DNA of 64,000 bases, from assembly GCA_004362315.1 (NCBI GenBank), contig SNWL01000010.1:124001-188000 (forward strand). The letters are read 5' to 3'. The position numbers and the translations under genes are program-made. Below the pieces are notes generated by a model, which saw nothing but the letters and a program-made list of their open reading frames with translations, searched no databases and was not told where the DNA came from. Position 1 is the first letter of the stretch. Each line of letters begins with the position of its first letter. Positions 1 through 64,000 of this stretch are shown here, piece by piece. This stretch comes from Mycobacterium sp. BK086. GTDB taxonomy: Bacteria > Actinomycetota > Actinomycetes > Mycobacteriales > Mycobacteriaceae.

Positions 1-1188
1 CAAGACGTCCAGTCGGAACGGCGTGTTGATTCGCCAATCTACAGCCCGCAGATCGTACGGTCCGCCTACAACCTGATCGGCGAGCTATCTGAACGTTTGA
101 ATCACGACCACGCTGCGTCGGTGCTGCAGAGCCTCAGCGATCATGTGACAGCTAGGGAGCATCACTACTGGATGACCGACGAAAGTCACATCCGGATCGC
201 CGCCGGCATCGCCTTGACAGCAAGTGAAGATCTTAAAGTGGTTGCGCTGGAACACCTGATGGGTCTGTACGAGCGGCGAGCGCACCCCTTCAGTAACACC
301 GCCATAGATGCGCTAAAGGCCAACATGGACAAGGTGCAGGCCCACCTCCAGCGTCTTGCTGATAATGACCACCACGATGCTGCTGCGCTGCTGGCGACGG
401 TTGACGAACGACAGATCAGGGAGGAGGACTCCCGGGCCGCTGCTCAACGACTGCAGCGTCCCAGTACCAATTCCGCGGGACGGTACGCGGAAGGAACACG
501 GGCAATCAATGACTCCTTGCTTGCCCGCGATTTGTCTCCGGATGAGCGTGCCGCCTGCATCGAGGCACTGCTTGTGAAAGCGCGATCGCCATTCGAGAGC
601 TCGGGCAACCGCCATACGTACTTCATGGCTGTGGCAAATCTGTCCAAAGGGATAGCGGAAGAGCGCCGCCAGGCTTTCCTCGCGGACGTCGTGGACTTCG
701 TGAAGAACCCGCCTCCGTCTCAGCCGGACATTCTCAATGCGTCGATGACTAGTCCGTTGGGAATGATGCGTTGGGATGGGAATCTAGATAGCCGACCATC
801 CGCTGTCCTGGCAGGCGGCTATTTCGCCCACGACGACGGTGAAAAGGGGCTAATTCGAGACCTTGCGTTCCGGCTGATTGGCATCGCAGGTGATCAGGAT
901 TACTACTTGGCCCAGTCGTTGCAAGTCCTCAAGGTGGATCTCGCTGAAATCGCGCCGATGCTGGCGCAAGCCGGTTGGGCTCTACGCAGCGTTGCAGCGA
1001 TCGCTTGGGCCTCGACGGCGACGATCGCACCCGAAGTCGGCGAAAGATTGGGCGCCGACTCCGATGCCCGCGTTCGCCGGTCGCTGGCGACCGCTCTCAA
1101 GCAGAGTCCCGAAGCCCGCACCGCCAACGTGCGCGCGAAGCTGGCCAGCGATCCTCGGTGGTCCGTGCGGTCCATTCTTGCTGACTGA
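1..1188 (+). CDS. Hypothetical HEAT-repeat-like protein, 5' end missing
   Basis: The frame is open from the first base of the window, so the N-terminus lies outside it; a TTG at 97 is only an internal possible start. The visible 395 or so residues are soluble, mostly helical in composition, and lack a signal peptide or membrane segment. The last 80 residues (around LAQAGWALRSVAAIAWAS and DPRWSVRSILAD) have the Ala/Arg/Trp pattern of HEAT-type repeats, seen in scaffolds and in some bacterial defence or sensor proteins. No catalytic motif is seen. Function unknown; the HEAT assignment is by eye. Confidence 0.7.
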   Translation, partial: QDVQSERRVDSPIYSPQIVRSAYNLIGELSERLNHDHAASVLQSLSDHVTAREHHYWMTDESHIRIAAGIALTASEDLKVVALEHLMGLYERRAHPFSNTAIDALKANMDKVQAHLQRLADNDHHDAAALLATVDERQIREEDSRAAAQRLQRPSTNSAGRYAEGTRAINDSLLARDLSPDERAACIEALLVKARSPFESSGNRHTYFMAVANLSKGIAEERRQAFLADVVDFVKNPPPSQPDILNASMTSPLGMMRWDGNLDSRPSAVLAGGYFAHDDGEKGLIRDLAFRLIGIAGDQDYYLAQSLQVLKVDLAEIAPMLAQAGWALRSVAAIAWASTATIAPEVGERLGADSDARVRRSLATALKQSPEARTANVRAKLASDPRWSVRSILAD

Positions 1189-1472
1189 CGGTCGCTCGCA
1201 GTCATCACGAGCTCACCAGGTCTTGCGGCGGCACAGGTAGCCTCAGGAAGTAGGCATGGACACATCTTCACGACAACCGTGATGCGATCACCGCCGCCCT
1301 CGGAACGAGCGTCAACTGGTGTCCTGTGTGCGGAATCCGCCTGCGCGCTGGATGATCGGGGCGGCACACGCCGGGATCCAACTGCGGAACTTCCGACTTG
1401 CCGATCTGGGCGAGCATTGATCCCGATGCGACGTACAGACCGATCTAGAGAGCGGGGCGGCAAGTATGTATA

Positions 1473-1490
1473 CACGTCTTATGAGACGTG
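1473..1490. repeat. Inverted repeat in the 1189-1568 gap
   Basis: CACGTCT-TATG-AGACGTG forms a perfect 7-bp inverted repeat with a 4-base loop. It is the only clear structure in the 380-base stretch between the HEAT-like gene and the next membrane protein. It has no T-run, so an operator or recombination site fits at least as well as a terminator. The rest of the gap shows no gene I can support. Confidence 0.5.
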
Positions 1491-1568
1491 GTTGAGTCGG
1501 AAGGCGCGGCAGGGAACAATTCGAGCGTGAGCGCACCGCCTGACACTGCTGGCTGAAACCGCGCCATA

Positions 1569-2042
1569 TTGGCCCCGTCGGACATGAGACCCAAAGTGCC
1601 GCAATGCCACCTGAGTGACCGGGGCGATAATCGTGACGTGCTCCGTCAAATCGCCCAAGTCGCGCTGGGCCTGTACTGGTCGGTGTGCGGTGCCCTGATG
1701 GCGTTGAACCCGCCGCCGCCGGGCTTCCGCAGGTCGGCGGCGCTACCCTTGATCGGCTGGCTCGTCATGGCCGCCTCGCTCTACCTCGCGGCCACTGCCG
1801 CGTTGTCCCGGGACCCGTCCCGGTGGTTATCCGGCGGCCCGCCGCGGCATGGCCGCCGTGGCAGCGAAACTACCCTTGTCTCTTGGCGATTGGTGATCGC
1901 CGCGGTGGGGGGTGTAGCGGCTGCGGTGTGGTGCACGTGGTACGGCGTCACGTATGGATACCTGTCCATGCTGGGGTTGGGCATCGCAGCGGTGCCGCTC
2001 GCAGCGGTGGGGGTGGCCTACCTCGTGCGCGCATGGCGGTGA
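1569..2042 (+). CDS. Small integral membrane protein, unknown function
   Basis: A 157-residue protein with hydrophobic stretches near residues 27-46, 57-77 and 107-155 (the last probably two helices), so about four transmembrane segments. A basic loop (PPRHGRRGSE) lies between segments two and three. It could start at TTG 1569 or at ATG 1584; neither has a strong ribosome site. It does not match a family I recognise. The next gene on the same strand is another small membrane protein 127 bases on. Confidence 0.6.
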   Translation: MAPSDMRPKVPQCHLSDRGDNRDVLRQIAQVALGLYWSVCGALMALNPPPPGFRRSAALPLIGWLVMAASLYLAATAALSRDPSRWLSGGPPRHGRRGSETTLVSWRLVIAAVGGVAAAVWCTWYGVTYGYLSMLGLGIAAVPLAAVGVAYLVRAWR

Positions 2043-2169
2043 CCACGCGCCAGCACCCGCGGAACTTGCCGCACGCCCGTCACCGCGGTCAACGCCCTGG
2101 CCGATTCCAACGACCCGGGCTGAAAATTGGTGCACTCCACGGTCGTCGAGCCGCCCGATACTGAAACAC

Positions 2170-2460
2170 ATGAACACCTCCACAGGCACTTCCAAGACCA
2201 CCAGCGCCTACTTCGTGCAGACCGCGATCGCTTTCGGGATCAGCTTCCTGGCCGCCGTCGGCGGGATCTTGTTCCTGCCGCTGGACCCCTGGCAGCGTCT
2301 CTTCCTCGGCATCAGTGTGCTGTTCATGGTGTCCAGCGCCTTCAGCCTCGCGAAGGTGGTCCGGGATCTGCAGGAAGCCAGCACCGTACGCGTGCGCCTC
2401 GACGAGGCGCGAGTGGAAAAGCTTCTGGCCGAACACAACCCGTACGTCAACATCGGCTGA
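2170..2460 (+). CDS. YiaA/YiaB-type two-helix membrane protein
   Basis: A 96-residue protein. FVQTAIAFGISFLAAVGGIL and LFLGISVLFMVSSAFSLAK are the two helices of the YiaA/YiaB domain, followed by the conserved actinobacterial tail RLDEARVEKLLAEHNPY. Proteins of this family are small inner-membrane proteins of unknown role, common in actinobacteria. ATG 2170 is chosen because the domain begins right after it; the longer open frame upstream has no homology-like features. It converges with the FHA gene on the other strand, 33 bases away. Confidence 0.85.
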   Translation: MNTSTGTSKTTSAYFVQTAIAFGISFLAAVGGILFLPLDPWQRLFLGISVLFMVSSAFSLAKVVRDLQEASTVRVRLDEARVEKLLAEHNPYVNIG

Positions 2461-2493
2461 CGCGAACCGGCCCGGCACTGCGAACCCGCGCGG

Positions 2494-3429
2494 CTAGCGC
2501 TGGCCGGTGACCTGATCCACCAGCGACTGCAACGCTGCCGCGGTGCCCGGATCCACCGCCACACCGCCCTCGGCGGCGTGCACCGCCGCCGGCTCCAACC
2601 CGACGGCGTGCGCCGCCTCGTCGAGACTCAGGCCGGCGGCGCGCCGCGCGGCGAAAAACCGCCACCCCAACGCGGCGGCGGGAGCCTGGGCGGCGTAGCC
2701 GATCAACTCAGCCGACGTTTTCCGCACCGCGCCCAGCGCCAGGGCGAGCGCCGGAGCGCCTGGAGTTACCGCAGCGGCCTCGGCGGTGATGCGTTCCAAG
2801 TCGCGCAGATTCGCCAACGCGGCGGTGACCCGCGGGGTGAACTGGGGATCGCTGAGCGCGGGCAGAAGAGCTAAGCCCGCGGTGATTGCCCGCAAGGCCA
2901 CCTCGACGGCCGCGGCGACCAGCTCGGCAGCCGAGGCCGGTGCCTTCTGCGGATCGCTGTCCTGAGGATCGGGTGCCGGTTGCGGTACCGCGGCCTGCCC
3001 TGCTGCTGTGCCGACGGCCTCCGGAGCTGGCGGCGGGGCAGCGACCGCTACCCCGCTGACCGGCGCCGCCGTCGTCGTCTCCGCAACGGCATCAGCCACC
3101 GGCGGCGCCAGTTGCGTCGGGTCGCTATAGGACAACCCGAACGTCAAAGCCAGTCCCTGCGGGTCGCCAAGGTGGATCGTCATGTTGTCCTGCAGCGGGA
3201 AGAAGGAGCCGTAGCGTTGGCCCTGAAAAAACGCGCCATTGCTGCTCAAATCCACCGCCCGCCAGCCCTGCGGCTCCGGTTGCAGCCGCAGATGCTGACG
3301 CGAAATCCGTTCGTCGAGGACCTGGATCGTGGCCGTCGTTGACCGGCCGACAATCGCCACCCCGTCGGCCGGATCGAGCAGGCGGATCACCCCTGGAGCC
3401 TGCACCACCAGCGTTGGCACCTGATCCAA
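2494..3429 (-). CDS. FHA-domain protein with C-terminal HTH-like segment
   Basis: Residues 1-95 form a forkhead-associated (FHA) domain: the GRS, SRQH and SSNGAF signatures of phosphothreonine binding are all present. A long Ala/Pro-rich linker follows. The last 60 residues (FFAARRAAGLSLDEAAHAVG) look like an XRE-type helix-turn-helix. FHA proteins read phosphothreonine made by Ser/Thr kinases, and two such kinases lie in this window, so it may be a local signalling partner; that is inference. TTG 3429 is chosen because AGGAGG sits 5 bases upstream; the frame stays open to 3516. Divergent from the DivIVA-like gene. Confidence 0.85.
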   Translation of the reverse strand: MDQVPTLVVQAPGVIRLLDPADGVAIVGRSTTATIQVLDERISRQHLRLQPEPQGWRAVDLSSNGAFFQGQRYGSFFPLQDNMTIHLGDPQGLALTFGLSYSDPTQLAPPVADAVAETTTAAPVSGVAVAAPPPAPEAVGTAAGQAAVPQPAPDPQDSDPQKAPASAAELVAAAVEVALRAITAGLALLPALSDPQFTPRVTAALANLRDLERITAEAAAVTPGAPALALALGAVRKTSAELIGYAAQAPAAALGWRFFAARRAAGLSLDEAAHAVGLEPAAVHAAEGGVAVDPGTAAALQSLVDQVTGQR

Positions 3430-3590
3430 CCCGACCTCCTTGGTCCTCCACCCTGGGCGAATACTACCGACCGCTCCACGTGATGGCAGTCCGATTGCCC
3501 CGAGTTGACGCACCACCGCGCGGCGCGTTGCAGCTAAATCCGCAGATAGAGGCCTATTGACTAGGCTTGGTCCACCGCCGGCGGCACAGA

Positions 3591-3632
3591 AGTTGTTGCA
3601 TTACATCCAGATATGGACATATAGTTGTTGCA
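3591..3632. promoter_or_regulatory. Direct repeat pair and ATATG/CATAT palindrome in divergent promoter region
   Basis: AGTTGTTGCA occurs at 3591-3600 and 3623-3632, a 32-base period or about three helical turns on the same face of DNA. Between them ATATG-GA-CATAT (3611-3622) is a perfect inverted repeat. The block lies between the divergent FHA gene (start 3429) and the DivIVA-like gene (start 3672). It probably binds a regulator; the binding protein is unknown. Confidence 0.5.
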
Positions 3633-3671
3633 CTGCATCAATTTCGTTCCAGCTCGTGAAGGGATTCCGCC

Positions 3672-3971
3672 GTGGCCAAGAACCACCTCCAGACCATCAC
3701 CGCCGCCGATATCCGCGATGCCACCTTCGGCAAGCCGCCGATCGGGCAGCAGGGGTACCGCCACGAGGACGTCGACAACTTCCTGCACATGATCGCCGAA
3801 CGCCTCGACGCCGGCCAGCTGGTGTCGCCGAAAGAAGTCCACGCCATCACCTTTCGCCGTCCGCCCATGCTCCAACGCGGCTACAACGTCGATGAGGTCG
3901 ACGAATTCCTCGACCGCCTGGCCCTGGCTGCCCAGCAGGAACTGACGCGCCGCGAGCGCGAATCGCACTGA
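3672..3971 (+). CDS. Small protein with two tandem DivIVA-type motifs
   Basis: A 99-residue protein starting at GTG 3672. Two copies of the short DivIVA N-terminal motif are visible: FGKPPIGQQGYRHEDVDNFL near residues 19-38 and FRRPPMLQRGYNVDEVDEFL near residues 61-80. DivIVA/Wag31 binds curved membrane at the cell pole and organises polar growth in mycobacteria. This version lacks the long coiled coil of Wag31, so it may dock to a polar complex or modulate it instead of scaffolding. The C-terminus is a short charged helix. It is followed 41 bases later by the metallopeptidase lipoprotein and may share its transcript. Confidence 0.85.
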   Translation: MAKNHLQTITAADIRDATFGKPPIGQQGYRHEDVDNFLHMIAERLDAGQLVSPKEVHAITFRRPPMLQRGYNVDEVDEFLDRLALAAQQELTRRERESH

Positions 3972-4012
3972 CCGAACCCCACCACTGTCCGCCACGACCC
4001 GACAAGGTTGCC

Positions 4013-5506
4013 ATGACCATCACCACCCGGAACCGCGGCCGCCGTGGCGCACTGCTGGTCACCGCCCTTGCGCTGTGCCTGACCCTGCTGCTGCCGGGCT
4101 GCTCCACGATGGTCGCCGGGCACCCGGTGACGATGCTCTACGACCCGTTCCGGGTGGGCGGGCTGCCCGCCGAGGACGGCCCCAGCGGCCCCAAGCCTGG
4201 CGCCCCCGAACCGAACGGCACCGTTGAGGGCACCAACGGTGGCGACATCGACCACCTGGCGCTGCTGAGCATCAACGACATCGAGGAATTCTGGCGCTCC
4301 ACCTACCCCGGCGCCTTCCCCGGCCAATCGTTCGTCCGGGTGAAGAACCTGGAGTCCTACGACTCCACCGACCCCACCGGCCACGCCGCCTGCGGGGAAA
4401 GGACCTACCACCTGGTCAACGCGTTCTTCGCCAACCGGTGCAACCTCATCGCCTGGGACCGCGGGGTGCTCGTGCCGACCGCGAAGAAGTTCTTCGGCGA
4501 CATGGCGGTCACCGGACTACTCGCCCACGAATACGGCCACGCCATCCAGCGCATGGCCAACCTGGTCAGCCGCAAAGACCCCGCCCTGGTCCTCGAACAA
4601 CAAGCCGACTGCTTCGCGGGCACCTACCTCCGGTGGGTCGCCGAAGGCCACTCCCGCCGCTTCACCATCAGCACCGGTGACGGGCTCAACCACGTCCTGG
4701 CCGGCATCCTGGCCAGCCGCGACCCGATCATCACCCCCACCGAGTCCGACCTGATCGAAGAAGGCCACGGCACCGCTCTCGACCGGATCAGCGCCTTCCA
4801 GATGGGCTTCGACACCGGCACTACCACATGCGCGGACATCACCATGGACGAGATCAGGCACCGCCGCGGCGACCTGCCCCTGTCGCTGCAGGCCGACCCG
4901 CGCGGACAGATGCAGACCGGCGAAGTCGCCATCACCGGCGACACCCTCACCACTCTGGCCGAGATCCTGGGCACCGTCCTGCGGCCGGCCAACAAGCCCG
5001 CCGTATCACTGCAACCCGCGAACTGCCCCGACGCCGGAACGACACCGCCTGTCTCCTACTGCCCGGCCACCAACACCATCAGCGTGGACCTACCCGCCCT
5101 CCAGCAGATGGGACGCGCCCAGGACGAATCCAGTTACGTTCTGCTGCAAGGTGATAACACCGCACTATCGGTCTTCACCTCCCGCTACACGCTGGTCGCC
5201 CAGCACGACAAGGGCCTGCCCCTGGATTCCGCGGTGACCGCCTTGCGCACCGCCTGTCTCACCGGGGTCGCCCAGCGGGCGATGTCGGCGTCCATCGATA
5301 CCGCCTCGGGACAGCAACTGGTGCTCACCGCCGGGGACCTCGACGAAGCCACCGCCGGGCTGCTCACCAACGGGCTCGTCGCCAGCGACGTCAACGGATC
5401 CATCGTTCCAGCCGGCTTCACCCGCATCACGGCCTACCGCGCGGGCCTACTCGGCACCGCCGACCAGTGCTATCAACGCTTCGCTGGCACAACCCTAGCG
5501 AGCTAG
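4013..5506 (+). CDS. Lipoprotein neutral zinc metallopeptidase
   Basis: A 497-residue exported protein. The N-terminus has arginines, a hydrophobic stretch and the lipobox LPGC with Cys30 as the lipidated residue. HEYGH (His172-His176) is the HExxH zinc site of the YpfJ-type neutral zinc metallopeptidases; the following EQQADCFAG segment, about 20 residues on, supplies the third ligand in that family. The C-terminal half (from about residue 290) repeats part of the domain pattern without the zinc site. It would act at the outer face of the membrane; a cell-wall-related job alongside the T7SS/T4SS is plausible but inferred. The 3' end overlaps the convergent WhiB gene by 12 bases. Confidence 0.85.
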   Translation: MTITTRNRGRRGALLVTALALCLTLLLPGCSTMVAGHPVTMLYDPFRVGGLPAEDGPSGPKPGAPEPNGTVEGTNGGDIDHLALLSINDIEEFWRSTYPGAFPGQSFVRVKNLESYDSTDPTGHAACGERTYHLVNAFFANRCNLIAWDRGVLVPTAKKFFGDMAVTGLLAHEYGHAIQRMANLVSRKDPALVLEQQADCFAGTYLRWVAEGHSRRFTISTGDGLNHVLAGILASRDPIITPTESDLIEEGHGTALDRISAFQMGFDTGTTTCADITMDEIRHRRGDLPLSLQADPRGQMQTGEVAITGDTLTTLAEILGTVLRPANKPAVSLQPANCPDAGTTPPVSYCPATNTISVDLPALQQMGRAQDESSYVLLQGDNTALSVFTSRYTLVAQHDKGLPLDSAVTALRTACLTGVAQRAMSASIDTASGQQLVLTAGDLDEATAGLLTNGLVASDVNGSIVPAGFTRITAYRAGLLGTADQCYQRFAGTTLAS

Positions 5507-5923
5507 GGCACCTCCGGCAGCCAGGTAACGCTGGACTGTGCGTCGGCTGCAACCGAGTTGGGCGGCGATCTGGTTGACCGTCAATCCTGCGGCCCGCAGC
5601 CGGTGAGCTTTGTCTGCCGGGATTTCACCGATGCCGAGTTCGGCGGCGATCCGGTCGCGGTGGAACGGGCCATGGCCGCCGTACCATCCCGCTCGGGCAT
5701 CGGGTTCTTCGGCGGCGAGGGCGAGCGCAAGGCATGGCGTTCGGGCGGGGCAGGTGGCGCAGCGGGCTTTGGAGATGTCGTCGAGATCGCCATCGGGGTG
5801 GTAGACGTCCGGATCGACACCGATACAGGCGGCCTGGGTGACGTTGATGCTTGCTGGGTTCGCGATCAAACGCAGCAGTTGTTTGTGACAGTCGGGTTGG
5901 GATAAGGGTGATGGGTGGTTCAT
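5495..5923 (-). CDS. WhiB-family Fe-S regulator with extra C-terminal HTH
   Basis: A 142-residue protein. Cys33, Cys55, Cys58 and Cys64 form the C-x21-C-x2-C-x5-C pattern that binds the [4Fe-4S] cluster in WhiB proteins, and GWYGG (79-83) is the WhiB turn motif. In place of the usual short basic tail, the C-terminus (about residues 112-138, LTVNQIAAQLGCSRRTVQRY) is a resolvase-like helix-turn-helix. WhiB proteins usually act by binding the sigma factor; an added DNA-binding domain would let this one bind its own sites. ATG 5923 is chosen because AGGAG lies 5 bases upstream. Plasmid WhiBs occur in mycobacteria and phages. Confidence 0.9.
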   Translation of the reverse strand: MNHPSPLSQPDCHKQLLRLIANPASINVTQAACIGVDPDVYHPDGDLDDISKARCATCPARTPCLALALAAEEPDARAGWYGGHGPFHRDRIAAELGIGEIPADKAHRLRAAGLTVNQIAAQLGCSRRTVQRYLAAGGALAR

Positions 5924-6166
5924 TCCAGCTCCTGGGTGTCGGGGCGAGCTGGAAGGTTCCGGCGCACCCACTTGATGTCGGCCGGGTCGAAGACCCGGTG
6001 TGACGGCAAGCGGCATTCGGGACGTTTGGTCGGTTCCGAGGTGTGCATGACCGTGACCGTCGTGGTGGTCTTGGTCAGCGTTGCCGCCCGCGCACTTGGT
6101 GGTGCTGGTGAACCGAGTGTGATCCCGATGTCGCGTTTTTAGTTATAAGGTTTCCGGGGTCGGGAC

Positions 6167-6192
6167 GGCCCCGGGTTGCATGTCCCGGGGCC
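6167..6192 (-). terminator. Hairpin terminator after the 684-residue gene
   Basis: GGCCCCGGG and CCCGGGGCC form a perfect 9-bp stem with an 8-base loop, 17 bases past the stop codon at 6210. A T-run lies about 30 bases further on but is not adjacent, so it is a mycobacterial-type stem without the classical U-tail. The surrounding 5924-6209 region, upstream of the WhiB gene, holds no gene I can support and probably contains its promoter. Confidence 0.6.
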
Positions 6193-6209
6193 CTCCGCTT
6201 GCACCATGG

Positions 6210-8264
6210 CTATGCCATCGGCTCCTCCTGCTGGTCGCCCTCGTTGTCGTCGAGGTCCAGGTCGTCGTCCTCGAAGTCGACGTCGTCCGGTTCGTCGGTG
6301 TCGGTCTCCTCACCGATTTCGGCGCCGTTGCGCTGGAGCCTGCGGCTCTTCCACACCGGCAGCTTGTCGAGCACGTCGTACAGGATGCTGCGCCAAACGT
6401 CGCAATCTGCCTTGTCGGCGCCCAGGGCGTCGATCGCAGACGAACCGTCATCGGCGCGCACGGCCTCGACGGCTTCCACTGCCGCCTCTACGGAGCTGAC
6501 GGCCGTGGCCAACTGCTTGAGCGCGTTGTCGAGCCGTTCGCCCGTGGTGACGGGTACCGGGACCGGTACTGGTCCAGCACCGGGCCGTGGGTAGGCACTG
6601 CGCAGCACGGTGTCTCTGAGCACGACGTCGCGGCCGTCTTGTGTCTTGGCGACTTGGCCATCCTCGCCGATGAGCCGCACCCGCCGTTCGGCGGCGAAGT
6701 CGTGAAGTGCTTGCTGGAGCTGGCGGACGCCACGGGGGGTGGTACGCATGCGGTCGATGACCTCGCCGGGATTACGCCGGTCGGGTTGATCGCTGTTGAC
6801 ACTGCCACGGTCTGCGGTCAGGGCTCCGTCGACGATCAGCGGATAGGCGCCGCGGGCGGCGAGTTCCCTTGTGGCAGGGCCGGGTTTACCTGCAGCGACT
6901 TCCTGCTCGGCGGCGGCGATGATTTCGTCATGGCTACGCAAAGACGCCGTCCACTCCTCCCTGGTCAGCTCCTGACCGAACGCCTCCTTCAGGTACTTGC
7001 GGGTGCGCTCGCGGCGCCTGGGTTCCTCTTCGGGCAGGGATCGCAAGATCAGGGAGGTGGCGATGTCGAAGAGCAGCTTGGTGGTGATCCTGTTGCGGGT
7101 GCTCTGTGTGGTGATCGCACAGCGGATTCCCGCGTAGATCTCGGGATCGCGCTCAGTGAACAGACGCACAATGGCGCTGCACCTGATGGCCGCGTCATTG
7201 CTGAAGCCGTCTTCGGCTGCCTCCTCAGGCGTCAGCTCGCCGGATATCCACTTGGCCCGTCCGTGGGTGATCAGGTTCCGGCGCTCGAGCTCGTCGATGA
7301 CCGCGTCGGCCAAGGCTTCGTTCTCGGTGGCAGGACCCCAGGGCTTGGGATAGTCAACGTGGCGCAGCGCGACGAGTGACTTCACGGCCACGCCGAAGTC
7401 GGCGACGGTGCTGTCATGCGGTTCGTAGCCCACCAGGAGCAGTGCGGGCATGGTTTCGCAGCGCAGCATCACTGCCAGGTCGGGGTCCACTTCGGCGGGA
7501 CTGCCCGCCGCATCAAGCTCCTCGTTGAGCTTGCGGACGTGGGCGCGAAGCCGGCGTTCCTCGGCGTTATAGGGCACATCGGCGGAGCGGACGCCGAGGA
7601 GGTCGTGGACGCTGGTGGCGCGGCTGGAGCCCTCTGCGGTGACCGGTGCGGTCACGTCCGGCGTGTCATCGTCATGGACGAATGTGGTTGCGACCACCCA
7701 GGTTTCGGTCATCACGCCCTGGTTGCTGATGGATTCGCGCCAATCGTTGTTGCTCAGGACGTATTCCCTGGCCTGCCCCGCTGCCCACGCCAGGTGTTCC
7801 TGGTTCTGCAAGCGCTGGATCAGTTCCGGCTTACCGTCGGGGTGGGCGAGCGGTTCGGGGAGGGGGGCAAACCGGGTGCGCTCGTCCTTGCCCACCACAC
7901 CTGATGCGGGGTGCCGGCGTGAGGGACTGATGCGCGGGTTGCGTGGGTCGGGCATGATCGCACGTGACCAAACCTGGGCGCGCACCGCCAAGACGGCCCC
8001 ACCGGGTACCGGGAGCCGTTCGGGGCCAGCCTCAATGGAACGGCGGACTGCGGAGGGGTCGACAACCGCTGCCGCAAGTGCTTGGGCCGCTTCCTCGCCC
8101 ATGTTCAGCTGGTCGACCATCTTGTCGACGAGCTTGCGGCTTGCCGGGGAGAGCGCCGGCGTGGGAAGTGGCTCAACCGGACGCGGCAACACCTTATCGG
8201 TAGCCAGAGCGGTCGCCGATGCCGGCGCGGAAGGTGCATAGATAGTAGTGGTCATGATTCTCAT
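6210..8264 (-). CDS. Large ParB/DGQHR-like hypothetical protein with acidic tail
   Basis: A 684-residue soluble protein. DPRNPRISPSRRHP (about residues 106-119) resembles the opening of ParB-like nuclease domains, and TAEGSSRATSVHDLLG (about 211-226) resembles the EGxxR/DGQHR core of ParB and DndB-type proteins. The last 35 residues are almost all Asp/Glu (EDDDLDLDDNEGD). Two ATGs (8264 and 8255) are possible; the second has GGATGAG upstream. It might be a DNA-partition or DNA-modification-type protein, but the matches are short and I am not sure. The gene is followed by a strong hairpin and preceded by a long intergenic region containing a perfect 14-bp palindrome. Confidence 0.6.
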   Translation of the reverse strand: MRIMTTTIYAPSAPASATALATDKVLPRPVEPLPTPALSPASRKLVDKMVDQLNMGEEAAQALAAAVVDPSAVRRSIEAGPERLPVPGGAVLAVRAQVWSRAIMPDPRNPRISPSRRHPASGVVGKDERTRFAPLPEPLAHPDGKPELIQRLQNQEHLAWAAGQAREYVLSNNDWRESISNQGVMTETWVVATTFVHDDDTPDVTAPVTAEGSSRATSVHDLLGVRSADVPYNAEERRLRAHVRKLNEELDAAGSPAEVDPDLAVMLRCETMPALLLVGYEPHDSTVADFGVAVKSLVALRHVDYPKPWGPATENEALADAVIDELERRNLITHGRAKWISGELTPEEAAEDGFSNDAAIRCSAIVRLFTERDPEIYAGIRCAITTQSTRNRITTKLLFDIATSLILRSLPEEEPRRRERTRKYLKEAFGQELTREEWTASLRSHDEIIAAAEQEVAAGKPGPATRELAARGAYPLIVDGALTADRGSVNSDQPDRRNPGEVIDRMRTTPRGVRQLQQALHDFAAERRVRLIGEDGQVAKTQDGRDVVLRDTVLRSAYPRPGAGPVPVPVPVTTGERLDNALKQLATAVSSVEAAVEAVEAVRADDGSSAIDALGADKADCDVWRSILYDVLDKLPVWKSRRLQRNGAEIGEETDTDEPDDVDFEDDDLDLDDNEGDQQEEPMA

Positions 8265-8748
8265 CCGATCTTTTGTTCCGGGGCGCCCGGGACTTTCCGG
8301 ACGCTAGTGCTGGTCCGGGGAGATCGACGTGAGATGGCCGTTCCGCTCTCCCCCTCGACGTGCCGGGCGGGAAACCCGGTGAAGCCGAGGCGGCATCGAC
8401 ATCCAGAGTCACGTCCAAGGCGTACCGGCGGTTGTATTGCCGGCGTTGCCGCCCCAACGCCAAGGAGCGCGGGTGAGGATCATCGAGAGGTTCGACGTCG
8501 CTGCGGTTTAGGTTACCAGCGTGGGGGTGACACAACTCACCGCGAAGCGCGCCCTGGCGGACGTACGGCGCCAAGATCGTGGTTGCACTATCCGACGGTG
8601 TAAAGCTCCGCAATCGAGTACCCGGCCGTTGACATCCCAAAGCTGCAGCGCTGTCGTCGCCACTCGCGGCTGGGTCGAGGGATTGTTCAGGCCCGACTGC
8701 TTAACCGCGGTTAACCGCTGCCGCCAGCCGCGGTGATACGGAAAGCCG
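8265..8748. other. Intergenic region, 484 bases
   Basis: Lies between the 3' end of the kinase gene and the start of the 684-residue gene, both on the minus strand, so it should carry the promoter of the latter. Apart from the palindrome at 8701-8714 I see no gene or RNA. Open frames here lack ribosome sites and recognisable sequence. Confidence 0.5.
8701..8714. promoter_or_regulatory. Perfect 14-bp palindrome TTAACCGCGGTTAA
   Basis: TTAACCGCGGTTAA is its own reverse complement. It sits in the 484-base non-coding stretch, 34 bases beyond the kinase stop codon and about 440 bases upstream of the ParB/DGQHR-like gene. Such a site suits a dimeric DNA-binding protein (operator or partition site). 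No second copy was noticed in the window. Confidence 0.45.
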
Positions 8749-10737
8749 TCAGTGAATCTGGCGCCCCAACGCATCCACGAGACCAGAATTCAAGAACTCC
8801 GTCGCCGCATACCCGCCCGACGTCAACGCTGCGATCGTGTTCGGGTCGTCGACGATGATGGTGGCGCCGCGGTAGTCGACGAACGGCTGCGGCAGCCCGT
8901 TGTACGACCCCTGCCCGGCGGCCTTGTCGGTGCGCAACACCACCCGGGCGTTCGGCGCCGCCGAATTCACCTGTGCCACATCGGGAATCGGCCGGGTTTG
9001 TCCGTTGTCGGTGCTGCTTCGCTGCCAGGTGTCGGTGTAGCGGAAGCCCAGGCCCTGCAGGTAGGCCGCGGCCGGTGAATCCGCCAACTCCGCCGCCACC
9101 CCGGCGTCGGAGACGGTCAGCACCTCGATCGTCTTGCCGTCGAACGCCGGATGCGCCGAGCGCAGATCAGCCTGCGCCGCCGCGGCGGAGTCCAGCAGCT
9201 GCTTGGCCTTATCGCTGCGGCCCAGGATCCGGCCCACCCAGCCGAGCTGGTTCTGCCAGGTCCAGTCGGTGCCGGTCGGGCGGCCCACCGTCGGAGCGAT
9301 CGCCGTCAGCTTGCCGTAGCTGGCGTCGTCGAGATCGCCGGTCGCGATGATGACATCCGGTTTGGCCGCGGCCACCGCAGTCATGTCGAGGCTGGGCAGC
9401 ACCGGGAAGCCGTCGGTCACCAGCTGCTTGTCCCAGCTCGGCAACACCCCGCCGGCGGCCACCATGACCACGGGCTGAACTCCCAGCGACAGCACCGCCT
9501 CACCGTCCCCGGGTCCCAGCGCGGCCACCGCGTGCGGCCGCTGATCGAGGCGGGTGGTGCCATGCGCATGCACCAACGTCTGAGGGGTGTAACCGGGTGC
9601 GCTGGACTGCGGCCACCACACCAGCGTCGCGGCGACCGCCACCACCACCGCCAGCACGGCGGCGATCCACCACCGGCGTCGACGCCCACCCCCGCCGACC
9701 GTCCCGCCATACACGGATCCCGACCCTGGGCCCGCGCCGCCGGCCAGCGCCCCGGCCGTCCACTGCCCCGGCGGGGCCGGTGGCGGCACCGCCGGGCCGC
9801 GCGGCCCGCTGAAGTGCCCACTGGGATAGGTCACCGCCGCATCCGGCGACCTCCCCGACAACGGAGTCCACTCACCCGCGCGCGGGGGCGGCACCACCAC
9901 CGGCGCCGTCGGCCCCATGTCCAGCGCCGCGGCAGCCGCCCGCGCCAGCTCCTGCGCCGTGCCGTAGCGCTCGGCCGGGTTCTTGGCCATTGCCCTGGCG
10001 ATCACCGCGTCCATCGCCGGCGGCAGGCCAACCAGCTGTTCGCTGGGCCGCGGCGGCGGGGCATACAGATGGGCGGCAATCACCGCCGACATCGCGCCGC
10101 CGAACGGCATCCGCCCGGTCAGCAGCCGATACAACGAACAGCCCAGCGCGTAGACGTCGGCGCGGCCGTCGACCGGATCACCGGCCAGCGCCTCGGGGGC
10201 GGCGTAGGCCACCGTGGTCATCACCGCGCCGGTCTGGGTCAGGCCCACCGCCTCATCCAGCGCCCGGGCGATGCCGAAATCAGCCAGAAACACCCGCTGC
10301 CCGTCGGCGGACAGCAGAAAGTTGGCCGGTTTGACGTCACGGTGCACCAGATGGCGCCCGTGGGCGTAATCCAGTGCCTTGGCCACCTCGCCGACGATGT
10401 GCACCGCGCGGCCAGCCGTCATCCGGCCTTCCTCGAGCTCCTTCTGCGCATCCGAGCCGGCCACGTACTGCATCGCGATCCACAGCTGGCCATCGCTGGC
10501 GCCGCGGCTGTAGACCGCGACGATGTTCGGGTGATCCAGGGTGGCCGCCAGGTCGGCCTCCCGGGTGAACCGGTGCCGGAACTGCTCGTCGCGGCTGAGC
10601 TCGGCGGAGAGCACCTTGAGCGCGACCAGACGCGGCAAGACCGGGTCGGCGGCCAGATACACCGTGCCCATCCCCCCAGCACCGAGTTCTTGCTGAATGC
10701 GGTAACCCCCGATGACCGCACCGGCATCCAACGCCAC
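8749..10737 (-). CDS. Ser/Thr protein kinase with extracellular siderophore-binding-like domain
   Basis: A 662-residue membrane kinase. Residues 12-275 form a Hanks-type kinase: GAGGMGTV loop (19-26), Lys41 in [15 protein letters not shown] starting at His132 and then DFGIA. A Pro/Gly-rich juxtamembrane stretch leads to one membrane helix (about 353-375, [20 protein letters not shown]). The outer 285 residues resemble the FecB/TroA-type iron-siderophore binding proteins ([29 protein letters not shown]). The expected design is a kinase that senses a bound ligand outside the cell; ligand identity is unknown. It starts 9 bases after the stop of the upstream lipoprotein gene, so the two form one operon. 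Confidence 0.88.
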
Positions 10738-10746
10738 GTCGCGCCC

Positions 10747-12018
10747 CTACTTGCCGGCCAGAATGCGGTACTGCGCCGAGACCTGCTGCATCGCATCGGC
10801 TTCGTCGGCGGAGAACACCGTGAACGCATAACGGTCGGCCGAGGCCACGCACTTGTAATGCCACTGCACGCGCTGCCACGACGTCGCCGCGGTATCGGGC
10901 AGCGCACCCTTGACCCGCACGAAACACCGGGCCCGCGGCAACCCGTGCACTTCCTTCGGCACCGCGCCGATCCCGTTGGTCGACCGCAGCGCCTGCACCA
11001 GTTGGGTGGCGAGCTGGGTTGCGCTGTCGGGATTCAGGGCCTGATACACCGTGGCCAACCGCTGACCCACCTCGTCGACGCCGGCAGTTTTCAACCACGC
11101 TGTCGCCGCTACTGGGTCATCCTCGAAGTGCAACCAGCCCGCGGTCGGCCACGCACCGATGATGGCAGGCGCCTTGTGGTCGGGGGCCTGCAACGTGTGG
11201 GCCAGCAGCTGGCCCGTCGGATCCAGGGGCAGCTGGGCCATCTTGTCCGGCGGGGTCGGCACGAACTTGTCGATCAACGGCTTCTGCAGAATCAGCGCCT
11301 GCTGCACCAACAGGTCCGGACCGGCACCCAGGATGTTGTCGGCGGTCCGCGCAATCTGCACCAGGACGTACGGTCCGTGGGCCGTGAAACTGTGCACCAC
11401 GTGGGCGCCAGACACGTCATAGCCGGTGGCCAGCGCGTCCGGATGACCCGGTATCGGTTTGGGATACGGCGCCGAGGCACCCGCCGGCGGGGGATCCTTA
11501 GCGGCCATCTCCCCGGCAGCCGCCGCGGCCGCGGCCGGATCGGGGAAGCGCAGCACCAGGATCTGCAGACTCCGCGGCTGGCTGGCCCCCTCTGCGGTGA
11601 CCCGCAGCGTGGAGAATCCAGCGATCAACCCGTGGGCAGCGACGACGTCCCCGAGCGGGGCGGCCAGCACGTTGTTGACGGAAATCGTGGCACCGTCGGG
11701 CATCACCCCGGTTAGCGCCGTGTCCAGGACCGAGCTGCGGGCCCGGATCGCGTCATCGACCTGCCAGGGACCGACCGTGAACGCGGCCAGCCGCTGAGAT
11801 TCCAGGATGCTCTGGCTGGCACGGTTATCACCTGCGGTGCCGTAGGGATGGCTGGCGGCGGTCTCGTACGGTCCGGTGTCCATCAACGCCACGCTCGCGC
11901 CATCGGAATCGGTCGACTCGGGCGCCTTGACCGCCAGCCCGGCCACGGTGGACGAACACCCGGCCAACACCCCAACCAGCAGTGCAGCCAGCCCGACCCG
12001 CACCGTCGACCTGCTCAT
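10747..12018 (-). CDS. Lipoprotein, DUF7373-like family
   Basis: A 423-residue exported lipoprotein. The N-terminus is a basic start, a hydrophobic stretch and the lipobox LAGC with Cys21. ATG 12018 is chosen since it puts the signal peptide at the very start; an upstream start at 12078 would add 20 residues in front of it. The body resembles a mycobacterial lipoprotein family of unknown function (DUF7373, by recall). Two Cys residues near the C-terminus (RARCFVRVKG, WHYKCVAS) could form a disulfide. It is first in an operon with the sensor kinase, so it may deliver or scaffold the ligand for the kinase; that is inference. Confidence 0.8.
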   Translation of the reverse strand: MSRSTVRVGLAALLVGVLAGCSSTVAGLAVKAPESTDSDGASVALMDTGPYETAASHPYGTAGDNRASQSILESQRLAAFTVGPWQVDDAIRARSSVLDTALTGVMPDGATISVNNVLAAPLGDVVAAHGLIAGFSTLRVTAEGASQPRSLQILVLRFPDPAAAAAAAGEMAAKDPPPAGASAPYPKPIPGHPDALATGYDVSGAHVVHSFTAHGPYVLVQIARTADNILGAGPDLLVQQALILQKPLIDKFVPTPPDKMAQLPLDPTGQLLAHTLQAPDHKAPAIIGAWPTAGWLHFEDDPVAATAWLKTAGVDEVGQRLATVYQALNPDSATQLATQLVQALRSTNGIGAVPKEVHGLPRARCFVRVKGALPDTAATSWQRVQWHYKCVASADRYAFTVFSADEADAMQQVSAQYRILAGK

Positions 12019-12413
12019 GGCCCCCTCCGCCGCATCAGCCCCCGCCGCGCTGCGATATCCGTCTTCAGCTAACAACATTTACCACCACAACGACTGTCGG
12101 CGCGGTCAACCGGCCGCACGCCCGGCCCGGCCAACGCATGACTAGCGTTCACGCTCGCCGCGAGCCGGGCGAGAAGAATCGAAAAGAAGTATTTCTCCGC
12201 CGCGATGTGCATTGCGAAAATCCGCCATTCACCACAACAATCGCCGCCGCCGGTCGCCAATCGGGCGCCGGCCGATCGCCGAATCGAAAAGCGTTGTGCT
12301 GGATGGATATCCGTCTAAGAACTAGCCCACGATATTCACAGAAAGATATCCGTCCCCAGCTCCCGAATAACCGTCGCCGATCGTCGGAGTCAATTCCTAA
12401 AATGGAAGCAGAA
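12019..12413. promoter_or_regulatory. Divergent intergenic region, 395 bases
   Basis: Lies between the lipoprotein/kinase operon (leftward) and the DnaB-N-like gene pair (rightward), so both promoters should be here. The stretch 12170-12400 is clearly more AT-rich than its surroundings (GAAAAGAAGTATTTCTCC and similar). A long open frame runs through it, but its composition is not coding-like. No RNA gene recognised. Confidence 0.45.
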
Positions 12414-12701
12414 ATGGACGCAACGACGACCGCACTGCGTTTCCCGTACTGGCGCTCCGGAGACCCGCTTATGTATCAGCTCACGATCGACCACCAGGGC
12501 CAGCGGTGCACCAGCCGGCACCGCCGGTTCGAGGGCGCCCATCGAGCGCTCGTCGCGTTCGTCGTGGTCACCGACTGTTATCTGCACGAGCAACCTGTCG
12601 CCGGCCTCGAACGGCGCTATCTGCTCGTGCAGCCAACACCGTCGCCGCGCCGCCCCCAGTGCGCCGGCCACGCGCTCATCGAAGCCCTGACGACGCCATG
12701 A
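12414..12701 (+). CDS. Conserved-type hypothetical protein upstream of DnaB-N-like gene
   Basis: A 95-residue soluble protein starting at ATG 12414 with GGAAG close upstream; ATG 12402 is an alternative. It is rich in Arg and His, with a compact N-terminal beta-like part (YQLTIDHQGQRCTSRHRRFE). I do not recognise the family. Its stop overlaps the start of the next gene (ATGA), so the two are translationally coupled and probably work together. Confidence 0.6.
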   Translation: MDATTTALRFPYWRSGDPLMYQLTIDHQGQRCTSRHRRFEGAHRALVAFVVVTDCYLHEQPVAGLERRYLLVQPTPSPRRPQCAGHALIEALTTP

Positions 12702-13270
12702 CCGCGACCACCGATCAACGGCCCGCCACTCGGCGCTTGACGTCAGATTCCCGTGCGGAATCCATTGTCCGGCAGTGGGAACCCGAGCACCAACTACTCG
12801 GGGCACTGATGCACCTGAGCGCGGCGCGCGTCACCCCACTCCTCGCCCTGGTGCCCGACCATGCCATCCACCACCCGATGACTCGGTGGGCCTACGAACT
12901 CATCCGGGCGCTCGTCGAATCCGGCCGCGATCCCGACCCGGTCGCCGTGCTGGCCGCCGGCAGCCGACAACCGGCTCGCGCAGCGCTGGATCCAGTGGGA
13001 GCGCCCACCCCCACCCAGCACCACCGGCTCGCGCTGTACCTGGCCGACGCCTACACCCACACCCTCTCCCCTAGCGCCGCGACCAGTTACGCCCGCGATG
13101 TCCTCGACCAGGCCTACCGCCGCAGCTTTCGCGCGCACGGCATGGCGATGGTCTGCCTCGCCGACGCCGGCGCCGACCGCGACACCCTCACCGACCACTT
13201 CGCCGCGGCGTGGGAGGAGCTCGCCGACCTATCCCGTCGCAGCCGACGATGCAGTCCTCCGGCAGCATGA
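12698..13270 (+). CDS. DnaB N-terminal-domain-like protein without helicase domain
   Basis: A 190-residue protein. Residues 28-85 (EHQLLGALMHLSAARVTPLL, then HPMTRWAYELIRALVESGRD) match the pattern of the DnaB helicase N-terminal helical domain, which binds primase and stabilises the hexamer. No Walker A or RecA-like core follows, so it is not a helicase itself. It may interact with host DnaB, DnaG or the relaxase-helicase; inferred. Start ATG 12698 overlaps the previous stop codon. In-frame sequence continues upstream to 12506 but overlaps the previous gene completely. Confidence 0.65.
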   Translation: MTATTDQRPATRRLTSDSRAESIVRQWEPEHQLLGALMHLSAARVTPLLALVPDHAIHHPMTRWAYELIRALVESGRDPDPVAVLAAGSRQPARAALDPVGAPTPTQHHRLALYLADAYTHTLSPSAATSYARDVLDQAYRRSFRAHGMAMVCLADAGADRDTLTDHFAAAWEELADLSRRSRRCSPPAA

Positions 13271-13318
13271 CCGGCCGCGCTGGCCGCGCTGCGCAGCGAA
13301 TTGCGTTTCGCCCCAAGC

Positions 13319-13741
13319 TCAGTTCAGGATCTGACCACCCTCGCCGGACAGCAGCACCGATAGCCGTGCCCGCCATGCCTGCAGCTGCTCGGGTGTCAGC
13401 CGCGTCCACTCGGTGACCTCGCCAACTATGCGCAATGGGGCGCCACTGCGGTAGGACCGCGTCGGATTGCCCGGGAACTTCTTATCGGTCACGTTCGGGT
13501 CGTTCTCGAACTCTCCGGTCGGCTCCACTTCGTACACCCTGGGGACGGCCTGTCCCGCGGCGAGTTCAGCGGCGACTTCGGCAGCCAGGCCTGCGCCATC
13601 CACCAGAGCGGTGAAGTAGATGTGGTTCATCACGATCTCGGGACGGTAGTTCGATGGCCGACCCGCAGTGAGGAACTCCCCCGCCCTCAAATCCGCGGTC
13701 GTGCCATGGAAGAACGGACCCTCACCAAGCGGTTGAGACAC
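13319..13741 (-). CDS. arr: Arr-type rifamycin ADP-ribosyltransferase
   Basis: A 140-residue enzyme matching the whole Arr family in length and order of motifs: FFHGTTADLRAGEFLTAG, then SNY, HIYFTA, VYEVEPTGEFENDPN and TDKKFPGNPTRSYRS. Arr uses NAD to ADP-ribosylate the C23 hydroxyl of rifamycins and so blocks their binding to RNA polymerase. The start is GTG 13741 with GGAGG 8 bases upstream. It is a stand-alone gene, convergent with the DnaB-N-like gene and followed by its 3' end 48 bases away. The His and Tyr of HGTT and IYFTA are the NAD-binding residues of the fold. Activity on rifampicin is expected from the family, not shown here. Confidence 0.93.
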   Translation of the reverse strand: MSQPLGEGPFFHGTTADLRAGEFLTAGRPSNYRPEIVMNHIYFTALVDGAGLAAEVAAELAAGQAVPRVYEVEPTGEFENDPNVTDKKFPGNPTRSYRSGAPLRIVGEVTEWTRLTPEQLQAWRARLSVLLSGEGGQILN

Positions 13742-13954
13742 CTAGAAATCCTCCCGAGTCGCTGCGACGCGCCATCATGGCCCACCACCCGGGCCTTGCC
13801 GCAAGCCCCCACCCCTGCCCTATTCTGAAAGTGGCACGGGTGGCGTCGATCTCACGCAGCCAACCCCCAAGTCGCCGGATAAGGCCCGGTCATCGCCGGC
13901 GGCATCGGAGCACGGCCTGAACTCCACCCCGCAACACCGCGCTGACGCGCGGCA

Positions 13955-13972
13955 GGCCGCCTCCCGGCGGCC
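13955..13972. repeat. GC-rich hairpin in the 13742-14281 gap
   Basis: GGCCGCC-TCCC-GGCGGCC is a perfect 7-bp stem with a 4-base loop. The 540-base gap between arr and the 179-residue gene has no supported gene; it contains this hairpin and the longer inverted repeat at 14121-14174. Confidence 0.45.
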
Positions 13973-14120
13973 CTATCCGTAGCCCCTCACCTCACTAGCC
14001 GTCAGCGTGCGCCCAGTGTGACCGACAGGGACCCCGTCACCGTCAACCCACGCCCGGCGGGCTCGCCCGTTCTCCGCTTCCGCTCGCTGGCGCTCACGTC
14101 CGCTGCGCCCGTGCGGCTCC

Positions 14121-14174
14121 GGCGGCATTTTCGGCCCTACCCAGCTCGCTGCCGCTCGCGGCCGAAAATCCGCC
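14121..14174. repeat. Long imperfect inverted repeat, candidate transfer or replication site
   Basis: The left arm GGCGGCATTTTCGGCC (14121-14136) pairs with the right arm GGCCGAAAATCCGCC (14160-14174) with one irregularity, around a 23-base loop. AT-rich cores inside GC arms are typical of protein-binding stem-loops near oriT or replication origins. It lies 1.4 kb before the relaxase start. No nick site can be identified by eye. Confidence 0.45.
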
Positions 14175-14281
14175 TCCAGCTTGACCGCCGGACTCTTCGG
14201 GGTTGACGGCGCCACCCCGCCGGTCCCCCTACCCCCACGCCAACCGGCGCATCCCCAGCAGAAGCGAAACGGAGCACGATC

Positions 14282-14821
14282 ATGACCCTCTCGCCCACCA
14301 GCGTCCACACCACACCCCCGGCCCTGATCACCCACATCGTGGCCACCCTGCGCGGCGACCAGCACGCCGACCTGTCCGTGCACCACGCCCGCACCCCCGA
14401 CGCGCGCATCGCCGTCACCTTCAGCGGAATCCTGATGGTGCTCTACAGCTGCCAGGCCGCCCAGGGACTCCTGGAAGCCTTCACCGCCGCCCGCGGCCAC
14501 ATCGCCGCCATCCCCCGCGAATTGCCGCCCCCGCCAGCCGATCCCGCCGAGCCCTTTGTACGGACCACGGTGTCGGTCGAATGGACCCGCCGCCCCCACT
14601 ACGCCGCCACCGCACAAATGACCCTCAACCAGAAGAAGGACCACATCGTGCACTGGACCGAGCTCTACACCGGCCCCATCACCTGGCGCATCCGCGACCA
14701 ACGGGCCCTGCTGTCCACCCTCGAGACCCTCACCGAGGTGCACCGCACCGCCACCGCGGTCTTCCTCGACGGCAACCAGTACAGCGCCGACCCCGCCGAC
14801 ACCAACTTCCCCGCCGCATAG
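14282..14821 (+). CDS. Hypothetical protein of the transfer region
   Basis: A 179-residue soluble protein with no signal peptide or membrane segment. It is rich in Thr, Ala and His and contains a repeated Trp/Arg-flanked beta pattern (TVSVEWTRRPHY; HWTELYTGPITWRI). I do not recognise the family. ATG 14282 directly follows a GC-rich leader without a clear ribosome site (GAAGCGAAACGGAGC lies about 10 bases upstream). Its position between the candidate oriT-like repeat and the relaxase suggests a role in transfer, but this is only context. Confidence 0.7.
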   Translation: MTLSPTSVHTTPPALITHIVATLRGDQHADLSVHHARTPDARIAVTFSGILMVLYSCQAAQGLLEAFTAARGHIAAIPRELPPPPADPAEPFVRTTVSVEWTRRPHYAATAQMTLNQKKDHIVHWTELYTGPITWRIRDQRALLSTLETLTEVHRTATAVFLDGNQYSADPADTNFPAA

Positions 14822-14892
14822 TCCGGTCCCCGCCCGGTCGCGCCGCACACCACGGCCGGCCGGGCGGGACCACCACCGCTGACCGCCCACAG

Positions 14893-15339
14893 TCACAGCG
14901 CAGGTTCGGGATTCACCCCCGCCACGTGTTCCGGCGGCGTATCCACACGCACCGGAACGTCGACCATCGCAGGCTCGACACCACCACCAGCCGCCGGCGC
15001 ACCCGCGCGCGCCACCCGCAACAACTCGCGGACCGCCTTCACCTCCAGACCGGCCATCCCGGCGATACCACGCACACTCTCCCCCCGAGCCGCCATCGCC
15101 GCCAACGCCGTCCCGCACGCCAACCGCTGCTCCTCGCGACGCGCATCCGCCTGCTGCCGCAGCGCGCTGACCTTCTCGGCCAACCAATCGTCCACCGCGT
15201 CAGCCCGCTCCCGCGCCGAAAAGAACGCCGCCAAATCCGCCATATTCGCCCGCGTCCGGGCCGCCAACTCCTCCGCGGCGGCCAACGCCGCCGTCCGCGC
15301 CGCGGCTCGCGCCGCCTTCGTCGTCGCACCATAAGCCAT
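14893..15339 (-). CDS. Small helical protein with C-terminal HTH, divergent from the relaxase
   Basis: A 148-residue, highly Ala/Arg-rich helical protein. Residues 88-112 (ARGESVRGIAGMAGLEVKAV) look like a helix-turn-helix, and the preceding segment could be a coiled coil. It is transcribed away from the relaxase gene and shares its 200-base divergent region, a common place for a relaxosome accessory protein or a repressor of transfer. ATG 15339 is chosen; TTG 15363 and GTG 15348 are alternatives. The family is not recognised. Confidence 0.65.
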   Translation of the reverse strand: MAYGATTKAARAAARTAALAAAEELAARTRANMADLAAFFSARERADAVDDWLAEKVSALRQQADARREEQRLACGTALAAMAARGESVRGIAGMAGLEVKAVRELLRVARAGAPAAGGGVEPAMVDVPVRVDTPPEHVAGVNPEPAL

Positions 15340-15541
15340 ACCCCGCACGCTAAACCCAGCCAAACCCCTTATGCCTCACCCAAATCACCCGAATCGCCAC
15401 ACCATCGCGCACCCACCGTCACCTCCACCAGCCCTCACCCAGGCCAGAGATCGGCCATCACACCTCTTGCATTCAGGTCACGAAAAAGTTGAGAACCGCC
15501 GTCGCGCAAGCCCCCGCAGCTCCCTAACGTCGAAGCCGGTG
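15340..15541. promoter_or_regulatory. Divergent promoter region between HTH protein and relaxase
   Basis: About 200 bases between the small HTH gene and the MobF relaxase. It is the natural location for the relaxase promoter and possibly the nick region, since MobF relaxases often act next to their own gene. TTGCATTCAGG at 15466-15476 is a conceivable -35 region, but no clean -10 pair is visible. I see no perfect inverted repeat here. Confidence 0.4.
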
Positions 15542-18500
15542 ATGGGATTACACAAACTGACCGCCGGGGACGGATACCTGTATCTGATCCGGCAAGTCGC
15601 CGCATCCGACGCCACCGAGCGGGGCCGACCCAGCCTGGCCGACTACTACTCCGACAAGGGCGAAAGCCCCGGTCGCTGGCAGGGCAGCGGCCTGCCCGCA
15701 CTCGGCGCACCGGCCGGGCGCGACCCCACCGATCCCACCGTCACCGAATTATGGTCCGTGCCAGCCGGATCCGAAGTCACCGAAGACCAGATGAAAGCAC
15801 TCTTCGGTGAAGGCCTGCACCCCAACGCCGAACGCATCACCCGCCACCTGGCCGGCATCGGATTCGGGCACGCCGGCGCCACGGCAGCCGCCCGGCTAGG
15901 CCGCCCGTTCCGGATCAGCCACGCGGAAAACGACTTCACCCGCCGGCTGCGCAGCGCCTACCTCAGCCACAACCTCGCCGTCGGCGCCCACCGCGACGCG
16001 GCGATCGACGACGACATCCGGGCGCGGCTGCGCAGCGCCGTCGCCACCGAGATGTTCACCGAACACTACGGTCGGCCACCGGCCGACGACCGGGAGTTCA
16101 CCGGCTTCCTCGCTCGCCAGACCCGGGCCGCCACCACCGCCGTCGCCGGCTACGACTTGACCTTCACCCCAGTCAAATCCGTATCCGCGCTGTGGGCGTT
16201 GGCGCCCCGCGCACTGGCCGAAACCATCGAGGACTGCCACCACCGCGCCGTCACCGACGCGCTGGCGTTCCTGGAAGAACATGCCGCCTTCTCCCGCACC
16301 GGAACCGACGGCATCGCCCAAGTCGACACCACCGGCCTGATCGCCGCCGTCTTCGACCATCGCGACTCCCGCGCCGGGGACCCCAACCTGCACACCCACG
16401 TCGCCGTCAGCAACAAGGTCCACACGATCGGTGCCGACGGCATCGGCCGCTGGCTGGCTCTGGACGGCACCCCGCTGTATCGCGCTACGGTCGCCGCCTC
16501 CGAGCTGTACAACACCCGCCTGGAGGCGCACCTGAGCGCCACCGTCGGGGTGCGCTTCACCGAAAGCACCACCGCCAAAGCCCGCCCCGTCCGCGAAATC
16601 GCCGGCATCCCCGTCGAATTGCTCGAACGCTGGTCCTCACGGCGGACCGCCATCGAACACCGCGTCGGCCAGCTCGCCAAAGCGTTTCAAAGCGAACACC
16701 ACCGCGAACCCACCGTCATCGAGATGCTGGCGCTGTCCCAGCAGGCCACCCTCGAGACCCGCCACGCCAAACACGAGCCCCGCTCCCTGGCCGAACAACG
16801 CCACACCTGGCACACCGAAGCCGTCGAAATCCTCGGCAGTCGACCGGCTTTGGCCGAGCTGATCACCCGCGCCACCGGACACCCGATCGCCCAGCCGCAC
16901 CCGGCGATGGCGCCGGACTGGGTCGACGAACAGGCCGCCGACATCATCACCACCCTCGCCCAGACCCGCTCCACCTGGCAGATCAACCACGTCCGCGCCG
17001 AAGCCCAGCGCCGAATGCGCTACACCGGCCGCCAACACGATCCCGACGGCCTCGACCGCCTGGTACGCAGTGCCCTGGACACCCATAGCGTCACGGTGAC
17101 CACGCACGCCGACACCGCGATGAACGAACCCTCCGCCCTGCGCCGCCGCGACGGCAGCAGCATCTACACCCGCCATGACACCACCACCTACACCAGTACC
17201 GCGCTGCTGGCCGCCGAGCGGCGCATCCTGGCCGCCACCGAACGAGCCGGCGGCATCGTCGTCGACCCGGCCAGCGTCGAGATCGGGATCAAACAGCAGC
17301 ACGCCGAACGCGGCACCCGACTCAACGACGCACAGGCCGCGATGGTCACCGAGCTGGCGACCTCAGGCCGGCGCGTCCAGCTGGCGCTGGCCCCGGCCGG
17401 CACCGGCAAGACCACCGCCATGGCCGCCCTCGCCGCGGCATGGACCACCACCGGCGGCACCGTCGTCGGGCTGGCGCCGACCGCCGCCGCAGCCGAAGTG
17501 CTCGGCGTCGACTTGGGCGCCCCCACCGACACCATCGCCAAACTCGCCCACCTCACCATGCACGCCCAGTCGCACCCGGCGTCGGCGGAGGACCCGGCCC
17601 GGAAGTGGTTCGACGCCATCGACTCCCGGATGCTGATCGTCGTCGACGAAGCCGGCATGGCCTCCACCGCCGACCTGGATGCGGTGATCGGTCACGCCCT
17701 GGCCACCGGCGCCAGTGTCCGACTGATCGGCGATGATCACCAGCTGGCCTCGGTGTCGGCGGGCGGGGTGCTGCGCGACATCGCCGAGCGAACCCCGGCT
17801 CCGACGCTGAGCGCGGTCGTGCGGTTCGGCGACGCCGACCGCGGACGGGCCGAAGGAGCGGCGAGCCTCGCACTGCGCCAGGGTGATCCGGCCGGTATCG
17901 CGTTCTATTTGGATCATCACCGCGTGCATGTCGGCGCCGACGAGGCCGCCGCCGATCACGCCTACGAGGCCTGGTCGAAAGACCGCGAGGACGGGCGCGA
18001 CGCGCTGCTGCTCGCGCCCACCAACGACCTGGTCGCCACGCTCAACCAGCGCGCCCGCCTGGACCGCCTGCGCACGGCGGGGCAGGCCTCGGCCGAGGTG
18101 CGACTGGCCGACGATCTGCTCGCCTCGGCCGGTGACATCATCACCACCCGCAGTAACGCCCGATGGTTACGTTCGGCCGACGGCACCTGGGTGCGCAACG
18201 GAAACCGGTGGCGCATCACCGACGTCGCTCCCGACGGGTCGGTGCTCGCCACCGCACTCCGCGACCCCGACATCATCGACCTGGTGCGATTGCCCGCCGA
18301 CTACGTCGCCCGCCACACCACGTTGGGCTATGCCGCCACCATCAACGCCGCCCAAGGTGTCACCGCCGACACCTGCCACGTGGTGGGCTCCGACCGGTTG
18401 TCCCGCGGCCAGCTCTACGTCGCACTCACCCGCGGCCGCGCCGAAAACCATGTGTATTTCTCCACCGCCGAAGCCGACCCGCACCGCATCCTCACTCCGA

Positions 18501-20605
18501 AGGCCACTCATCCCCCAACGGCGGTGGACATCCTGTCGGCGATCCTGCGCCGCGACGGTGCGCAGCTCTCGGCGCACAGCGCCCAGGCCGCCGACGCCGA
18601 TCCGTTCGTGCGGCTGCACCCGGCGGCGGCGATGTATGCCGATGCGCTGAGCCGGGCCGCCGAAGACCGCGCCGGCGCGGCGGTGATGGCCGCGATCGAC
18701 ACCGCTGCCGCCCGGATCGACCCTGCTGTCACCGAGGGGACCGCCTGGCCGGTGCTGCGCCGCAACCTGGCGCTGCTGGCCGTCGACGGCCACGACCCGA
18801 TCGCCGCGCTGATACAGGCTGCGGCAACACCATTCGACGACGCACACGACCCGGCCGCCGTACTGGACTGGCGCCTGTCTGTTCCGACCGCGTCGGCGTC
18901 GGCGGGGGTTGGTCCGCTGCGCTGGTTGCCCGCCGTCCCTGCTGCATTAGCCGCTGATCCACGGTGGGGGCCGTACCTGGCTGCCCGGGCCGCGCTCGTC
19001 GCCGATCTAGCCGACCACATCCGGGCCGCCGCCCGCGGATGGACGACGGCCACTGTGCCGAACTGGGGGCGTCCGCTCGTCGCGCGCCAGCCCGAACTGC
19101 TCGCCGAGATCGCGGTGTTCCGTGCCGCCCACGACGTCGAGCAGGCCGATACCCGTATCACCGGTCCGCCGCAATACGCCACCCGGTCCACCGCCGTGCA
19201 GCGCCTCATCAGCGGGCGCATCGACACCGCCATCCGGCGCAACAGCGACCATGGCCAACGATGGCACGCCATGTTGCAAACAGTCGCGCCCCGCGTTCGT
19301 GACGACCCCTTCTTTCCGCGCCTGGCAACATATCTCGACGACGCCGCGCGTGCCGGAGCCGACATTGCGAAGCTGCTGCGGGCCGCCGCGACCCGCGGCG
19401 GCCCGCTGCCCGACGAGCTGCCCGCCGCCGCACTATGGTGGCGGCTGGCGGGCAGCCTCGCGCCGGCCACCCTGCAGACCCGCAGCGCCGGGTTGCGGCC
19501 ACCCTGGATCACCGACCTGCACCGAATCCTGGGCAGTACCACCGCCGAGACCGTGATCGCCGATCCCGCCTGGCCGGCTCTGGTCGCCGCGGTAGCCGCC
19601 GCCGACTGGCGTGCCGCCGATCTCCTGGCCGCCGCCGCGGAATACCTGCACGACGCCGCCGACGTCATGGAGCTGCGACCCGACGAATACGCCCGGATGC
19701 TGACCTACCGGGTGGAACTGCTCGCCCACGGCGCGACCCGGGATGTCGAGGTTCCGCATCCCGCGGACGCCGCCGATGTACTCGACGACGACGGCCCGCA
19801 GGAACCGCCACCCGACCCGCGGGACTACGTCGCCGACGCCGCCGAAGCATGCCTCGACGGACTCGAGTTCACCGATCTCTCGCCGCACCGGCACGCGGCG
19901 ACGCCCCCCGCCGACACTGACCTCATTGCGCTGCGTGAGCGCCGCGACGCCGCGCGATCACGTGCCAACACCTTGGCGCGCAGCATCTTCCAAGGAGGCG
20001 GTCCCGCCGAACGGGCAGCCGCCGAGGAGCTGGCGGCGCTGCACCACCGGCACCGTGAACAGCGGCCCTCTCAGTACGAGCTGGAGCAGGCGCACGCCGA
20101 CTGGGTCCTCGCCGAAACCACTCACGATCGCCACCACGCCCTGCTCGAGCAGCTGGCCGACGAAATCGCCGACGCCACGCACCGGCGGGATCACGACCTT
20201 GCCGACCGCTACCGGCGCCACCAAATGCAGCTGCTGCAACACACCGCCGCCATCGACGCCGCGGTCACCCGCACCCGCGGTGATCGCGATACCGCTCACG
20301 AAGCCCTGATGGCAGTCGCGGGTGGCCCCAAAGGCGTTGTCAGCGAGCGGGATATTCACGACCGTCGCATGGCGGCATTGGCTGAGGACACCGCCACGCT
20401 CCGCGCCGCCCGAACAGAAGCTCGTGAGCTCGACAACCAATTGGGGCGGGCCGAGGCCGCCGCCGCAAGAGCCTTCGCAACCCGCACCACCGAGGGCGCG
20501 GACCTGGCGGAGGAGCTGCCGCTGCGCGCGGCTGGGGAGCTGCACGAAGCCACGCGCAAAACCATTTACCCGCGCCGCGAGACCGACACCGGGCTCGGGT
20601 TGTGA
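15542..20605 (+). CDS. MobF-type (TrwC/TraA) relaxase-helicase
   Basis: A 1687-residue conjugative relaxase. The N-terminus begins MGLHKLTAGDGYLYL, and DYYSDKGESPGRW (about 33-45) carries the tyrosines used to cut DNA at oriT. HRDSRAGDPNLHTHVAVSN (about 274-292) is the three-histidine metal site. A RecD2/Tra1-type helicase follows: Walker A APAGTGKTT (about 617-625), Walker B MLIVVDEAGMAS, GDDHQLASV, YAATINAAQGVTADTC and LYVALTRGRAENHVYF. The last 600 residues are Ala/Arg/Asp-rich helical sequence with coiled-coil potential. It nicks one strand, stays bound to the 5' end and unwinds it for export by the T4SS. ATG 15542 is preferred over GTG 15539. Confidence 0.95.
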   Translation: MGLHKLTAGDGYLYLIRQVAASDATERGRPSLADYYSDKGESPGRWQGSGLPALGAPAGRDPTDPTVTELWSVPAGSEVTEDQMKALFGEGLHPNAERITRHLAGIGFGHAGATAAARLGRPFRISHAENDFTRRLRSAYLSHNLAVGAHRDAAIDDDIRARLRSAVATEMFTEHYGRPPADDREFTGFLARQTRAATTAVAGYDLTFTPVKSVSALWALAPRALAETIEDCHHRAVTDALAFLEEHAAFSRTGTDGIAQVDTTGLIAAVFDHRDSRAGDPNLHTHVAVSNKVHTIGADGIGRWLALDGTPLYRATVAASELYNTRLEAHLSATVGVRFTESTTAKARPVREIAGIPVELLERWSSRRTAIEHRVGQLAKAFQSEHHREPTVIEMLALSQQATLETRHAKHEPRSLAEQRHTWHTEAVEILGSRPALAELITRATGHPIAQPHPAMAPDWVDEQAADIITTLAQTRSTWQINHVRAEAQRRMRYTGRQHDPDGLDRLVRSALDTHSVTVTTHADTAMNEPSALRRRDGSSIYTRHDTTTYTSTALLAAERRILAATERAGGIVVDPASVEIGIKQQHAERGTRLNDAQAAMVTELATSGRRVQLALAPAGTGKTTAMAALAAAWTTTGGTVVGLAPTAAAAEVLGVDLGAPTDTIAKLAHLTMHAQSHPASAEDPARKWFDAIDSRMLIVVDEAGMASTADLDAVIGHALATGASVRLIGDDHQLASVSAGGVLRDIAERTPAPTLSAVVRFGDADRGRAEGAASLALRQGDPAGIAFYLDHHRVHVGADEAAADHAYEAWSKDREDGRDALLLAPTNDLVATLNQRARLDRLRTAGQASAEVRLADDLLASAGDIITTRSNARWLRSADGTWVRNGNRWRITDVAPDGSVLATALRDPDIIDLVRLPADYVARHTTLGYAATINAAQGVTADTCHVVGSDRLSRGQLYVALTRGRAENHVYFSTAEADPHRILTPKATHPPTAVDILSAILRRDGAQLSAHSAQAADADPFVRLHPAAAMYADALSRAAEDRAGAAVMAAIDTAAARIDPAVTEGTAWPVLRRNLALLAVDGHDPIAALIQAAATPFDDAHDPAAVLDWRLSVPTASASAGVGPLRWLPAVPAALAADPRWGPYLAARAALVADLADHIRAAARGWTTATVPNWGRPLVARQPELLAEIAVFRAAHDVEQADTRITGPPQYATRSTAVQRLISGRIDTAIRRNSDHGQRWHAMLQTVAPRVRDDPFFPRLATYLDDAARAGADIAKLLRAAATRGGPLPDELPAAALWWRLAGSLAPATLQTRSAGLRPPWITDLHRILGSTTAETVIADPAWPALVAAVAAADWRAADLLAAAAEYLHDAADVMELRPDEYARMLTYRVELLAHGATRDVEVPHPADAADVLDDDGPQEPPPDPRDYVADAAEACLDGLEFTDLSPHRHAATPPADTDLIALRERRDAARSRANTLARSIFQGGGPAERAAAEELAALHHRHREQRPSQYELEQAHADWVLAETTHDRHHALLEQLADEIADATHRRDHDLADRYRRHQMQLLQHTAAIDAAVTRTRGDRDTAHEALMAVAGGPKGVVSERDIHDRRMAALAEDTATLRAARTEARELDNQLGRAEAAAARAFATRTTEGADLAEELPLRAAGELHEATRKTIYPRRETDTGLGL

Positions 20606-21073
20606 AGCTAGGGGCACTGCCCAGACTGGCCTGAGGTCGCGGGGACGTTGTCCCGCTGACGTATGCAACCGCGCTGCCGTGTGCGAGTCGTTGGCGGCGC
20701 ACGGTTAGACCGGTGCACGCTCGGAGTAGCGCTCGCCTGGCCCATACTTCGTGCATTCACCGAACGCCGGTTGCGCCTCGAGATCGTCGGCGCCGACAGA
20801 CTCGGGACGTCGGCGCATGATCCGCCGCGGGCATCCTCGCATGCTTGTGCAAATGTGCCAAGTGATCGGATACGAATTATCAAGGGCTGCAGTTATTTTA
20901 GGATGTATTGGGAGTAGTTGAGAAGAAGTCGATGGTAGTTGGGAGGGGCGGGAGGTCAACGAGATCGAGCAGCCTTATAGGTCGACATGAAAGAGACTTG
21001 AGCGCATAGCGACCGCACGGGTCGCGATTTCTCGCGCGATACGTGTAGCCACCCAGCCTCGCCACACCGGCTG
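20606..21073. other. Intergenic stretch at the edge of the accessory region, 468 bases
   Basis: Between the relaxase stop and the SRPBCC-like gene. GC falls sharply from about 20850 to 20960 (GTTATTTTAGGATGTATTGG), unlike the backbone, which suggests the start of acquired DNA. Short open frames here have no ribosome sites. I see no tRNA, attachment site or transposase. Confidence 0.5.
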
Positions 21074-21430
21074 CTACTGGCCATAGGTGTATCGCAGGTT
21101 GGCGTTGATGAGCTCTCCGATGCGTTGGCGCATGTGGTTGATCGTGCCGGTGTCGGGCACCGGGTCGCCGACGAACAGAGTCCAACGTAGATCGGTTCCA
21201 CCGCGGGCCGCGGCGAGGTCGAAACGCACGGAGGCATCAGGGCGCTTGGCCCACAGTGAGGACCAGATAACGTAACGGGGGCGCTCGGCGTCGACAATTT
21301 CTGGTTCGACTTCATCGTCGAGGAGGTGCAGCCACGGTCGCACCGGCTGGCGATGGGGGTCGCAAAGATCCTCGAACACAAACCAACACGGTGCGGGCTG
21401 GTATCGCTTGCGAGAGCCGACCTCTCTCAT
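21074..21430 (-). CDS. SRPBCC-like small protein
   Basis: A 118-residue protein with the SRPBCC (START/Bet v1) pattern: CWFVFEDLCDPHRQP near the start, a middle strand pair, then RYVIWSSLWAKRPDASVRFD, GGTDLRWTLFVGD and a long C-terminal helix (RQRIGELINANLRYTYGQ). These folds bind hydrophobic ligands or act as polyketide cyclases or stress-response factors. There is no membrane segment or signal peptide. The start at 21430 puts the domain at the very N-terminus. The next gene on the same strand, upstream, is the nucleotidyltransferase-like gene, 42 bases away, so they may be co-transcribed. Confidence 0.7.
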   Translation of the reverse strand: MREVGSRKRYQPAPCWFVFEDLCDPHRQPVRPWLHLLDDEVEPEIVDAERPRYVIWSSLWAKRPDASVRFDLAAARGGTDLRWTLFVGDPVPDTGTINHMRQRIGELINANLRYTYGQ

Positions 21431-21472
21431 CTGCGCTCCTTCCGCCGGCTCAACACCAACGTCTCTGTAGGG

Positions 21473-22108
21473 TCAGTGCGGGTGAGTCTTGAGTTGTTCA
21501 AGCCACGGGTGCGCTGGGTAGGTGCTAGCGATCCATTCGGCAAGGCGCTCGCGGCGTGGGTGGTGCAGCATCCCGAGGACATGCTCGAAGTCTTTCTGAT
21601 CTTTCGCCTCGCGTTGCTTGGCCTTGAACAGCAACACCACCTCGGGGATGGCGAACGGGATGCCGTCGCTGTGCAGGATCAGTTCGTCGTAAGCAAGTGT
21701 GATGGCTGGATTGTGACGGCATATCCAGCGCTGATCGTGGGTCTGGGGCTCGCGGAATACATCGAGGTGGTAGCGGCCGGTTTCAGGGTCGCGCAACCAC
21801 GTTTGGTGGGTGCGACCGGCGTGCTCGGGATAGGGCCACAGTCGCTGGTCTCCGACAACGTCCCACACGTATTCGGGTAAGGCATTCATGATGTCGGCGA
21901 AGCGATCTCGGGGCACGCCAATCTCGGTGTCGCAATGGTCGCGCCAGTGACGGCCGGTGAACAACTCCAAGGCCCATCCAGCTGCGATGTACCAGGGCGC
22001 GGTGACGTGCGGCAGCCGGTCGGCCACCTCATGCGGGGACCATCCATCCCAACGTTTTGCGAAGTCGCCGTCGTGCCCGCCCGGGCCGGATCGATGCACA
22101 ACGCCCAT
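21473..22108 (-). CDS. Nucleotidyltransferase-like protein (ANT/MNT type)
   Basis: A 211-residue protein. AAGWALELFTGRHWRDHCDT followed by EIGVPRDRFADIM resembles the GGWALD...HxD(I/T)E signature of aminoglycoside adenylyltransferase-like and MNT-type nucleotidyltransferases. Here the glycine pair and first aspartate read AGWALE, so one usual metal ligand is replaced by Glu. KAKQREAKDQKDFEHVLGML in the C-terminal helix is also typical. Members of this broad fold modify antibiotics or act as antitoxins of HEPN toxins; no HEPN partner is seen here. Start at ATG 22108 is the best-placed; upstream in-frame sequence is not domain-like. Confidence 0.65.
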   Translation of the reverse strand: MGVVHRSGPGGHDGDFAKRWDGWSPHEVADRLPHVTAPWYIAAGWALELFTGRHWRDHCDTEIGVPRDRFADIMNALPEYVWDVVGDQRLWPYPEHAGRTHQTWLRDPETGRYHLDVFREPQTHDQRWICRHNPAITLAYDELILHSDGIPFAIPEVVLLFKAKQREAKDQKDFEHVLGMLHHPRRERLAEWIASTYPAHPWLEQLKTHPH

Positions 22109-22235
22109 TCTGGGCGCAGATTCACCGCACTGGCAATGGCGTCCGACTTGACGATTCACCGACCGGTGCCATGGACCGGAAGCGAACGAACGATGTAAAT
22201 ATGCGACTCGGCCGACTAGCGGTCCGCTACGGCAG

Positions 22236-22700
22236 CTACCTGACCGTCGCCAGGCCAAGGTCTCCTCGACCCTGGCCGACAAGGTGAAAACCCTTGCGCT
22301 CATACAGACGTCGCGCAGGATTGCGCTGGTGAACGTTAAGGCTCACTGCAGCGTAGGTAGCTGTGGCCCTGGCGAACATCGCATCGAGTAGGGCGCTGCC
22401 CACACCGTGCCCGCGGCGCTCGGGTACCACCGCGATTCCGATCTCAGGCAGGGGTGCGCCGTCGGTTCCGGTCAGCAACGGAGGGTGGTGCCAGAAGGTC
22501 CAGACTGCCCCGACGTTGTCGCCTCCCTGATCGACAGCGATCACAGTAATGCCGTCGCGGTCGGGTAGGAGACTTTGCACGTCCTCCTCGTCGATGCCCG
22601 GAAGCGGCCAGTCCTCGATAACGCAGACATACCGAGCCATTTCAACGATGAACGCGGCGTCTGCACTGACCGCAGGTCTCAGCAGATTTACCACGTTCAC
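22236..22700 (-). CDS. GNAT-family N-acetyltransferase
   Basis: A 154-residue acetyltransferase. The GNAT core is visible: VNLLRPAVSADAAFIVEMAR (first strand and helix), VIAVDQGGDNVGAVWTFW (strands 2-4), EIGIAVVPERRGHGVGSALL (acetyl-CoA loop, R/QxxGxG/A type) and SLNVHQRNPARRLYERKGFH (final strand and helix). The substrate cannot be deduced. GTG 22700 is chosen, with AGGA 7 bases upstream; starts at 22748 or 22766 would add an unrelated N-terminus. The gene is divergent from the P-loop kinase-like gene at 22936. Confidence 0.85.
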   Translation of the reverse strand: MNVVNLLRPAVSADAAFIVEMARYVCVIEDWPLPGIDEEDVQSLLPDRDGITVIAVDQGGDNVGAVWTFWHHPPLLTGTDGAPLPEIGIAVVPERRGHGVGSALLDAMFARATATYAAVSLNVHQRNPARRLYERKGFHLVGQGRGDLGLATVR

Positions 22701-22935
22701 GCTCTGATCCTGGCAACTCGACCGGGATGCGGCAACAGTGTTTTGCATGCCGGTCGCGCGATCCAATCGGTGGCAGCTGTGGCGTCAGGCGTGAAGTGGG
22801 AAGGGTCGAGTCCGTGCAAAATTTCGGGTGCCCGTCACGCACCGATGACGACCTTCTGGTATCGAGTTGCGCCTCGACTGTGCCATCCATCTTCTCGCCG
22901 AAATAAGCCGCGTCTGCGTCGTTCATCATGGAGTA

Positions 22936-23469
22936 GTGAGCGTTGATGACCTCGTCCGCCAGGCGTCCTGTCGCGCTCCTCGGCTTGGAGCGACGCGGCT
23001 TGTCGCGATCGATGGTCCCGGGGGTGCCGGAAAGTCGACCTTGGCGGCACGCCTTGCTGACTCGTGTCACGCCCAGTTGTTGCACACCGATGACTTCGCA
23101 TCGTGGGAGGACCCTCTCGGCTGGTGGGGTCGGCTCGAAGACGAGGTCCTCAGGCCTGTCGCGGCTGGCCTCGCGGGGAGGTATCAGCGTTACGACTGGA
23201 ACCTCCGAGCACTCGCCGAATGGCACATGGTGACCCCGGGTGGAGTGTTGATCCTGGAAGGCGTGTCCTCGGCGCGGGCCGCCGTCCGGGAGAGATTGTC
23301 ACTGTCCGTGTGGGTGGAGACGCCGCGTGATATCCGTCTGGCCCGAGGCTTGGCCCGCGACGGTGCTGACGCAGAGGCACTCTGGGCGCAGTGGATGGAC
23401 GAAGAAGACGCTCACTTCGCCGGTGACCGTACCCGGGAACACGCCGATGTCATCGTCTGCGGAGCATGA
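22936..23469 (+). CDS. Uridine-kinase-like P-loop NTPase
   Basis: A 177-residue protein. RLVAIDGPGGAGKSTLAARL holds the Walker A loop, LLHTDDF the following acidic motif of nucleoside kinases, and GGVLILEGVSSARAAVRE the lid-side strand. This matches a family annotated as uridine kinase-like in actinobacteria. It has no membrane segment. GTG 22936 puts the domain near the start; the open frame continues to 22867 and the true start may lie there. The substrate is unknown. It sits in accessory DNA with a GNAT gene on the opposite strand, so it could be part of a resistance or modification set, but there is no direct evidence. Confidence 0.8.
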   Translation: MSVDDLVRQASCRAPRLGATRLVAIDGPGGAGKSTLAARLADSCHAQLLHTDDFASWEDPLGWWGRLEDEVLRPVAAGLAGRYQRYDWNLRALAEWHMVTPGGVLILEGVSSARAAVRERLSLSVWVETPRDIRLARGLARDGADAEALWAQWMDEEDAHFAGDRTREHADVIVCGA

Positions 23470-23512
23470 CGGCTTGGAGCCCCAACCCAGAATGTCACCG
23501 GCATCTCGTGAT

Positions 23513-23749
23513 CTACTTCTTGGTAGCGGTCAGGACTTCCAAGGCAACGGGCTCGGTGAATCGTCCGGTCGGATCGATTGCGAGCAGGGCGGTGGTGATC
23601 GCCTCCTCGAAGGCGCTCTGCCGCTCACCGAGCAATCGGCCAAGCGGCAGCGAAGTCGAGTAAAGGTAGCCACTGGATTGTTCGATGGTCCATGGTCGTA
23701 GAAATTCATAGACCTCCCGATTCACCTGTCGGAATGCCGAAGTGGCCAA
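23513..23749 (-). pseudogene. C-terminal fragment of a methyltransferase-like protein
   Basis: 78 residues whose sequence (GYLYSTSLPLGRLLGERQSA, then DPTGRFTEPVALEVLTATKK) resembles the C-terminal end of class I SAM-dependent methyltransferases. The SAM-binding N-terminus (GxGxG motif) is missing, and no open frame encodes it upstream. It is therefore most likely a truncated remnant left next to the toxin-antitoxin pair. The family call is moderate only. Confidence 0.5.
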
Positions 23750-23865
23750 TACGTACTCGTGTGTCTGGTGTTTATCGCCCGCCGGTGTCGGGCCGGGGAT
23801 TTGATCCGGTGGCAGGAAGCGGTGCTGGATCTCCTCGATGGACGTGGACAGTCGCCGGACATTTG

Positions 23866-23879
23866 GTCATACTTATGAC
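23866..23879. promoter_or_regulatory. Operator-like palindrome before the toxin-antitoxin pair
   Basis: GTCATA-CT-TATGAC is a perfect 6-bp inverted repeat directly in front of the antitoxin ATG (23881). Phd/YefM antitoxins repress their own operon through short palindromes in this position, so this is the likely autoregulatory site. Confidence 0.65.
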
Positions 23880-23880
23880 T

Positions 23881-24165
23881 ATGGCGCAGATGAGTTCGTT
23901 GGCGGAGACGAAGGCGCACCTGTCTGAGTTGGTGGCTCGGGTGGGAGAGCAGCACGAGCGGATCACGGTGACGGTGCATGGTCGCCCTGCTGCGGTCCTT
24001 CTCGCTGTCGATGATCTGGAGTCTTTGGAGGAGACCATTGCTGTGCTGTCGGACTCGGCTGCATTGCGCGCGCTGCGCGAGGCTGATGCCGAACTGGCTC
24101 GTGGTGAAGGCGAGGATGAGGCCAGTCTTGGCGCGGCGGTGCGTGCTCGTCGAGCTGGGAAGTGA
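23881..24165 (+). CDS. Phd/YefM-family antitoxin
   Basis: A 94-residue antitoxin. The N-terminus SSLAETKAHLSELVARVGEQ, then ITVTVHGRPAAVLLAVDDLE, is the classic Phd/YefM DNA-binding dimer fold. The Glu/Asp-rich C-terminal helix (READAELARGEGEDEASLG) is the disordered toxin-neutralising tail. ATG 23881 is preferred over ATG 23875 because the latter sits inside the operator palindrome. The stop codon overlaps the toxin start (GTGA), the usual coupled arrangement. Confidence 0.9.
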   Translation: MAQMSSLAETKAHLSELVARVGEQHERITVTVHGRPAAVLLAVDDLESLEETIAVLSDSAALRALREADAELARGEGEDEASLGAAVRARRAGK

Positions 24166-24437
24166 TCGAGCCGGGGTATGAGTTGGTTGTTGCCCCGGTC
24201 GTGAGAAGCCAACTTGCTGAGCCTCTTTCGGAGGCTGTGGCATTGGCGGCGTATGCATTCATCACGGGGCCGTTGCTGGATGATCCGCATCGGGTCGGCA
24301 AACGATTGCGGCCACCGCTGGATGCTCGTTACTGTGCGCGCCGGGGAACCTACCGCGTGATCTACCGGGTTGACGACCAGAACCGGCGGGTCACCGTCCT
24401 GAGTGTCTTCAGCCGCGCCGACGCTTACTGGACGTGA
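24162..24437 (+). CDS. RelE/ParE-family toxin
   Basis: A 91-residue toxin of the RelE/ParE superfamily. VVAPVVRSQLAEPLSEAVAL is the first helix pair, DDPHRVGKRLRPPLDARYCA the central strand and loop, and RRGTYRVIYRVDDQNRRVTV then LSVFSRADAYW the C-terminal sheet. The conserved Arg and Tyr in RGTYRVIY are in place, so it looks intact. RelE toxins cut mRNA on the ribosome; ParE toxins poison gyrase; sequence alone favours RelE-like. GTG 24162 overlaps the antitoxin stop. Such pairs stabilise plasmids by killing plasmid-free cells. The next gene (kinase) starts 20 bases later. Confidence 0.9.
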   Translation: MIEPGYELVVAPVVRSQLAEPLSEAVALAAYAFITGPLLDDPHRVGKRLRPPLDARYCARRGTYRVIYRVDDQNRRVTVLSVFSRADAYWT

Positions 24438-24456
24438 ACGGGATCGGCTGGCTGCG

Positions 24457-26343
24457 ATGACGACCCCTCGGTACCTGTCGGACCGCTATGTCGTCGGCGA
24501 GATCCTCGGGGTCGGCGGCATGTCGGAGGTTCACCTCGCCCGGGATATGCGCTTGCACCGTGACGTCGCCGTAAAGGTACTGCGCGCGGATCTGGCCCGT
24601 GACCCCCGGTTCTATCTGCGCTTTCGCCGCGAGGCCAAGAACGCCGCTGCCCTCAACCACCCCGCGATTGTCGCCGTGTACGACACCGGTGAAGCCGAGA
24701 CTGACGCCGGACCGCTGCCCTACATCGTGATGGAATACGTCGAGGGTGTGAGCCTGCGCGACATCGTGCACACCGGGGGTCCCATGGCACCCGCACGGGC
24801 GATCGAGGTCATCGCCGATGCAGCCTCAGCACTGGATTTCTCCCACCAACACGGCATCATCCACCGCGACGTCAAGCCGGCCAACATCATGATCAGCAAG
24901 ACCGGTGCGGTCAAGGTGATGGATTTCGGCATCGCCCACGCCATCGCCGACGTCGGCAACCGGATGACGCAGACAGCCGCAGTGATCGGCACCGCCCAGT
25001 ACCTCTCCCCCGAGCAAGCGCGCGGCGAGCGAGGCGACGCCCGCTCCGACGTGTACTCCCTGGGCTGCGTACTCTACGAGATCCTCACGGGCGAACCGCC
25101 ATTCGTCGGCGACTCCCCGGTCGCGGTCGCCTACCAGCATGTCCGCGAAGACCCGCTGCCACCCTCACACAAACAGGAGGGCATCTCACCCGACCTCGAC
25201 GCGGTCGTTCTCAAGGCGCTGGCCAAGAACCCCGAAAACCGCTACCAGAGTGCGGCCGACATGCGCACCGACCTCATCCGCGTCCACAGCGGCCAAACAC
25301 CCACGGCACCCAAGGTGCTGACCGAGACTGAACGCAGCCACCTGTTGGCTTCAGATCGTGTGGACGACGGCTCACCGCCGACCACCGCCTACGTCGCCTC
25401 CCATGGCCGCGACAGGGATCATGATGCCGCAGGACCATTTTCGGTGCGTCGCTGGTTAATCGTGGCTGCGGTGCTGGCGGTGCTGACCGTGGTCGTCACG
25501 GTCGCGACCACCCTGGGCGGTGGCGACCAGCGCAACCTGCGGGTGCCCGACCTGCGCGGCCAGCCAGTCCAGGACGCGATCACGACTCTGCAGAACCGTG
25601 GATTCAAAGTCCGTGACCCCGTGCCAAAGTCAGACTCCGCTGTGCCGTCTGGCCACGTCATCAACACCGACCCCAACGCAAACGCCACCCTGGCGGCTGG
25701 GGACGAAATCAGCATCAACGTGTCATCAGGACCCGAACAGCACCCAGTACCGAGTTGCTCAACCATGACCGCAGAGGACTGCGCCCGCGAGCTTGCCGGC
25801 GCCGGATTTGTCCACAACAGACGGTCACGCATCGCCTCGACGACGGTGCCCGAGAACTTCGTGATCGACACCATCCCGGCAGCCAACCAAAGCGCGGCCA
25901 TCACCACCGAGATCGTCATCGAGGTCAGCGCCGGTGCAGAAACGCGCCGCGTCCCCGACGTATCAGGTCAAACCGTCGATGAAGCGACCCAAAACCTCAA
26001 GACCGCCGGCTTTCCCATCATTCTGACCGGGCCCGCTGACAGCACCCGTCCTGCCGGTCAGGTAGCCGCCACCGATCCCCCCGCCGGGGCCAGCGTTCCG
26101 GTTGATTCGGCAATCACAGTGAAGGTGTCACTGGGCAACCAAATCCCCATGCCCAACCTCACCGGAATGACCTACTTCGACGTCGTCCCCTACCTCCAAG
26201 GCCTCGGCCTCACCGGGCCACTTCTCAACAGCGGCGACATACCAGGCCCCGACACGAGCAGAAACCGAGTCGTCAAACAGGATCCCCCCGCAGGCACCAG
26301 CATCAACCGCAGCACCACCATCACACTCAACTACGGTTCATAA
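24457..26343 (+). CDS. PknB-like Ser/Thr kinase with four PASTA domains
   Basis: A 628-residue receptor kinase. The kinase domain shows GVGGMSEVH (18-26), Lys40, [10 protein letters not shown] from His136, DFGIA, and the GTAQYLSPEQARG activation segment. A membrane helix lies near 332-350. Four PASTA repeats follow (each begins with a V-P-x-L/V type motif and ends with a DPPAGAS-type motif). This is the same layout as mycobacterial PknB, which senses peptidoglycan fragments and controls cell-wall synthesis and division. It starts 20 bases after the RelE-like toxin gene, in accessory DNA. ATG 24457 puts the kinase at the start; an earlier GTG/ATG would add 18 residues overlapping the toxin gene. 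Confidence 0.93.
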   Translation: MTTPRYLSDRYVVGEILGVGGMSEVHLARDMRLHRDVAVKVLRADLARDPRFYLRFRREAKNAAALNHPAIVAVYDTGEAETDAGPLPYIVMEYVEGVSLRDIVHTGGPMAPARAIEVIADAASALDFSHQHGIIHRDVKPANIMISKTGAVKVMDFGIAHAIADVGNRMTQTAAVIGTAQYLSPEQARGERGDARSDVYSLGCVLYEILTGEPPFVGDSPVAVAYQHVREDPLPPSHKQEGISPDLDAVVLKALAKNPENRYQSAADMRTDLIRVHSGQTPTAPKVLTETERSHLLASDRVDDGSPPTTAYVASHGRDRDHDAAGPFSVRRWLIVAAVLAVLTVVVTVATTLGGGDQRNLRVPDLRGQPVQDAITTLQNRGFKVRDPVPKSDSAVPSGHVINTDPNANATLAAGDEISINVSSGPEQHPVPSCSTMTAEDCARELAGAGFVHNRRSRIASTTVPENFVIDTIPAANQSAAITTEIVIEVSAGAETRRVPDVSGQTVDEATQNLKTAGFPIILTGPADSTRPAGQVAATDPPAGASVPVDSAITVKVSLGNQIPMPNLTGMTYFDVVPYLQGLGLTGPLLNSGDIPGPDTSRNRVVKQDPPAGTSINRSTTITLNYGS

Positions 26344-26351
26344 GCACACGA

Positions 26352-26394
26352 TGTCTCACTTCTAGAGAAACGAGAGTGATCGTTTCCTGTCTCG
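26352..26394. repeat. Palindromic repeat copy 1 (after the PASTA kinase)
   Basis: Contains TCTCACTTCTAGAGAAACGA, GAGAGTGATC and CCTGTC in the same order as the other copies. The core TTCTAGAGAA is palindromic. It sits just after the kinase stop (26343) and before the 3' end of the P450 gene. Confidence 0.7.
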
Positions 26395-26444
26395 AACGAA
26401 GAAGCGGTCGTCAATGTATAGGCGTGGCACGACTGCTCAAGGTC

Positions 26445-27737
26445 TCAGTGCAGTGTCACGGTGGCGCCGTGCCCGGGCACGTGGGTGATACCGCGCCGTT
26501 TCATAGGCTCCGAGCGCTCGCTGGTGGGAACCACCGTGCAGCTGCCGAACAGAATGCCGAGCACGATGCGCATCTCGTGCTCGGCGAACGTAGCCCCTAA
26601 ACAGCGCCGAACACCACCACCGAACGGAATCCAGGTGTTGGCCCCTGGATTGTGCTCAAGGAAGCGCTGGGGCCGGAACTGATCTGGGCTGGGGTAGAGG
26701 TCGGGCCGGCGGTGCGTCAGATAGATCGACGGGACGACGTTCACTCCGGCCGGCAACTCGACACCGCCAATTTCGAGCGGCGCTTTCAGTCGCCGAGCGA
26801 CCAGTGACAGTACTGGCCGCAATCGCAGCGTCTCCTTGATTACTGCGTCGCGGAACTGATGGTCACCGGCGCGAATTTCCTCGACGAGCCGAGCCTGATC
26901 GTCGGGGTGACGAACTAGGCGTTCCACCACCCACGCCAGTGCGGTCGCCGTCGTATCGTGCCCGGCCAACAGCAGGGTCATCAGTTCGTCGCGGATCTCG
27001 ACATTGCTCATGGATTGGCCATCTTGGTGGCGGGTCCGCAACAGCACCGACAGTACGTCGCTGCGCTCCTCGAGATCGCCGCACCGGCGTCGCTCGTCGA
27101 TCTCGGCGTAGAGAAGGCGGTCCACATTGTGAAAAAGCTTGCGGATCAACGCAGCCCGCACCCTCCGTGGGCCGAGCACTAGCAGCACCTGTCCGGCCAC
27201 ACCTGCCGAAGCCGCGAGCGTGCGCACCAGCTCGGCGCGCAAGCTGTCCAGGCGTGCACCCTCTTTTAGTCCGAACACCACGCACAGGATGACCTCTAGC
27301 GTCAAAGACTGCATCAGCGGATGTAGACCGATCGGCTCACCGCGTGGCCAACCAGCGATCGCGGCTTGGGCGACGGCGGTCATCGTGTCGGTGTAGGACG
27401 TCAGATGGCTGCCGCGAAACGGCGGCATGAGCAGTCGGCGCTGTTCCATGTGGGCATCACCGTCGAGCAGCAGTACCGAGTTCGCGCCCACGAACGGGCG
27501 TAGGAAGCGATTCGCTTGTCCGGCGTGCAGCAGCTCCCGCGGCCCCGTGAAGACTTCCTTTACCGCGTCCGGATGCGAGACCATCACCCAGGGACGCTCA
27601 CCTGCCAGCCGTATCGTGAACGTGTCACCGTAACGAGCAGCGCATCGCTCCATAAAATCCCACGGACGAAAGATCCAGGCCGCTGTCTGAACGGCGACCG
27701 GAAGTCGAGGGCCGGGCGGCAAGACATCAAGGCCCAT
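26445..27737 (-). CDS. Cytochrome P450
   Basis: A 430-residue P450. All core motifs are present: AGHDTTA in the I helix, KETLRLRP (ExxR) in the K helix, and FGGGVRRCLG with the heme-ligating Cys379. There is no membrane anchor or fused reductase, so it depends on separate ferredoxin partners, which are not in this window. It resembles mycobacterial CYP138/CYP136-type enzymes by eye; substrate unknown. ATG 27737 is chosen because GGAGG lies 8 bases upstream; GTG 27746 is an alternative. It is flanked by two copies of the palindromic repeat, so it may be a cassette. Confidence 0.93.
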   Translation of the reverse strand: MGLDVLPPGPRLPVAVQTAAWIFRPWDFMERCAARYGDTFTIRLAGERPWVMVSHPDAVKEVFTGPRELLHAGQANRFLRPFVGANSVLLLDGDAHMEQRRLLMPPFRGSHLTSYTDTMTAVAQAAIAGWPRGEPIGLHPLMQSLTLEVILCVVFGLKEGARLDSLRAELVRTLAASAGVAGQVLLVLGPRRVRAALIRKLFHNVDRLLYAEIDERRRCGDLEERSDVLSVLLRTRHQDGQSMSNVEIRDELMTLLLAGHDTTATALAWVVERLVRHPDDQARLVEEIRAGDHQFRDAVIKETLRLRPVLSLVARRLKAPLEIGGVELPAGVNVVPSIYLTHRRPDLYPSPDQFRPQRFLEHNPGANTWIPFGGGVRRCLGATFAEHEMRIVLGILFGSCTVVPTSERSEPMKRRGITHVPGHGATVTLH

Positions 27738-27857
27738 CTCAGCCACCTCCGATTCGGGATGTAGTGAGGCTCGGCCGTGTCAGGCCTGCACGTAACTTAA
27801 CACAACTCTAAGAAAAATAAGAGGCATCTAAGTTCGATGCTGAGTTCAAGCGTGGGG

Positions 27858-27906
27858 TGTCCCGTTTCTAGAGAAACGAGGTCGATCACATCTTGTCCCA
27901 GATTCA
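27858..27906. repeat. Palindromic repeat copy 2 (between P450 and mycothiol-type enzyme)
   Basis: Best copy of the element. TCGTTTCTAGAGAAACGA type core (CCGTTTCTAGAGAAACGAGG here), then GTCGATCACATC, TTGTCCCAGATTCA. The adjacent 27738-27857 stretch is AT-rich with CTAAGAAAAATAAGAGG and probably holds the P450 promoter. Confidence 0.75.
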
Positions 27907-27926
27907 CGGCTCGCAACTCGGCTGAT

Positions 27927-28566
27927 TTATCGAATCAGCGCCACACCTTCACCCTCTAACTCGCTGCGCGCTTGAGCGGCGCGCCCGGTCATGGCCAGTA
28001 AGAGGCTCTCGCCGGTGCCGCGGAGTTCTGGGCCCCCGGCCGGTAGACCAGTCGATGTCGGTAGCAGTCAGCCTTAGCCCTCGGGTCTTCCACCCTCCTG
28101 CGATGACTGGGCTGATGCGTGCGTAACTCAATGCCGCCCGGAGGCGATCTTCGGGGATCGAACGAGGCAGTCCAAGGGGCCGGCGAATGTCTTGCTGATG
28201 CACAAGACACTCGATCAGTGCAACGCGGCCGCCATAGAGCGCTCCCGCGCCAGTTGGTTCGATCCCGCGGCGCATGAGTTCGACCAGCTGCAGCGGACCC
28301 ACTGACTTGAAGCTCGTTAGCCCCTGAGCATTGAGACGGTCGACGTGGCCTTGCGCATGGAACAGATTGACCGCGAGCCGGGATCGGCTCTGCGCGAGGT
28401 ACGCGACGGTATGAGCAACGACGTCGCGCACACTCCACCCGTGACACAGGCTGGGCTGACACCACTGCTCAGCATTCAAGCCGGCCAGCATCTCCGCGAA
28501 GTCAGCGCGCTCATGTTTAGCGAGTAACCGAACCCGAGCCATGCCATGAGTGTCCGACATGGACAA
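27927..28566 (-). pseudogene. Mycothiol-dependent maleylpyruvate-isomerase-like enzyme, frameshifted
   Basis: The N-terminal 170 residues match the TIGR03083-type family (LLAKHERADFAEMLAGLNAE, PSLCHGWSVRDVVAHTVAYL, QQDIRRPLGLPR), mycothiol-dependent enzymes that bind a metal through a DinB-like bundle. After TDIDWSTGRGP the frame changes: reading one base less in a run of five C (28033-28037) gives ELRGTGESLLLAMTGRAAQ, the expected conserved end, with a stop at 27927. As written, the frame ends at 27949 with an unrelated Arg-rich tail. Either the gene is broken or the sequence has one extra C. The reaction of this member is unknown. Confidence 0.8.
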
Positions 28567-28592
28567 CCGAGGTCAAGCATCCAAGTCCCGCA

Positions 28593-28636
28593 CGTCTCAT
28601 TTCTACAGATTTGAGAGCGGTCACATCCTGTCCTCA
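28593..28636. repeat. Palindromic repeat copy 3 (between mycothiol-type enzyme and nitroreductase)
   Basis: CGTCTCATTTCTACAG, then ATTTGAGAGCGGTCACATCC and TGTCCTCA. The right half of the palindrome is degraded (ATTTGAG instead of AAACGAG), but the flanking GGTCACATCCTGTCC matches copy 2. Confidence 0.7.
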
Positions 28637-28704
28637 GGACGCGCCGGACACGGTGACCACGCTGGCGTACCTACAAGTGGGGCTTCCCGTAGCAGACTTG
28701 CCCG

Positions 28705-29099
28705 ATGGCATACCTGAAGCCGTCGTGGTTTACGAAGAAGTTGAGCAGCATGATGGCTGCGAGCAATATTGCGGAGAGGTTGACTGTCACGAGGCGGGTC
28801 AGTGGCGGTCCCCAAGAGGTCGCGGTACCACCGTCGTTGTCGAAGGCGTGAGGTACGTGCTGTCAACCCGTGGCGAAAGCCAGTGGGTGAAGAACGTGCG
28901 GGCTAACCCCAACGTGACCCTCACGATCAATGGTGAGTCCACTGCGTACACCGCGACCGAGGTGCCGGTTGGTGAGCGGGCACCCATCATCGCAGCGTTC
29001 GAACCGCAATTCGGGAAGCTGATAGTCGGCCGGTACTTCGTCAAGCTGCCCGATGCCGCAGATCACCCCGCCTTCGCGCTCGTTCCGAGATCTGTGTGA
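28705..29099 (+). pseudogene. Deazaflavin-dependent nitroreductase (Ddn-like), frameshifted
   Basis: From ATG 28705 the frame reads MAYLKPSWFTKKLSSMMAAS, then IAERLTVTRRVSGGPQEVAV, which is the F420-dependent Ddn-family N-terminus. It then runs into a stop in this frame. The other frame from about 28830 reads VVVEGVRYVLSTRGESQWVK, then NVRANPNVTLTINGES, the matching C-terminal half, to the stop at 29099. One base is missing or two are extra around 28827-28832. If intact it would be about 130 residues and bind F420 to reduce quinones or nitro compounds. A longer frame from 28611 covers only the second half. Confidence 0.8.
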
Positions 29100-29140
29100 C
29101 GAGCACCGGGAACGGCAAGCCGGGTGGACTGACGTGCGGC

Positions 29141-29168
29141 TCGTCTCACTTGTGGAGAAACGAGACGG
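29141..29168. repeat. Palindromic repeat copy 4
   Basis: TCGTCTCACTTGTGGAGAAA followed by CGAGACGG. Same core as the other copies but without a good match to the GGTCACATCCTGTCC flank. Confidence 0.65.
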
Positions 29169-29211
29169 CCGCTCGCGTCGACATTTGAGGTCGCATAGTG
29201 TCAGGTCGCGC

Positions 29212-29250
29212 AGTCTCATTTCTTGTCCCACATCCCGTGTCTCAGATCCT
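29212..29250. repeat. Palindromic repeat copy 5, partial
   Basis: AGTCTCATTTCTTGTCCCAC, then CCGTGTCTCAGATCC. The left half of the palindrome is joined directly to the TGTCCCA flank, so the right half is deleted. Together with copy 4 it occupies the 337-base gap 29100-29435, in which I see no gene. Confidence 0.6.
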
Positions 29251-29435
29251 CGATGTCGGAGGTCAATGAGACGGTAGTGGCGTGACAACGATTCGCAAGT
29301 GGTCATGACGCTTTCGCGCTCATCGTCCTGCGTGGCATGACTCTGGGCAATTCCCCACGCGACGTCAGCTGACCTCCCGGTTCTTTGCCTCGATGACCGT
29401 AGCTGAGCGAGTATCGCGCCCCTAACGTCGCTGTT

Positions 29436-29858
29436 ATGACCGACAGATTTTCGGGACTCCCGACCCGTGCCGAGGCGGTCTTCGCCATGGAACCCGCGGC
29501 AACGTTACTGAATCTTGTTGACCTGCTGGTGAAATCGCATACGGCTTACGCGAGGGTGGCGACGCAGACCCACAAGGTCCACGCAGAAGGCCTCACCCTC
29601 TCCGATCCCACGGGGCGAGTGGCCGCCGCGGCCGAGCGTTTCCATCACCAGTACTTGGAAGAGGCGCTTCCCAGTCTGATCGCGAGCCTTCAGTTGACGG
29701 CTGAAGTCGTTCGGAGTTTCGGGCTTGGGCCGTGCCGGGTCGATGACCCTGTGGAAGCCGCGATCTGGAACAACAAGTGGTTCGTCTACGTCGATCAACT
29801 GCGCCCGAGATTGCCGGCGCCGCCGCCCACTGAAGACCGCGGCACCGGCGGACGATGA
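29436..29858 (+). CDS. Hypothetical protein
   Basis: A 140-residue soluble protein starting at ATG 29436. The sequence is mostly helical (LNLVDLLVKSHTAYARVATQ; RFHHQYLEEALPSLIASLQL), with a conserved-looking WNNKWFVYVDQLRPR near the end. No signal peptide, membrane segment or catalytic motif was recognised. Its base composition is like neighbouring accessory genes. It may be an isolated cargo gene at the edge of the T4SS block. Confidence 0.55.
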   Translation: MTDRFSGLPTRAEAVFAMEPAATLLNLVDLLVKSHTAYARVATQTHKVHAEGLTLSDPTGRVAAAAERFHHQYLEEALPSLIASLQLTAEVVRSFGLGPCRVDDPVEAAIWNNKWFVYVDQLRPRLPAPPPTEDRGTGGR

Positions 29859-30012
29859 GACCCGCATCTCCGCGCCGCACGCCGGGGTGCGGCCGAACGA
29901 CATCAGTGGTTCCACACAATGCGCGACGGGGAAGCCATTGTTGTTACATACCAGCGGATTCCGGTGATTCACCGCAGAAGCCCGGCCTCCCCTTCGCCGA
30001 ACTTCTGAACGC

Positions 30013-30192
30013 CTACCAACTCGCCAACGGGTAATCCGGTGAGACATCAGCGCTCGTTACCGAAGTTTCTGCGCCGTCGACGATGCCCTCAACCCACGAC
30101 ACCACCCCACCGACCACCTGAACGATCAGCCATCCCGCGCCCAGTAGCGCGACGACCAACCCGCTGAGCCACGGCCCGCGGCGGGTACTCAC
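30013..30192 (-). CDS. Small membrane protein coupled to the T4 coupling ATPase
   Basis: A 59-residue protein with one strong membrane helix (GLVVALLGAGWLIVQVVGGV, about residues 11-30) and a polar tail. The start GTG overlaps the stop of the coupling ATPase gene as GTGA, so it is translationally coupled to it. The frame ends at a TAG at 30013. Such small membrane subunits are common in T4SS operons. No family recognised. The 29859-30012 stretch past it shows nothing. Confidence 0.65.
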   Translation of the reverse strand: MSTRRGPWLSGLVVALLGAGWLIVQVVGGVVSWVEGIVDGAETSVTSADVSPDYPLASW

Positions 30193-31604
30193 CGCGACTC
30201 CCGCATCACAGCCACCGCACGCCGATGCCGAGAAGCCAGACCGACTAGTCCCGAGTGAGACGCTTCCCCGGAAGCGCTGCCTCGCAACGAAGCCCGCGCC
30301 GCCGTGTCGTAGAGGTCAACGAACGTCGACCAGTCCGGCAGTTCGGTGCACACCCCGGCCGTGCCGCGGATCACCAGCCGGGCGTGATCGGTGTTCTGCG
30401 GCAGCAGCCGACGGTAATCCAGCGTGCTCCCCAGTTGGGAGGACAGCGTTTTCGCCCCCGACGCCTGATCGAAAGACTCCTGACGGCGCGTCGTCTGCAA
30501 CGTCCACTCCTCGGCGCGCTGCAACATCTCCATCTCGGCGGCGCCGAACATGATCAGCGCGGCCGGGAAGGTGTCCCGCAGTTCCCGGGCATACGCGTTG
30601 CCGTAGACGGTATCGAGCTGGCTGGAAGCCTGCACCGACACCACGAAGTTCACCCCCAGCCCACGGCCCTCACTGATGTGGCGGCGCAGCGCCGGCATCG
30701 GCGCCACATTGGCGGCCTCATCGATCACGATCAACAACCGGTGATACATCTCGTGCCGCGCGGTCTTGGCCCGCCACACCTTCACCAGGTGTTCCAGCAG
30801 CGTCACCGCCGCTCCGGCGATCGACCCTTCCGCCGGCGACAACACGTACACCGTCGCAGCGGGGTCAGCCAGCAGCGACTCGTCGAACACCGGATGCTCA
30901 ACGCCGCGCAACGCCAACCGCATCCACGGCATCACCGCCTTGCGCATCGTCAATGCGATGCTGTCCCGCTGACGCGGATCCATCGCCAGCGTGCGCAACA
31001 ACGCGTTGCGGAACAACGGTTTTCCCCGCACGATGTCGGCGGCCATCCGCCAACTCGGCTCCAGGCTCAGCTGCCGGCCCGGTCCGGCGTCGAGATCGAG
31101 GTTGTCCACCGCCAACAGCACCCAGCCGATGCCTGCGTTATTGCCACGCGGGGATGCCGCATACAGCATCGCCGCCAGCGGACCCTCGGTGTTGGACTCC
31201 CAGATCCCGGCGTCCGAGACCTGGTCGGCACCCGACCCGAGCCCGACCGCCGACATCTGCATCATGGTGTTCGCCACGGTCACCGCCTGATCCGGGGTGC
31301 GGATCAGCGCGGTCGGGTCAAACGAGCGCGCCGGCACACCGGGATAATCAGCGTCATAGTCCGGGCGCAGATCAACCAGTGCCGACGGGCCGCCACGGCG
31401 GGTCATCACCAGCTGCATCAGATCGTCCTTGCTGCTGACCACAATGACGGGCCCGCCCCACAGCACCGCCGCGGGCGCGAGAACCCTTCGGGTCTTACCG
31501 GTTTCGGTCGGCGCCGACACCAGCACATGGGCCGCCGAGGACGCCACCATACGCACACCACCTTCTCCGCGCACGAAACCGCAATACGGGGTGGCGCTAC
31601 CCAT
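30189..31604 (-). CDS. T4SS coupling ATPase (VirD4/TraG type), soluble part
   Basis: A 471-residue ATPase. Walker A SAPTETGKT (30-38), Walker B RLLIVIDEAANVAPM and the C-terminal QLDTVYGNAYARE segment match TraG/VirD4-type coupling proteins, which feed the relaxase-DNA complex to the T4SS. The usual N-terminal membrane part is absent. The gene directly upstream, overlapping by 8 bases, encodes a membrane protein that could supply it. The C-terminus is Ser/Arg-rich. ATG 31604 is the only start consistent with the Walker A position. The operon runs membrane protein, ATPase, small membrane protein. Confidence 0.9.
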   Translation of the reverse strand: MGSATPYCGFVRGEGGVRMVASSAAHVLVSAPTETGKTRRVLAPAAVLWGGPVIVVSSKDDLMQLVMTRRGGPSALVDLRPDYDADYPGVPARSFDPTALIRTPDQAVTVANTMMQMSAVGLGSGADQVSDAGIWESNTEGPLAAMLYAASPRGNNAGIGWVLLAVDNLDLDAGPGRQLSLEPSWRMAADIVRGKPLFRNALLRTLAMDPRQRDSIALTMRKAVMPWMRLALRGVEHPVFDESLLADPAATVYVLSPAEGSIAGAAVTLLEHLVKVWRAKTARHEMYHRLLIVIDEAANVAPMPALRRHISEGRGLGVNFVVSVQASSQLDTVYGNAYARELRDTFPAALIMFGAAEMEMLQRAEEWTLQTTRRQESFDQASGAKTLSSQLGSTLDYRRLLPQNTDHARLVIRGTAGVCTELPDWSTFVDLYDTAARASLRGSASGEASHSGLVGLASRHRRAVAVMRESR

Positions 31605-32262
31605 CCCGCATCTCCGGGCGCGACGGGGTGCGTTCTCCGGGCGGATCGGGCGGCGCCAAGGCGAACACGCCCGGTCCCGTCAAATCGTTGGCAGCCCAGC
31701 CGAAATCGACAGTGTCGTGGCCGGATACCGGCCGCATCGGCCACCAGTCCCGCGCCCCGCCGACCGCCAGCCAGCCCTCGAGGATGCCGTACATCCCGGC
31801 GGCCAGCAGCGTGGCCGGCAACTGGGCCAGCAGCCACGGCACCAGCAGCGCAGTGCCCAACGTTGGCCCGGGCCTGTACAGCAACGGCACCGGCACGCCC
31901 ACTACTACCGCCGCCCACAGCAGCGCCGCCACCGGATAGGACCGCAACGTCATCGGGATCAGCCCCACGATGGCCCCGTAGAGCAGCCGCCCCACCGGCC
32001 AGCCGATCGGCGCCAGCAGCGCGACGGTACCCACGATCAGCGCGTCGACAGCGGCGTACGGGGTGTGTGCTCCGCGCAGCAGCAGCGGATGCATAACGTC
32101 GTCGTCGGCCGGGTCGACCCGGGCGCCGCTGCGCTCGCCCGCGCGGTCCCGCATCGTGCGGGCCAGCAGCTCGGCGCGGCGCTTCTGGAACAGAAAGCTG
32201 TGCTGATGGCGCGCGATCCACCGCCGCCGCACATCATCGAACCGGTCAGGCGCGCAGGTCAC
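31597..32262 (-). CDS. T4SS membrane protein upstream of the coupling ATPase
   Basis: A 221-residue protein from GTG 32262. The first 60 residues are cytosolic and charged; then at least three membrane segments are visible (AVDALIVGTVALLAPIGWPV, YPVAALLWAAVVVGVPVPLL, LGTALLVPWLLAQLPATLLA). The end, after a DWWPMRPVSGHDTVDFGWAA segment, is a Pro-rich cytosolic tail. The 3' end overlaps the coupling ATPase start by 8 bases. Its place suggests the membrane half of a split VirD4. Function otherwise unknown. It is divergent from the VirB8/VirB4 operon. Confidence 0.75.
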   Translation of the reverse strand: MTCAPDRFDDVRRRWIARHQHSFLFQKRRAELLARTMRDRAGERSGARVDPADDDVMHPLLLRGAHTPYAAVDALIVGTVALLAPIGWPVGRLLYGAIVGLIPMTLRSYPVAALLWAAVVVGVPVPLLYRPGPTLGTALLVPWLLAQLPATLLAAGMYGILEGWLAVGGARDWWPMRPVSGHDTVDFGWAANDLTGPGVFALAPPDPPGERTPSRPEMRDG

Positions 32263-32452
32263 CGCGACCCACCCCCCGGAGCTGGAAGGGGCAGGACGGC
32301 AGCGTCATTCGCGATCGGATCAGAAGATGCGGCACCACGGGGTTCTGGCGAGTCACGCGCTTACGCTAACGCCGCGCGGATCGCTCAGCTATGGCCGTCG
32401 CACAACGATCGCGGCGGCGTTTAGCTGAGGGTGATCCCGATCAGGAGCCGCC
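32263..32452. promoter_or_regulatory. Divergent promoter region between the two T4SS operons
   Basis: 190 bases separating the leftward coupling-ATPase operon from the rightward VirB8/VirB4 operon. AGGAG 5 bases before GTG 32453 is the ribosome site of the right-hand operon. No clear palindrome is visible; both promoters should be here. Confidence 0.5.
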
Positions 32453-33481
32453 GTGACCAGCACCCCACACCAGCCGACCCTGCCCGTGTCGTCGGACTGG
32501 GCCGACGACACCGCAGCGTGGCTGGACACCCTGGACGGCGGCATGCGCTCCATCGATCCGCTCTTCGACGACGGCGACCCCACCGAGTACGACATCCTCG
32601 ACCTGGACGACGAACGCCGGACCCTCGACCTGGCCGCCGTCTTCGACGACCACCACCCGCGCGCCACGGCTGACGACGACACACCCTCCGCGCCGCCCGC
32701 CAATCCGCCCGCACCCGAAGACTTCCCGCGCATCCTCGAGCCGCGCTTCAACAAAGCCGTGGCACTGGGCTTCGGTGCCGTCACCACGGTCGTCGCCGTG
32801 ATCGTCACCGTGACACTGCTGGTCCTGCGTCCCGACGACCCGGCACCGTCCGACACCGTGGTCGCCGCCACCCGGATCAGTGTCGCCCCCGCACCCAGCA
32901 GCACCGCCGCTCCCGACACCACCGCCGACACCCCGATCCCCTACACCGCGTCCGCGTCATGCCTGCCCGGATCCACCGCCGCTCAAGCCGTCGCCGGCAC
33001 CGACCCCACCCGGGCGTGGGTGTGCGTGCGCGGCGGCGTCGACGGCCAGGTCCTCACCCTCGATCTGGGCCGCACCATGGTGATCACCGCGGTATCCATC
33101 ACCCCGGGCTGGCCGGCCGCCGACCCCACCGGCGCCGACCAGTGGACCGCCCACCGCGTGGTCACCCGCGCGCAGTGGATCCTCAACGACGACGCCACCA
33201 CGGTCCTCACCCAGGACACCGGCAATGTCCGCGGCGACGCCGTGCAGCCGCTGCCCAACCACGGCGTGCTGGCCTCCAAACTCACCATGATCGTGCTGCA
33301 AACCTCCCGCGCCCCCGCCGACACCACCAGCAGCACCCCCACCACATCCGGCGGCGGCCTGCTCGACGACGTCCTCGCCCCGGTCACCGCAGCCGCCCCC
33401 AGCCCAGCGGCCGGCACCGACCCGGCCGACGCCACCTTCGCCGTCGCCAGCATCAAAATCCTCGGCCACGCCCCCCAATAG
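32453..33481 (+). CDS. T4SS membrane-anchored protein with extracellular discoidin-like domain
   Basis: A 342-residue protein. Residues 1-100 are acidic and disordered, then a single membrane helix (about 101-123, VALGFGAVTTVVAVIVTVTL). Outside is a Ser/Thr/Pro-rich linker and then CLPGSTAAQAVAGTDPTRAW plus VLTLDLGRTMVITAVSITPG, a pattern of F5/8 type C (discoidin)-like beta-sandwiches. This could bind cell-wall sugars or help contact the recipient; inferred. It is the first gene of the VirB8/VirB4/VirB6 operon. Confidence 0.7.
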   Translation: MTSTPHQPTLPVSSDWADDTAAWLDTLDGGMRSIDPLFDDGDPTEYDILDLDDERRTLDLAAVFDDHHPRATADDDTPSAPPANPPAPEDFPRILEPRFNKAVALGFGAVTTVVAVIVTVTLLVLRPDDPAPSDTVVAATRISVAPAPSSTAAPDTTADTPIPYTASASCLPGSTAAQAVAGTDPTRAWVCVRGGVDGQVLTLDLGRTMVITAVSITPGWPAADPTGADQWTAHRVVTRAQWILNDDATTVLTQDTGNVRGDAVQPLPNHGVLASKLTMIVLQTSRAPADTTSSTPTTSGGGLLDDVLAPVTAAAPSPAAGTDPADATFAVASIKILGHAPQ

Positions 33482-33505
33482 CCCACCGCCACCAAAGGAT
33501 CCGCC

Positions 33506-34426
33506 ATGCTCACCACCACCTGGCGTCGCCGCCTCGACACCCTGCACACCGGCGCCCGCCGCATTGGGCTGGCCGTCGGCGTCACCTCCTGCAGCGTGGT
33601 CGCCGCCACCACCATCTGGGGCTGGCTGTTCCAAACGCCGCCCGACATCGCCATCCCCGCCCGCAGCGCGGTCAACCGAGCCCTGCTGGCCGGCAGCTTC
33701 GCCCAGGACTGTGTGGTCAAACTCCTCACCGCCACCCAAACCCAGCCCCACACCCTCGACGACTGCTGGGCCCCACCCGAGCACGCCCGGCTGCCCACCA
33801 CCCCCGCGATGCTCGTCGAGTCCCCCGCCATCGCGGCGGTCACCCTGCAAGACGACCGCGGTGACGCCCAGCAGTGGAGCGTCGTCATCGTCGTTTCCCA
33901 ACGCCCGTATGCCAGCGCCACCCCGCACACCGCCTGCTACCGGCTGGCCGTGCTGTACAGCCGCTACGGGCTACGCGCCCCGCTACGACCCGCCCAAGTC
34001 AACTGCCCCGGACCCGGCGCCGACATCGCCCTGCACTACCCCGTCACCATCGCCCCGCACACCACCCTGGCCGACACCGTCAGCGGCTTCCTCACCGCGT
34101 ACCTGACCGGCACCGGTGGCCTGGAACGCTACGCCACCCCAACCTCGGGGCTGCTCCCGCTGACCGGCTACCGCGGCGCCACCCTCACCAAACTCGTTGC
34201 CGAGCACACCGTTCCCGACCACGACACCCCACCCGAGGGCACCACCGTGCCCGCCATCGCCACCGCCGAGCTGACCAGCACCCAGTTCACCCCGCTGCTG
34301 CTCGACTTCCCGATGACGCTGGCCGTCACCGGCGGCCGGTGGATGGTGGCGGGTCTCGACCTGGCACCCCAGCTGGCGCCCGGCGCCGAACTGATCCCGG
34401 TCGTCCCGGGCTCCAACCCCCGCTAA
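33506..34426 (+). CDS. VirB8/TcpC-like T4SS subunit
   Basis: A 306-residue protein with an N-terminal cytosolic part and one membrane helix (about 20-40). The outer part contains two NTF2-like stretches (PHTTLADTVSGFLTAYLTGT; FTPLLLDFPMTLAVTGGRWM), as in TcpC, the VirB8-like protein of Gram-positive conjugation systems. VirB8-like subunits form the periplasmic or outer face of the channel. It sits between the discoidin-like gene and the small membrane gene, all in one direction with gaps of 20-25 bases. Confidence 0.75.
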   Translation: MLTTTWRRRLDTLHTGARRIGLAVGVTSCSVVAATTIWGWLFQTPPDIAIPARSAVNRALLAGSFAQDCVVKLLTATQTQPHTLDDCWAPPEHARLPTTPAMLVESPAIAAVTLQDDRGDAQQWSVVIVVSQRPYASATPHTACYRLAVLYSRYGLRAPLRPAQVNCPGPGADIALHYPVTIAPHTTLADTVSGFLTAYLTGTGGLERYATPTSGLLPLTGYRGATLTKLVAEHTVPDHDTPPEGTTVPAIATAELTSTQFTPLLLDFPMTLAVTGGRWMVAGLDLAPQLAPGAELIPVVPGSNPR

Positions 34427-34449
34427 CCGACACCAGGAGAACGCCTCTC

Positions 34450-34722
34450 ATGACCACCACCGTGCTCGCCGCCACCGACCTGGTGTCCGGCTCCCGCACC
34501 CTCTACAGCCTCGGCGTCACCGTGCTGGTGGTGCTGATCCTCCTCGGCGCCGGCGCCCGGGCGGCCGCCGCGTTCTTCGGCGGGCGCATCGGCGAAACCG
34601 TCGGCTGGGCCGTCATCGGCGTGATCGTCGCCGTCATCGTCGGCTCCGGCTACGCCATCTACGTCTCGGCCAAACGCACCACCGACCAAACCGGCATCAC
34701 CACCGGCCAATTCGGCCAATGA
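34450..34722 (+). CDS. Small T4SS membrane protein (VirB2/VirB3-like position)
   Basis: A 90-residue protein from ATG 34450 with AGGAG upstream. Two membrane helices are visible (SLGVTVLVVLILLGAGARAA; TVGWAVIGVIVAVIVGSGYA). In Gram-positive T4SS operons a protein of this size before VirB4 often fills the VirB2 or VirB3 role, but its sequence does not settle which. Its stop overlaps the VirB4 start (ATGA). Confidence 0.7.
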   Translation: MTTTVLAATDLVSGSRTLYSLGVTVLVVLILLGAGARAAAAFFGGRIGETVGWAVIGVIVAVIVGSGYAIYVSAKRTTDQTGITTGQFGQ

Positions 34723-37565
34723 CCGACTCCGCCCAAGTCTTCACCGGAGTGCACGACACCCCCGTCTACATCGACGTCCTGTTCGGCAAGCCGCTACGCT
34801 TGGCCGTGGCGGTACCGGCCGCCATCGGGCTGACCGTCACCGTGATCGCGACCCTGCGCGCCCTCGACACCGGCCACGCCCGCGCCGTCCTGCTCACCGG
34901 CCTGGCTCTGACCGGCGCCGCCGCCGGGCTGGGGGCGCTGACCCCGCACAGCCGACCCAGCCTCGGCTTCCGCATCCGCGCTCTCTGGTCCGCCCTGCAC
35001 CCCCGGATCACCGCCAGCACCGACGATCTCGCGCTGGCACCCCCGCACCGCGTCGCCGGACACCTGCGGTTCACCGCCCACGGCGTCTACGCCGACTATC
35101 TGCTCACCGGACTGCGCTACACCCTGCAACCGACCACCCGCAAGACCGCCGCCGCCGACCGCCACCGCAGCCTGGTCCGCGAATTGCCCTCCGGCAGCTG
35201 GCTCTACGGGTTGTCCGCACCGCAAGACCGCCGCCAGCTGCTTCGCGCCATGCTCACCGGGCACCGCGACAACCCCGACTGGATCGCCACCTGCCGCCAG
35301 CTCGAACCGGTCCTGGCCGCCGAAGCGCCCCGCACCCGCATCTACTGGCTGTCCATCCCCGTCGACGCCGGCCGCGGTGGACACACCCCCACCGGCCAGC
35401 TGACCAAACTGCGCGACTGGATCGCCGGCCGCGACACCGACTCGGCCACCTCCCTCAGCGCCTACCACGAGCTGGCCGACGCCGTCATCACCGCTATCCC
35501 CGAAGAATTCGCCCCCCAGCCGGTCACCCCGGCGATGATCGACTGGTTCTGGCGGCACAACACCTGGCGCGGCACCTACACCGACCCCCTACCCGCAACT
35601 ACCGCGCCGCGGCAGGAGCCCGAGTCACCCGCCCACTTCGACGACGGCGACCAGCAGCACCGCCCTATCCGGCCGTCCGTATTAACGTGGCTGCCGAGCT
35701 GGAAGACGCTGCTGCGCACCGCAAGTCCCACCGGTCAGTACCCGGACAGCTACCAGGCGATCCTGCCCGTCGTCGACATCCCCAAAGGCGGCATCGTCTT
35801 CCCCGGCTCGGAATTCCTCGACGCCCTTGACGACCTAGACACCGGCGCGGTCTTCGACTTCGCCATCCACCTCGAACTGCGCAGCCGTGATACCGAATTC
35901 CTCCGTAACGACCGCGCCAAAGGCAACCTCGGCGACCAGTTCACCCAGCGCCGCGACGCCCGCGACGGTGATGCGCAGCTGTCCACCACCTGGCACCAAC
36001 TCGCTGAATACAACCGGCTCCTGCTCGCCCACGCCGACGAACGTCCCGTGCACGCAGCCTTCTTCATCGCCGTCGGCGCCCCCGACGAACCCACCCTGCG
36101 CTACAGCGTCGACCGCCTCCGCGACGAACTCACCACATCGGGTCAGATCGCCATCCGCGCCTACCGCGGCGCCCAACGGCGGCTGTGGTCAGTGTTCAAC
36201 CCCGGCACCCCCGTACACGTCAGTGGCGCCGACCAATTCGCCCACCCCACCACCACCGGCAAATGGTCGAGGTTCGTGCCGCTGACCTCTACCGCCGTCG
36301 GGAACGCCACCGGAATCCTGCTCGGCCTCAACCGATCCAACGCCGACAATGCCGCCGTCCTGATCGACCTGCCCGGCAGCGCCCGGCGCAACCACAACCC
36401 GGTCTTGCTGTGCAGCGGAGCGCCCGGTTACGGCAAGTCGTATGCCGCCAAGACTCTTACCCACGCCGAAATCACCCGCGGCGCCCAGGCGTTCATCGTC
36501 GACCCCGGCACCGAATGGGCCACCGCCCTCGGGCATTGGCCCGGCACCGCCGTCATCGACATGGCCGGCGCCAGGTTCAGCTGCGACCCGCTGCGCCTCT
36601 TCCCTCCCGACGTTGCGGGCGGCTACTGGCTGGACTATCTGATCCCGATGATGGGCTTGGACCCACGCAGCGTCGCCGTCGCCCGGCTGCGCCGGCTGCT
36701 CGCCCCCGACACCCGCGCTCGGCTCGGCATCACCAGCACCGCCGCCCTCATCACCTACCTCGACGAGCTGCAATATCTCACCGGCACAGCCGAACACACC
36801 GACACCGACCTGGCCCGAGACCTGCAACCCGTCCTGCTCACCCTGCAATCCTGGGCCACCCACGACTTCACCCGCGCCATCTTCGACCCCACCCTGCCGG
36901 CACCGGACCTGACCACCCTGGACGTCACGATCTGGCTGACCGGCAACCTCGAGTTGCCCACCGCCGAGGAGATGACCACCGCGCACCTGCACCGCCAACT
37001 CTCCGAACGCAAACTCGTCTCCGTCGCCATCTACGGCATGCTGGTGCGACTGGCCCGGCTCACCTTCTTCGCCAACCGGGAGCGCTTCGGGCTGATCGTC
37101 CTCGAAGAAGCCGGGGCCCTGCTCAATTCGCGGGCCGGCGCCGACGACGCCCACCTGATCAGCCGCCGCGCCCGCAAGCACTACACCGGCCTGCTCATCA
37201 TCACCCAGGACCCGATCGCCGACCTGGCGCTCATGGGTGACCAATTCATCACCCAACACCTCATCATGCCGTTCGAAGACCCCCGGCTGGCCCGACAAGT
37301 CGCCGAACGCGCCGGAATCCACCTGCCCGACCACCCCGGCATCGAGGACTACTTCCTGGCCCAACCGGCCACCGAACACCTCCGCGAACCGACCGCCTTC
37401 GACACCCCCACCAGCGCCGGCGCCGGCGCCGGCGCCGGCGGCCGCGAACGGGAAGGGCACGGCTTCTTCGTCGACGAATTCCGCCGCACCGCCCCCATCC
37501 GGGTGCTCCGACACCCCGACGCCGCGCTCCACGACGCCTTCGACACCACGCCTGGCGCCCGATGA
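34719..37565 (+). CDS. T4SS ATPase VirB4-like
   Basis: A 948-residue protein. The N-terminus has two membrane helices (AVAVPAAIGLTVTVIATLRA and AVLLTGLALTGAAAGLGALT), then a VirB3/PrgI-type segment. The ATPase core includes Walker A GAPGYGKS (about 567-574) and Walker B FGLIVLEEAGALL, followed by LLIITQDPIADLALMGDQFI as in VirB4/TraC. It powers assembly and substrate transfer. The C-terminal linker carries a GAGAGAGG run encoded by a GGCGCC repeat near 37415. It overlaps both neighbours by 4 bases. Confidence 0.93.
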   Translation: MTDSAQVFTGVHDTPVYIDVLFGKPLRLAVAVPAAIGLTVTVIATLRALDTGHARAVLLTGLALTGAAAGLGALTPHSRPSLGFRIRALWSALHPRITASTDDLALAPPHRVAGHLRFTAHGVYADYLLTGLRYTLQPTTRKTAAADRHRSLVRELPSGSWLYGLSAPQDRRQLLRAMLTGHRDNPDWIATCRQLEPVLAAEAPRTRIYWLSIPVDAGRGGHTPTGQLTKLRDWIAGRDTDSATSLSAYHELADAVITAIPEEFAPQPVTPAMIDWFWRHNTWRGTYTDPLPATTAPRQEPESPAHFDDGDQQHRPIRPSVLTWLPSWKTLLRTASPTGQYPDSYQAILPVVDIPKGGIVFPGSEFLDALDDLDTGAVFDFAIHLELRSRDTEFLRNDRAKGNLGDQFTQRRDARDGDAQLSTTWHQLAEYNRLLLAHADERPVHAAFFIAVGAPDEPTLRYSVDRLRDELTTSGQIAIRAYRGAQRRLWSVFNPGTPVHVSGADQFAHPTTTGKWSRFVPLTSTAVGNATGILLGLNRSNADNAAVLIDLPGSARRNHNPVLLCSGAPGYGKSYAAKTLTHAEITRGAQAFIVDPGTEWATALGHWPGTAVIDMAGARFSCDPLRLFPPDVAGGYWLDYLIPMMGLDPRSVAVARLRRLLAPDTRARLGITSTAALITYLDELQYLTGTAEHTDTDLARDLQPVLLTLQSWATHDFTRAIFDPTLPAPDLTTLDVTIWLTGNLELPTAEEMTTAHLHRQLSERKLVSVAIYGMLVRLARLTFFANRERFGLIVLEEAGALLNSRAGADDAHLISRRARKHYTGLLIITQDPIADLALMGDQFITQHLIMPFEDPRLARQVAERAGIHLPDHPGIEDYFLAQPATEHLREPTAFDTPTSAGAGAGAGGREREGHGFFVDEFRRTAPIRVLRHPDAALHDAFDTTPGAR

Positions 37566-39508
37566 CCCGCAGCGCCGAATGGCTCGGCTACCAACTCGCG
37601 GCGCACCCCCGCCTCGCCCGCGCCGCCGCCGTTACGCTCTTCACCCACCTGCTGGCGCTGTGGTCGGTCGTCGCCGCCCCACCCGCCGTCGCCGCCACCA
37701 TGGCCGCGGCACTGGGCTGGACCGGCATCACCGACAGCCACGGCGTCCCCCTCGGCGCCTACTACCTGTCGGTGGTGTCCACCAGCGAGGCGATCACTCA
37801 AGCCGGGCTCGGCCTGTCCGCCGACCCGTCCAGCTGGGCGCACTGGCTGGCCGCCGCCGTGACCACCGGGCTCACCCACGACACCGTCGCCAGCTGGTTG
37901 CAGGCCCAAGCGTCGGCCTACGTGCTGATGATCTCGGTCGCGCTGTGGCTGCTGCGATTCGCGCTGTCCTCGACCTGGCTGGCGTGGCTGGCCACCTGGT
38001 GCCGCCCGCTGCTTGAGGCGATGCGGTCACTGATGGCGCAGCTGTCGGTGGTGCCGATCTGCTTGCTGCTCGGGCTCGTGGTCGGCGCCTACCACCTGGT
38101 GTGGCACGGCCACCGGGGCCGCGGCTGGTCAATCATCCTGTCCGCGTTCGCTCTTGGCGTGGTGGGGCTGGCGCTGACCCGCAACCCGCTGGGCGAACTC
38201 GACCCCGACCACGGACTGCTCACCACCGCACGGGGGCTCGGTTTTTCCGTCGCCCAAGCCGCGATGAACAACGGCCCCATCACCTCCGGAGGCACCGGCA
38301 CCCAGGTGCAGAGCCTGACCGGGCTCATCGCCGACGCCACGATCCGCACACCGCTGCAGCTGTGGAACTTCGGCACCCCGATCGACGGCATCGGCACCTG
38401 CGGGCCGGCCTGGTCGGCGGCCATCCTCACCGGTGATCCCGCCGCCCCCGCGCATGCGATGACCAATTGCGGTGCACCGCAGGCCCTGTCGTACGCCCAA
38501 CACCTCGACGGCAGTAATGTCGCACTCGGCATCTTCTACTGCCTGCTCGGCGCGGTGTTCACCTTCTTCGTCAGCTACGTGGCCTACAGCTACGTTCTGG
38601 TCGTCTGTGCGGCGTTCCTGCACGCCATCCTAATGGTGATCGCCGCCCCAGCCGCGATGATCGCCGGCCCACCCCGGCGCGCCGCAGTGCGGCGGGCGAC
38701 GCAGTTCGTCAAAAGTGCAGTGCTGGTGTTCGCCTACGTCACCTACATCTCGATCGCGGCCATGATCGTCCTGAAAACGGCCGCTCCGGGCGGCGGATAT
38801 GCCGCTCAGGTCGGCATGACCCATCCGGTCGCGGTGCTGGTGCTGATCGCAATCATCAGCGCGGTGGCGACCGGACTGTTCATCTGGCTCAAACGGGAAC
38901 TGCGTGACGGCACCCGGCATGACCTCACCCACACGCTCACCGACCTACTTCGGCAGGGCCGCAACGGATACGACCGCGGCCGTCGCCGCGACCAGACCGG
39001 CCGCCCCGCACCCACGGACCCCGCCGACCGCAGTCGGCCACGCACGGGCACCCCGGTCAACGGCCGCGACCCCAGCCCACGCCGCGTGGCCGGGCGCCGA
39101 CCACCATCAGGGCCGGCTTCGGAAGCGGGTCGCGGGCCCACGCCCAATTGGCCGGCGCCCTCCGGTACCGGGGCGGCCATGGCGGCACCGGGCCGGACAG
39201 GAACACGTGCAGAGAAGGGAGCAACGGTCGCCACCGACGTCGCCGCGCCCGAGGTGGCCGTGGCCGCCGTGGTCGCCAGGCAGATGCGTCACCAACGCCG
39301 CTCAGCCCGTGCAGATTCCGGCGATGTCGAACAGCCCTCTGCTCGACCTCAGACCTCACCGCACGCTGTGGGGCCCCCGACAGCCGGTCGAACCGCGGAA
39401 CAGTCGAACACCAGTCGCGCCAGCAGTATGGAAAAGGCCGCACCGCAGCCGCCAATCGACGACTCTCTCAGTGACGATGGTCAACCAATCACCGGGCGAC
39501 GGAACTAG
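37562..39508 (+). CDS. VirB6/TrbL-like polytopic T4SS membrane protein
   Basis: A 648-residue protein with several membrane helices between residues 30 and 440 (for example AVTLFTHLLALWSVVAAPPA, VPICLLLGLVVGAYHLVWHG, AVLVLIAIISAVATGLFIWL), then a 190-residue Arg/Pro/Thr-rich disordered tail. This layout is that of VirB6/TrbL channel proteins in actinobacterial conjugation. Start ATG overlaps the VirB4 stop. It ends the operon; the following DNA changes composition and begins the second accessory island. Confidence 0.8.
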   Translation: MTRSAEWLGYQLAAHPRLARAAAVTLFTHLLALWSVVAAPPAVAATMAAALGWTGITDSHGVPLGAYYLSVVSTSEAITQAGLGLSADPSSWAHWLAAAVTTGLTHDTVASWLQAQASAYVLMISVALWLLRFALSSTWLAWLATWCRPLLEAMRSLMAQLSVVPICLLLGLVVGAYHLVWHGHRGRGWSIILSAFALGVVGLALTRNPLGELDPDHGLLTTARGLGFSVAQAAMNNGPITSGGTGTQVQSLTGLIADATIRTPLQLWNFGTPIDGIGTCGPAWSAAILTGDPAAPAHAMTNCGAPQALSYAQHLDGSNVALGIFYCLLGAVFTFFVSYVAYSYVLVVCAAFLHAILMVIAAPAAMIAGPPRRAAVRRATQFVKSAVLVFAYVTYISIAAMIVLKTAAPGGGYAAQVGMTHPVAVLVLIAIISAVATGLFIWLKRELRDGTRHDLTHTLTDLLRQGRNGYDRGRRRDQTGRPAPTDPADRSRPRTGTPVNGRDPSPRRVAGRRPPSGPASEAGRGPTPNWPAPSGTGAAMAAPGRTGTRAEKGATVATDVAAPEVAVAAVVARQMRHQRRSARADSGDVEQPSARPQTSPHAVGPPTAGRTAEQSNTSRASSMEKAAPQPPIDDSLSDDGQPITGRRN

Positions 39509-39993
39509 CAGACGCCCGACGTGCGAGTGCCTTCCTGTTGCCTCCTCCCGAGCTGCACGAACAGGCGCGGGATGCGAGCGGCGCTAAAGGGAGTGTTGAT
39601 CAAACCACTCAAGATAGCCGTCGGTGGACGCATGTTGGTCTCCTAGGCCCGAAGCCCGTCGAGGTCGCCTTCGTACTTCGCGAGCGCGAGAAGGCCAGCA
39701 ACAGACGCGTAATTGATGTCCGTTACAGCGGTTGTCGCGGAGCCGACTCACATACAGAGCAGCGCTTGACGCATCGGTGAAGTAGACCAGTTGACTTCCC
39801 GGGAAGAGTACGCGCAGTCACGTGGGTCGATCAGCAGTCTGACCAAGGCCGTCCTACGGCTACTGAACGAGCTCGGCCCAGACGGCCCCCAGCCATGTGA
39901 CCGCGGAACTTCCAGGCGCCACATCGAGCACCATGAACTGCCGCTCTACATCAGCCGGAACGCTGCGCGTCTATGAGGTGTCGCTGTCGTCGG
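39509..39993. other. Non-coding start of the second accessory island, 485 bases
   Basis: Composition shifts here to lower GC than the T4SS operon. No supported gene. On the minus strand the short reading GYLEWFDQHSL (about 39590-39630) vaguely resembles the end of an IS3/IS481-type transposase, but it is too short to call. Confidence 0.45.
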
Positions 39994-40710
39994 TTAGGGC
40001 TGCGCGAGAGATCGCATCCACTGATCGATGGTCATCCAGATGTCGTCAACCGGTTGCACCTGGGCGTCCGAGACGACCCAGCCGTCGCGTCGATCGACGC
40101 TGTCGTCGTCCAGTTCGACACACACCGACGATGCGCCGAAATCAAAGAATAGCGATACCAATTCGTCCAGGTTTGGTGCAGGTTTGGTGCCTTGCACTTC
40201 AGCTGAGTCGGTGGTGAGGTCCTCCCCCACGGCGAACAGTTCCGCGCTCGCGGGAAACCCGTTGTGGAATGCGGAGGCGAGCGTGAAGCCATCATGGAGC
40301 TGGGTGTAGAACACGCGCGTCGACGTGGGAAATTTGGTGAGGTCCAGCGACGGGTTCTCGAGTGCTGGGGACGGCGGAAAGCCGTACCAGCACACGATTT
40401 CACCGGAAGGAACCGCCGAGACGTAGGCCAACAACGGCTTGCCCCCAGACTCAGATCGACCCAGGAATATGCCGCGTCCACTTTCGCGCAGCCGCTCGTG
40501 AAGGTTGACCAACGTTCCGGGCAGCGTCGTTTGCCATTGATCAATCGCACGTGCGATGCCTGCCTGGAGTGGAAGCTGTGTTGCCTCCAGCCACCAATCG
40601 GGAACCGCGTCCCGCTCGTCGTCGGTCAGCTGGTCTGGGTCAATGACCGCTACTGATTCAAACAGTGCTGTACTCAACAAGTCTGAGAGTTCGCGCGGAA
40701 CGTCGGCCAA
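39994..40710 (-). CDS. SUKH/SMI1-like immunity-type protein
   Basis: A 238-residue soluble protein. TTG 40710 has GAGG 5 bases upstream. The strand pattern around IFLGRSESGGKPLLAYVSAV, EIVCWYGFPPSPALENPSLD and HNGFPASAELFAVGEDL is like SMI1/KNR4 (SUKH) domains, used as immunity or toxin-neutralising proteins in bacterial toxin systems. The N-terminal conserved Trp (VPDWWLEATQ) also fits. No adjacent toxin is seen, so it may be an orphan immunity gene. Family call is moderate. Confidence 0.5.
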   Translation of the reverse strand: MADVPRELSDLLSTALFESVAVIDPDQLTDDERDAVPDWWLEATQLPLQAGIARAIDQWQTTLPGTLVNLHERLRESGRGIFLGRSESGGKPLLAYVSAVPSGEIVCWYGFPPSPALENPSLDLTKFPTSTRVFYTQLHDGFTLASAFHNGFPASAELFAVGEDLTTDSAEVQGTKPAPNLDELVSLFFDFGASSVCVELDDDSVDRRDGWVVSDAQVQPVDDIWMTIDQWMRSLAQP

Positions 40711-40859
40711 GGTAACCTCGCTTACTGCTCAGTGGGCCAGATATCCAGACCGTACCCCAAGGGGCGCGAGATTGGCCACCACCCAGCACTCCTGGCGGCG
40801 GGCCACTACCAGCAACAGAATTACGTTATTCGGGTCGAGATCAACACTTTTCGGCGGCG

Positions 40860-41093
40860 GTGTCCGACCCAGAAGCGACCTATACGGATGGCACCGATGG
40901 GATACGCCGGAATCTCAACGAGACGTTCTACCAGCGCATCTTCCTCGACGAGGAAGGCCTACAGACCAGCGACTTGAACCCGCCATTTGTTGATTTGCAG
41001 GCTGCGCTCACGATGACAACGAAAGAGCGGCCGCGACCTCGCCAACGACTAGCACGAAACAAGGCCCCTCTCGGGAGCCTTGCATCGAGCTAG
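40860..41093 (+). pseudogene. C-terminal remnant of a large serine recombinase
   Basis: TDGIRRNLNETFYQRIFLDE, then EGLQTSDLNPPFVDLQAAL, resembles the last part of large serine recombinases, where a zinc-ribbon/coiled segment leads to RRxxNxxFFxxIxID...PF. The catalytic N-terminus and the zinc cysteines are missing, and no upstream frame carries them. So it is a broken recombinase, probably a scar of the element that brought the island. The 41094-41428 stretch behind it holds nothing recognisable. Confidence 0.5.
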
Positions 41094-41428
41094 CGACGAT
41101 CATTCGACCCCTGGATTTGGCTCTTGCTCTTGCCGACATCCTTTCGGGTGCGGGTTCGAGTAAGGTCACTCTGGTGGCGCTAAGGCGTGGTCCTGATGGA
41201 ACGTTATTCAAACCCGCACTGTGTGGCTGGGGCCAGAACGTCGACGACCTGTCGTGGCGGAAACGCGCGATACTCGACCGTCTACTCATGCCGAGAAGCA
41301 GTTGAAATAGCCATGATTCGCGACAAAACACCCAAATCGGGTCGACCTAGTTCGGATGCCGCAATTTTTCCATCGCCCCCGCTGACCCCTATCGGTGCGG
41401 AGGCGTTAGATTCGCCATCGCATCGGGA

Positions 41429-42091
41429 TCAGGGATTGAGGATGTAAAGGCCGGCAATCGTTTGATCATCACGAAAGCCGATGCGAGCGACCAACTCACC
41501 AGCATCGAAGCGCAGTCGCGTGACGGTCCTTGTGAGGTCCCCCTCGCGAGCGACGTCGGTGTCCCCGTGGCCCTCGTAGTTTCCGACCATTCCTGGGATT
41601 TGACGCCACACCGCGGCAAGTTCCTCCTCGCTCAGCCCGTCGTGCATCCTGGCATCGAAGCGAGCGCGAACCTCGGCCCACCGGGCATTGGTGAGATCAT
41701 CGATGACACTGCTAGCCAGATCGGCGGCCTCAGGAAGTGGCCCCTCTCCTGTTTCAGGATCAATTGGCTCGTCGAAATGGTCGATCCTCGCTTTCGGCAT
41801 CACCCGAGTGGTCGAGCGTCCACGCAAGACACCTTTGACGGCGCCGCTAATCGTCAGCTCCCCGCCATGGTTGGTGACGTCACCCATAGATAGTCCGCGG
41901 AGTTTGGCCCTGGCCCCCGGCTCGATGACGAGTCCGTCCACCGCGCCAATGATATTGGCGTAACCGCCGGACTCAACCGTCAGTGTGCCTACGACCATGC
42001 CAACCAAAACGAGCTTTCCCCCGCTCGTCACCCGGACATCGCCGTCGGTCTTACCGAACTTAACGCGAATACCTGAAATTGCCGCTGACAT
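41429..42091 (-). CDS. Bactofilin-like beta-helix fused to a DUF3887-like domain
   Basis: A 220-residue protein. Residues 1-90 form a short repeated beta pattern (GDVRVTSGGKLVLVGMVVGT, LTVESGGYANIIGAVDGLVI, KLRGLSMGDVTNHGGELTIS) like bactofilins and other polymer-forming beta-helices. The C-terminal part (VRARFDARMHDGLSEEELAA then EGDLTRTVTRLRFDAGELVA) matches the DUF3887/NTF2-like pattern. No signal peptide or membrane segment. A cytoskeletal-type polymer with an attached domain is plausible. Family calls are by eye. Confidence 0.65.
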   Translation of the reverse strand: MSAAISGIRVKFGKTDGDVRVTSGGKLVLVGMVVGTLTVESGGYANIIGAVDGLVIEPGARAKLRGLSMGDVTNHGGELTISGAVKGVLRGRSTTRVMPKARIDHFDEPIDPETGEGPLPEAADLASSVIDDLTNARWAEVRARFDARMHDGLSEEELAAVWRQIPGMVGNYEGHGDTDVAREGDLTRTVTRLRFDAGELVARIGFRDDQTIAGLYILNP

Positions 42092-42883
42092 GACCCCAAC
42101 AATACTGCCAACTAAGGCATACGCCGACCTGAAATGATCGACACGATATGGCCTTTCACGTGCAAACCAAGCTCGTCATCGACATGGCCGCTTAATGCGC
42201 GCGGCTGATTCGAGGATTGCGGAACCAGCACCCTCCTTTGACCGTTGGCGTCAACACCACCGTAAACGACACGCCGCCATCGCTTCTATGCCGCACAGCT
42301 CAATCAACGGGTGCAAGTCAGGCTGCACGCCACCGAAGTAGTCACTTTTGGGTACAGTAGACGCAATCGCGAGAGCCTGGGGTCCAGTGTGGAGCCTGCT
42401 AATGAACAGCGAGCGCTTGGCCCCTGTGGTCATAATTGCCTCCAATTTGATCGAGGTCAAACGCCTAAGGGCAGGCACGACTTTTTAACGCCCACACCAC
42501 AGCTAGGCGCTGACTGCTGGACTAAGAGTGGGAAGCGGGCACGCCATACGAGAATGAATAGACCTAGTCGGCGTGGAGCCGAAGCGTCACGACTGGCTCG
42601 AGCAACCGCCCTCAAGGCCTTGAAGCAAGGCGAAAGCGGTCGCGCCGCCAAAGGAGTTGGCCGACATCGAGGCGGCGATTCATCAGAATCCTGATCCACC
42701 TCGCAACCCCGCTGGTCCCTCCGCGACCTACCAAGTCCGTCATAGCTTTGCTTGACGACCTCGCACCGGACGCCTCGATCATGTATACCGCCATGGCGCA
42801 ACGGCCCACGATCCAACAGGCCGTTGCGCCAACGGGCCTTGTACAACAGAAAGGCTCCCGGGTCTGTCACACCTCTGCCTCGA
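42092..42883. other. Non-coding stretch, 792 bases
   Basis: Between the bactofilin-like gene and the zinc-ribbon gene. Several open frames cross it on both strands, but none has a ribosome site plus recognisable sequence. It could contain decayed genes. I see no RNA gene or repeat. Confidence 0.45.
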
Positions 42884-43330
42884 CTACTTCGGGAGATCGA
42901 GGCAGCCTGGTGGTCCAGTGCACTCCCATGGTCCACACGTGGTGACTCCGTCTTTGATTGTGCAAGTGCGCGAACAGCCACAGATGACGGTGAGACCGGT
43001 TCTTCCACCGAAGTCACCAAATCCGCCGCTCCTGAGAAGCATTACCGCACCGCCTGCGGCGACACCGAGATCGACTCTGACTTCGCCTGGGATACCCGTA
43101 CCGCCACAGCCACAGTCACTTCCCGCAGCGGGGGCGGAAAGGCGGAATTCCGTTGTCGGGCCTATCCATTCCTTGCAGTGGTGGCACGTCGTCGCAGCGG
43201 CATGGACCTTCTCCTTGCACAGCAGCGGACACACGCCGCCGTGGTCAGGAGTCGATACGGACGCGATGTCCGTCAGGCAGTGTTGCATCGCCTTGCGCCG
43301 TCGGCAACCTGCTACCGACAGTAGGGACAT
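42884..43330 (-). CDS. Cys-rich zinc-ribbon protein
   Basis: A 148-residue protein from ATG 43330; a start at 43288 is also possible. CPLLCKEKVHAAATTCHHCK then EWIG is a zinc ribbon of the type CPxCxExIxxxAxxCxHCGEW. The end is also Cys-rich (VICGCSRTCTIKDGVTTCGP then WECTGPPGC). It lies 47 bases after the 195-residue gene in the same direction and may end that operon. No strong ribosome site. Confidence 0.5.
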   Translation of the reverse strand: MSLLSVAGCRRRKAMQHCLTDIASVSTPDHGGVCPLLCKEKVHAAATTCHHCKEWIGPTTEFRLSAPAAGSDCGCGGTGIPGEVRVDLGVAAGGAVMLLRSGGFGDFGGRTGLTVICGCSRTCTIKDGVTTCGPWECTGPPGCLDLPK

Positions 43331-43377
43331 TCAGAACGTGTTGTTCCCATGGGTGAACCTTCTTCGCTGACGGGACC

Positions 43378-43965
43378 TTACTGTTGGCGTTTCTGGTGTC
43401 CGTATTGTCTGAGCACCTGGAGAACCTCGCGGGCATCGCGACTGCGGTTGGCGGCGAGCCCAGCAGGCGCCGGGGCGATCGGTATCAGCGTGTCCCGCTG
43501 AGGATTTGCGTCATCATGCATCCAGAGCCCCGTGAAGTAGAGCGCTGATATCTGCAGAATCCGCTGCTCGGGGGAACCGCCATCGACAGCGGCATGGCGG
43601 TGATCGTCAGAGAGGTCGTACGCGACTCCGGCCTCGAAAACGCCTTGAACGAAAGGCCCGTAGTTCATCGCGCGGATCGTTGCGGTGTCCTCGTTGACGT
43701 CGGCGTCCGCTAGTGCGACAGCCACCCCATCAAGAATCACGAGGGATCGCCAGCCGTTCGCCTCCGCGGCGGCGAATCCGTCACCGTTGAGCAGCGAATC
43801 AAGGCTCAGGATGTAGAGGCGGCGCGGGACAACCGACGTCTTCGAGGCTTGGTAAGTAATCCATCGCGGACTGATGTCGTGAAGGCGGTCCGGGAGCAGA
43901 TCTTCTGCTACCCGCAGTGTCTCATCGAGTAGTCCATCTGGAGGCGACGGTGGCGCGATCGGCAC
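43378..43965 (-). CDS. Hypothetical protein of the PLD/protease operon
   Basis: A 195-residue soluble protein. GTG 43965 has AAGGAG 5 bases upstream and lies 12 bases after the protease stop, so the two are co-transcribed. It contains a mixed alpha/beta stretch (PRRLYILSLDSLLNGDGFAA, WRSLVILDGVAVALADADVN, TIRAMNYGPFVQGVFEAGVA). I do not recognise the family. Its fixed place beside the papain-like protease suggests it is an inhibitor, immunity protein or partner; inferred. Confidence 0.65.
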   Translation of the reverse strand: MPIAPPSPPDGLLDETLRVAEDLLPDRLHDISPRWITYQASKTSVVPRRLYILSLDSLLNGDGFAAAEANGWRSLVILDGVAVALADADVNEDTATIRAMNYGPFVQGVFEAGVAYDLSDDHRHAAVDGGSPEQRILQISALYFTGLWMHDDANPQRDTLIPIAPAPAGLAANRSRDAREVLQVLRQYGHQKRQQ

Positions 43966-43977
43966 GGTGGCTCCTTG

Positions 43978-44634
43978 CTAGGTGGTGAAGTGCACTTGGG
44001 TGACAATGCCGTCGGATTTGTAGTTGGTGTTCAGTTCGTTGAGTGGCAGGTCAGACGGTCCGTATGCCGGATCCGCCACAGCCACCATGTTGTCCCTGAC
44101 GCGGTGCCCGATGATGGCGAGGAAGTGGTTTTGCAGGCGCGGCGGCCGGCTGCTCTTCCAGTGGATTTCCACCACCAGAGGCCGACCCACCGGCCGGTCG
44201 CGGATGACTGCGAGGTCGGCGGCGCTGACAGGCCCGTCTTTCTTGCCTTGCCAGCGGCCCGTCGCCTCTAACGCCGGTTGGATGTCTTCCGCCACGTTGC
44301 ATGGGGACGGCGCCGTAGGGCCAGGGCAGCAGTCATCGCGCCCGAGAAAGGTGTTAACAAAGCTGCACTGGCTGCGGGACGTGCCGTCGTAGTAATTCGC
44401 CACTGACACGGCGACCGCGGCCCAGCACCAGTTAGACTGCTCCTGAGGTTGCATCACAAACGGCAATCGCCAGAATCTGCAGTTGTCCAAAGCCGCAGTT
44501 GCCCGGGCTTGTTCGTGTAACAGGCGGTTTACCTGTTGACACCAGCCTCGCACACCGGCGGCACAGCCGTCGCGCGCCTCGGCCAGACGATCATTGGCTT
44601 CGGTGAGGGCCGCTTGCTCCGCTTCGCATGCCAT
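43978..44634 (-). CDS. Papain-like cysteine protease
   Basis: A 218-residue protein. QEQSNWCWAAVAVSVANYYD holds the catalytic Cys70; His170 in NHFLAIIGHR and Asp188 in VADPAYG complete a papain-like triad. This is the WCWAA type of C39/C70-like proteases found in bacterial toxins and defence-linked proteins. The first 60 residues form a helical segment with several Cys and may be a propeptide or partner-binding region. ATG 44634 is chosen: GGAGG lies 9 bases upstream. It follows the membrane-protein gene by 28 bases. Active-site residues look intact. Confidence 0.85.
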   Translation of the reverse strand: MACEAEQAALTEANDRLAEARDGCAAGVRGWCQQVNRLLHEQARATAALDNCRFWRLPFVMQPQEQSNWCWAAVAVSVANYYDGTSRSQCSFVNTFLGRDDCCPGPTAPSPCNVAEDIQPALEATGRWQGKKDGPVSAADLAVIRDRPVGRPLVVEIHWKSSRPPRLQNHFLAIIGHRVRDNMVAVADPAYGPSDLPLNELNTNYKSDGIVTQVHFTT

Positions 44635-44662
44635 CGCAATATGCCTCCATTCAAACTCAGAG

Positions 44663-45166
44663 CTACTCCCACCCGAACACAGCGATCGCGCATACCCCCA
44701 GTGCCAGAATGGCCACAATCTGCGCAATCCCGGAAAGCGCCAGGAATCGGTACTTGAAATTGGTGCCGGTGCGCAGCGTCGTGACGGACAGGATCGTGAA
44801 ATTCGCTGTCTGCCAGCGTGCGTCGATCGGATTGTCTTTCCAGTGCTCGGCGGACAACAGCGACCGCATCGTTGCTTCGTCCACGGCGTCATACGTGCGG
44901 TTGAGTCCGGCGATAACCGCGAAGACAGCAGCGGCGAGGAACGCCAGCAGGGCGGCGGCCATGGAAGTCAGTGCGGCACCTTTGAGCGTAAAGTCCTTGC
45001 CGAGTATCAGGGCGAAGATACCGGTAGCGAGCGTGGCGAGTCCGGTTGCAGACGTAATCGCCGTCGCCGCCCGCGAGTTGACCTGATCTCGTCGCGAATA
45101 CTCCCGCGCGAGTTGATCCTTCAGGTACGCGGCGTATTCGACACCCTGCTCGGGTCCACCGCTCAT
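44663..45166 (-). CDS. Small membrane protein of the PLD/protease operon
   Basis: A 167-residue protein. A charged N-terminal helix (EYAAYLKDQLAREYSRRDQV) is followed by two membrane helices (ATGLATLATGIFALILG; SMAAALLAFLAAAVFAVIAG), a soluble loop and a last helix (GIAQIVAILALGVCAIAVFG). The layout recalls SLATT-type two-helix effectors of bacterial conflict systems, but the match is only structural by eye. The start overlaps the stop of the 42-residue peptide gene. Confidence 0.7.
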   Translation of the reverse strand: MSGGPEQGVEYAAYLKDQLAREYSRRDQVNSRAATAITSATGLATLATGIFALILGKDFTLKGAALTSMAAALLAFLAAAVFAVIAGLNRTYDAVDEATMRSLLSAEHWKDNPIDARWQTANFTILSVTTLRTGTNFKYRFLALSGIAQIVAILALGVCAIAVFGWE

Positions 45167-45291
45167 TCGCCGCGGCGGTCCTGGAATCCGGGCGCAACCT
45201 CGGGCAGGTGTTCCTTGCCGATATCGATCGGAATGGGCGGGTCGCGACCCTCGGTTTCCTTGGCGTCGTCGTCGGGAGTCCGGGTGATCAT
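45163..45291 (-). CDS. 42-residue peptide gene before the membrane protein
   Basis: ATG 45291 with GGAG 6 bases upstream reads MITRTPDDDAKETEGRDPPI, then PIDIGKEHLPEVAPGFQDRR. It is acidic and Pro-rich without membrane segments. Its TGA overlaps the ATG of the membrane protein, so translation is coupled. It might be a leader or small binding partner. Confidence 0.6.
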   Translation of the reverse strand: MITRTPDDDAKETEGRDPPIPIDIGKEHLPEVAPGFQDRRGE

Positions 45292-45375
45292 TTTGTACTC
45301 CAATCTAATTCGTGTCATCACTACCTAGGACGATGCCTCCTGGGCCCCGGGACGGACCGCTGCGAGCGATTGTGA

Positions 45376-47181
45376 TCACGCCGGCGCTTTCTCCTTGGCA
45401 GCGGCCGTCACCCAGCTCTTAGCTGGATCCGCGAAGAACATCTCACGCCGCCGGCACTTGAAGCTGTCGGGCTTGAAGAAAACGTCGCTCCACGTCGGTG
45501 TCTCGTCCAGGAACTCGCTGCGCCGTACATCGCCGCCGCCGGCGGCGATCTTGTTGGCGGCGTTGCGGGCGAAGAAGTGCCGGAAGATGCGGTCGAACTC
45601 GGTCAGGTAGATGTCGGCCACCCGGGTGTCGCCACGGATCAGGAGCATGTTCTCGTCGTTGCGTAACAGCGAGTTTGGTGAGAAGTTCGCCGAGCCGGTG
45701 CAGACCAGCGGGTCGTCGGACAGCGGGTCGATGAGCAGGAACTTGGTGTGGATGAAGAACACGAACCCCGCGTGCCGGAAGTGATCCTCCTTCAAGAACC
45801 ACTTGTCGAGTTCAAACTCCTTGATGCCCACACGCTTACCCGTCGGCTCACCCTTCTTGTCGAAGACATACGTCTCCCCCAGGATGTCGCCGAAGGCGAT
45901 CTCAACATCGCGGTTCTTGACCAGCTTCTGTCGCAACGTGACCGAGGGCGGTTTCTCCATCAGGACAAAGCGCAGCGTCTCGCTATCGGCAGCCAAGGCA
46001 TCGGCCAGGTGGGTATCCAGGCTGAACGGAATGGTGATCGCCGCTTGGTTCACGGCATCGCCGACGCGGTCGCCATACCACTGCAGTTGCACGGAGCGGG
46101 TGCGCGGCGAGAAGAACGGGACGACCGAATCAGCCGGAATCACCGCCGACGGATCAGGTGTCAGCGCCATGGCACCTTCTCGCGCGGCATCCAGCAGCGG
46201 ATCGCCGGACAGCAGCTTCCAGTAGGCGAGGTAGGTGGCAGCCACCTCGGCGTCCACCACCACATGGCCCACATTCGTTTGCCCAAGGAATCCGGATGGG
46301 GTGAAGTTCGTCGACCCAGTCCACACCTGCGTTGGCTTCTTGTCCGTGTTGAGCCGGACGATGAACTTGTTGTGCGGAATCCCCGGCGAATCAACGTGTC
46401 TCGGGAAGAGCACTTTGTGTCCGCCAACCTTGGCGGGCAGTCGGGCCGCCATGATGGCCGCTTCGTTGGCCCCGTGCTCTTCGCCATCGGACTTGCTGGT
46501 GTCGTGATAGACGATCTGGACATCGACGCCGCGGTCCAGAGCAGCTTTGAGCGCATCGAGGATTGGCGCGTAGGTGAATTCGTAGGCCGCTACCCGCAGC
46601 CCCTCCCCCTTGCTAGCAGCGCCGATGTAGCGCAAGCAGGCTTCCAACAGCCCGCGGGAAAGCCACTGGGTTTCCGGACTGGCAGGATCGGGATTGTCCG
46701 GCGGGTTCGGACCGACGTTGTCGAACTCCTCAGCAAAGGCCTGGCTGGCAATCGCGCCGCGGTTGAACCAGATGCCGTGGCCGTGCGCCGACTCTTTCTC
46801 GCTGTGGACGTCGAGTACCAAACCCTTGCCTTTGACCAGGGCGCCGGGCTTGCCGTACATCGGCACAATGGTGAAGGTGTAGTCGGTGTCCGGCAGCACG
46901 GTGTAGTCCGACCACAGGAAACTCTGGATCGGATGGTCCTCAGTGCTAAACCACGGCCGATGCCCCGGATGCTTCGGATCGACCTTCGGGTCCGGCACTA
47001 CCGAGCCGAACACTTTCTGCGACCGGAGCCAACTGTGATGACCTATCGCCGGCTTGCGCTGAATACCGAACCCCAGCAGACCCTTGCGCTGCGCCTCGTC
47101 GCAGTCCAGCGCCATCAGCACCACGTGAGTACCAATAACCGCCTTGACCCGAAACCCATTCGCCTCAACCAACGTCCGCAT
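45376..47181 (-). CDS. Phospholipase D-like (PLD superfamily) protein
   Basis: A 601-residue protein. The N-terminal 170 residues include an Ig-like or beta part (SDYTVLPDTDYTFTIVPM). Two PLD repeats follow. The first has HNKFIVRL from His270: the Asp of HxKxxxxD is replaced by Leu, although Asp and TGSTNF follow. The second has HTKFLLID from His478, fully canonical, with TGSANFS after it. PLD enzymes cut phosphodiesters in lipids or nucleic acids, using one His from each repeat. No signal peptide, so it should act inside the cell. First gene of the minus-strand operon, 84 bases before the 42-residue peptide gene. Confidence 0.88.
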   Translation of the reverse strand: MRTLVEANGFRVKAVIGTHVVLMALDCDEAQRKGLLGFGIQRKPAIGHHSWLRSQKVFGSVVPDPKVDPKHPGHRPWFSTEDHPIQSFLWSDYTVLPDTDYTFTIVPMYGKPGALVKGKGLVLDVHSEKESAHGHGIWFNRGAIASQAFAEEFDNVGPNPPDNPDPASPETQWLSRGLLEACLRYIGAASKGEGLRVAAYEFTYAPILDALKAALDRGVDVQIVYHDTSKSDGEEHGANEAAIMAARLPAKVGGHKVLFPRHVDSPGIPHNKFIVRLNTDKKPTQVWTGSTNFTPSGFLGQTNVGHVVVDAEVAATYLAYWKLLSGDPLLDAAREGAMALTPDPSAVIPADSVVPFFSPRTRSVQLQWYGDRVGDAVNQAAITIPFSLDTHLADALAADSETLRFVLMEKPPSVTLRQKLVKNRDVEIAFGDILGETYVFDKKGEPTGKRVGIKEFELDKWFLKEDHFRHAGFVFFIHTKFLLIDPLSDDPLVCTGSANFSPNSLLRNDENMLLIRGDTRVADIYLTEFDRIFRHFFARNAANKIAAGGGDVRRSEFLDETPTWSDVFFKPDSFKCRRREMFFADPAKSWVTAAAKEKAPA

Positions 47182-47354
47182 GATGCCTCCCCGGCTCGCG
47201 GCGTGCCAGATGGCCCTAAACCCCCGGCGAAGCTAGTGACCACCCGGCCGTGAGATCTGCGTACCACGCGCCGATCAGCCGGTGAAGGGTCTTCGCAGAG
47301 AATTCATCCGCCACCCCCGAGGTCGAGTGCCCCTGCGCAATCGTTCGAGTAGCG

Positions 47355-48023
47355 GTGCGAGGGGTGGCAAAAATTAGAGTGGTCGACTACTCGTTTAAAA
47401 GCGTGATGCTTACCGTACTGTGCCGCGCGGGGGGAGCCGGACTGGCGATACGACGAGGTGCGCTTATAGCGACGGAAAGCTCGACGCAGCTACGGCTGCT
47501 TGCCAGCATCGATCCGCGGCTCTGGGACGTTCTCTTTCCGCCGCAACCGCCCTGGACGGGCAGGGTCGCACCGAAGGACCCCATTTCACAACCCTGGCGT
47601 GTGGGATCCCTCACCGAACCGTGGGGCACTGAAAGCAACGACTTCCAGTTGCAGGTACAGATCGCGGTTCGCGATCTCACCCGACGAATCGTCGATGCCG
47701 CGGCCACCGCCAGCGCACAGGGCGGTGACGGCGCGGCGCTCATCAGGCGCACCGTCGACGACTGGATTCGCATCGATGACGGTGACGGCATCGGATGGGT
47801 GCCACTCAAGCTCTTCTTCCCGCCACTTTGGTGGATCGAGCTCCCGCGGCCATCACGACCGGACGAGCTTGTCGAGCTGGTCCCTGCATTCGCAGCAGCG
47901 GCCTGGTCATTCTTGGTGATCGCCGAAACGATCCGCGACCCATCGCTCCACCACGCGATCCACGGCGCCATCGACAGCATCCTCGGCAGAGCCGAACGCT
48001 CGTTCGCTGAAATCGGACATTAG
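47355..48023 (+). CDS. Hypothetical protein
   Basis: A 222-residue protein. GTGs at 47355, 47364 and 47379 are possible starts. It contains a Trp/Pro-rich middle (PPQPPWTGRVAPKDPISQPW; GIGWVPLKLFFPPLWWIELP) and a helical end (VELVPAFAAAAWSFLVIAET). No catalytic motif or membrane segment that I trust, although the Ala/Trp stretch at the end is hydrophobic. It is divergent from the PLD gene, so it may share its regulatory region. Confidence 0.55.
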   Translation: MRGVAKIRVVDYSFKSVMLTVLCRAGGAGLAIRRGALIATESSTQLRLLASIDPRLWDVLFPPQPPWTGRVAPKDPISQPWRVGSLTEPWGTESNDFQLQVQIAVRDLTRRIVDAAATASAQGGDGAALIRRTVDDWIRIDDGDGIGWVPLKLFFPPLWWIELPRPSRPDELVELVPAFAAAAWSFLVIAETIRDPSLHHAIHGAIDSILGRAERSFAEIGH

Positions 48024-48083
48024 AGCTTGTCGGCGGGCAGGATGCCTCGCCTCACCGACGAAAGAGAAACCGCAGCCAGCTAA

Positions 48084-48428
48084 TCATGCTTCTGGCTGAC
48101 GGATGTGGATGGCGTGGGCGCCGAAGAAGCCCGCCGTGGCCACAATCAGCCCGGCAAGGATGACGAACATGTTGCCACTCAATGTGATCAACGCGCCCTC
48201 GACCATAGTGGCGATCGACGCCAATAGCACCTTTTTGTGACCGAAGCGAGAAGCCTCGGCACCGGTACGCAGGGAAGCCCACGTTCCAGCCGGGTAAGCG
48301 AGGAACACCAGGCTCACAATCGCCCGTGGCAATTTGAACGGGGCACTCGCCAGCCGGAATCCAAGGAAATTGTAGAGCGCAACGAATCCGCCCATCCAAC
48401 TATGTCGGTCGCTGTGACTGTCGGACAC
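48084..48428 (-). pseudogene. Fragment of an MFS transporter
   Basis: 114 residues matching the middle of a major facilitator (YnfM-like): VALYNFLGFRLASAPFKLPR, then VFLAYPAGTWASLRTGAEAS and HKKVLLASIATMVEG. The first half with the other six helices and the end are missing. The fragment begins at a plausible ATG but is not a complete transporter, so it is a remnant at the border of the ESX locus. Confidence 0.7.
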
Positions 48429-48531
48429 CCTGGGCGGTCTGCGTGAGTGAGTCGCTACCGCGGCAGCCCGAGCCCGCGCGCGACGTAAACGTATATCGGT
48501 CCCAACCGGCCGATGAAGGCATTAGCAGCGG

Positions 48532-49161
48532 TCACGGGGCGCTGACAACCACCGGAAACCGAAGATCATCGCGTGCCAGGTTGCCCGGAAAACACGGCGA
48601 TATCGCAGTCAAGATCGGCGGATAGCTTGGCGGCTTGGACATTTCGATCTGTAGCCGATAGCCATCGGGGCCGTACCCGAACTGGTTCGGCTTGTTGAAG
48701 CCGTCGCGTTCGAACACGTACCACCCCCAGCTGCGCCAGGCGTCGCCGACCTTGGTGATCAGCTCTTTCGGATCCATGTCACCGGGCACCTTGATATCCC
48801 CCATCGTCTGCACATGCACCGGCGCGTTTTTGGGATCCTTGGGCTCGTCGTCACACCACGCGGCCTGTCCCGGATTGACGTAACCATGGCTATCCATCAC
48901 TGCCCCTGGCGGCAAGACCGCAAGTGTTCGCCTGAGGTAGCCGAGAACCGTGTCCTGGGCCTCCTGCTCGCTTCGCGGCACAACCTCTTTCAGTGACCAC
49001 CCCTGTGGGGGTGGCGGCGCTGATGTCATTGGCGGACCTCCTATTTCAGTAGCGCCCGTTGGTACAGGGGGGCCAAGCGAGCTGCCGCAGCCAGCGAGAA
49101 CGGCACCCGCAAGGCACAGTGCGCTGACCACTCGCCCCACGCGAAGCGATCGCGAAATCAT
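48532..49161 (-). CDS. Lipoprotein at the end of the ESX locus
   Basis: A 209-residue lipoprotein. ATG 49161 starts directly before a signal peptide ending in LAGC (Cys25); the open frame upstream to 49194 is not needed. The mature part is Pro-rich, then soluble. No family recognised. It follows the broken ESX-associated gene by 16 bases and is on the same strand as the ESX genes. Confidence 0.75.
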   Translation of the reverse strand: MISRSLRVGRVVSALCLAGAVLAGCGSSLGPPVPTGATEIGGPPMTSAPPPPQGWSLKEVVPRSEQEAQDTVLGYLRRTLAVLPPGAVMDSHGYVNPGQAAWCDDEPKDPKNAPVHVQTMGDIKVPGDMDPKELITKVGDAWRSWGWYVFERDGFNKPNQFGYGPDGYRLQIEMSKPPSYPPILTAISPCFPGNLARDDLRFPVVVSAP

Positions 49162-49177
49162 CGGCCGCACGCCTTTC

Positions 49178-49464
49178 CTATCCGGTCGGCACAATCGCCT
49201 CGGCCACGATCTTGTCCAGCCGCGGCTGCAGCTGCATCACCTTGAGGTCGGCCTCCATCGGATTGCGGACGGTGGGGCCGGGCACCACGGTGCCGGCCCC
49301 CTCATCGATCGCCATGCCCAGCGCGGCGGCGCGGGCCGCGTTCGCCACCGCGAGCGCTTCGTTGCCGTGCGCGCCCAGGTCTGCGCCCGGCTGGTCGCCG
49401 CGTAAAAGATCTCACGCACGTCACCGGGATTCCACCGCTCGATGTCGGCGACCGACACCGCCAC
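49178..49464 (-). pseudogene. Broken ESX-associated protein gene
   Basis: From GTG 49464 the frame reads AVSVADIERWNPGDVREIFY then AATSRAQ, the start of a mycobacterial family of about 100-450 residues that lies next to Esx genes. After this the frame is lost. From about 49405 another frame reads DLGAHGNEALAVANAARAAA, then VVPGPTVRNPMEADLKVMQL and stops at 49178, which is the same family's downstream part. The middle WXG-type segment is missing, so an internal deletion with a frameshift has occurred. Confidence 0.7.
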
Positions 49465-49470
49465 GACGAT

Positions 49471-49785
49471 CTAGCTCTCCCCGCCCAAGTCCACCCGCGA
49501 CAGCTCCTGCGCTCCACGTCCCTCAGCGAGATCGTAAATCACCCGCGCCCCAGCAAAATTCGACGCATGCGTACCGAGTTGCTCCACCAGCGCGGTGGTC
49601 GTCGCCTGCCACTGCGCCATCTGGGCGGTGAGCGCGGCCGCCGACGCCCCGGTCCAGCCGGGGGCGGCGCCCTCGATCAAGGCATCGGCGGCCGCATGCC
49701 GCTCTGCGACGTCGTCGGTGTGCCAGGCCACCGTCTGCCCCGAGGTCGTCAGGTCGGCCGGCGTGACCTTCAGTGAATCAGACAT
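49471..49785 (-). CDS. WXG100-family Esx-like protein
   Basis: A 104-residue WXG100 protein. PGWTGASAAAL (about 43-53) is the WXG turn between two helices. YDLAE (84-88) fits the YxxxD/E secretion signal of type VII substrates. The gene follows eccA by 20 bases in the same direction and precedes the broken gene. Its partner may have been the product of the now broken gene. Confidence 0.88.
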   Translation of the reverse strand: MSDSLKVTPADLTTSGQTVAWHTDDVAERHAAADALIEGAAPGWTGASAAALTAQMAQWQATTTALVEQLGTHASNFAGARVIYDLAEGRGAQELSRVDLGGES

Positions 49786-49805
49786 AAATTGTCCCCCTTC
49801 CTGTT

Positions 49806-51671
49806 TCAGATACCCGGTCCGTTGACGGGTCCGCGCCCGCGTTCGGCGTCGGCGACCGCGGAGGTCAGTCCCTCGCTGAAATCCTCGGCGGTGAGCTCTT
49901 TGAACCGGCGCAGCAGCGCCTCATCGGCCGGGTCGAAATCGTCGGCGGCCAACAAGGCATCCAGATCCTCGTCGTCGAGCCGGTTGTTGCGGTGATCGCG
50001 CGCCTTCTCCACCAGGTTGCGCACGAATCCGCCGTTGCCCAGCCAGTCGATGCCGCGGATCACATCGCCGTCGGGGGTCAACGACTCCTGGCTGTAGTAG
50101 CGGGTGAACACCGGGCGCAGCACCGCCTCGGCATCGGCAGCGATGAGGTCCTCGTTCTGGGCCCCCATCAGGCGGGTGAGCTGCCACAGCTCGTCGGGGG
50201 TGTAGGAGCAGAACGTGATCGTTGTCGAAAACCGGCGCCGCAGACCCTGATTCGCCGTCAGCATCCGCTCCACCGCCTTGGGATACCCGGCGCCGAACAC
50301 CACCAGATCGTCGCGGTGGTTCTCCATGTAGGGCAACAACGTTTCGATGATCGCGGTACCGTACGGGTCGCCGTGCGAATACCCCTGGTCGTAGAGGTTG
50401 TGCATCTCGTCGAAGAACACCGCCCCGCCCAGCGCGGAATCCAGCAGCGCCCGGGTGTTGTTCTCCGACTCCCCCAGATGGTTGCCCACCAGCCGCGACT
50501 TGTTGGTTTCAGCCACCGTCGGCCGGCGCAGCACCCCCAACCCGCACAGCTGCTTGGTCAACGCCCGCGCCACCGTGGTCTTGCCGCAGCCCGGCGGGCC
50601 GACCAGCAGGGTGTGCCGCGAGGTCACCGGCACCGGCAGCCCCATCTTGGCGCGGGCGGCGTTGACCTTGGTCGTCGAGCGGATCAACTTCACCTGCTGT
50701 TTGGCCTCGGCCATGCCCAGCATCGAATCCAGCTCGGCCTCGCCGTCGAGCAGATACCGGTTGGCCTCCTCGGCGTGCTTGGCCGCCTCGGCCTGCCCCG
50801 GCGGGGGTGCGCTGGCCGAATCCCACGGCTCCGTGCGGGCGTCGATCGTCTCGGGGTTGGTCACCAGCAGCCGCCGGGTCGGGTCGTCCATCGCCTCCCG
50901 GGCTGGGGTGAACTTCGGGTCCCGCGAGTACACCCGCCGCAGCAGCTGGACGGCGTCGTCCTCCTTGCCCAGATGCCGCAGGCACATCGCCTGGGTGTAG
51001 AGCGCCACCGTCGTCGCGGTCGGCACCAGATCGGCGTCGACGACTTCCCGCGCACGCCGGAAGGCGTCCTCGAACACCCCCAGCGATGCCAGCGCCGTCG
51101 TGGCCATCGCCGCCGCTGCCGCCCCGTATACCGGTTTGCGCCAGCGCTTCTCGGGGCCGAACAGCCGCAGCACATCGGCCCAGCGCTGGGCGCGGAACTG
51201 CAGCAGCCCGGCGGCGTAGGTGTGCAAGTCGGCGTCGAAGGGATCGCTGGGGGCCAGCTCGGCCAGCAGCGCGTCGGCGTCGGCGTAGCGGCCGTCGCGG
51301 CCCAGCACCACTGCATGGGCGATGCCCAACGAGTTCTGCGAGGTGATCTCCAGGCGCACGAACAACCCGTCGGACACCGCCGGGGTGAAATCGCCGGTCC
51401 GCACCGCCAGCCGGCGGGTCTCCCAGCCCAACGTCTCGCGCGCCGCCCACGCCCCGGCCAGCACCGCCACCGAATCGTCGCCGGCGACGATGCGCGCCAG
51501 CCACGCATCGCACATCCCCGGATCCAGCTCGACAGCCTGGCCGAACAACTTGGCCGCCGCCGCCGGATTCTGGCTGGGCATCAACCCGTTCACGGCGATC
51601 CCCGAGGCCAGCAGGCCGCGGCTGAACGCGGCCCGCGCCGCTTCTGCCGTGCTGGTTCCCACGCTGGTCAT
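49806..51671 (-). CDS. eccA: ESX ATPase EccA
   Basis: A 621-residue cytosolic protein. The first 280 residues are TPR-like helices (LFGQAVELDPGMCDAWLARI; DPKFTPAREAMDD). The AAA+ core has Walker A VGPPGCGKTTVARAL, Walker B AVFFDEMHNLY and a sensor region (RRRFSTTITFCSYTPDEL). EccA works with the substrate chaperone EspG and recycles it. It lies between eccE and the Esx-like gene, 31 bases from eccE. Confidence 0.95.
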   Translation of the reverse strand: MTSVGTSTAEAARAAFSRGLLASGIAVNGLMPSQNPAAAAKLFGQAVELDPGMCDAWLARIVAGDDSVAVLAGAWAARETLGWETRRLAVRTGDFTPAVSDGLFVRLEITSQNSLGIAHAVVLGRDGRYADADALLAELAPSDPFDADLHTYAAGLLQFRAQRWADVLRLFGPEKRWRKPVYGAAAAAMATTALASLGVFEDAFRRAREVVDADLVPTATTVALYTQAMCLRHLGKEDDAVQLLRRVYSRDPKFTPAREAMDDPTRRLLVTNPETIDARTEPWDSASAPPPGQAEAAKHAEEANRYLLDGEAELDSMLGMAEAKQQVKLIRSTTKVNAARAKMGLPVPVTSRHTLLVGPPGCGKTTVARALTKQLCGLGVLRRPTVAETNKSRLVGNHLGESENNTRALLDSALGGAVFFDEMHNLYDQGYSHGDPYGTAIIETLLPYMENHRDDLVVFGAGYPKAVERMLTANQGLRRRFSTTITFCSYTPDELWQLTRLMGAQNEDLIAADAEAVLRPVFTRYYSQESLTPDGDVIRGIDWLGNGGFVRNLVEKARDHRNNRLDDEDLDALLAADDFDPADEALLRRFKELTAEDFSEGLTSAVADAERGRGPVNGPGI

Positions 51672-51702
51672 GCGCGCTGCTCTCCTTGTGCGTCGACCAT
51701 GG

Positions 51703-53283
51703 TCAGGCCGCCCGCCGCGGCGAACTCACATTGCGCTCCGGCTCCACATCGATGATCACCCGGTGGGTGAACTCGGCGGTGCGGATCACCGCGCTGCTCG
51801 CCGACTCCTGCTCCAGATGCACATCGGCGACACTGGCGCTGCCCGGCGCCACCAGCCGCACCGAGATCGCCGCGGCCGGCCCCGGCGGGGCGTCGAGCAG
51901 GTCGTAGAACACCGCCACCCCGCGGCCGTCGTCGGGCAGCTCGGCGGGCACCCCATCGAGCACCCGCAAGCCCGTCGCGGTCGCGTCGCGCCACCGCTGC
52001 GGGCGCCGGGAGACCACCAGCACCTGGTAGCCGATCGCCGCGGTGCGCAGCGCCACCTGGATCAGCAGCGCCAGCTCCCCGGCCACCGTCACCGCCGCCG
52101 ACGACCTCGGGCCGGGCGCGGCCAGGTTCATCAGCAGGGGATGCCCACTGGGCAAGGCGCCCAGCAGGATTCCGGTCGCCCCCAGCGGGGCCCGCAGATC
52201 CTCGCCGTCGGTCAGCACCCGGTGCGGGGCGTCCAGCGCCGCCGCCGGTGCGGCGATGCTGATCGCCGCCACCCCGAGGTCCTGGCGCCCCGACAGCGGG
52301 TTGAGCCCGGTGACCGGGGGCTCACCGAATTCGGTGCTCGCCCCGTAACGCACCAACACACCCACCGACACCGCCCCGTCGACCGCGGGTCGCAGCTGCA
52401 CCGCGGTGGCGGTGGAATCGGTGTCGGGCACCCAGATCCGGTCCAGGGTGTCGCTGCTGATGTCGCGCGGGGACACCCAATAGGTGGCCAGCGACCCGCC
52501 GTCGTGGCGCACCGCCGACCACCGCGGCCGCGGATTCGGCCCCAGCCCGGCGCTCAGCGCCGCGTCCACCTCGGCCAGTGCGGCCGCGTCGAGCACCCGG
52601 GCCGGCAGGTGCCGGGCGGTCAGTTCGGCGGCCAGCCGCGCCGCGCACGTCGCCAGGGTGGCGGCCACCGAGTCTCGGCACACCACCGCGGCGACACTGT
52701 CGAGCCGGTTCATCCGCAGCACACACCAGGTGCGGCGCTGACCAATCGCCGGATGATCCCCCACCATCCGCGAATAGGTGGCGCCGTAGTGGTGATGGGC
52801 GCGCCCGGCGCGCCGGCGGCCCACCGACAGCACATCGATCCCGGCCAGCGTCACATCGAATTGGCGCACTGCGTCGGCGATCACGTCGATCGGCAGGCTG
52901 GCCGCCGACTGCACCCGATGCTGGTCGAACACCGACGGGACGTGCGCCGGGCCGTCGACGGCCAGCACCGCGATCAGCTCATCACCGACCGCGCGCAACC
53001 CGACGTGGGTGTCGGTGTAGCGCAGCCGGTGATCCTCGGCGCCGGCCGGCCCCGGCGCCACGTCCCGGCGGCGCAACGCCCGCACCACCAACCCGCCCAG
53101 CGGAACGCCGCGCCACGCCACCAGCAGCACCAGCACCGCAATCACGCTGAGCCCCAAAGCGATCCACCGCCCGGCGGTCGCCGGGATCTCGGTGCCCGCC
53201 CACAGCAGCGTCACCACCACGACGAACGCGGTCAGCACCCGCGCCCACCCGGTGGCCACCCCGACGGGAAACGTCGCCCGCAT
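51703..53283 (-). CDS. eccE: ESX core component EccE
   Basis: A 526-residue protein with two N-terminal membrane helices (GWARVLTAFVVVVTLLWAGT and WIALGLSVIAVLVLLVAWRG) and a soluble remainder with VTLAGIDVLSVGRRRAGRAH. This is the EccE layout; the protein is at the periphery of the EccBCDE membrane complex. It follows mycP by three bases and precedes eccA. Confidence 0.92.
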   Translation of the reverse strand: MRATFPVGVATGWARVLTAFVVVVTLLWAGTEIPATAGRWIALGLSVIAVLVLLVAWRGVPLGGLVVRALRRRDVAPGPAGAEDHRLRYTDTHVGLRAVGDELIAVLAVDGPAHVPSVFDQHRVQSAASLPIDVIADAVRQFDVTLAGIDVLSVGRRRAGRAHHHYGATYSRMVGDHPAIGQRRTWCVLRMNRLDSVAAVVCRDSVAATLATCAARLAAELTARHLPARVLDAAALAEVDAALSAGLGPNPRPRWSAVRHDGGSLATYWVSPRDISSDTLDRIWVPDTDSTATAVQLRPAVDGAVSVGVLVRYGASTEFGEPPVTGLNPLSGRQDLGVAAISIAAPAAALDAPHRVLTDGEDLRAPLGATGILLGALPSGHPLLMNLAAPGPRSSAAVTVAGELALLIQVALRTAAIGYQVLVVSRRPQRWRDATATGLRVLDGVPAELPDDGRGVAVFYDLLDAPPGPAAAISVRLVAPGSASVADVHLEQESASSAVIRTAEFTHRVIIDVEPERNVSSPRRAA

Positions 53284-53286
53284 CGC

Positions 53287-54996
53287 CTATGAACTCCTTC
53301 CGCGCACCAGCGCCGCCAACCCGACGGTCAGCCCGCACAACAACGCGACCGCGCCGACCCCACCCAGCGCCACCCACACCGGGGTCATGTCCCGGCCCAC
53401 CGGCGGCGGAGGCAACACCAACGGCGTCGAGAGGTGCTGCGGGGGAAGCGGTTCCCCAGCGGGCACGTCATAGGTCAGGGCGGCGACCGGGTCGACCACG
53501 CCGTGGCCGACCTGGTTGTCCACTCCACGCGCCGGTGGGTGGGCGGTGGCGATCAACCGAGTGATGACCTGATGGGCGGTCAGCTGCGGATACTTCGCCC
53601 GCACCAGCGCCGCCACCCCGGACACGATCGCCGCCGAGAAGGACGTGCCCGCCGGGGCCACCATCTGATTGTCGTGGCCTTCGGAGGCGTTGATCAGGCC
53701 GTCGTCGCGCGGCGACAGGCTCACCACGTCGGTGCCGGGCGCCGCGATCGACACCCACGGCCCGGCCAGCGACAGATCGGTCAACGGCGCTCCCACCGAA
53801 TCGACCGCCCCCACCGTCAGCACGTAGTCGGAGAACCACGCCGGGGTCACCACCGTGTTCACCCCCGCCCAGTCCCGGGGATCGTTGGGGGTCAACGGGT
53901 TATAGATCGGGTTCTGCTTGCAGTCGCTGGCCCCGGCGTCGCCGCTGTTGCCGGCGGCGGCGACGATCACCGCGTCCTTGTCGACGGCGGCGTAGTGGAT
54001 CGCCGCGCCCAGCACCCGCTGGTCGACCATGTTCAGTGCGCTCATGCAGGACACCTCGGAGATGTTGATGATCTTGGCGCCCATGTTCACCGCGTGCACG
54101 ATCGCCCGGGCCATCGTCGCGATGTCGCCGGCCTTGCGGCGGGTCACCGGATCCTGGTCGCCGAACGCGTCTTTCGGCGAGAACGCCCGCGAGGTCTGCC
54201 GGATCGAAATCAGCGTGACGTCCGGGGCCACCCCGGCGAACCCGTCGGCCGGCGGGATCACCGGCGCCGGAACCGGCGGCGGGCCGGGCGGCGGCGCGGG
54301 GATGTCGCCCGGCGCGGCCGGCAGCACCTCGTGATGGCCGACCGCGGTCACCGTCGGCCCGTGCGGGCCGCCGCCCGACCAGGCGGCCGGAGCGTCGTCC
54401 GGCGGCGGTGGGGGCGGGGGCGGCGGGGCCGGCACCTGCACGATCACCGTCGTCGGGTTCGGCGGCGGCGGCGGGGGCGGCGGGGCCTCGCTGGTCGGCA
54501 CGGTATCGGGATGGCGGGTCGAACGCGGCGGCGGCAGTGCGGTTTTCCCGTCGGCGGGTTCAGCGGCGATCAGCGAGGCCACCCAGGTGCCGTGTGCATC
54601 GCAGTCGTCGAGACCGTCCCCGCCGTCCATCACATAGTCGCCGCCGCCGATCAGGTTCGGCAGCCGCGGATGCGGGCTGACGCCGGTGTCGATCACCGCG
54701 ACGCTGACACCGGCGCCGCGGCCGAACTTCCACGCCTCGGCCAGGTTCAGCATGTCGGCGTACTTGGGCTGCGCCCGGTAGTCGGTGCCCGGCAGCGTCG
54801 CCACCCGCGTGCAGTAGGCGCCCTGGCGCATCGGTTGCGCCGGGCCGGGCGGGCCGTCCGGGGGCACCGCGGTCGGGTCGATGCTGGGCGGGTCGATCGC
54901 CGCGGCGCGCGGCGCCCCGCACAGTCCCGACACTGCGACCAGTGCGGCCGCCGCTGACACCGCCGCCGCCCGTAATCCGTGGTGAGCGGCCATCAT
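53287..54996 (-). CDS. mycP: Mycosin protease MycP
   Basis: A 569-residue subtilisin-like protease. Signal peptide (residues 1-33), then the catalytic triad Asp103 (VAVIDTGVS), His135 (DAHGTWVAS) and Ser452 (GTSFSAA), and a C-terminal membrane helix (WVALGGVGAVALLCGLTVGL). All residues are intact. Between His135 and the rest of the catalytic domain lies a long Pro-rich insertion with two runs of eight or more prolines, the largest part of loop 5 of mycosins. MycP is needed for ESX stability and cleaves some substrates. ATG 54996 overlaps the eccD stop (ATGA); the alternate ATG 54993 is adjacent. Confidence 0.95.
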   Translation of the reverse strand: MMAAHHGLRAAAVSAAAALVAVSGLCGAPRAAAIDPPSIDPTAVPPDGPPGPAQPMRQGAYCTRVATLPGTDYRAQPKYADMLNLAEAWKFGRGAGVSVAVIDTGVSPHPRLPNLIGGGDYVMDGGDGLDDCDAHGTWVASLIAAEPADGKTALPPPRSTRHPDTVPTSEAPPPPPPPPNPTTVIVQVPAPPPPPPPPPDDAPAAWSGGGPHGPTVTAVGHHEVLPAAPGDIPAPPPGPPPVPAPVIPPADGFAGVAPDVTLISIRQTSRAFSPKDAFGDQDPVTRRKAGDIATMARAIVHAVNMGAKIINISEVSCMSALNMVDQRVLGAAIHYAAVDKDAVIVAAAGNSGDAGASDCKQNPIYNPLTPNDPRDWAGVNTVVTPAWFSDYVLTVGAVDSVGAPLTDLSLAGPWVSIAAPGTDVVSLSPRDDGLINASEGHDNQMVAPAGTSFSAAIVSGVAALVRAKYPQLTAHQVITRLIATAHPPARGVDNQVGHGVVDPVAALTYDVPAGEPLPPQHLSTPLVLPPPPVGRDMTPVWVALGGVGAVALLCGLTVGLAALVRGRSS

Positions 54997-56516
54997 CGGT
55001 ACCTGATCGCGGCGAAGACGTCCATCAGCCAGAACCCCAGCGGGAACACCGCCAGCAGCAGCACGTATTCGGCCCACTCCACCAACTGACGCAGCAGCGG
55101 GTTGTAGATGGTGTTGGGCACCACCACCGCGGCGACCAGCCCGGCGCCCGGCACCAGCAGCATCACCGCACACGCCACCAGCAGCGCCGGCAGCGTGTCG
55201 AGGCCCACCGCGTACCGCAGCGGCACCGCCACCGCGGTCGCCACCGCTGCCGCGGCCAGGATCGTCGACTGCCGCCGGTCGGTGTAGGACCGGGCGTGCA
55301 GCAACACCGCACCGGCCAGCACCCCGGTCAGCACCAGCGGCAGCCAGCGCCGATCCATCCGCGGATCGCACAGCCACACCCCGCAGATCACCAGCAGCAC
55401 ACCGAAACCCGACAGCAGCCCGGTGATGGTCGCGTGCGCCCGGTCGGTGGCCACCGCCACGTCCCGCACCGACTCCGGGCCCTCCAGCTGCGGGTGCTCG
55501 CCGCCGGCGACGACCACCGCGCTCGGCAGATCCGGGCGGGTCTCGAAGATCCAGCGGCCCGACGCCGACGGGAACACCGGCAACCGGATGCGGGCGGCTT
55601 GGCGCGCCAGCGAGGGGGTGGCCTTCAGCCCGACCACCACCGCCAGCAGCACGCAGGTCAGCAGCGTCACCGCCGAGGTCATCAGCAGCATCCGTAGCGC
55701 GCCGGTGACCAGCACGGTGCCCGCCAGCACGATCACCGCCGTGCCCAGCGCGGCGTGGCGGCCGGTGAACCGGACGATCAGCACGGCGGCGGCGAGCAGC
55801 ACCGCCGCACCCAGCGCGGTCTGCGGGGCGCCCAGCGGGCCGGGCACCGCCAACCCGGCGGCCACCGCCGCCGCCCCCGCACCGGTCAGGGTCAGCACGT
55901 CGGTGATGAGGCGGCGGATCGGCCCGGCGCGCAGCCCGGCCACCGCCGCCGCACCCAGCACCAGCACTGCCGCCGTGGCGGCGACCGACGCCGGGATCCA
56001 GCCCGGGTGCGCGTGCCGCCACGCGATCAGCAGCCCCAGTGTGGCGGCGACGGCCGCCGCGACCATCGTCACCCCGACCTGGGCGGCCCACCGTGGCCTG
56101 ACCGGCTGCCAATGCTTGCTCAGCTCGGCCGGGATCGCGCTGGTGACGTGTTCGATGACCGGGACCCGGGATTCGGTGTCGTCGAGGAACCGCAGCCACA
56201 ACCGGGTGCCGTCGACCACCCCCTGATCGGCCAGCGACCGGTTGGTGCGCAGCGCCGAGCCGTCCACCCAGCACAGCGCCCACCGGCCGCGGCGGGTCAG
56301 GTCGGCCGCCGGGGTCATCCGCGGCGCCGCCACCTCCCCGAGGCGGGCGTTGACCAGATCGACCAGCGCGTTGATCTGCATGCCGACCGGGGCGACGGCA
56401 TCCACCCGCACCCCGATCAGCACGTCAGCGGCGATCACCCCGACCAGCACCCGATGCGCCGCCCGGGTGTCGTCGGCGGCGGCCACCGGTTCGGCGCGCT
56501 GGGACAGCGCGGTCAC
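54993..56516 (-). CDS. eccD: ESX membrane channel component EccD
   Basis: A 507-residue protein. The N-terminal 95 residues are the cytosolic ubiquitin-like domain, then about eleven membrane helices fill the rest (for example VTMVAAAVAATLGLLIAWRH; VLVTGALRMLLMTSAVTLLT). It forms the vestibule with EccC. GTG 56516 overlaps the stop of the upstream ATPase gene, which fixes the start. Confidence 0.93.
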   Translation of the reverse strand: MTALSQRAEPVAAADDTRAAHRVLVGVIAADVLIGVRVDAVAPVGMQINALVDLVNARLGEVAAPRMTPAADLTRRGRWALCWVDGSALRTNRSLADQGVVDGTRLWLRFLDDTESRVPVIEHVTSAIPAELSKHWQPVRPRWAAQVGVTMVAAAVAATLGLLIAWRHAHPGWIPASVAATAAVLVLGAAAVAGLRAGPIRRLITDVLTLTGAGAAAVAAGLAVPGPLGAPQTALGAAVLLAAAVLIVRFTGRHAALGTAVIVLAGTVLVTGALRMLLMTSAVTLLTCVLLAVVVGLKATPSLARQAARIRLPVFPSASGRWIFETRPDLPSAVVVAGGEHPQLEGPESVRDVAVATDRAHATITGLLSGFGVLLVICGVWLCDPRMDRRWLPLVLTGVLAGAVLLHARSYTDRRQSTILAAAAVATAVAVPLRYAVGLDTLPALLVACAVMLLVPGAGLVAAVVVPNTIYNPLLRQLVEWAEYVLLLAVFPLGFWLMDVFAAIRYR

Positions 56517-58051
56517 CGCACACCGCCGCCTGTGGTGGCAAAGCCCTGGGCCAGCCACGCCGCCAGCGCGATGTAGGCCAACTGGGTTCGCCGGCGCAGC
56601 GCCTCGAAGTCCAGCACCGCCGAATCCCGCAGGTGGGCATCCCACGGGATCGTGGTGACCGCCCCGACCCGCGGTCCCAGCGAGTTGCGCACCGAGGTGA
56701 CGAACTCCTTGTCGGCGCTGCGGTACACGTCGTTGAGCACCACCACCGAGCGACGCAGCAGATCATGCTGGTTGCGGGCGTCCAGCCAGTCCAGGGTCGT
56801 CTCGGCGGCGGCGGCGCCGTCGAAGTTCATCGTGCCGACGATCACCAGCGCATCGACGCGGTCGAGGAACCCCTTCATCACCCGGTGCTCGATCTGCGGG
56901 CCGGAGTCGATGATCGACAGTTGATAGAAGCGCCGGGTGCGGGCCAGGGTGTCGGCGAACATGTCCTCGGTCAGCGGCAGCGGGTTGGCGACGTTCTGGT
57001 TGCCGGCCAGCACCTCCAGGCCTTGGGCGTTCTTACCGGTGTAACTGCGTGCCTTCGGGTAGCTGATCAGCGCGTTGTCGGCGAGGAACTCCCGCGTCGA
57101 CGCCGTCGCCGACGGGTCGATCAACCGGCCGAGGTTGCCGTAGGTGGGGTTGGCGTCCAGGGCGATGACCGGCTCGGTGCGGTACAGGCCGTACACGGTG
57201 CCGATCCCGGCGGTCACCCGGGACTTGCCCACACCGCCCTTGGCCGAGATGACACCGATCTGGTAATTGCCGGGAATGTTGGAGCCGATCAGGGCGATCT
57301 GGTCGCGCAGCGCCCGCTCGGCCGGCCCGGCCCCCAGGTTGATCAGGTGCCCGGAGCCCACATACACCGCCTTGCGCCACCCCATCTCCGGCGGCACCTT
57401 GCGGGTCTTGACCAGCTCGTCGACCCGCAGATGCCCGGTGGCGGCCTGGGCCTGCCAGCTCGAGGCCGCCGCGGGACCGCCGGCGGTGGCTGTCGGCCAC
57501 ACCATCGCGTTCCCGAGGTCCGGATGCGGCGGAGCGGTCGCCGGCCCACCCGTGCGGTAGCCGCCGGCCGCACCGGGGTGCGGGTCGCCGGTGCCGGCGC
57601 GCGGATACTCCCCGGCCCCGTGGTGCTGCCCGTTGGCCGCCGACCAGGCCGAGGGGGCTGCCGGCTCCCGCGGTGGCGGGGTCGTCGGGTCACCGGCCGG
57701 CAGCAGCGGGCGCACGCCCCCGCGGAAGAGCTCGCCGCCTGCCGGGCGCGGCGGCAGCACCGACGCCGCGACGCCGGGGGCCGCGGTGGCGTGCCGCGGT
57801 GCGGCCGTCCACGGCGGCACCGGGGTGGTGCCGGCCTCGGCGTCGACCGCCCCGGTGTCCGGGTCATGCACCGGCGGCAGCACCGAGGTGGTGCGCTCCT
57901 CGGCGCCGGGGAAGCCGGCACCGGGTTCGCTGATGTCCGGGGTCTGCGGGCCGGCCGGTTCGCTCACCGGCTCGGCGTCGGGCTGGCTGGCGGCGGGTTC
58001 CCGGCCGGTTTGTTGCGGCTCGAGGTAGCGGCTCGCGAACTGCGGATCCAT
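56513..58051 (-). CDS. EspI-like MinD/ParA-type ATPase
   Basis: A 512-residue protein. The first 220 residues are Pro/Ala/Thr-rich and disordered. The ATPase part starts near LINLGAGPAERALRDQIALI, with a deviant Walker A SAKGGVGKSRVTAG as in MinD/ParA, then VIALDANPTYGNLGRLID and LSIIDSGPQIEHRVMK. This layout matches EspI proteins next to eccD in several ESX loci; some regulate secretion by ATP level. ATG 58051 has GAGG 6 bases upstream. Stop overlaps eccD. Confidence 0.9.
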   Translation of the reverse strand: MDPQFASRYLEPQQTGREPAASQPDAEPVSEPAGPQTPDISEPGAGFPGAEERTTSVLPPVHDPDTGAVDAEAGTTPVPPWTAAPRHATAAPGVAASVLPPRPAGGELFRGGVRPLLPAGDPTTPPPREPAAPSAWSAANGQHHGAGEYPRAGTGDPHPGAAGGYRTGGPATAPPHPDLGNAMVWPTATAGGPAAASSWQAQAATGHLRVDELVKTRKVPPEMGWRKAVYVGSGHLINLGAGPAERALRDQIALIGSNIPGNYQIGVISAKGGVGKSRVTAGIGTVYGLYRTEPVIALDANPTYGNLGRLIDPSATASTREFLADNALISYPKARSYTGKNAQGLEVLAGNQNVANPLPLTEDMFADTLARTRRFYQLSIIDSGPQIEHRVMKGFLDRVDALVIVGTMNFDGAAAAETTLDWLDARNQHDLLRRSVVVLNDVYRSADKEFVTSVRNSLGPRVGAVTTIPWDAHLRDSAVLDFEALRRRTQLAYIALAAWLAQGFATTGGGVR

Positions 58052-58151
58052 GGAACACCTCACTTTCTCACCACGGGCGTCAGAGGAATTCTCATCACCC
58101 TGAAATTGGTAGCTGACACAAATTTCGAGCAGGCATCTCACATTTGCTGAA

Positions 58152-59072
58152 TCAGAAACGGCGGTGGTCGTCCCAGGAGCGGATGTCCAGACTCGACAGC
58201 ACCGCTTTGAGGCCCTGCTCGACCTGCCCCACCGTGGCCGGCGCGATCGTCATCCACTCCTGATCCGAGCCGCGCACCGCCGCCAGCCGGTACAGCGCCA
58301 CCCGCCCGGCCTCGGTGCTGCGCACATCCAGCGTGCACACCGAGGTGTGCACCGCGGCATCGACATGGGCGCGGGCGTAGGCCACCGCCTCGGCTACCGG
58401 GTGGTCCATCAGCTCGGCGAGTTCAGCCAGCGCCGCCCCGCGCAGTCCCAGGTCCCGCAGCCCGCCGTCGCGGCCGGGATCGTCCCCGTCGCCCCCGGCG
58501 CGCGCCGCCGCCACCGACAGCACCTGATCCAGCGGCAGGTTCAGCGGTGTCAGCCGCGACGGCGCCGCCGCGTGCGCGCTGTCGAGCAGGCTCAGCAGCA
58601 CGACGGCCAGCCAGTCCGCGCCGCCCACCCCGGGGCCGGCGGCCACGTCGTCGATCGTGATATCGCCACCCGAGCGGGCCGCCGACACCCAGCGCCCGTC
58701 GCGGCGGGCCAGCACCACCCGCAGCTGGTCCTCGGGCACCGCCCGCCAGGTGCTCGGATCAGCCAGATCCGGTATCCCCCAGGTCATCGGGCCGCGCGAA
58801 ATCAGCATCGCCATCTCAACGTCGGGGGCGGCCAGCACCGCCAGCCGGCGCGCCAGCGGCGCCACCACCTGCCCATCGCCGTCGACCAGGCCGGCGTCGC
58901 GCAGCGCGTCCAGACCGGGGTGCGCAGCCAGCCAGTCGTCGCCGCGTGCCGCGCCGTAGGGCCGGGCCCGCAGTTCCGCGGGCAGCGCCGGGATGCCCTG
59001 CAGCGCCTGCAGTAACCACAAGCCGTCCAGGTTGACCGTGACGTCACCGAGCGTCGAATCCACCGAAGTCAT
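58152..59072 (-). CDS. espG: ESX chaperone EspG
   Basis: A 306-residue cytosolic protein with the EspG pattern: VTVNLDGLWLLQALQGIPAL at the start, LARRLAVLAAPDVEMAMLIS, RLTPLNLPLDQVLSVAAARA and a C-terminal VGQVEQGLKAVLSSLDIRSW. EspG binds the tip of PPE proteins and keeps PE/PPE pairs soluble. It lies between the Esx pair and the EspI-like gene. The 100 bases between it and the EspI-like start may hold a second promoter. Confidence 0.92.
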   Translation of the reverse strand: MTSVDSTLGDVTVNLDGLWLLQALQGIPALPAELRARPYGAARGDDWLAAHPGLDALRDAGLVDGDGQVVAPLARRLAVLAAPDVEMAMLISRGPMTWGIPDLADPSTWRAVPEDQLRVVLARRDGRWVSAARSGGDITIDDVAAGPGVGGADWLAVVLLSLLDSAHAAAPSRLTPLNLPLDQVLSVAAARAGGDGDDPGRDGGLRDLGLRGAALAELAELMDHPVAEAVAYARAHVDAAVHTSVCTLDVRSTEAGRVALYRLAAVRGSDQEWMTIAPATVGQVEQGLKAVLSSLDIRSWDDHRRF

Positions 59073-59159
59073 CGCATCTGTCCTTCACTCGCGCGGCCGG
59101 TGGCGGCACCCGCGCAGCCGCAAGACGCCGCCACCACCGCGTGATCCGCCCGTGTGGGG

Positions 59160-59450
59160 CTAGATCATCCAGCTCTTGCCGACCACGTTGTCGGCGTCCT
59201 CGACCTGCCCGCGCGCGTTGGTGATCTTGGCGCCGTGATCGTTGAGCGCCTCGAACACCACCGAGAAGTTGCGGTTCAGCTCGGTGACGAAGTTGGCGTA
59301 GCCACTGCTGCCCACGCCACCCCAGAAGTCCGCGCACGCATCGACGTCGCTGCGGATCTGGTTGTACAGGCCTTCCATCGCGCCGGCCTGGGCGCGCAGG
59401 GTGGCGGCGTGCTGATCGACGTCGCCGTACTGCCATTCGATCTGAGGCAT
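59160..59450 (-). CDS. WXG100 protein (EsxA-like)
   Basis: A 96-residue WXG100 protein. ADFWGGVGSSGYANFV (about 41-56) is the turn. It follows the EsxB-like gene by 30 bases, and together they form the usual secreted heterodimer. It lacks a C-terminal YxxxD/E, as the EsxA-type partner often does. Confidence 0.93.
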   Translation of the reverse strand: MPQIEWQYGDVDQHAATLRAQAGAMEGLYNQIRSDVDACADFWGGVGSSGYANFVTELNRNFSVVFEALNDHGAKITNARGQVEDADNVVGKSWMI

Positions 59451-59480
59451 CTGTTCTTCTCCTTGGGTAGTTGGGGTGGC

Positions 59481-59795
59481 TTACAGCGAACTGATGTGCG
59501 GGGCGCCGCCGCCGAGGACGTTCTGCCCGGCGACTTCCTGGTCGTGGTAGTGGTCCGCGCTGGTCGACAGGTTCGTCGACACGAACTGCATCTGGTCGTG
59601 GATGTTGCGGAACGCCTTCATCAGTTCGCCCATCGTGTCGAACGAGGCGTTCTGGGCCAGGCCCTTCCAGCCCGCGCCGGAGATGTCCTGCGCCGAGGCC
59701 CAGGCCACCTTCGACTCCTGGTCGATCGCGTCGGCGTGGCCGTGGAAGCGCTGTGCGTAGGTGCGCATTTCGTCGGGATCGGTCATCAAACTCAT
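59481..59795 (-). CDS. WXG100 protein (EsxB-like, ESX-5-type)
   Basis: A 104-residue WXG100 protein resembling the ESX-5-type EsxM-like family (MRTYAQRFHGHADAIDQESK; GWKGLAQNASFDTMGELMKA). YHDQE near the C-terminus fits the YxxxD/E secretion signal. It forms the pair with the adjacent EsxA-like gene. The 59796-59928 space up to the PPE stop has no gene. Confidence 0.93.
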   Translation of the reverse strand: MSLMTDPDEMRTYAQRFHGHADAIDQESKVAWASAQDISGAGWKGLAQNASFDTMGELMKAFRNIHDQMQFVSTNLSTSADHYHDQEVAGQNVLGGGAPHISSL

Positions 59796-59928
59796 CGGAG
59801 TTGCTCCTCACTTGTTCTAACGGTTTATTGCTGTTTGCTGCTTGCGTTAAGCAGTATCGGCACCGGCGCGCGCTACTGCCACGGTCATCGGCTTATCGGC
59901 GTGGAAATTCCGGCCCCCTTCGTCGGCA

Positions 59929-61140
59929 TCATCGTGGCCTCGGCAACACCCGGATCGGGGTGCCGTAGCGCGGTCCGGACGCCGAGTCGCCCGACTCGCG
60001 GCCGCCCATCGCTCCCATCGGCGCCATCCCGGTCGCTCCCCCGCCGGACGCGGCCGCCGGAGCCGCCGTCGCCGGTGCGGTCGCGGTGGTCAGCACCGCG
60101 GTGCTCGTGCCGGACTGCTGGGCGCTGGCCGCCCACGTCGCCGGCACCGACAGCCCACCGAGGCGGCCCGCGCCGCCCAGCCCGGCCGAGATCGCCCCGA
60201 GCCCGCCGCCACCGCCGCCCAGCCCCGACAGGCCCGCCCCGAGGCCCCCGCTGAGCGCCGCTGCCGGACCGGTTGCCCCGGCGGCGTTCAGGCCGCCGAG
60301 CATGCCCGGGTTGGAGACCATCGACATGAACGGGCTCAGCAGCGACTGGAATTGACCCATGCTCTGCAACGGTGCGGAAAACCCTTGCATCGCCGGCTGC
60401 GCCAGGCTCTGCAGCATCTGCGGGAACATCCCCATCAGCTGCGGCGCCATCGACACCATCGACTGGGCGTCCATCCCGGCCGGCATCGCCGCGCCCTGGG
60501 TCGCCTCGGCGGCGTGCTGACCAGCCTGCCCGGCGGCCTGCCCGCTGGCTTGGGCCACCGACGCCGCCTGGGTAGCCAGTCCGCTCGGGTCGGTCATCGG
60601 CGCCGGCGGCACGAACGGCACCAGCGTGCCGGTCAGGCCCGCTGCGTCGGCGGAGTAGCCGTACATCACCGTGGCGTCCTGACCCCACATGTGGTCGTAC
60701 TCGCCCTCGGTGGCCGCGATCGCCCCGGTGTTGAACCCCATGAAGTTGGTGTTGACCAGCGTGACCAGCAGGTTGCGGTTCGCCTCGATCAGCGGCGGGG
60801 GCACCACCCCGGCGTGCGCGGCCTCGAACACCATCGCCGCCTGCGCCGCCGCCGCCGCGGCCTGCTCACACTGGGCGGCCGTCGCCATCATCCACACCAC
60901 GTACGGCGCGGCTGACGCCGCCATCGAGATCGACGACGGGCCCAGCCACGCGGCCCCGGTCAGCGCCTCGAGCACCGACTGGAACGCCGCCGTCGACGAT
61001 CCGAGCTGGGCGGCCAGCGTCTGCCAGGCCACCGCCGAGGCCTGCAGCGACGCCGACCCCGGACCCGCCCAGATCCGCCCGGAGTTGATCTCCGGGGGCA
61101 GGACACCGTAGTCGAGGGCGCCGATCGCAGGAAACGTCAT
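59929..61140 (-). CDS. PPE-family protein
   Basis: A 403-residue PPE protein. LPPEINSGRIWAGPG gives the PPE motif at residues 15-17, and WLGPSSISM the WxG turn. The N-terminal 180 residues are the conserved helical PPE domain that pairs with a PE protein and binds EspG. The rest is Gly/Ala/Met-rich. It follows the PE gene by 13 bases, which is the usual co-transcribed and co-secreted arrangement. Confidence 0.95.
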   Translation of the reverse strand: MTFPAIGALDYGVLPPEINSGRIWAGPGSASLQASAVAWQTLAAQLGSSTAAFQSVLEALTGAAWLGPSSISMAASAAPYVVWMMATAAQCEQAAAAAAQAAMVFEAAHAGVVPPPLIEANRNLLVTLVNTNFMGFNTGAIAATEGEYDHMWGQDATVMYGYSADAAGLTGTLVPFVPPAPMTDPSGLATQAASVAQASGQAAGQAGQHAAEATQGAAMPAGMDAQSMVSMAPQLMGMFPQMLQSLAQPAMQGFSAPLQSMGQFQSLLSPFMSMVSNPGMLGGLNAAGATGPAAALSGGLGAGLSGLGGGGGGLGAISAGLGGAGRLGGLSVPATWAASAQQSGTSTAVLTTATAPATAAPAAASGGGATGMAPMGAMGGRESGDSASGPRYGTPIRVLPRPR

Positions 61141-61153
61141 GGCGGTGACCCGT

Positions 61154-61450
61154 TTAGAGGGCGGCGATCGCGCCCGCGGCGTCGACCGCCTCGTAGGTGC
61201 CGGCGTTGACGGCCAGGTTGGCGACCATCATCTGGTGAAACGCCGTCGCCATCGCGGAAACGGCCTGATACACCGCGCCGTGGGTGGCGAACGCCGCCGC
61301 CAGCATCGCCGAGGTCTCCTCCATGCCGGGCGGAATCACCCCGGTCGTCGGGGCCGCCACTCCGGCGTTGGTGGCGGTCATCGTGGTGCCGATCCCCATC
61401 AGCCCACTGGCTGCGGTCGTCATTGCTGCCGGCTCTGTCGAGACGAACAT
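61154..61450 (-). CDS. PE-family protein
   Basis: A 98-residue PE protein. FVSTEPAAMTTAASGLMGIG includes the PE pair near residues 6-7, and YEAVD near the C-terminus fits the YxxxD secretion signal. It has no additional C-terminal domain, so it probably is only the partner of the adjacent PPE. ATG 61450 has GGGAGG 5 bases upstream, which fixes the start. Confidence 0.94.
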   Translation of the reverse strand: MFVSTEPAAMTTAASGLMGIGTTMTATNAGVAAPTTGVIPPGMEETSAMLAAAFATHGAVYQAVSAMATAFHQMMVANLAVNAGTYEAVDAAGAIAAL

Positions 61451-61517
61451 TCGTGCCTCCCAAACTCGTGGTTTCTTCGATCCTAAGCAGGCTTTCAGCC
61501 CGCACCTGACACCAATT

Positions 61518-64000
61518 TCAGCTCCCCGGCCGACCCCCTCCGCCACCGGCCGGCACGGCAGCGACCTGCACATATCGGCCGGATTCGGCGCTGGTGAGCA
61601 GATAACCGCGGCCCGGGGGCATCGGGTGGCCCTTGAATCGCCCGCGGACGAATCCGGCGTCGCCATCGGAGTCCATCACTAGTAGCGGGGCGTTTGCCTG
61701 CAGCATCGACGACACCAGCGGATCGGCCCGGTAGGCGCCGGCCCAGCCGCCGAAACGGCGGGTGTAGATGATGCGCAGACCGACGTCGGCGGCGGCGCTG
61801 ACCATCGCCGCGGTGCTCGCCCCGGGCACCCGCGCCTCCAGCGGCGAGTCCATCCCCGGCGGCAGCCGGTCGGCGTCATCGACGATCAGGAAGATTTCCG
61901 GGCCCTCCCAGCGGTGCGCCAGGCTCTCCTCCACCGACAGGCCCGCCTTCGGGGCGCGCTCGGCGAGGATCGGAACCAGCTCGGCCATCAGCTGCCGCAC
62001 CCCGTCGGGGGCGTACGCGAAGCGCTCCAGGTAGTCGTCGCCGAGCACCCGCAGCAACTCCCGCGACGGATCGACCAGCCACACCTGCGCCGGCGGGCGG
62101 TCGTCCCCGGCGGCGGCGGTGGCCCGCGACGAGCCCGGGGCATACACCCGGGCGATCTCGGCCATGATCGCCGCGCACGCCATGGTGCGCCCACAGTCGT
62201 CGGCGCCGGTGATGAGCAGATACGGCGACTCGGTGCCCGACAGACCCACCGGCGTGGTGAATTCATCCAGCGCCCAGACGATTCCGTGCTGACCGAGGTG
62301 CCGGGCGCTGTCGCGCACCGCCCCGAGCTCGACCCGTTCGGGCAATCGGCGCACCGCCGGGGCGGGCCGGTAGCCGGCGGCGACCCGGGCGACCGCGTCG
62401 ACCACACTGGCCGAGTCGAAGGTGGTGCCGTCGGTGTCGCGCAGCGCCGGGCGCGCTGTCATCGTGTGCAGGCCCACCGGGTCGGCGCCCTCCCGGGGAT
62501 AGTTCTGCGGCACCATGCCGCGGCCCGGCCGATTGGTCGGCACCTTGGCCGCCATCGACGGTTTGACGTCGCGGGCGTCCTCCGGGGCGGCCAGCTTCAG
62601 TTCGATGCGCTGGGCGAAGGCGGTACGCACCCCGGGCGGCAGGTTGTTCTCCTTGAGCACCGAGGCGATCACATGGATGCCGAAGCTGCGCCCGTCGGCG
62701 ATGAGTTTGTTGATCTGCTCGGCGATCTGATCCTTGGAGCGGATCGTCGACACCGGATCGGTCAGCGCCTTGTAATTGTCGACCACCAGGAACACGTCGC
62801 CGAACGGGTCGTCGGGCACCGCACCGGGCTTGCCGGCGAACTTGCGCAGCCGGAACTCCTCCACCGAGGTCACCCCGCACGCCGGGAAGCTGCGCTGCCG
62901 GTTCTGCAACAGCTCCAACAACTCGGCCACCGTGCGCCGGATGCCGTCCTCGTCCAGGGCGTAGGCCACCCCGCCGACGTGCGGCAGCCCGGCCACCGTG
63001 CCCAACGCCGGCGAGGACAGCGCCAGGCAATAGAACTGCACCTGCTCGGGGGTGTGGGTCATTGCCGCCGCACAGATCAGCGACTGCAACGTGGTGGTCT
63101 TGCCCGATTTCGTGCCGCCGATCACCAGCAGGTTGGAGCCCTCCCCGGCGGCGTCGACCAGCAGCGGCTGCTGATCGTGCTTGTACGGCCGATCGATAAT
63201 GCCCACCGGCAGAACAAGATTGGGGTGGGCGGCGTACTGGGCGTCCCACGGCCGGCCCAGATACATCTCCACCACGTCGTCGACCGGGCGGGGGGCGTCC
63301 AGCGGCGGGCGCCACAGCCGGTAGGGCTGAAAGTCGATGCGGCGCAGCTGATCGATGATCACCTTGCCGACCTTGGGCCGGTCCAGCACCCCGTCCTCGT
63401 CGTCCTCGGCGCCCGCGATCTCGGCGACCGGCCCGGCCGGGACGGCATCCTGGGCCCGCAGCGGCAGCGGCGCCAGCGCGGTGGTGAACAGTTGCGGCTC
63501 CAGGTATTCCAGCCCCAGCGCGGAGACACTGACCTCTTCCTCGGCGGCCACCCCCGGCTTGCGGTAGTCCCGCCACAACGACTCGGTCTTGAACTTCGTC
63601 AGCTTCTCGGCGGTCCCCAACCGCATATAGCCCAGGCCGACCTCGCGGGGCAGGTTCACCGCGGCCGGCACCCCCGCCGCGGCCGCTGAGGCGGCGGTAT
63701 TGGCCCGCAACACCAGCCGGTAGCCGACGTTCTCCAGCAGCTTCTCGGCACGGGTATCGATGTCCTGGGAGGCCATCAGCAGATGCACCCAGTACGAACG
63801 GCCCTGGCGGCCAATCTGATCGAGCACCTCGTGGGCGTTGGCCTTGATCCGGAACAGCTCCTTGAACTCGTCGATCACCACGATCAGCGCCGGCAGCGGC
63901 GGCAGGTAACGCCCGGCGCGGGCCTCGCGGGCGGCGATCGCGTTGTAGTCCTCGGCGTCATCGGCGCCGGCGGCGTTGCAGATCTCCTTGCGCCGGGCGA
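61518..64000 (-). CDS. eccC: ESX motor ATPase EccC, N-terminal part outside the window
   Basis: About 828 residues of the FtsK/SpoIIIE-type motor, cut by the right edge. The end of the first ATPase domain (VVIDEFKELF, with a Walker B) is visible, then the second with Walker A GTKSGKTTTL and DVFLVVDNYKAL, and the third with a degenerate Walker A GADDCGRT and EIFLIVDDADRL. EccC drives secretion; the first domain is the main ATPase and the others bind substrates. The C-terminus ends in a Gly-rich tail. The ribosome site and start are beyond position 64000. Confidence 0.95.
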   Translation of the reverse strand, partial: ARRKEICNAAGADDAEDYNAIAAREARAGRYLPPLPALIVVIDEFKELFRIKANAHEVLDQIGRQGRSYWVHLLMASQDIDTRAEKLLENVGYRLVLRANTAASAAAAGVPAAVNLPREVGLGYMRLGTAEKLTKFKTESLWRDYRKPGVAAEEEVSVSALGLEYLEPQLFTTALAPLPLRAQDAVPAGPVAEIAGAEDDEDGVLDRPKVGKVIIDQLRRIDFQPYRLWRPPLDAPRPVDDVVEMYLGRPWDAQYAAHPNLVLPVGIIDRPYKHDQQPLLVDAAGEGSNLLVIGGTKSGKTTTLQSLICAAAMTHTPEQVQFYCLALSSPALGTVAGLPHVGGVAYALDEDGIRRTVAELLELLQNRQRSFPACGVTSVEEFRLRKFAGKPGAVPDDPFGDVFLVVDNYKALTDPVSTIRSKDQIAEQINKLIADGRSFGIHVIASVLKENNLPPGVRTAFAQRIELKLAAPEDARDVKPSMAAKVPTNRPGRGMVPQNYPREGADPVGLHTMTARPALRDTDGTTFDSASVVDAVARVAAGYRPAPAVRRLPERVELGAVRDSARHLGQHGIVWALDEFTTPVGLSGTESPYLLITGADDCGRTMACAAIMAEIARVYAPGSSRATAAAGDDRPPAQVWLVDPSRELLRVLGDDYLERFAYAPDGVRQLMAELVPILAERAPKAGLSVEESLAHRWEGPEIFLIVDDADRLPPGMDSPLEARVPGASTAAMVSAAADVGLRIIYTRRFGGWAGAYRADPLVSSMLQANAPLLVMDSDGDAGFVRGRFKGHPMPPGRGYLLTSAESGRYVQVAAVPAGGGGGRPGS

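What the first reader, a model, noticed from the sequence alone, without database searches (positions are those of the whole stretch)
42884..47181. Compact operon: PLD-like enzyme, 42-residue peptide, membrane protein, papain-like protease, unknown protein, zinc ribbon
Six minus-strand genes are packed with coupled starts (ATG overlaps at 45163, 12-base gap at 43965). They combine a phosphodiesterase with one canonical and one altered HKD motif (Leu replaces Asp), a membrane protein of about three helices and an intact papain-like triad (Cys70/His170/Asp188). Enzyme + protease + membrane effector is the style of bacterial defence or toxin systems: the protease could activate the membrane protein or the PLD. 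I know no described system with exactly this set.
Basis: partly seen in the sequence, partly recalled or inferred. Interest (0 to 1): 0.75.

Follow-up and report, generated by a model that had tools for sequence, protein, structure and literature searches.

The report
Protease plus membrane-protein cargo on plasmid
A mycobacterial plasmid-type DNA region carries, as extra cargo, a small peptide, a three-helix membrane protein and a papain-like protease that together look like a protease-triggered membrane-damage switch, although the link between these parts is inferred and untested.

Summary
The minus-strand genes are there, but they are at least three separate cassettes. (1) The PLD enzyme belongs to a widespread family; in 79 genomic loci of relatives none of the other genes was found in the fetched DNA, and its 'altered' HKD motif is a family trait. 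(2) The papain-like protease (Pfam C70, triad in 10 of 10) and the unknown gene after it are a conserved pair, fused into one protein in three genomes of two genera, so the unknown gene is a protease partner. (3) The short peptide and the three-helix membrane protein are also a conserved pair. Relatives of this membrane protein lie beside a CHAT caspase-like protease in 5 of 10 other genomes (0.05 expected), once with a C14 caspase between. Among the loci read, only the window has a papain pair in that position. The 'zinc ribbon' frame looks broken. [quoted passage not shown] three related plasmids lack it. As mechanism I propose a protease-gated membrane effector. There is no direct evidence of function.

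The parts
45376..47181 (-). PLD-superfamily enzyme, 601 aa: beta-rich N-terminal domain, first HKD motif HNKFIVRL (no Asp), second HKD motif HTKFLLID complete
   Evidence: PF13091 E 3e-23; 79 genomic loci; motif table; model pLDDT 90.9; nearest solved folds PLD 7e0m and PLD3/PLD4, TM about 0.4 by query length, about 15% identity
45163..45291 (-). 42-aa acidic, proline-containing peptide whose stop overlaps the start of the membrane gene
   Evidence: a comparable peptide in 9 of 11 membrane-gene loci against 3 of 244 control genes, criteria set after seeing the peptides
44663..45166 (-). 167-aa membrane protein with three hydrophobic segments
   Evidence: relatives
43978..44634 (-). 218-aa papain-like cysteine protease (Pfam Peptidase_C70), triad C70/H170/D188, four further invariant Cys (90, 102, 103, 112)
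   Evidence: PF12385 22.8 bits, cut-off 19, on the longer 304-aa frame; alignment of 10
43378..43965 (-). 195-aa protease partner of unknown fold
   Evidence: follows or is fused to the protease elsewhere; no PDB sequence match and only two stray Pfam matches (E 0.13, 0.33) among 11 members
42884..43349 (-). remnant with zinc-ribbon-type Cys pairs in two frames; probably a broken gene
39509..49177 (.). cargo stretch (GC 0.613 against 0.705 and 0.718 in the flanks) between the T4SS and ESX genes

Best explanation
The operon is plasmid cargo whose core is a protease-gated membrane effector. Shown by comparison: (i) short peptide and three-helix membrane protein are a conserved, closely coupled pair; (ii) papain-like protease and the next gene are a conserved, sometimes fused pair; (iii) relatives of the membrane protein sit beside CHAT proteases, once also a C14 caspase, far more often than chance. 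Inferred: the peptide holds the three-helix protein inactive; on a trigger (phage infection or an incoming element), sensed by the protease-partner unit, the protease cuts the peptide or the membrane protein; the freed protein permeabilises the inner membrane and the cell stops growing or dies, abortive-infection style. Here a papain-type protease takes the place that a CHAT protease has elsewhere. The PLD (nuclease- or phosphodiesterase-like) is an independent gene of the same cargo. This is the mechanism I think most likely; the rival of plain cargo accretion, which denies any joint mechanism, I hold slightly likelier for this one locus.
For: Operon order with a 4-base overlap and gaps of 28 and 12 bases. 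Membrane family: 11 full-length loci; CHAT beside the pair in 5 of the 10 other than the window (L149, L150, L162, L176, L164; in L164 a C14 caspase lies between). Those ten genomes hold 0-4 CHAT genes each, so 0.05 adjacent cases were expected in 16 kb around the gene, Poisson tail 2e-9; 3 of the 6 loci found after the idea was formed show it. C14 genes number 0-2 per genome. Peptide in 9 of 11 loci against 3 of 244 control genes. Protease triad in 10 of 10. Partner fused to protease in L102, L103, L130. Cargo position on a mobile backbone. Precedent: bacterial gasdermins are cut by adjacent caspase-like proteases, and 'caspase-like' there includes C14 and CHAT (PMC9612521, passages).
Against: Only one locus joins papain and this membrane protein; 0 of the 10 other papain loci read has it among called genes. 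The papain domain elsewhere is fused to lectin-like modules (DUF346 in L120, AbfB-like below cut-off in L100), which with four invariant extra Cys hints at work outside the cytoplasm. The membrane pair also occurs with no protease nearby (L174, L175) or with other genes (L147, L148, L163). The reverse test is negative: 0 of 12 Streptomyces plasmid CHAT loci (two of them near copies) have the membrane protein among called genes. The first two CHAT cases suggested the hypothesis that was then tested on all ten. The window peptide lacks the Trp seen in 8 of 10 peptides. No structure of the membrane protein, the partner or a complex.
Confidence: 0.35

Rival explanations
1. Cargo accretion: three unrelated cassettes (PLD; peptide + membrane protein; protease + partner) collected side by side on a plasmid, each working alone, with no protease-membrane link here.
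For: Each cassette occurs without the others elsewhere; PLD family with no fixed neighbour; a probably broken gene at the end of the operon; low-GC cargo.
Against: Same strand, gaps of 28 and 12 bases; the membrane family's tie to CHAT proteases makes a protease neighbour by mere chance less likely.
Confidence: 0.4
2. The papain-like protease is a secreted or delivered antibacterial or environmental effector and the 195-aa partner is its immunity or chaperone protein.
For: DUF346 and AbfB-like modules fused to the protease in L120 and L100, repeats in L011; the Burkholderia plasmid copy lies near a DUF2169 and a polymorphic toxin gene; four invariant extra Cys; the window lies beside an ESX secretion locus.
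Against: Partner fused in one chain with the protease in three genomes of two genera, odd for an immunity protein; partner occurs without a protease match in nine genomes of one genus; no signal peptide was evident on reading the window protease (no predictor was run).
Confidence: 0.17
3. The PLD is the central enzyme of a defence system of DISARM type, and the other genes are its accessories.
For: Weak DrmC matches.
Against: DrmC score 38.9 against cut-off 133; no other DISARM gene among the eight proteins scanned; PLD not linked to the rest in 79 loci.
Confidence: 0.04

Closest known systems
Bacterial gasdermin with adjacent caspase-like/CHAT protease
   Same: Protease gene beside a membrane-damaging effector gene; protease cleavage as switch (PMC9612521, passages)
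   Different: Effector here is a protein with three hydrophobic segments and a separate short peptide, with no gasdermin match; protease is papain-type
EACC1-caspase two-gene system (Kaur et al. 2020, PMC7159879, passages)
   Same: Small membrane protein gene paired with a cysteine protease gene
   Different: EACC1 has one TM helix and its partner is a caspase; here three hydrophobic segments, a separate peptide, and papain
SLATT and PycTM membrane effectors
   Same: Small membrane proteins; a partial relative lies beside a SMODS-like and a Cap15 gene (L177)
   Different: No model reached at its cut-off or a convincing E-value
Peptidase C70 (AvrRpt2-like papain family)
   Same: Curated Pfam cut-off met; triad conserved
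   Different: Extra invariant Cys, a conserved 195-aa partner, plasmid operon; described members act in plant-pathogen interaction (PMC10318531, passages), of which nothing is seen here
PLD3/PLD4 and bacterial PLD (7e0m)
   Same: Fold of the HKD lobes
   Different: About 15% identity, extra N-terminal beta-rich domain, first HKD motif without Asp

Membership tests
Peptidase C70 (PF12385) | score over the curated cut-off | tested here: met
   22.8 bits against 19; four relatives 20.5-37.2
Peptidase C70 (PF12385) | Cys-His-Asp triad | tested here: met
   invariant in 10 of 10
PLD superfamily (PF13091) | score over cut-off and two HKD lobes | tested here: met
   82.4 bits against 27; fold; first motif lacks Asp
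DISARM DrmC (NF038319) | equivalog cut-off | tested here: not met
   38.9 against 133 bits
SLATT | NCBIfam SLATT model cut-off | tested here: not met
   11.7 against 55 bits; 1 of 5 members, E 0.18
PycTM / Pycsar effector | model match and neighbouring cyclase | tested here: not met
   1 of 8 members at E 0.042; no cyclase family among the 10 and 8 window proteins scanned
Bacterial gasdermin | gasdermin fold of the effector | tested here: inconclusive
   three hydrophobic segments; no useful PDB sequence match; structure not predicted
Bacterial gasdermin | cleavage by the adjacent protease | not testable with these tools
   needs biochemistry
EACC1-caspase system | single TM helix plus caspase | tested here: not met
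   three hydrophobic segments; protease is C70
ESX-bearing mycobacterial conjugative plasmid backbone | T4SS genes next to an EccA-EccE-MycP-EccD locus | tested here: met
   68-74% identity in aligned pieces and same order as pMK12478, a M. rufum plasmid and pMAH135

The most novel reading that the evidence does not exclude
A previously undescribed cell-death module: a short peptide plus a three-helix membrane effector, gated by interchangeable cysteine proteases of unrelated folds (CHAT, C14 caspase, and here papain with a dedicated partner), spread through actinobacterial genomes and a mycobacterial conjugative-plasmid backbone.
Probability: 0.33. Interest if true: 0.8.

Novelty: new variant of a known kind. 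Interest (0 to 1): 0.5.

Why it matters
If the membrane protein is a protease-gated effector, it adds a second effector type, beside gasdermins, that answers to caspase-like proteases in bacteria, and shows that the protease can be exchanged for a papain. It also gives a first context to an unnamed protein family (the 195-aa partner) and describes what one ESX conjugative-plasmid backbone carries as cargo.

Tried and rejected
PLD as partner of the protease or membrane protein: rejected (79 loci, none). Trypsin-like neighbours of PLD by a motif: 2 of 84 loci, but the motif missed the annotated serine proteases of L009 and L014, so this test is weak. Protease-partner as toxin-immunity pair: weakened by the fusions. 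Viral contigs: the A5 scan and the A6 scan gave 11 and 152 pattern hits but no relative. Plasmid tblastn with the window membrane protein, the partner, the L150 and L147 membrane proteins and the zinc-ribbon ORF gave no match; that the partner query missed L011-L013 shows the limit of this search. Fold of the partner without relatives: mean pLDDT 41, not interpreted. Reverse test from CHAT to membrane protein: 0 of 12 Streptomyces plasmid loci chosen from 200 and 107 records with a CHAT match. Family search around one CHAT-linked genome: 5 genomes, no new case.

Rows dropped before counts: of the membrane-protein hits I left out L151 (broken copy), L177 and G331 (partial) and L178-L180 (a different membrane protein beside an antiporter gene, judged false positives). 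In one search, 33 of the 79 PLD loci plus the window were aligned: of 38 listed first, L050 failed, L068 and L070 were left out by me, and L051 and L057 had stops or a broken frame. Of the 6 plasmid records with the protease I read 4.
Full report
WHERE IT IS. The window is G000:C8:124001-188000 of an unnamed 6.93-Mb genome. Its own genes include a relaxase-like protein (15542-20605, my reading), T4SS genes (33506-37565: TcpC just below its cut-off, AAA_10 above it) and an ESX (type VII) locus (49178-63881). The T4SS-ESX stretch is 68-74% identical in aligned pieces, in the same order, to pMK12478, a Mycolicibacterium rufum plasmid and pMAH135. In all three the last long T4SS gene and eccA are less than 1 kb apart; in the window about 10 kb lie between them, with GC 0.613 against 0.705 and 0.718 in the flanks. 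These three were read out of 29 plasmid records with a match. The operon is therefore cargo on an ESX conjugative-plasmid backbone. That such plasmids combine type IV and type VII systems is known (PMC5452490, passages). Whether contig C8 is itself a plasmid was not shown.

CASSETTE 1, PLD. The 601-aa enzyme (PF13091) has relatives in 94 plasmid records and in 285 confirmed stretches of the genome collection, of which the best 79 loci were fetched, by their titles from Proteobacteria, Bacteroidota, Cyanobacteria, actinomycetes and others. In its own genus 3 of 148 genomes have it at E <= 1e-10, own genome included, one of them only distantly. The first HKD motif lacks Asp in 33 of 33 relatives read and the second is complete in 32 of 33. 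The model (pLDDT 90.9) is nearest to PLD 7e0m and PLD3/PLD4 at about 15% identity, which does not settle lipid or nucleic acid as substrate. tblastn with the other operon proteins on the 94 loci then held found matches only in L011-L013, none in PLD loci, and profiles of the membrane protein, partner and protease found none among called genes of the PLD loci. Neighbour clustering over the 82 loci where the PLD gene was called gave no fixed partner: response-regulator-like proteins in 16 loci, glyoxalase-like in 9, Dyp-peroxidase-like in 8, DUF2278-like in 6, S1/P1-nuclease-like in 5, HAD-like in 4 (the names come from records or from my reading).

CASSETTE 2, PROTEASE AND PARTNER. The window protease passes the Pfam C70 cut-off. 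All four plasmid protease loci read (of 6 records) have a partner-like gene after it: L011 (tblastn 2e-5), L012 and L013 (pairwise BLAST 1e-5 and a weak 3e-4) and L145 (profile 6e-12). Searching with the partner found it in 5 of 298 genomes of the order and 12 of 346 of the phylum, own genome included in both. In the six hits outside the own genome and outside one genus, the protease is present: adjacent in L100, L101, L120 and fused in L102, L103 (one genus) and L130 (another). No PDB match to the partner and no consistent Pfam match. The protease occurs in 1 of 148 genomes of its genus, the own one. Ten protease sequences share C70, H170, D188 and also C90, C102, C103, C112.

CASSETTE 3, PEPTIDE AND MEMBRANE PROTEIN. 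The membrane protein gave hits in 7 of 249, 6 of 346 and 10 of 325 genomes in three searches (overlapping sets, own genome, partial and false hits included). Eleven full-length loci remain (window, L147, L148, L149, L150, L162, L163, L164, L174, L175, L176). Eight were checked for hydropathy and each has three hydrophobic segments. A short acidic, proline-containing peptide ends within -40 to +30 bases of the membrane start in 9 of 11, against 3 of 244 other genes in 26 loci, or 1 of 115 genes with free upstream DNA; the criteria were set after seeing the peptides. L163 has a longer one that just misses the proline cut and L164 has an N-terminal extension instead. Eight of ten peptides carry a Trp; the window and L163 peptides lack it and share an IDIGxE string.

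LINK TO PROTEASES. CHAT proteins lie next to the pair in L149, L150, L162 and L176; in L164 a C14 caspase lies beside it and a CHAT gene after that. The ten genomes hold 0-4 CHAT genes and 0-2 C14 genes each. With 16 kb around the gene, 0.05 adjacent CHAT cases were expected and 5 seen; Poisson tail 2e-9. Two of the four loci read first (L147-L150) suggested the link; 3 of the 6 found afterwards show it. It is one-sided: 0 of 12 Streptomyces plasmid CHAT loci, two of them near copies, have the membrane protein among called genes, and L174 and L175 show the pair among housekeeping-type genes. In the window the protease position is taken by the papain pair, 28 bases downstream. This is a single case, and none of the ten other papain loci read has the membrane protein.

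MECHANISM. Shown: the pairs, the coupling, the conserved catalytic residues, the statistical tie of the membrane protein to CHAT proteases. Inferred: the peptide is a cap or cleavage target, the three-helix protein is the effector, the protease-partner unit is the trigger. I rate this 0.35 against 0.40 for simple cargo accretion.

PUBLISHED WORK. Searches for combinations of SLATT, CHAT, caspase, papain-like, gasdermin, AvrRpt2, short ORF and membrane effector listed no paper that by title or abstract start describes the peptide + three-helix protein + protease set. Several of these lists were capped (10 of 1,026, 10 of 144, 8 of 338, 10 of 15), and the library lacks most subscription papers. 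Nearest are the EACC1-caspase system and the SLATT proposals in Kaur et al. 2020 (PMC7159879, passages), the EACC2/TRADD-N work (PMC8195603, passages) and bacterial gasdermins (PMC9612521, passages).

Noticed in passing
G000:C8:287684-289408 (L005, L107, L142): A second, diverged PLD relative (about 28% identical) on the same contig, in a locus that clusters with DUF2278-like genes of other PLD loci.
   Followed up: partly
L121-L129: The protease partner family occurs without a protease match in nine genomes of one unnamed genus, with a shared neighbour gene in at least six: probably a vertically kept gene of unknown function.
   Followed up: partly
L177:5842-7699: A partial relative of the membrane protein beside a SMODS-like nucleotidyltransferase (below cut-off) and a Cap15-type receptor (CBASS-like set).
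   Followed up: no
L176:6702-10280: CHAT protein of 1192 aa with a zinc-ribbon-like N-terminus (CpXC, below cut-off), directly after the peptide-membrane pair.
   Followed up: no
L151:5500-6100: A broken copy of the membrane gene with a recognisable upstream peptide in another genome of the same genus.
   Followed up: no
L163: Membrane pair in a locus with an eCIS core protein, a VWA protein and a metallo-beta-lactamase-fold protein.
   Followed up: no
window 41429-42091: DUF3887 protein with an added N-terminal region, in the same cargo stretch.
   Followed up: no
L009 (Bradyrhizobium plasmid): PLD relative among two serine proteases, a DNA/RNA non-specific endonuclease and an S1/P1 nuclease, reminiscent of the NucA-peptidase systems of Kaur et al. 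2020.
   Followed up: no
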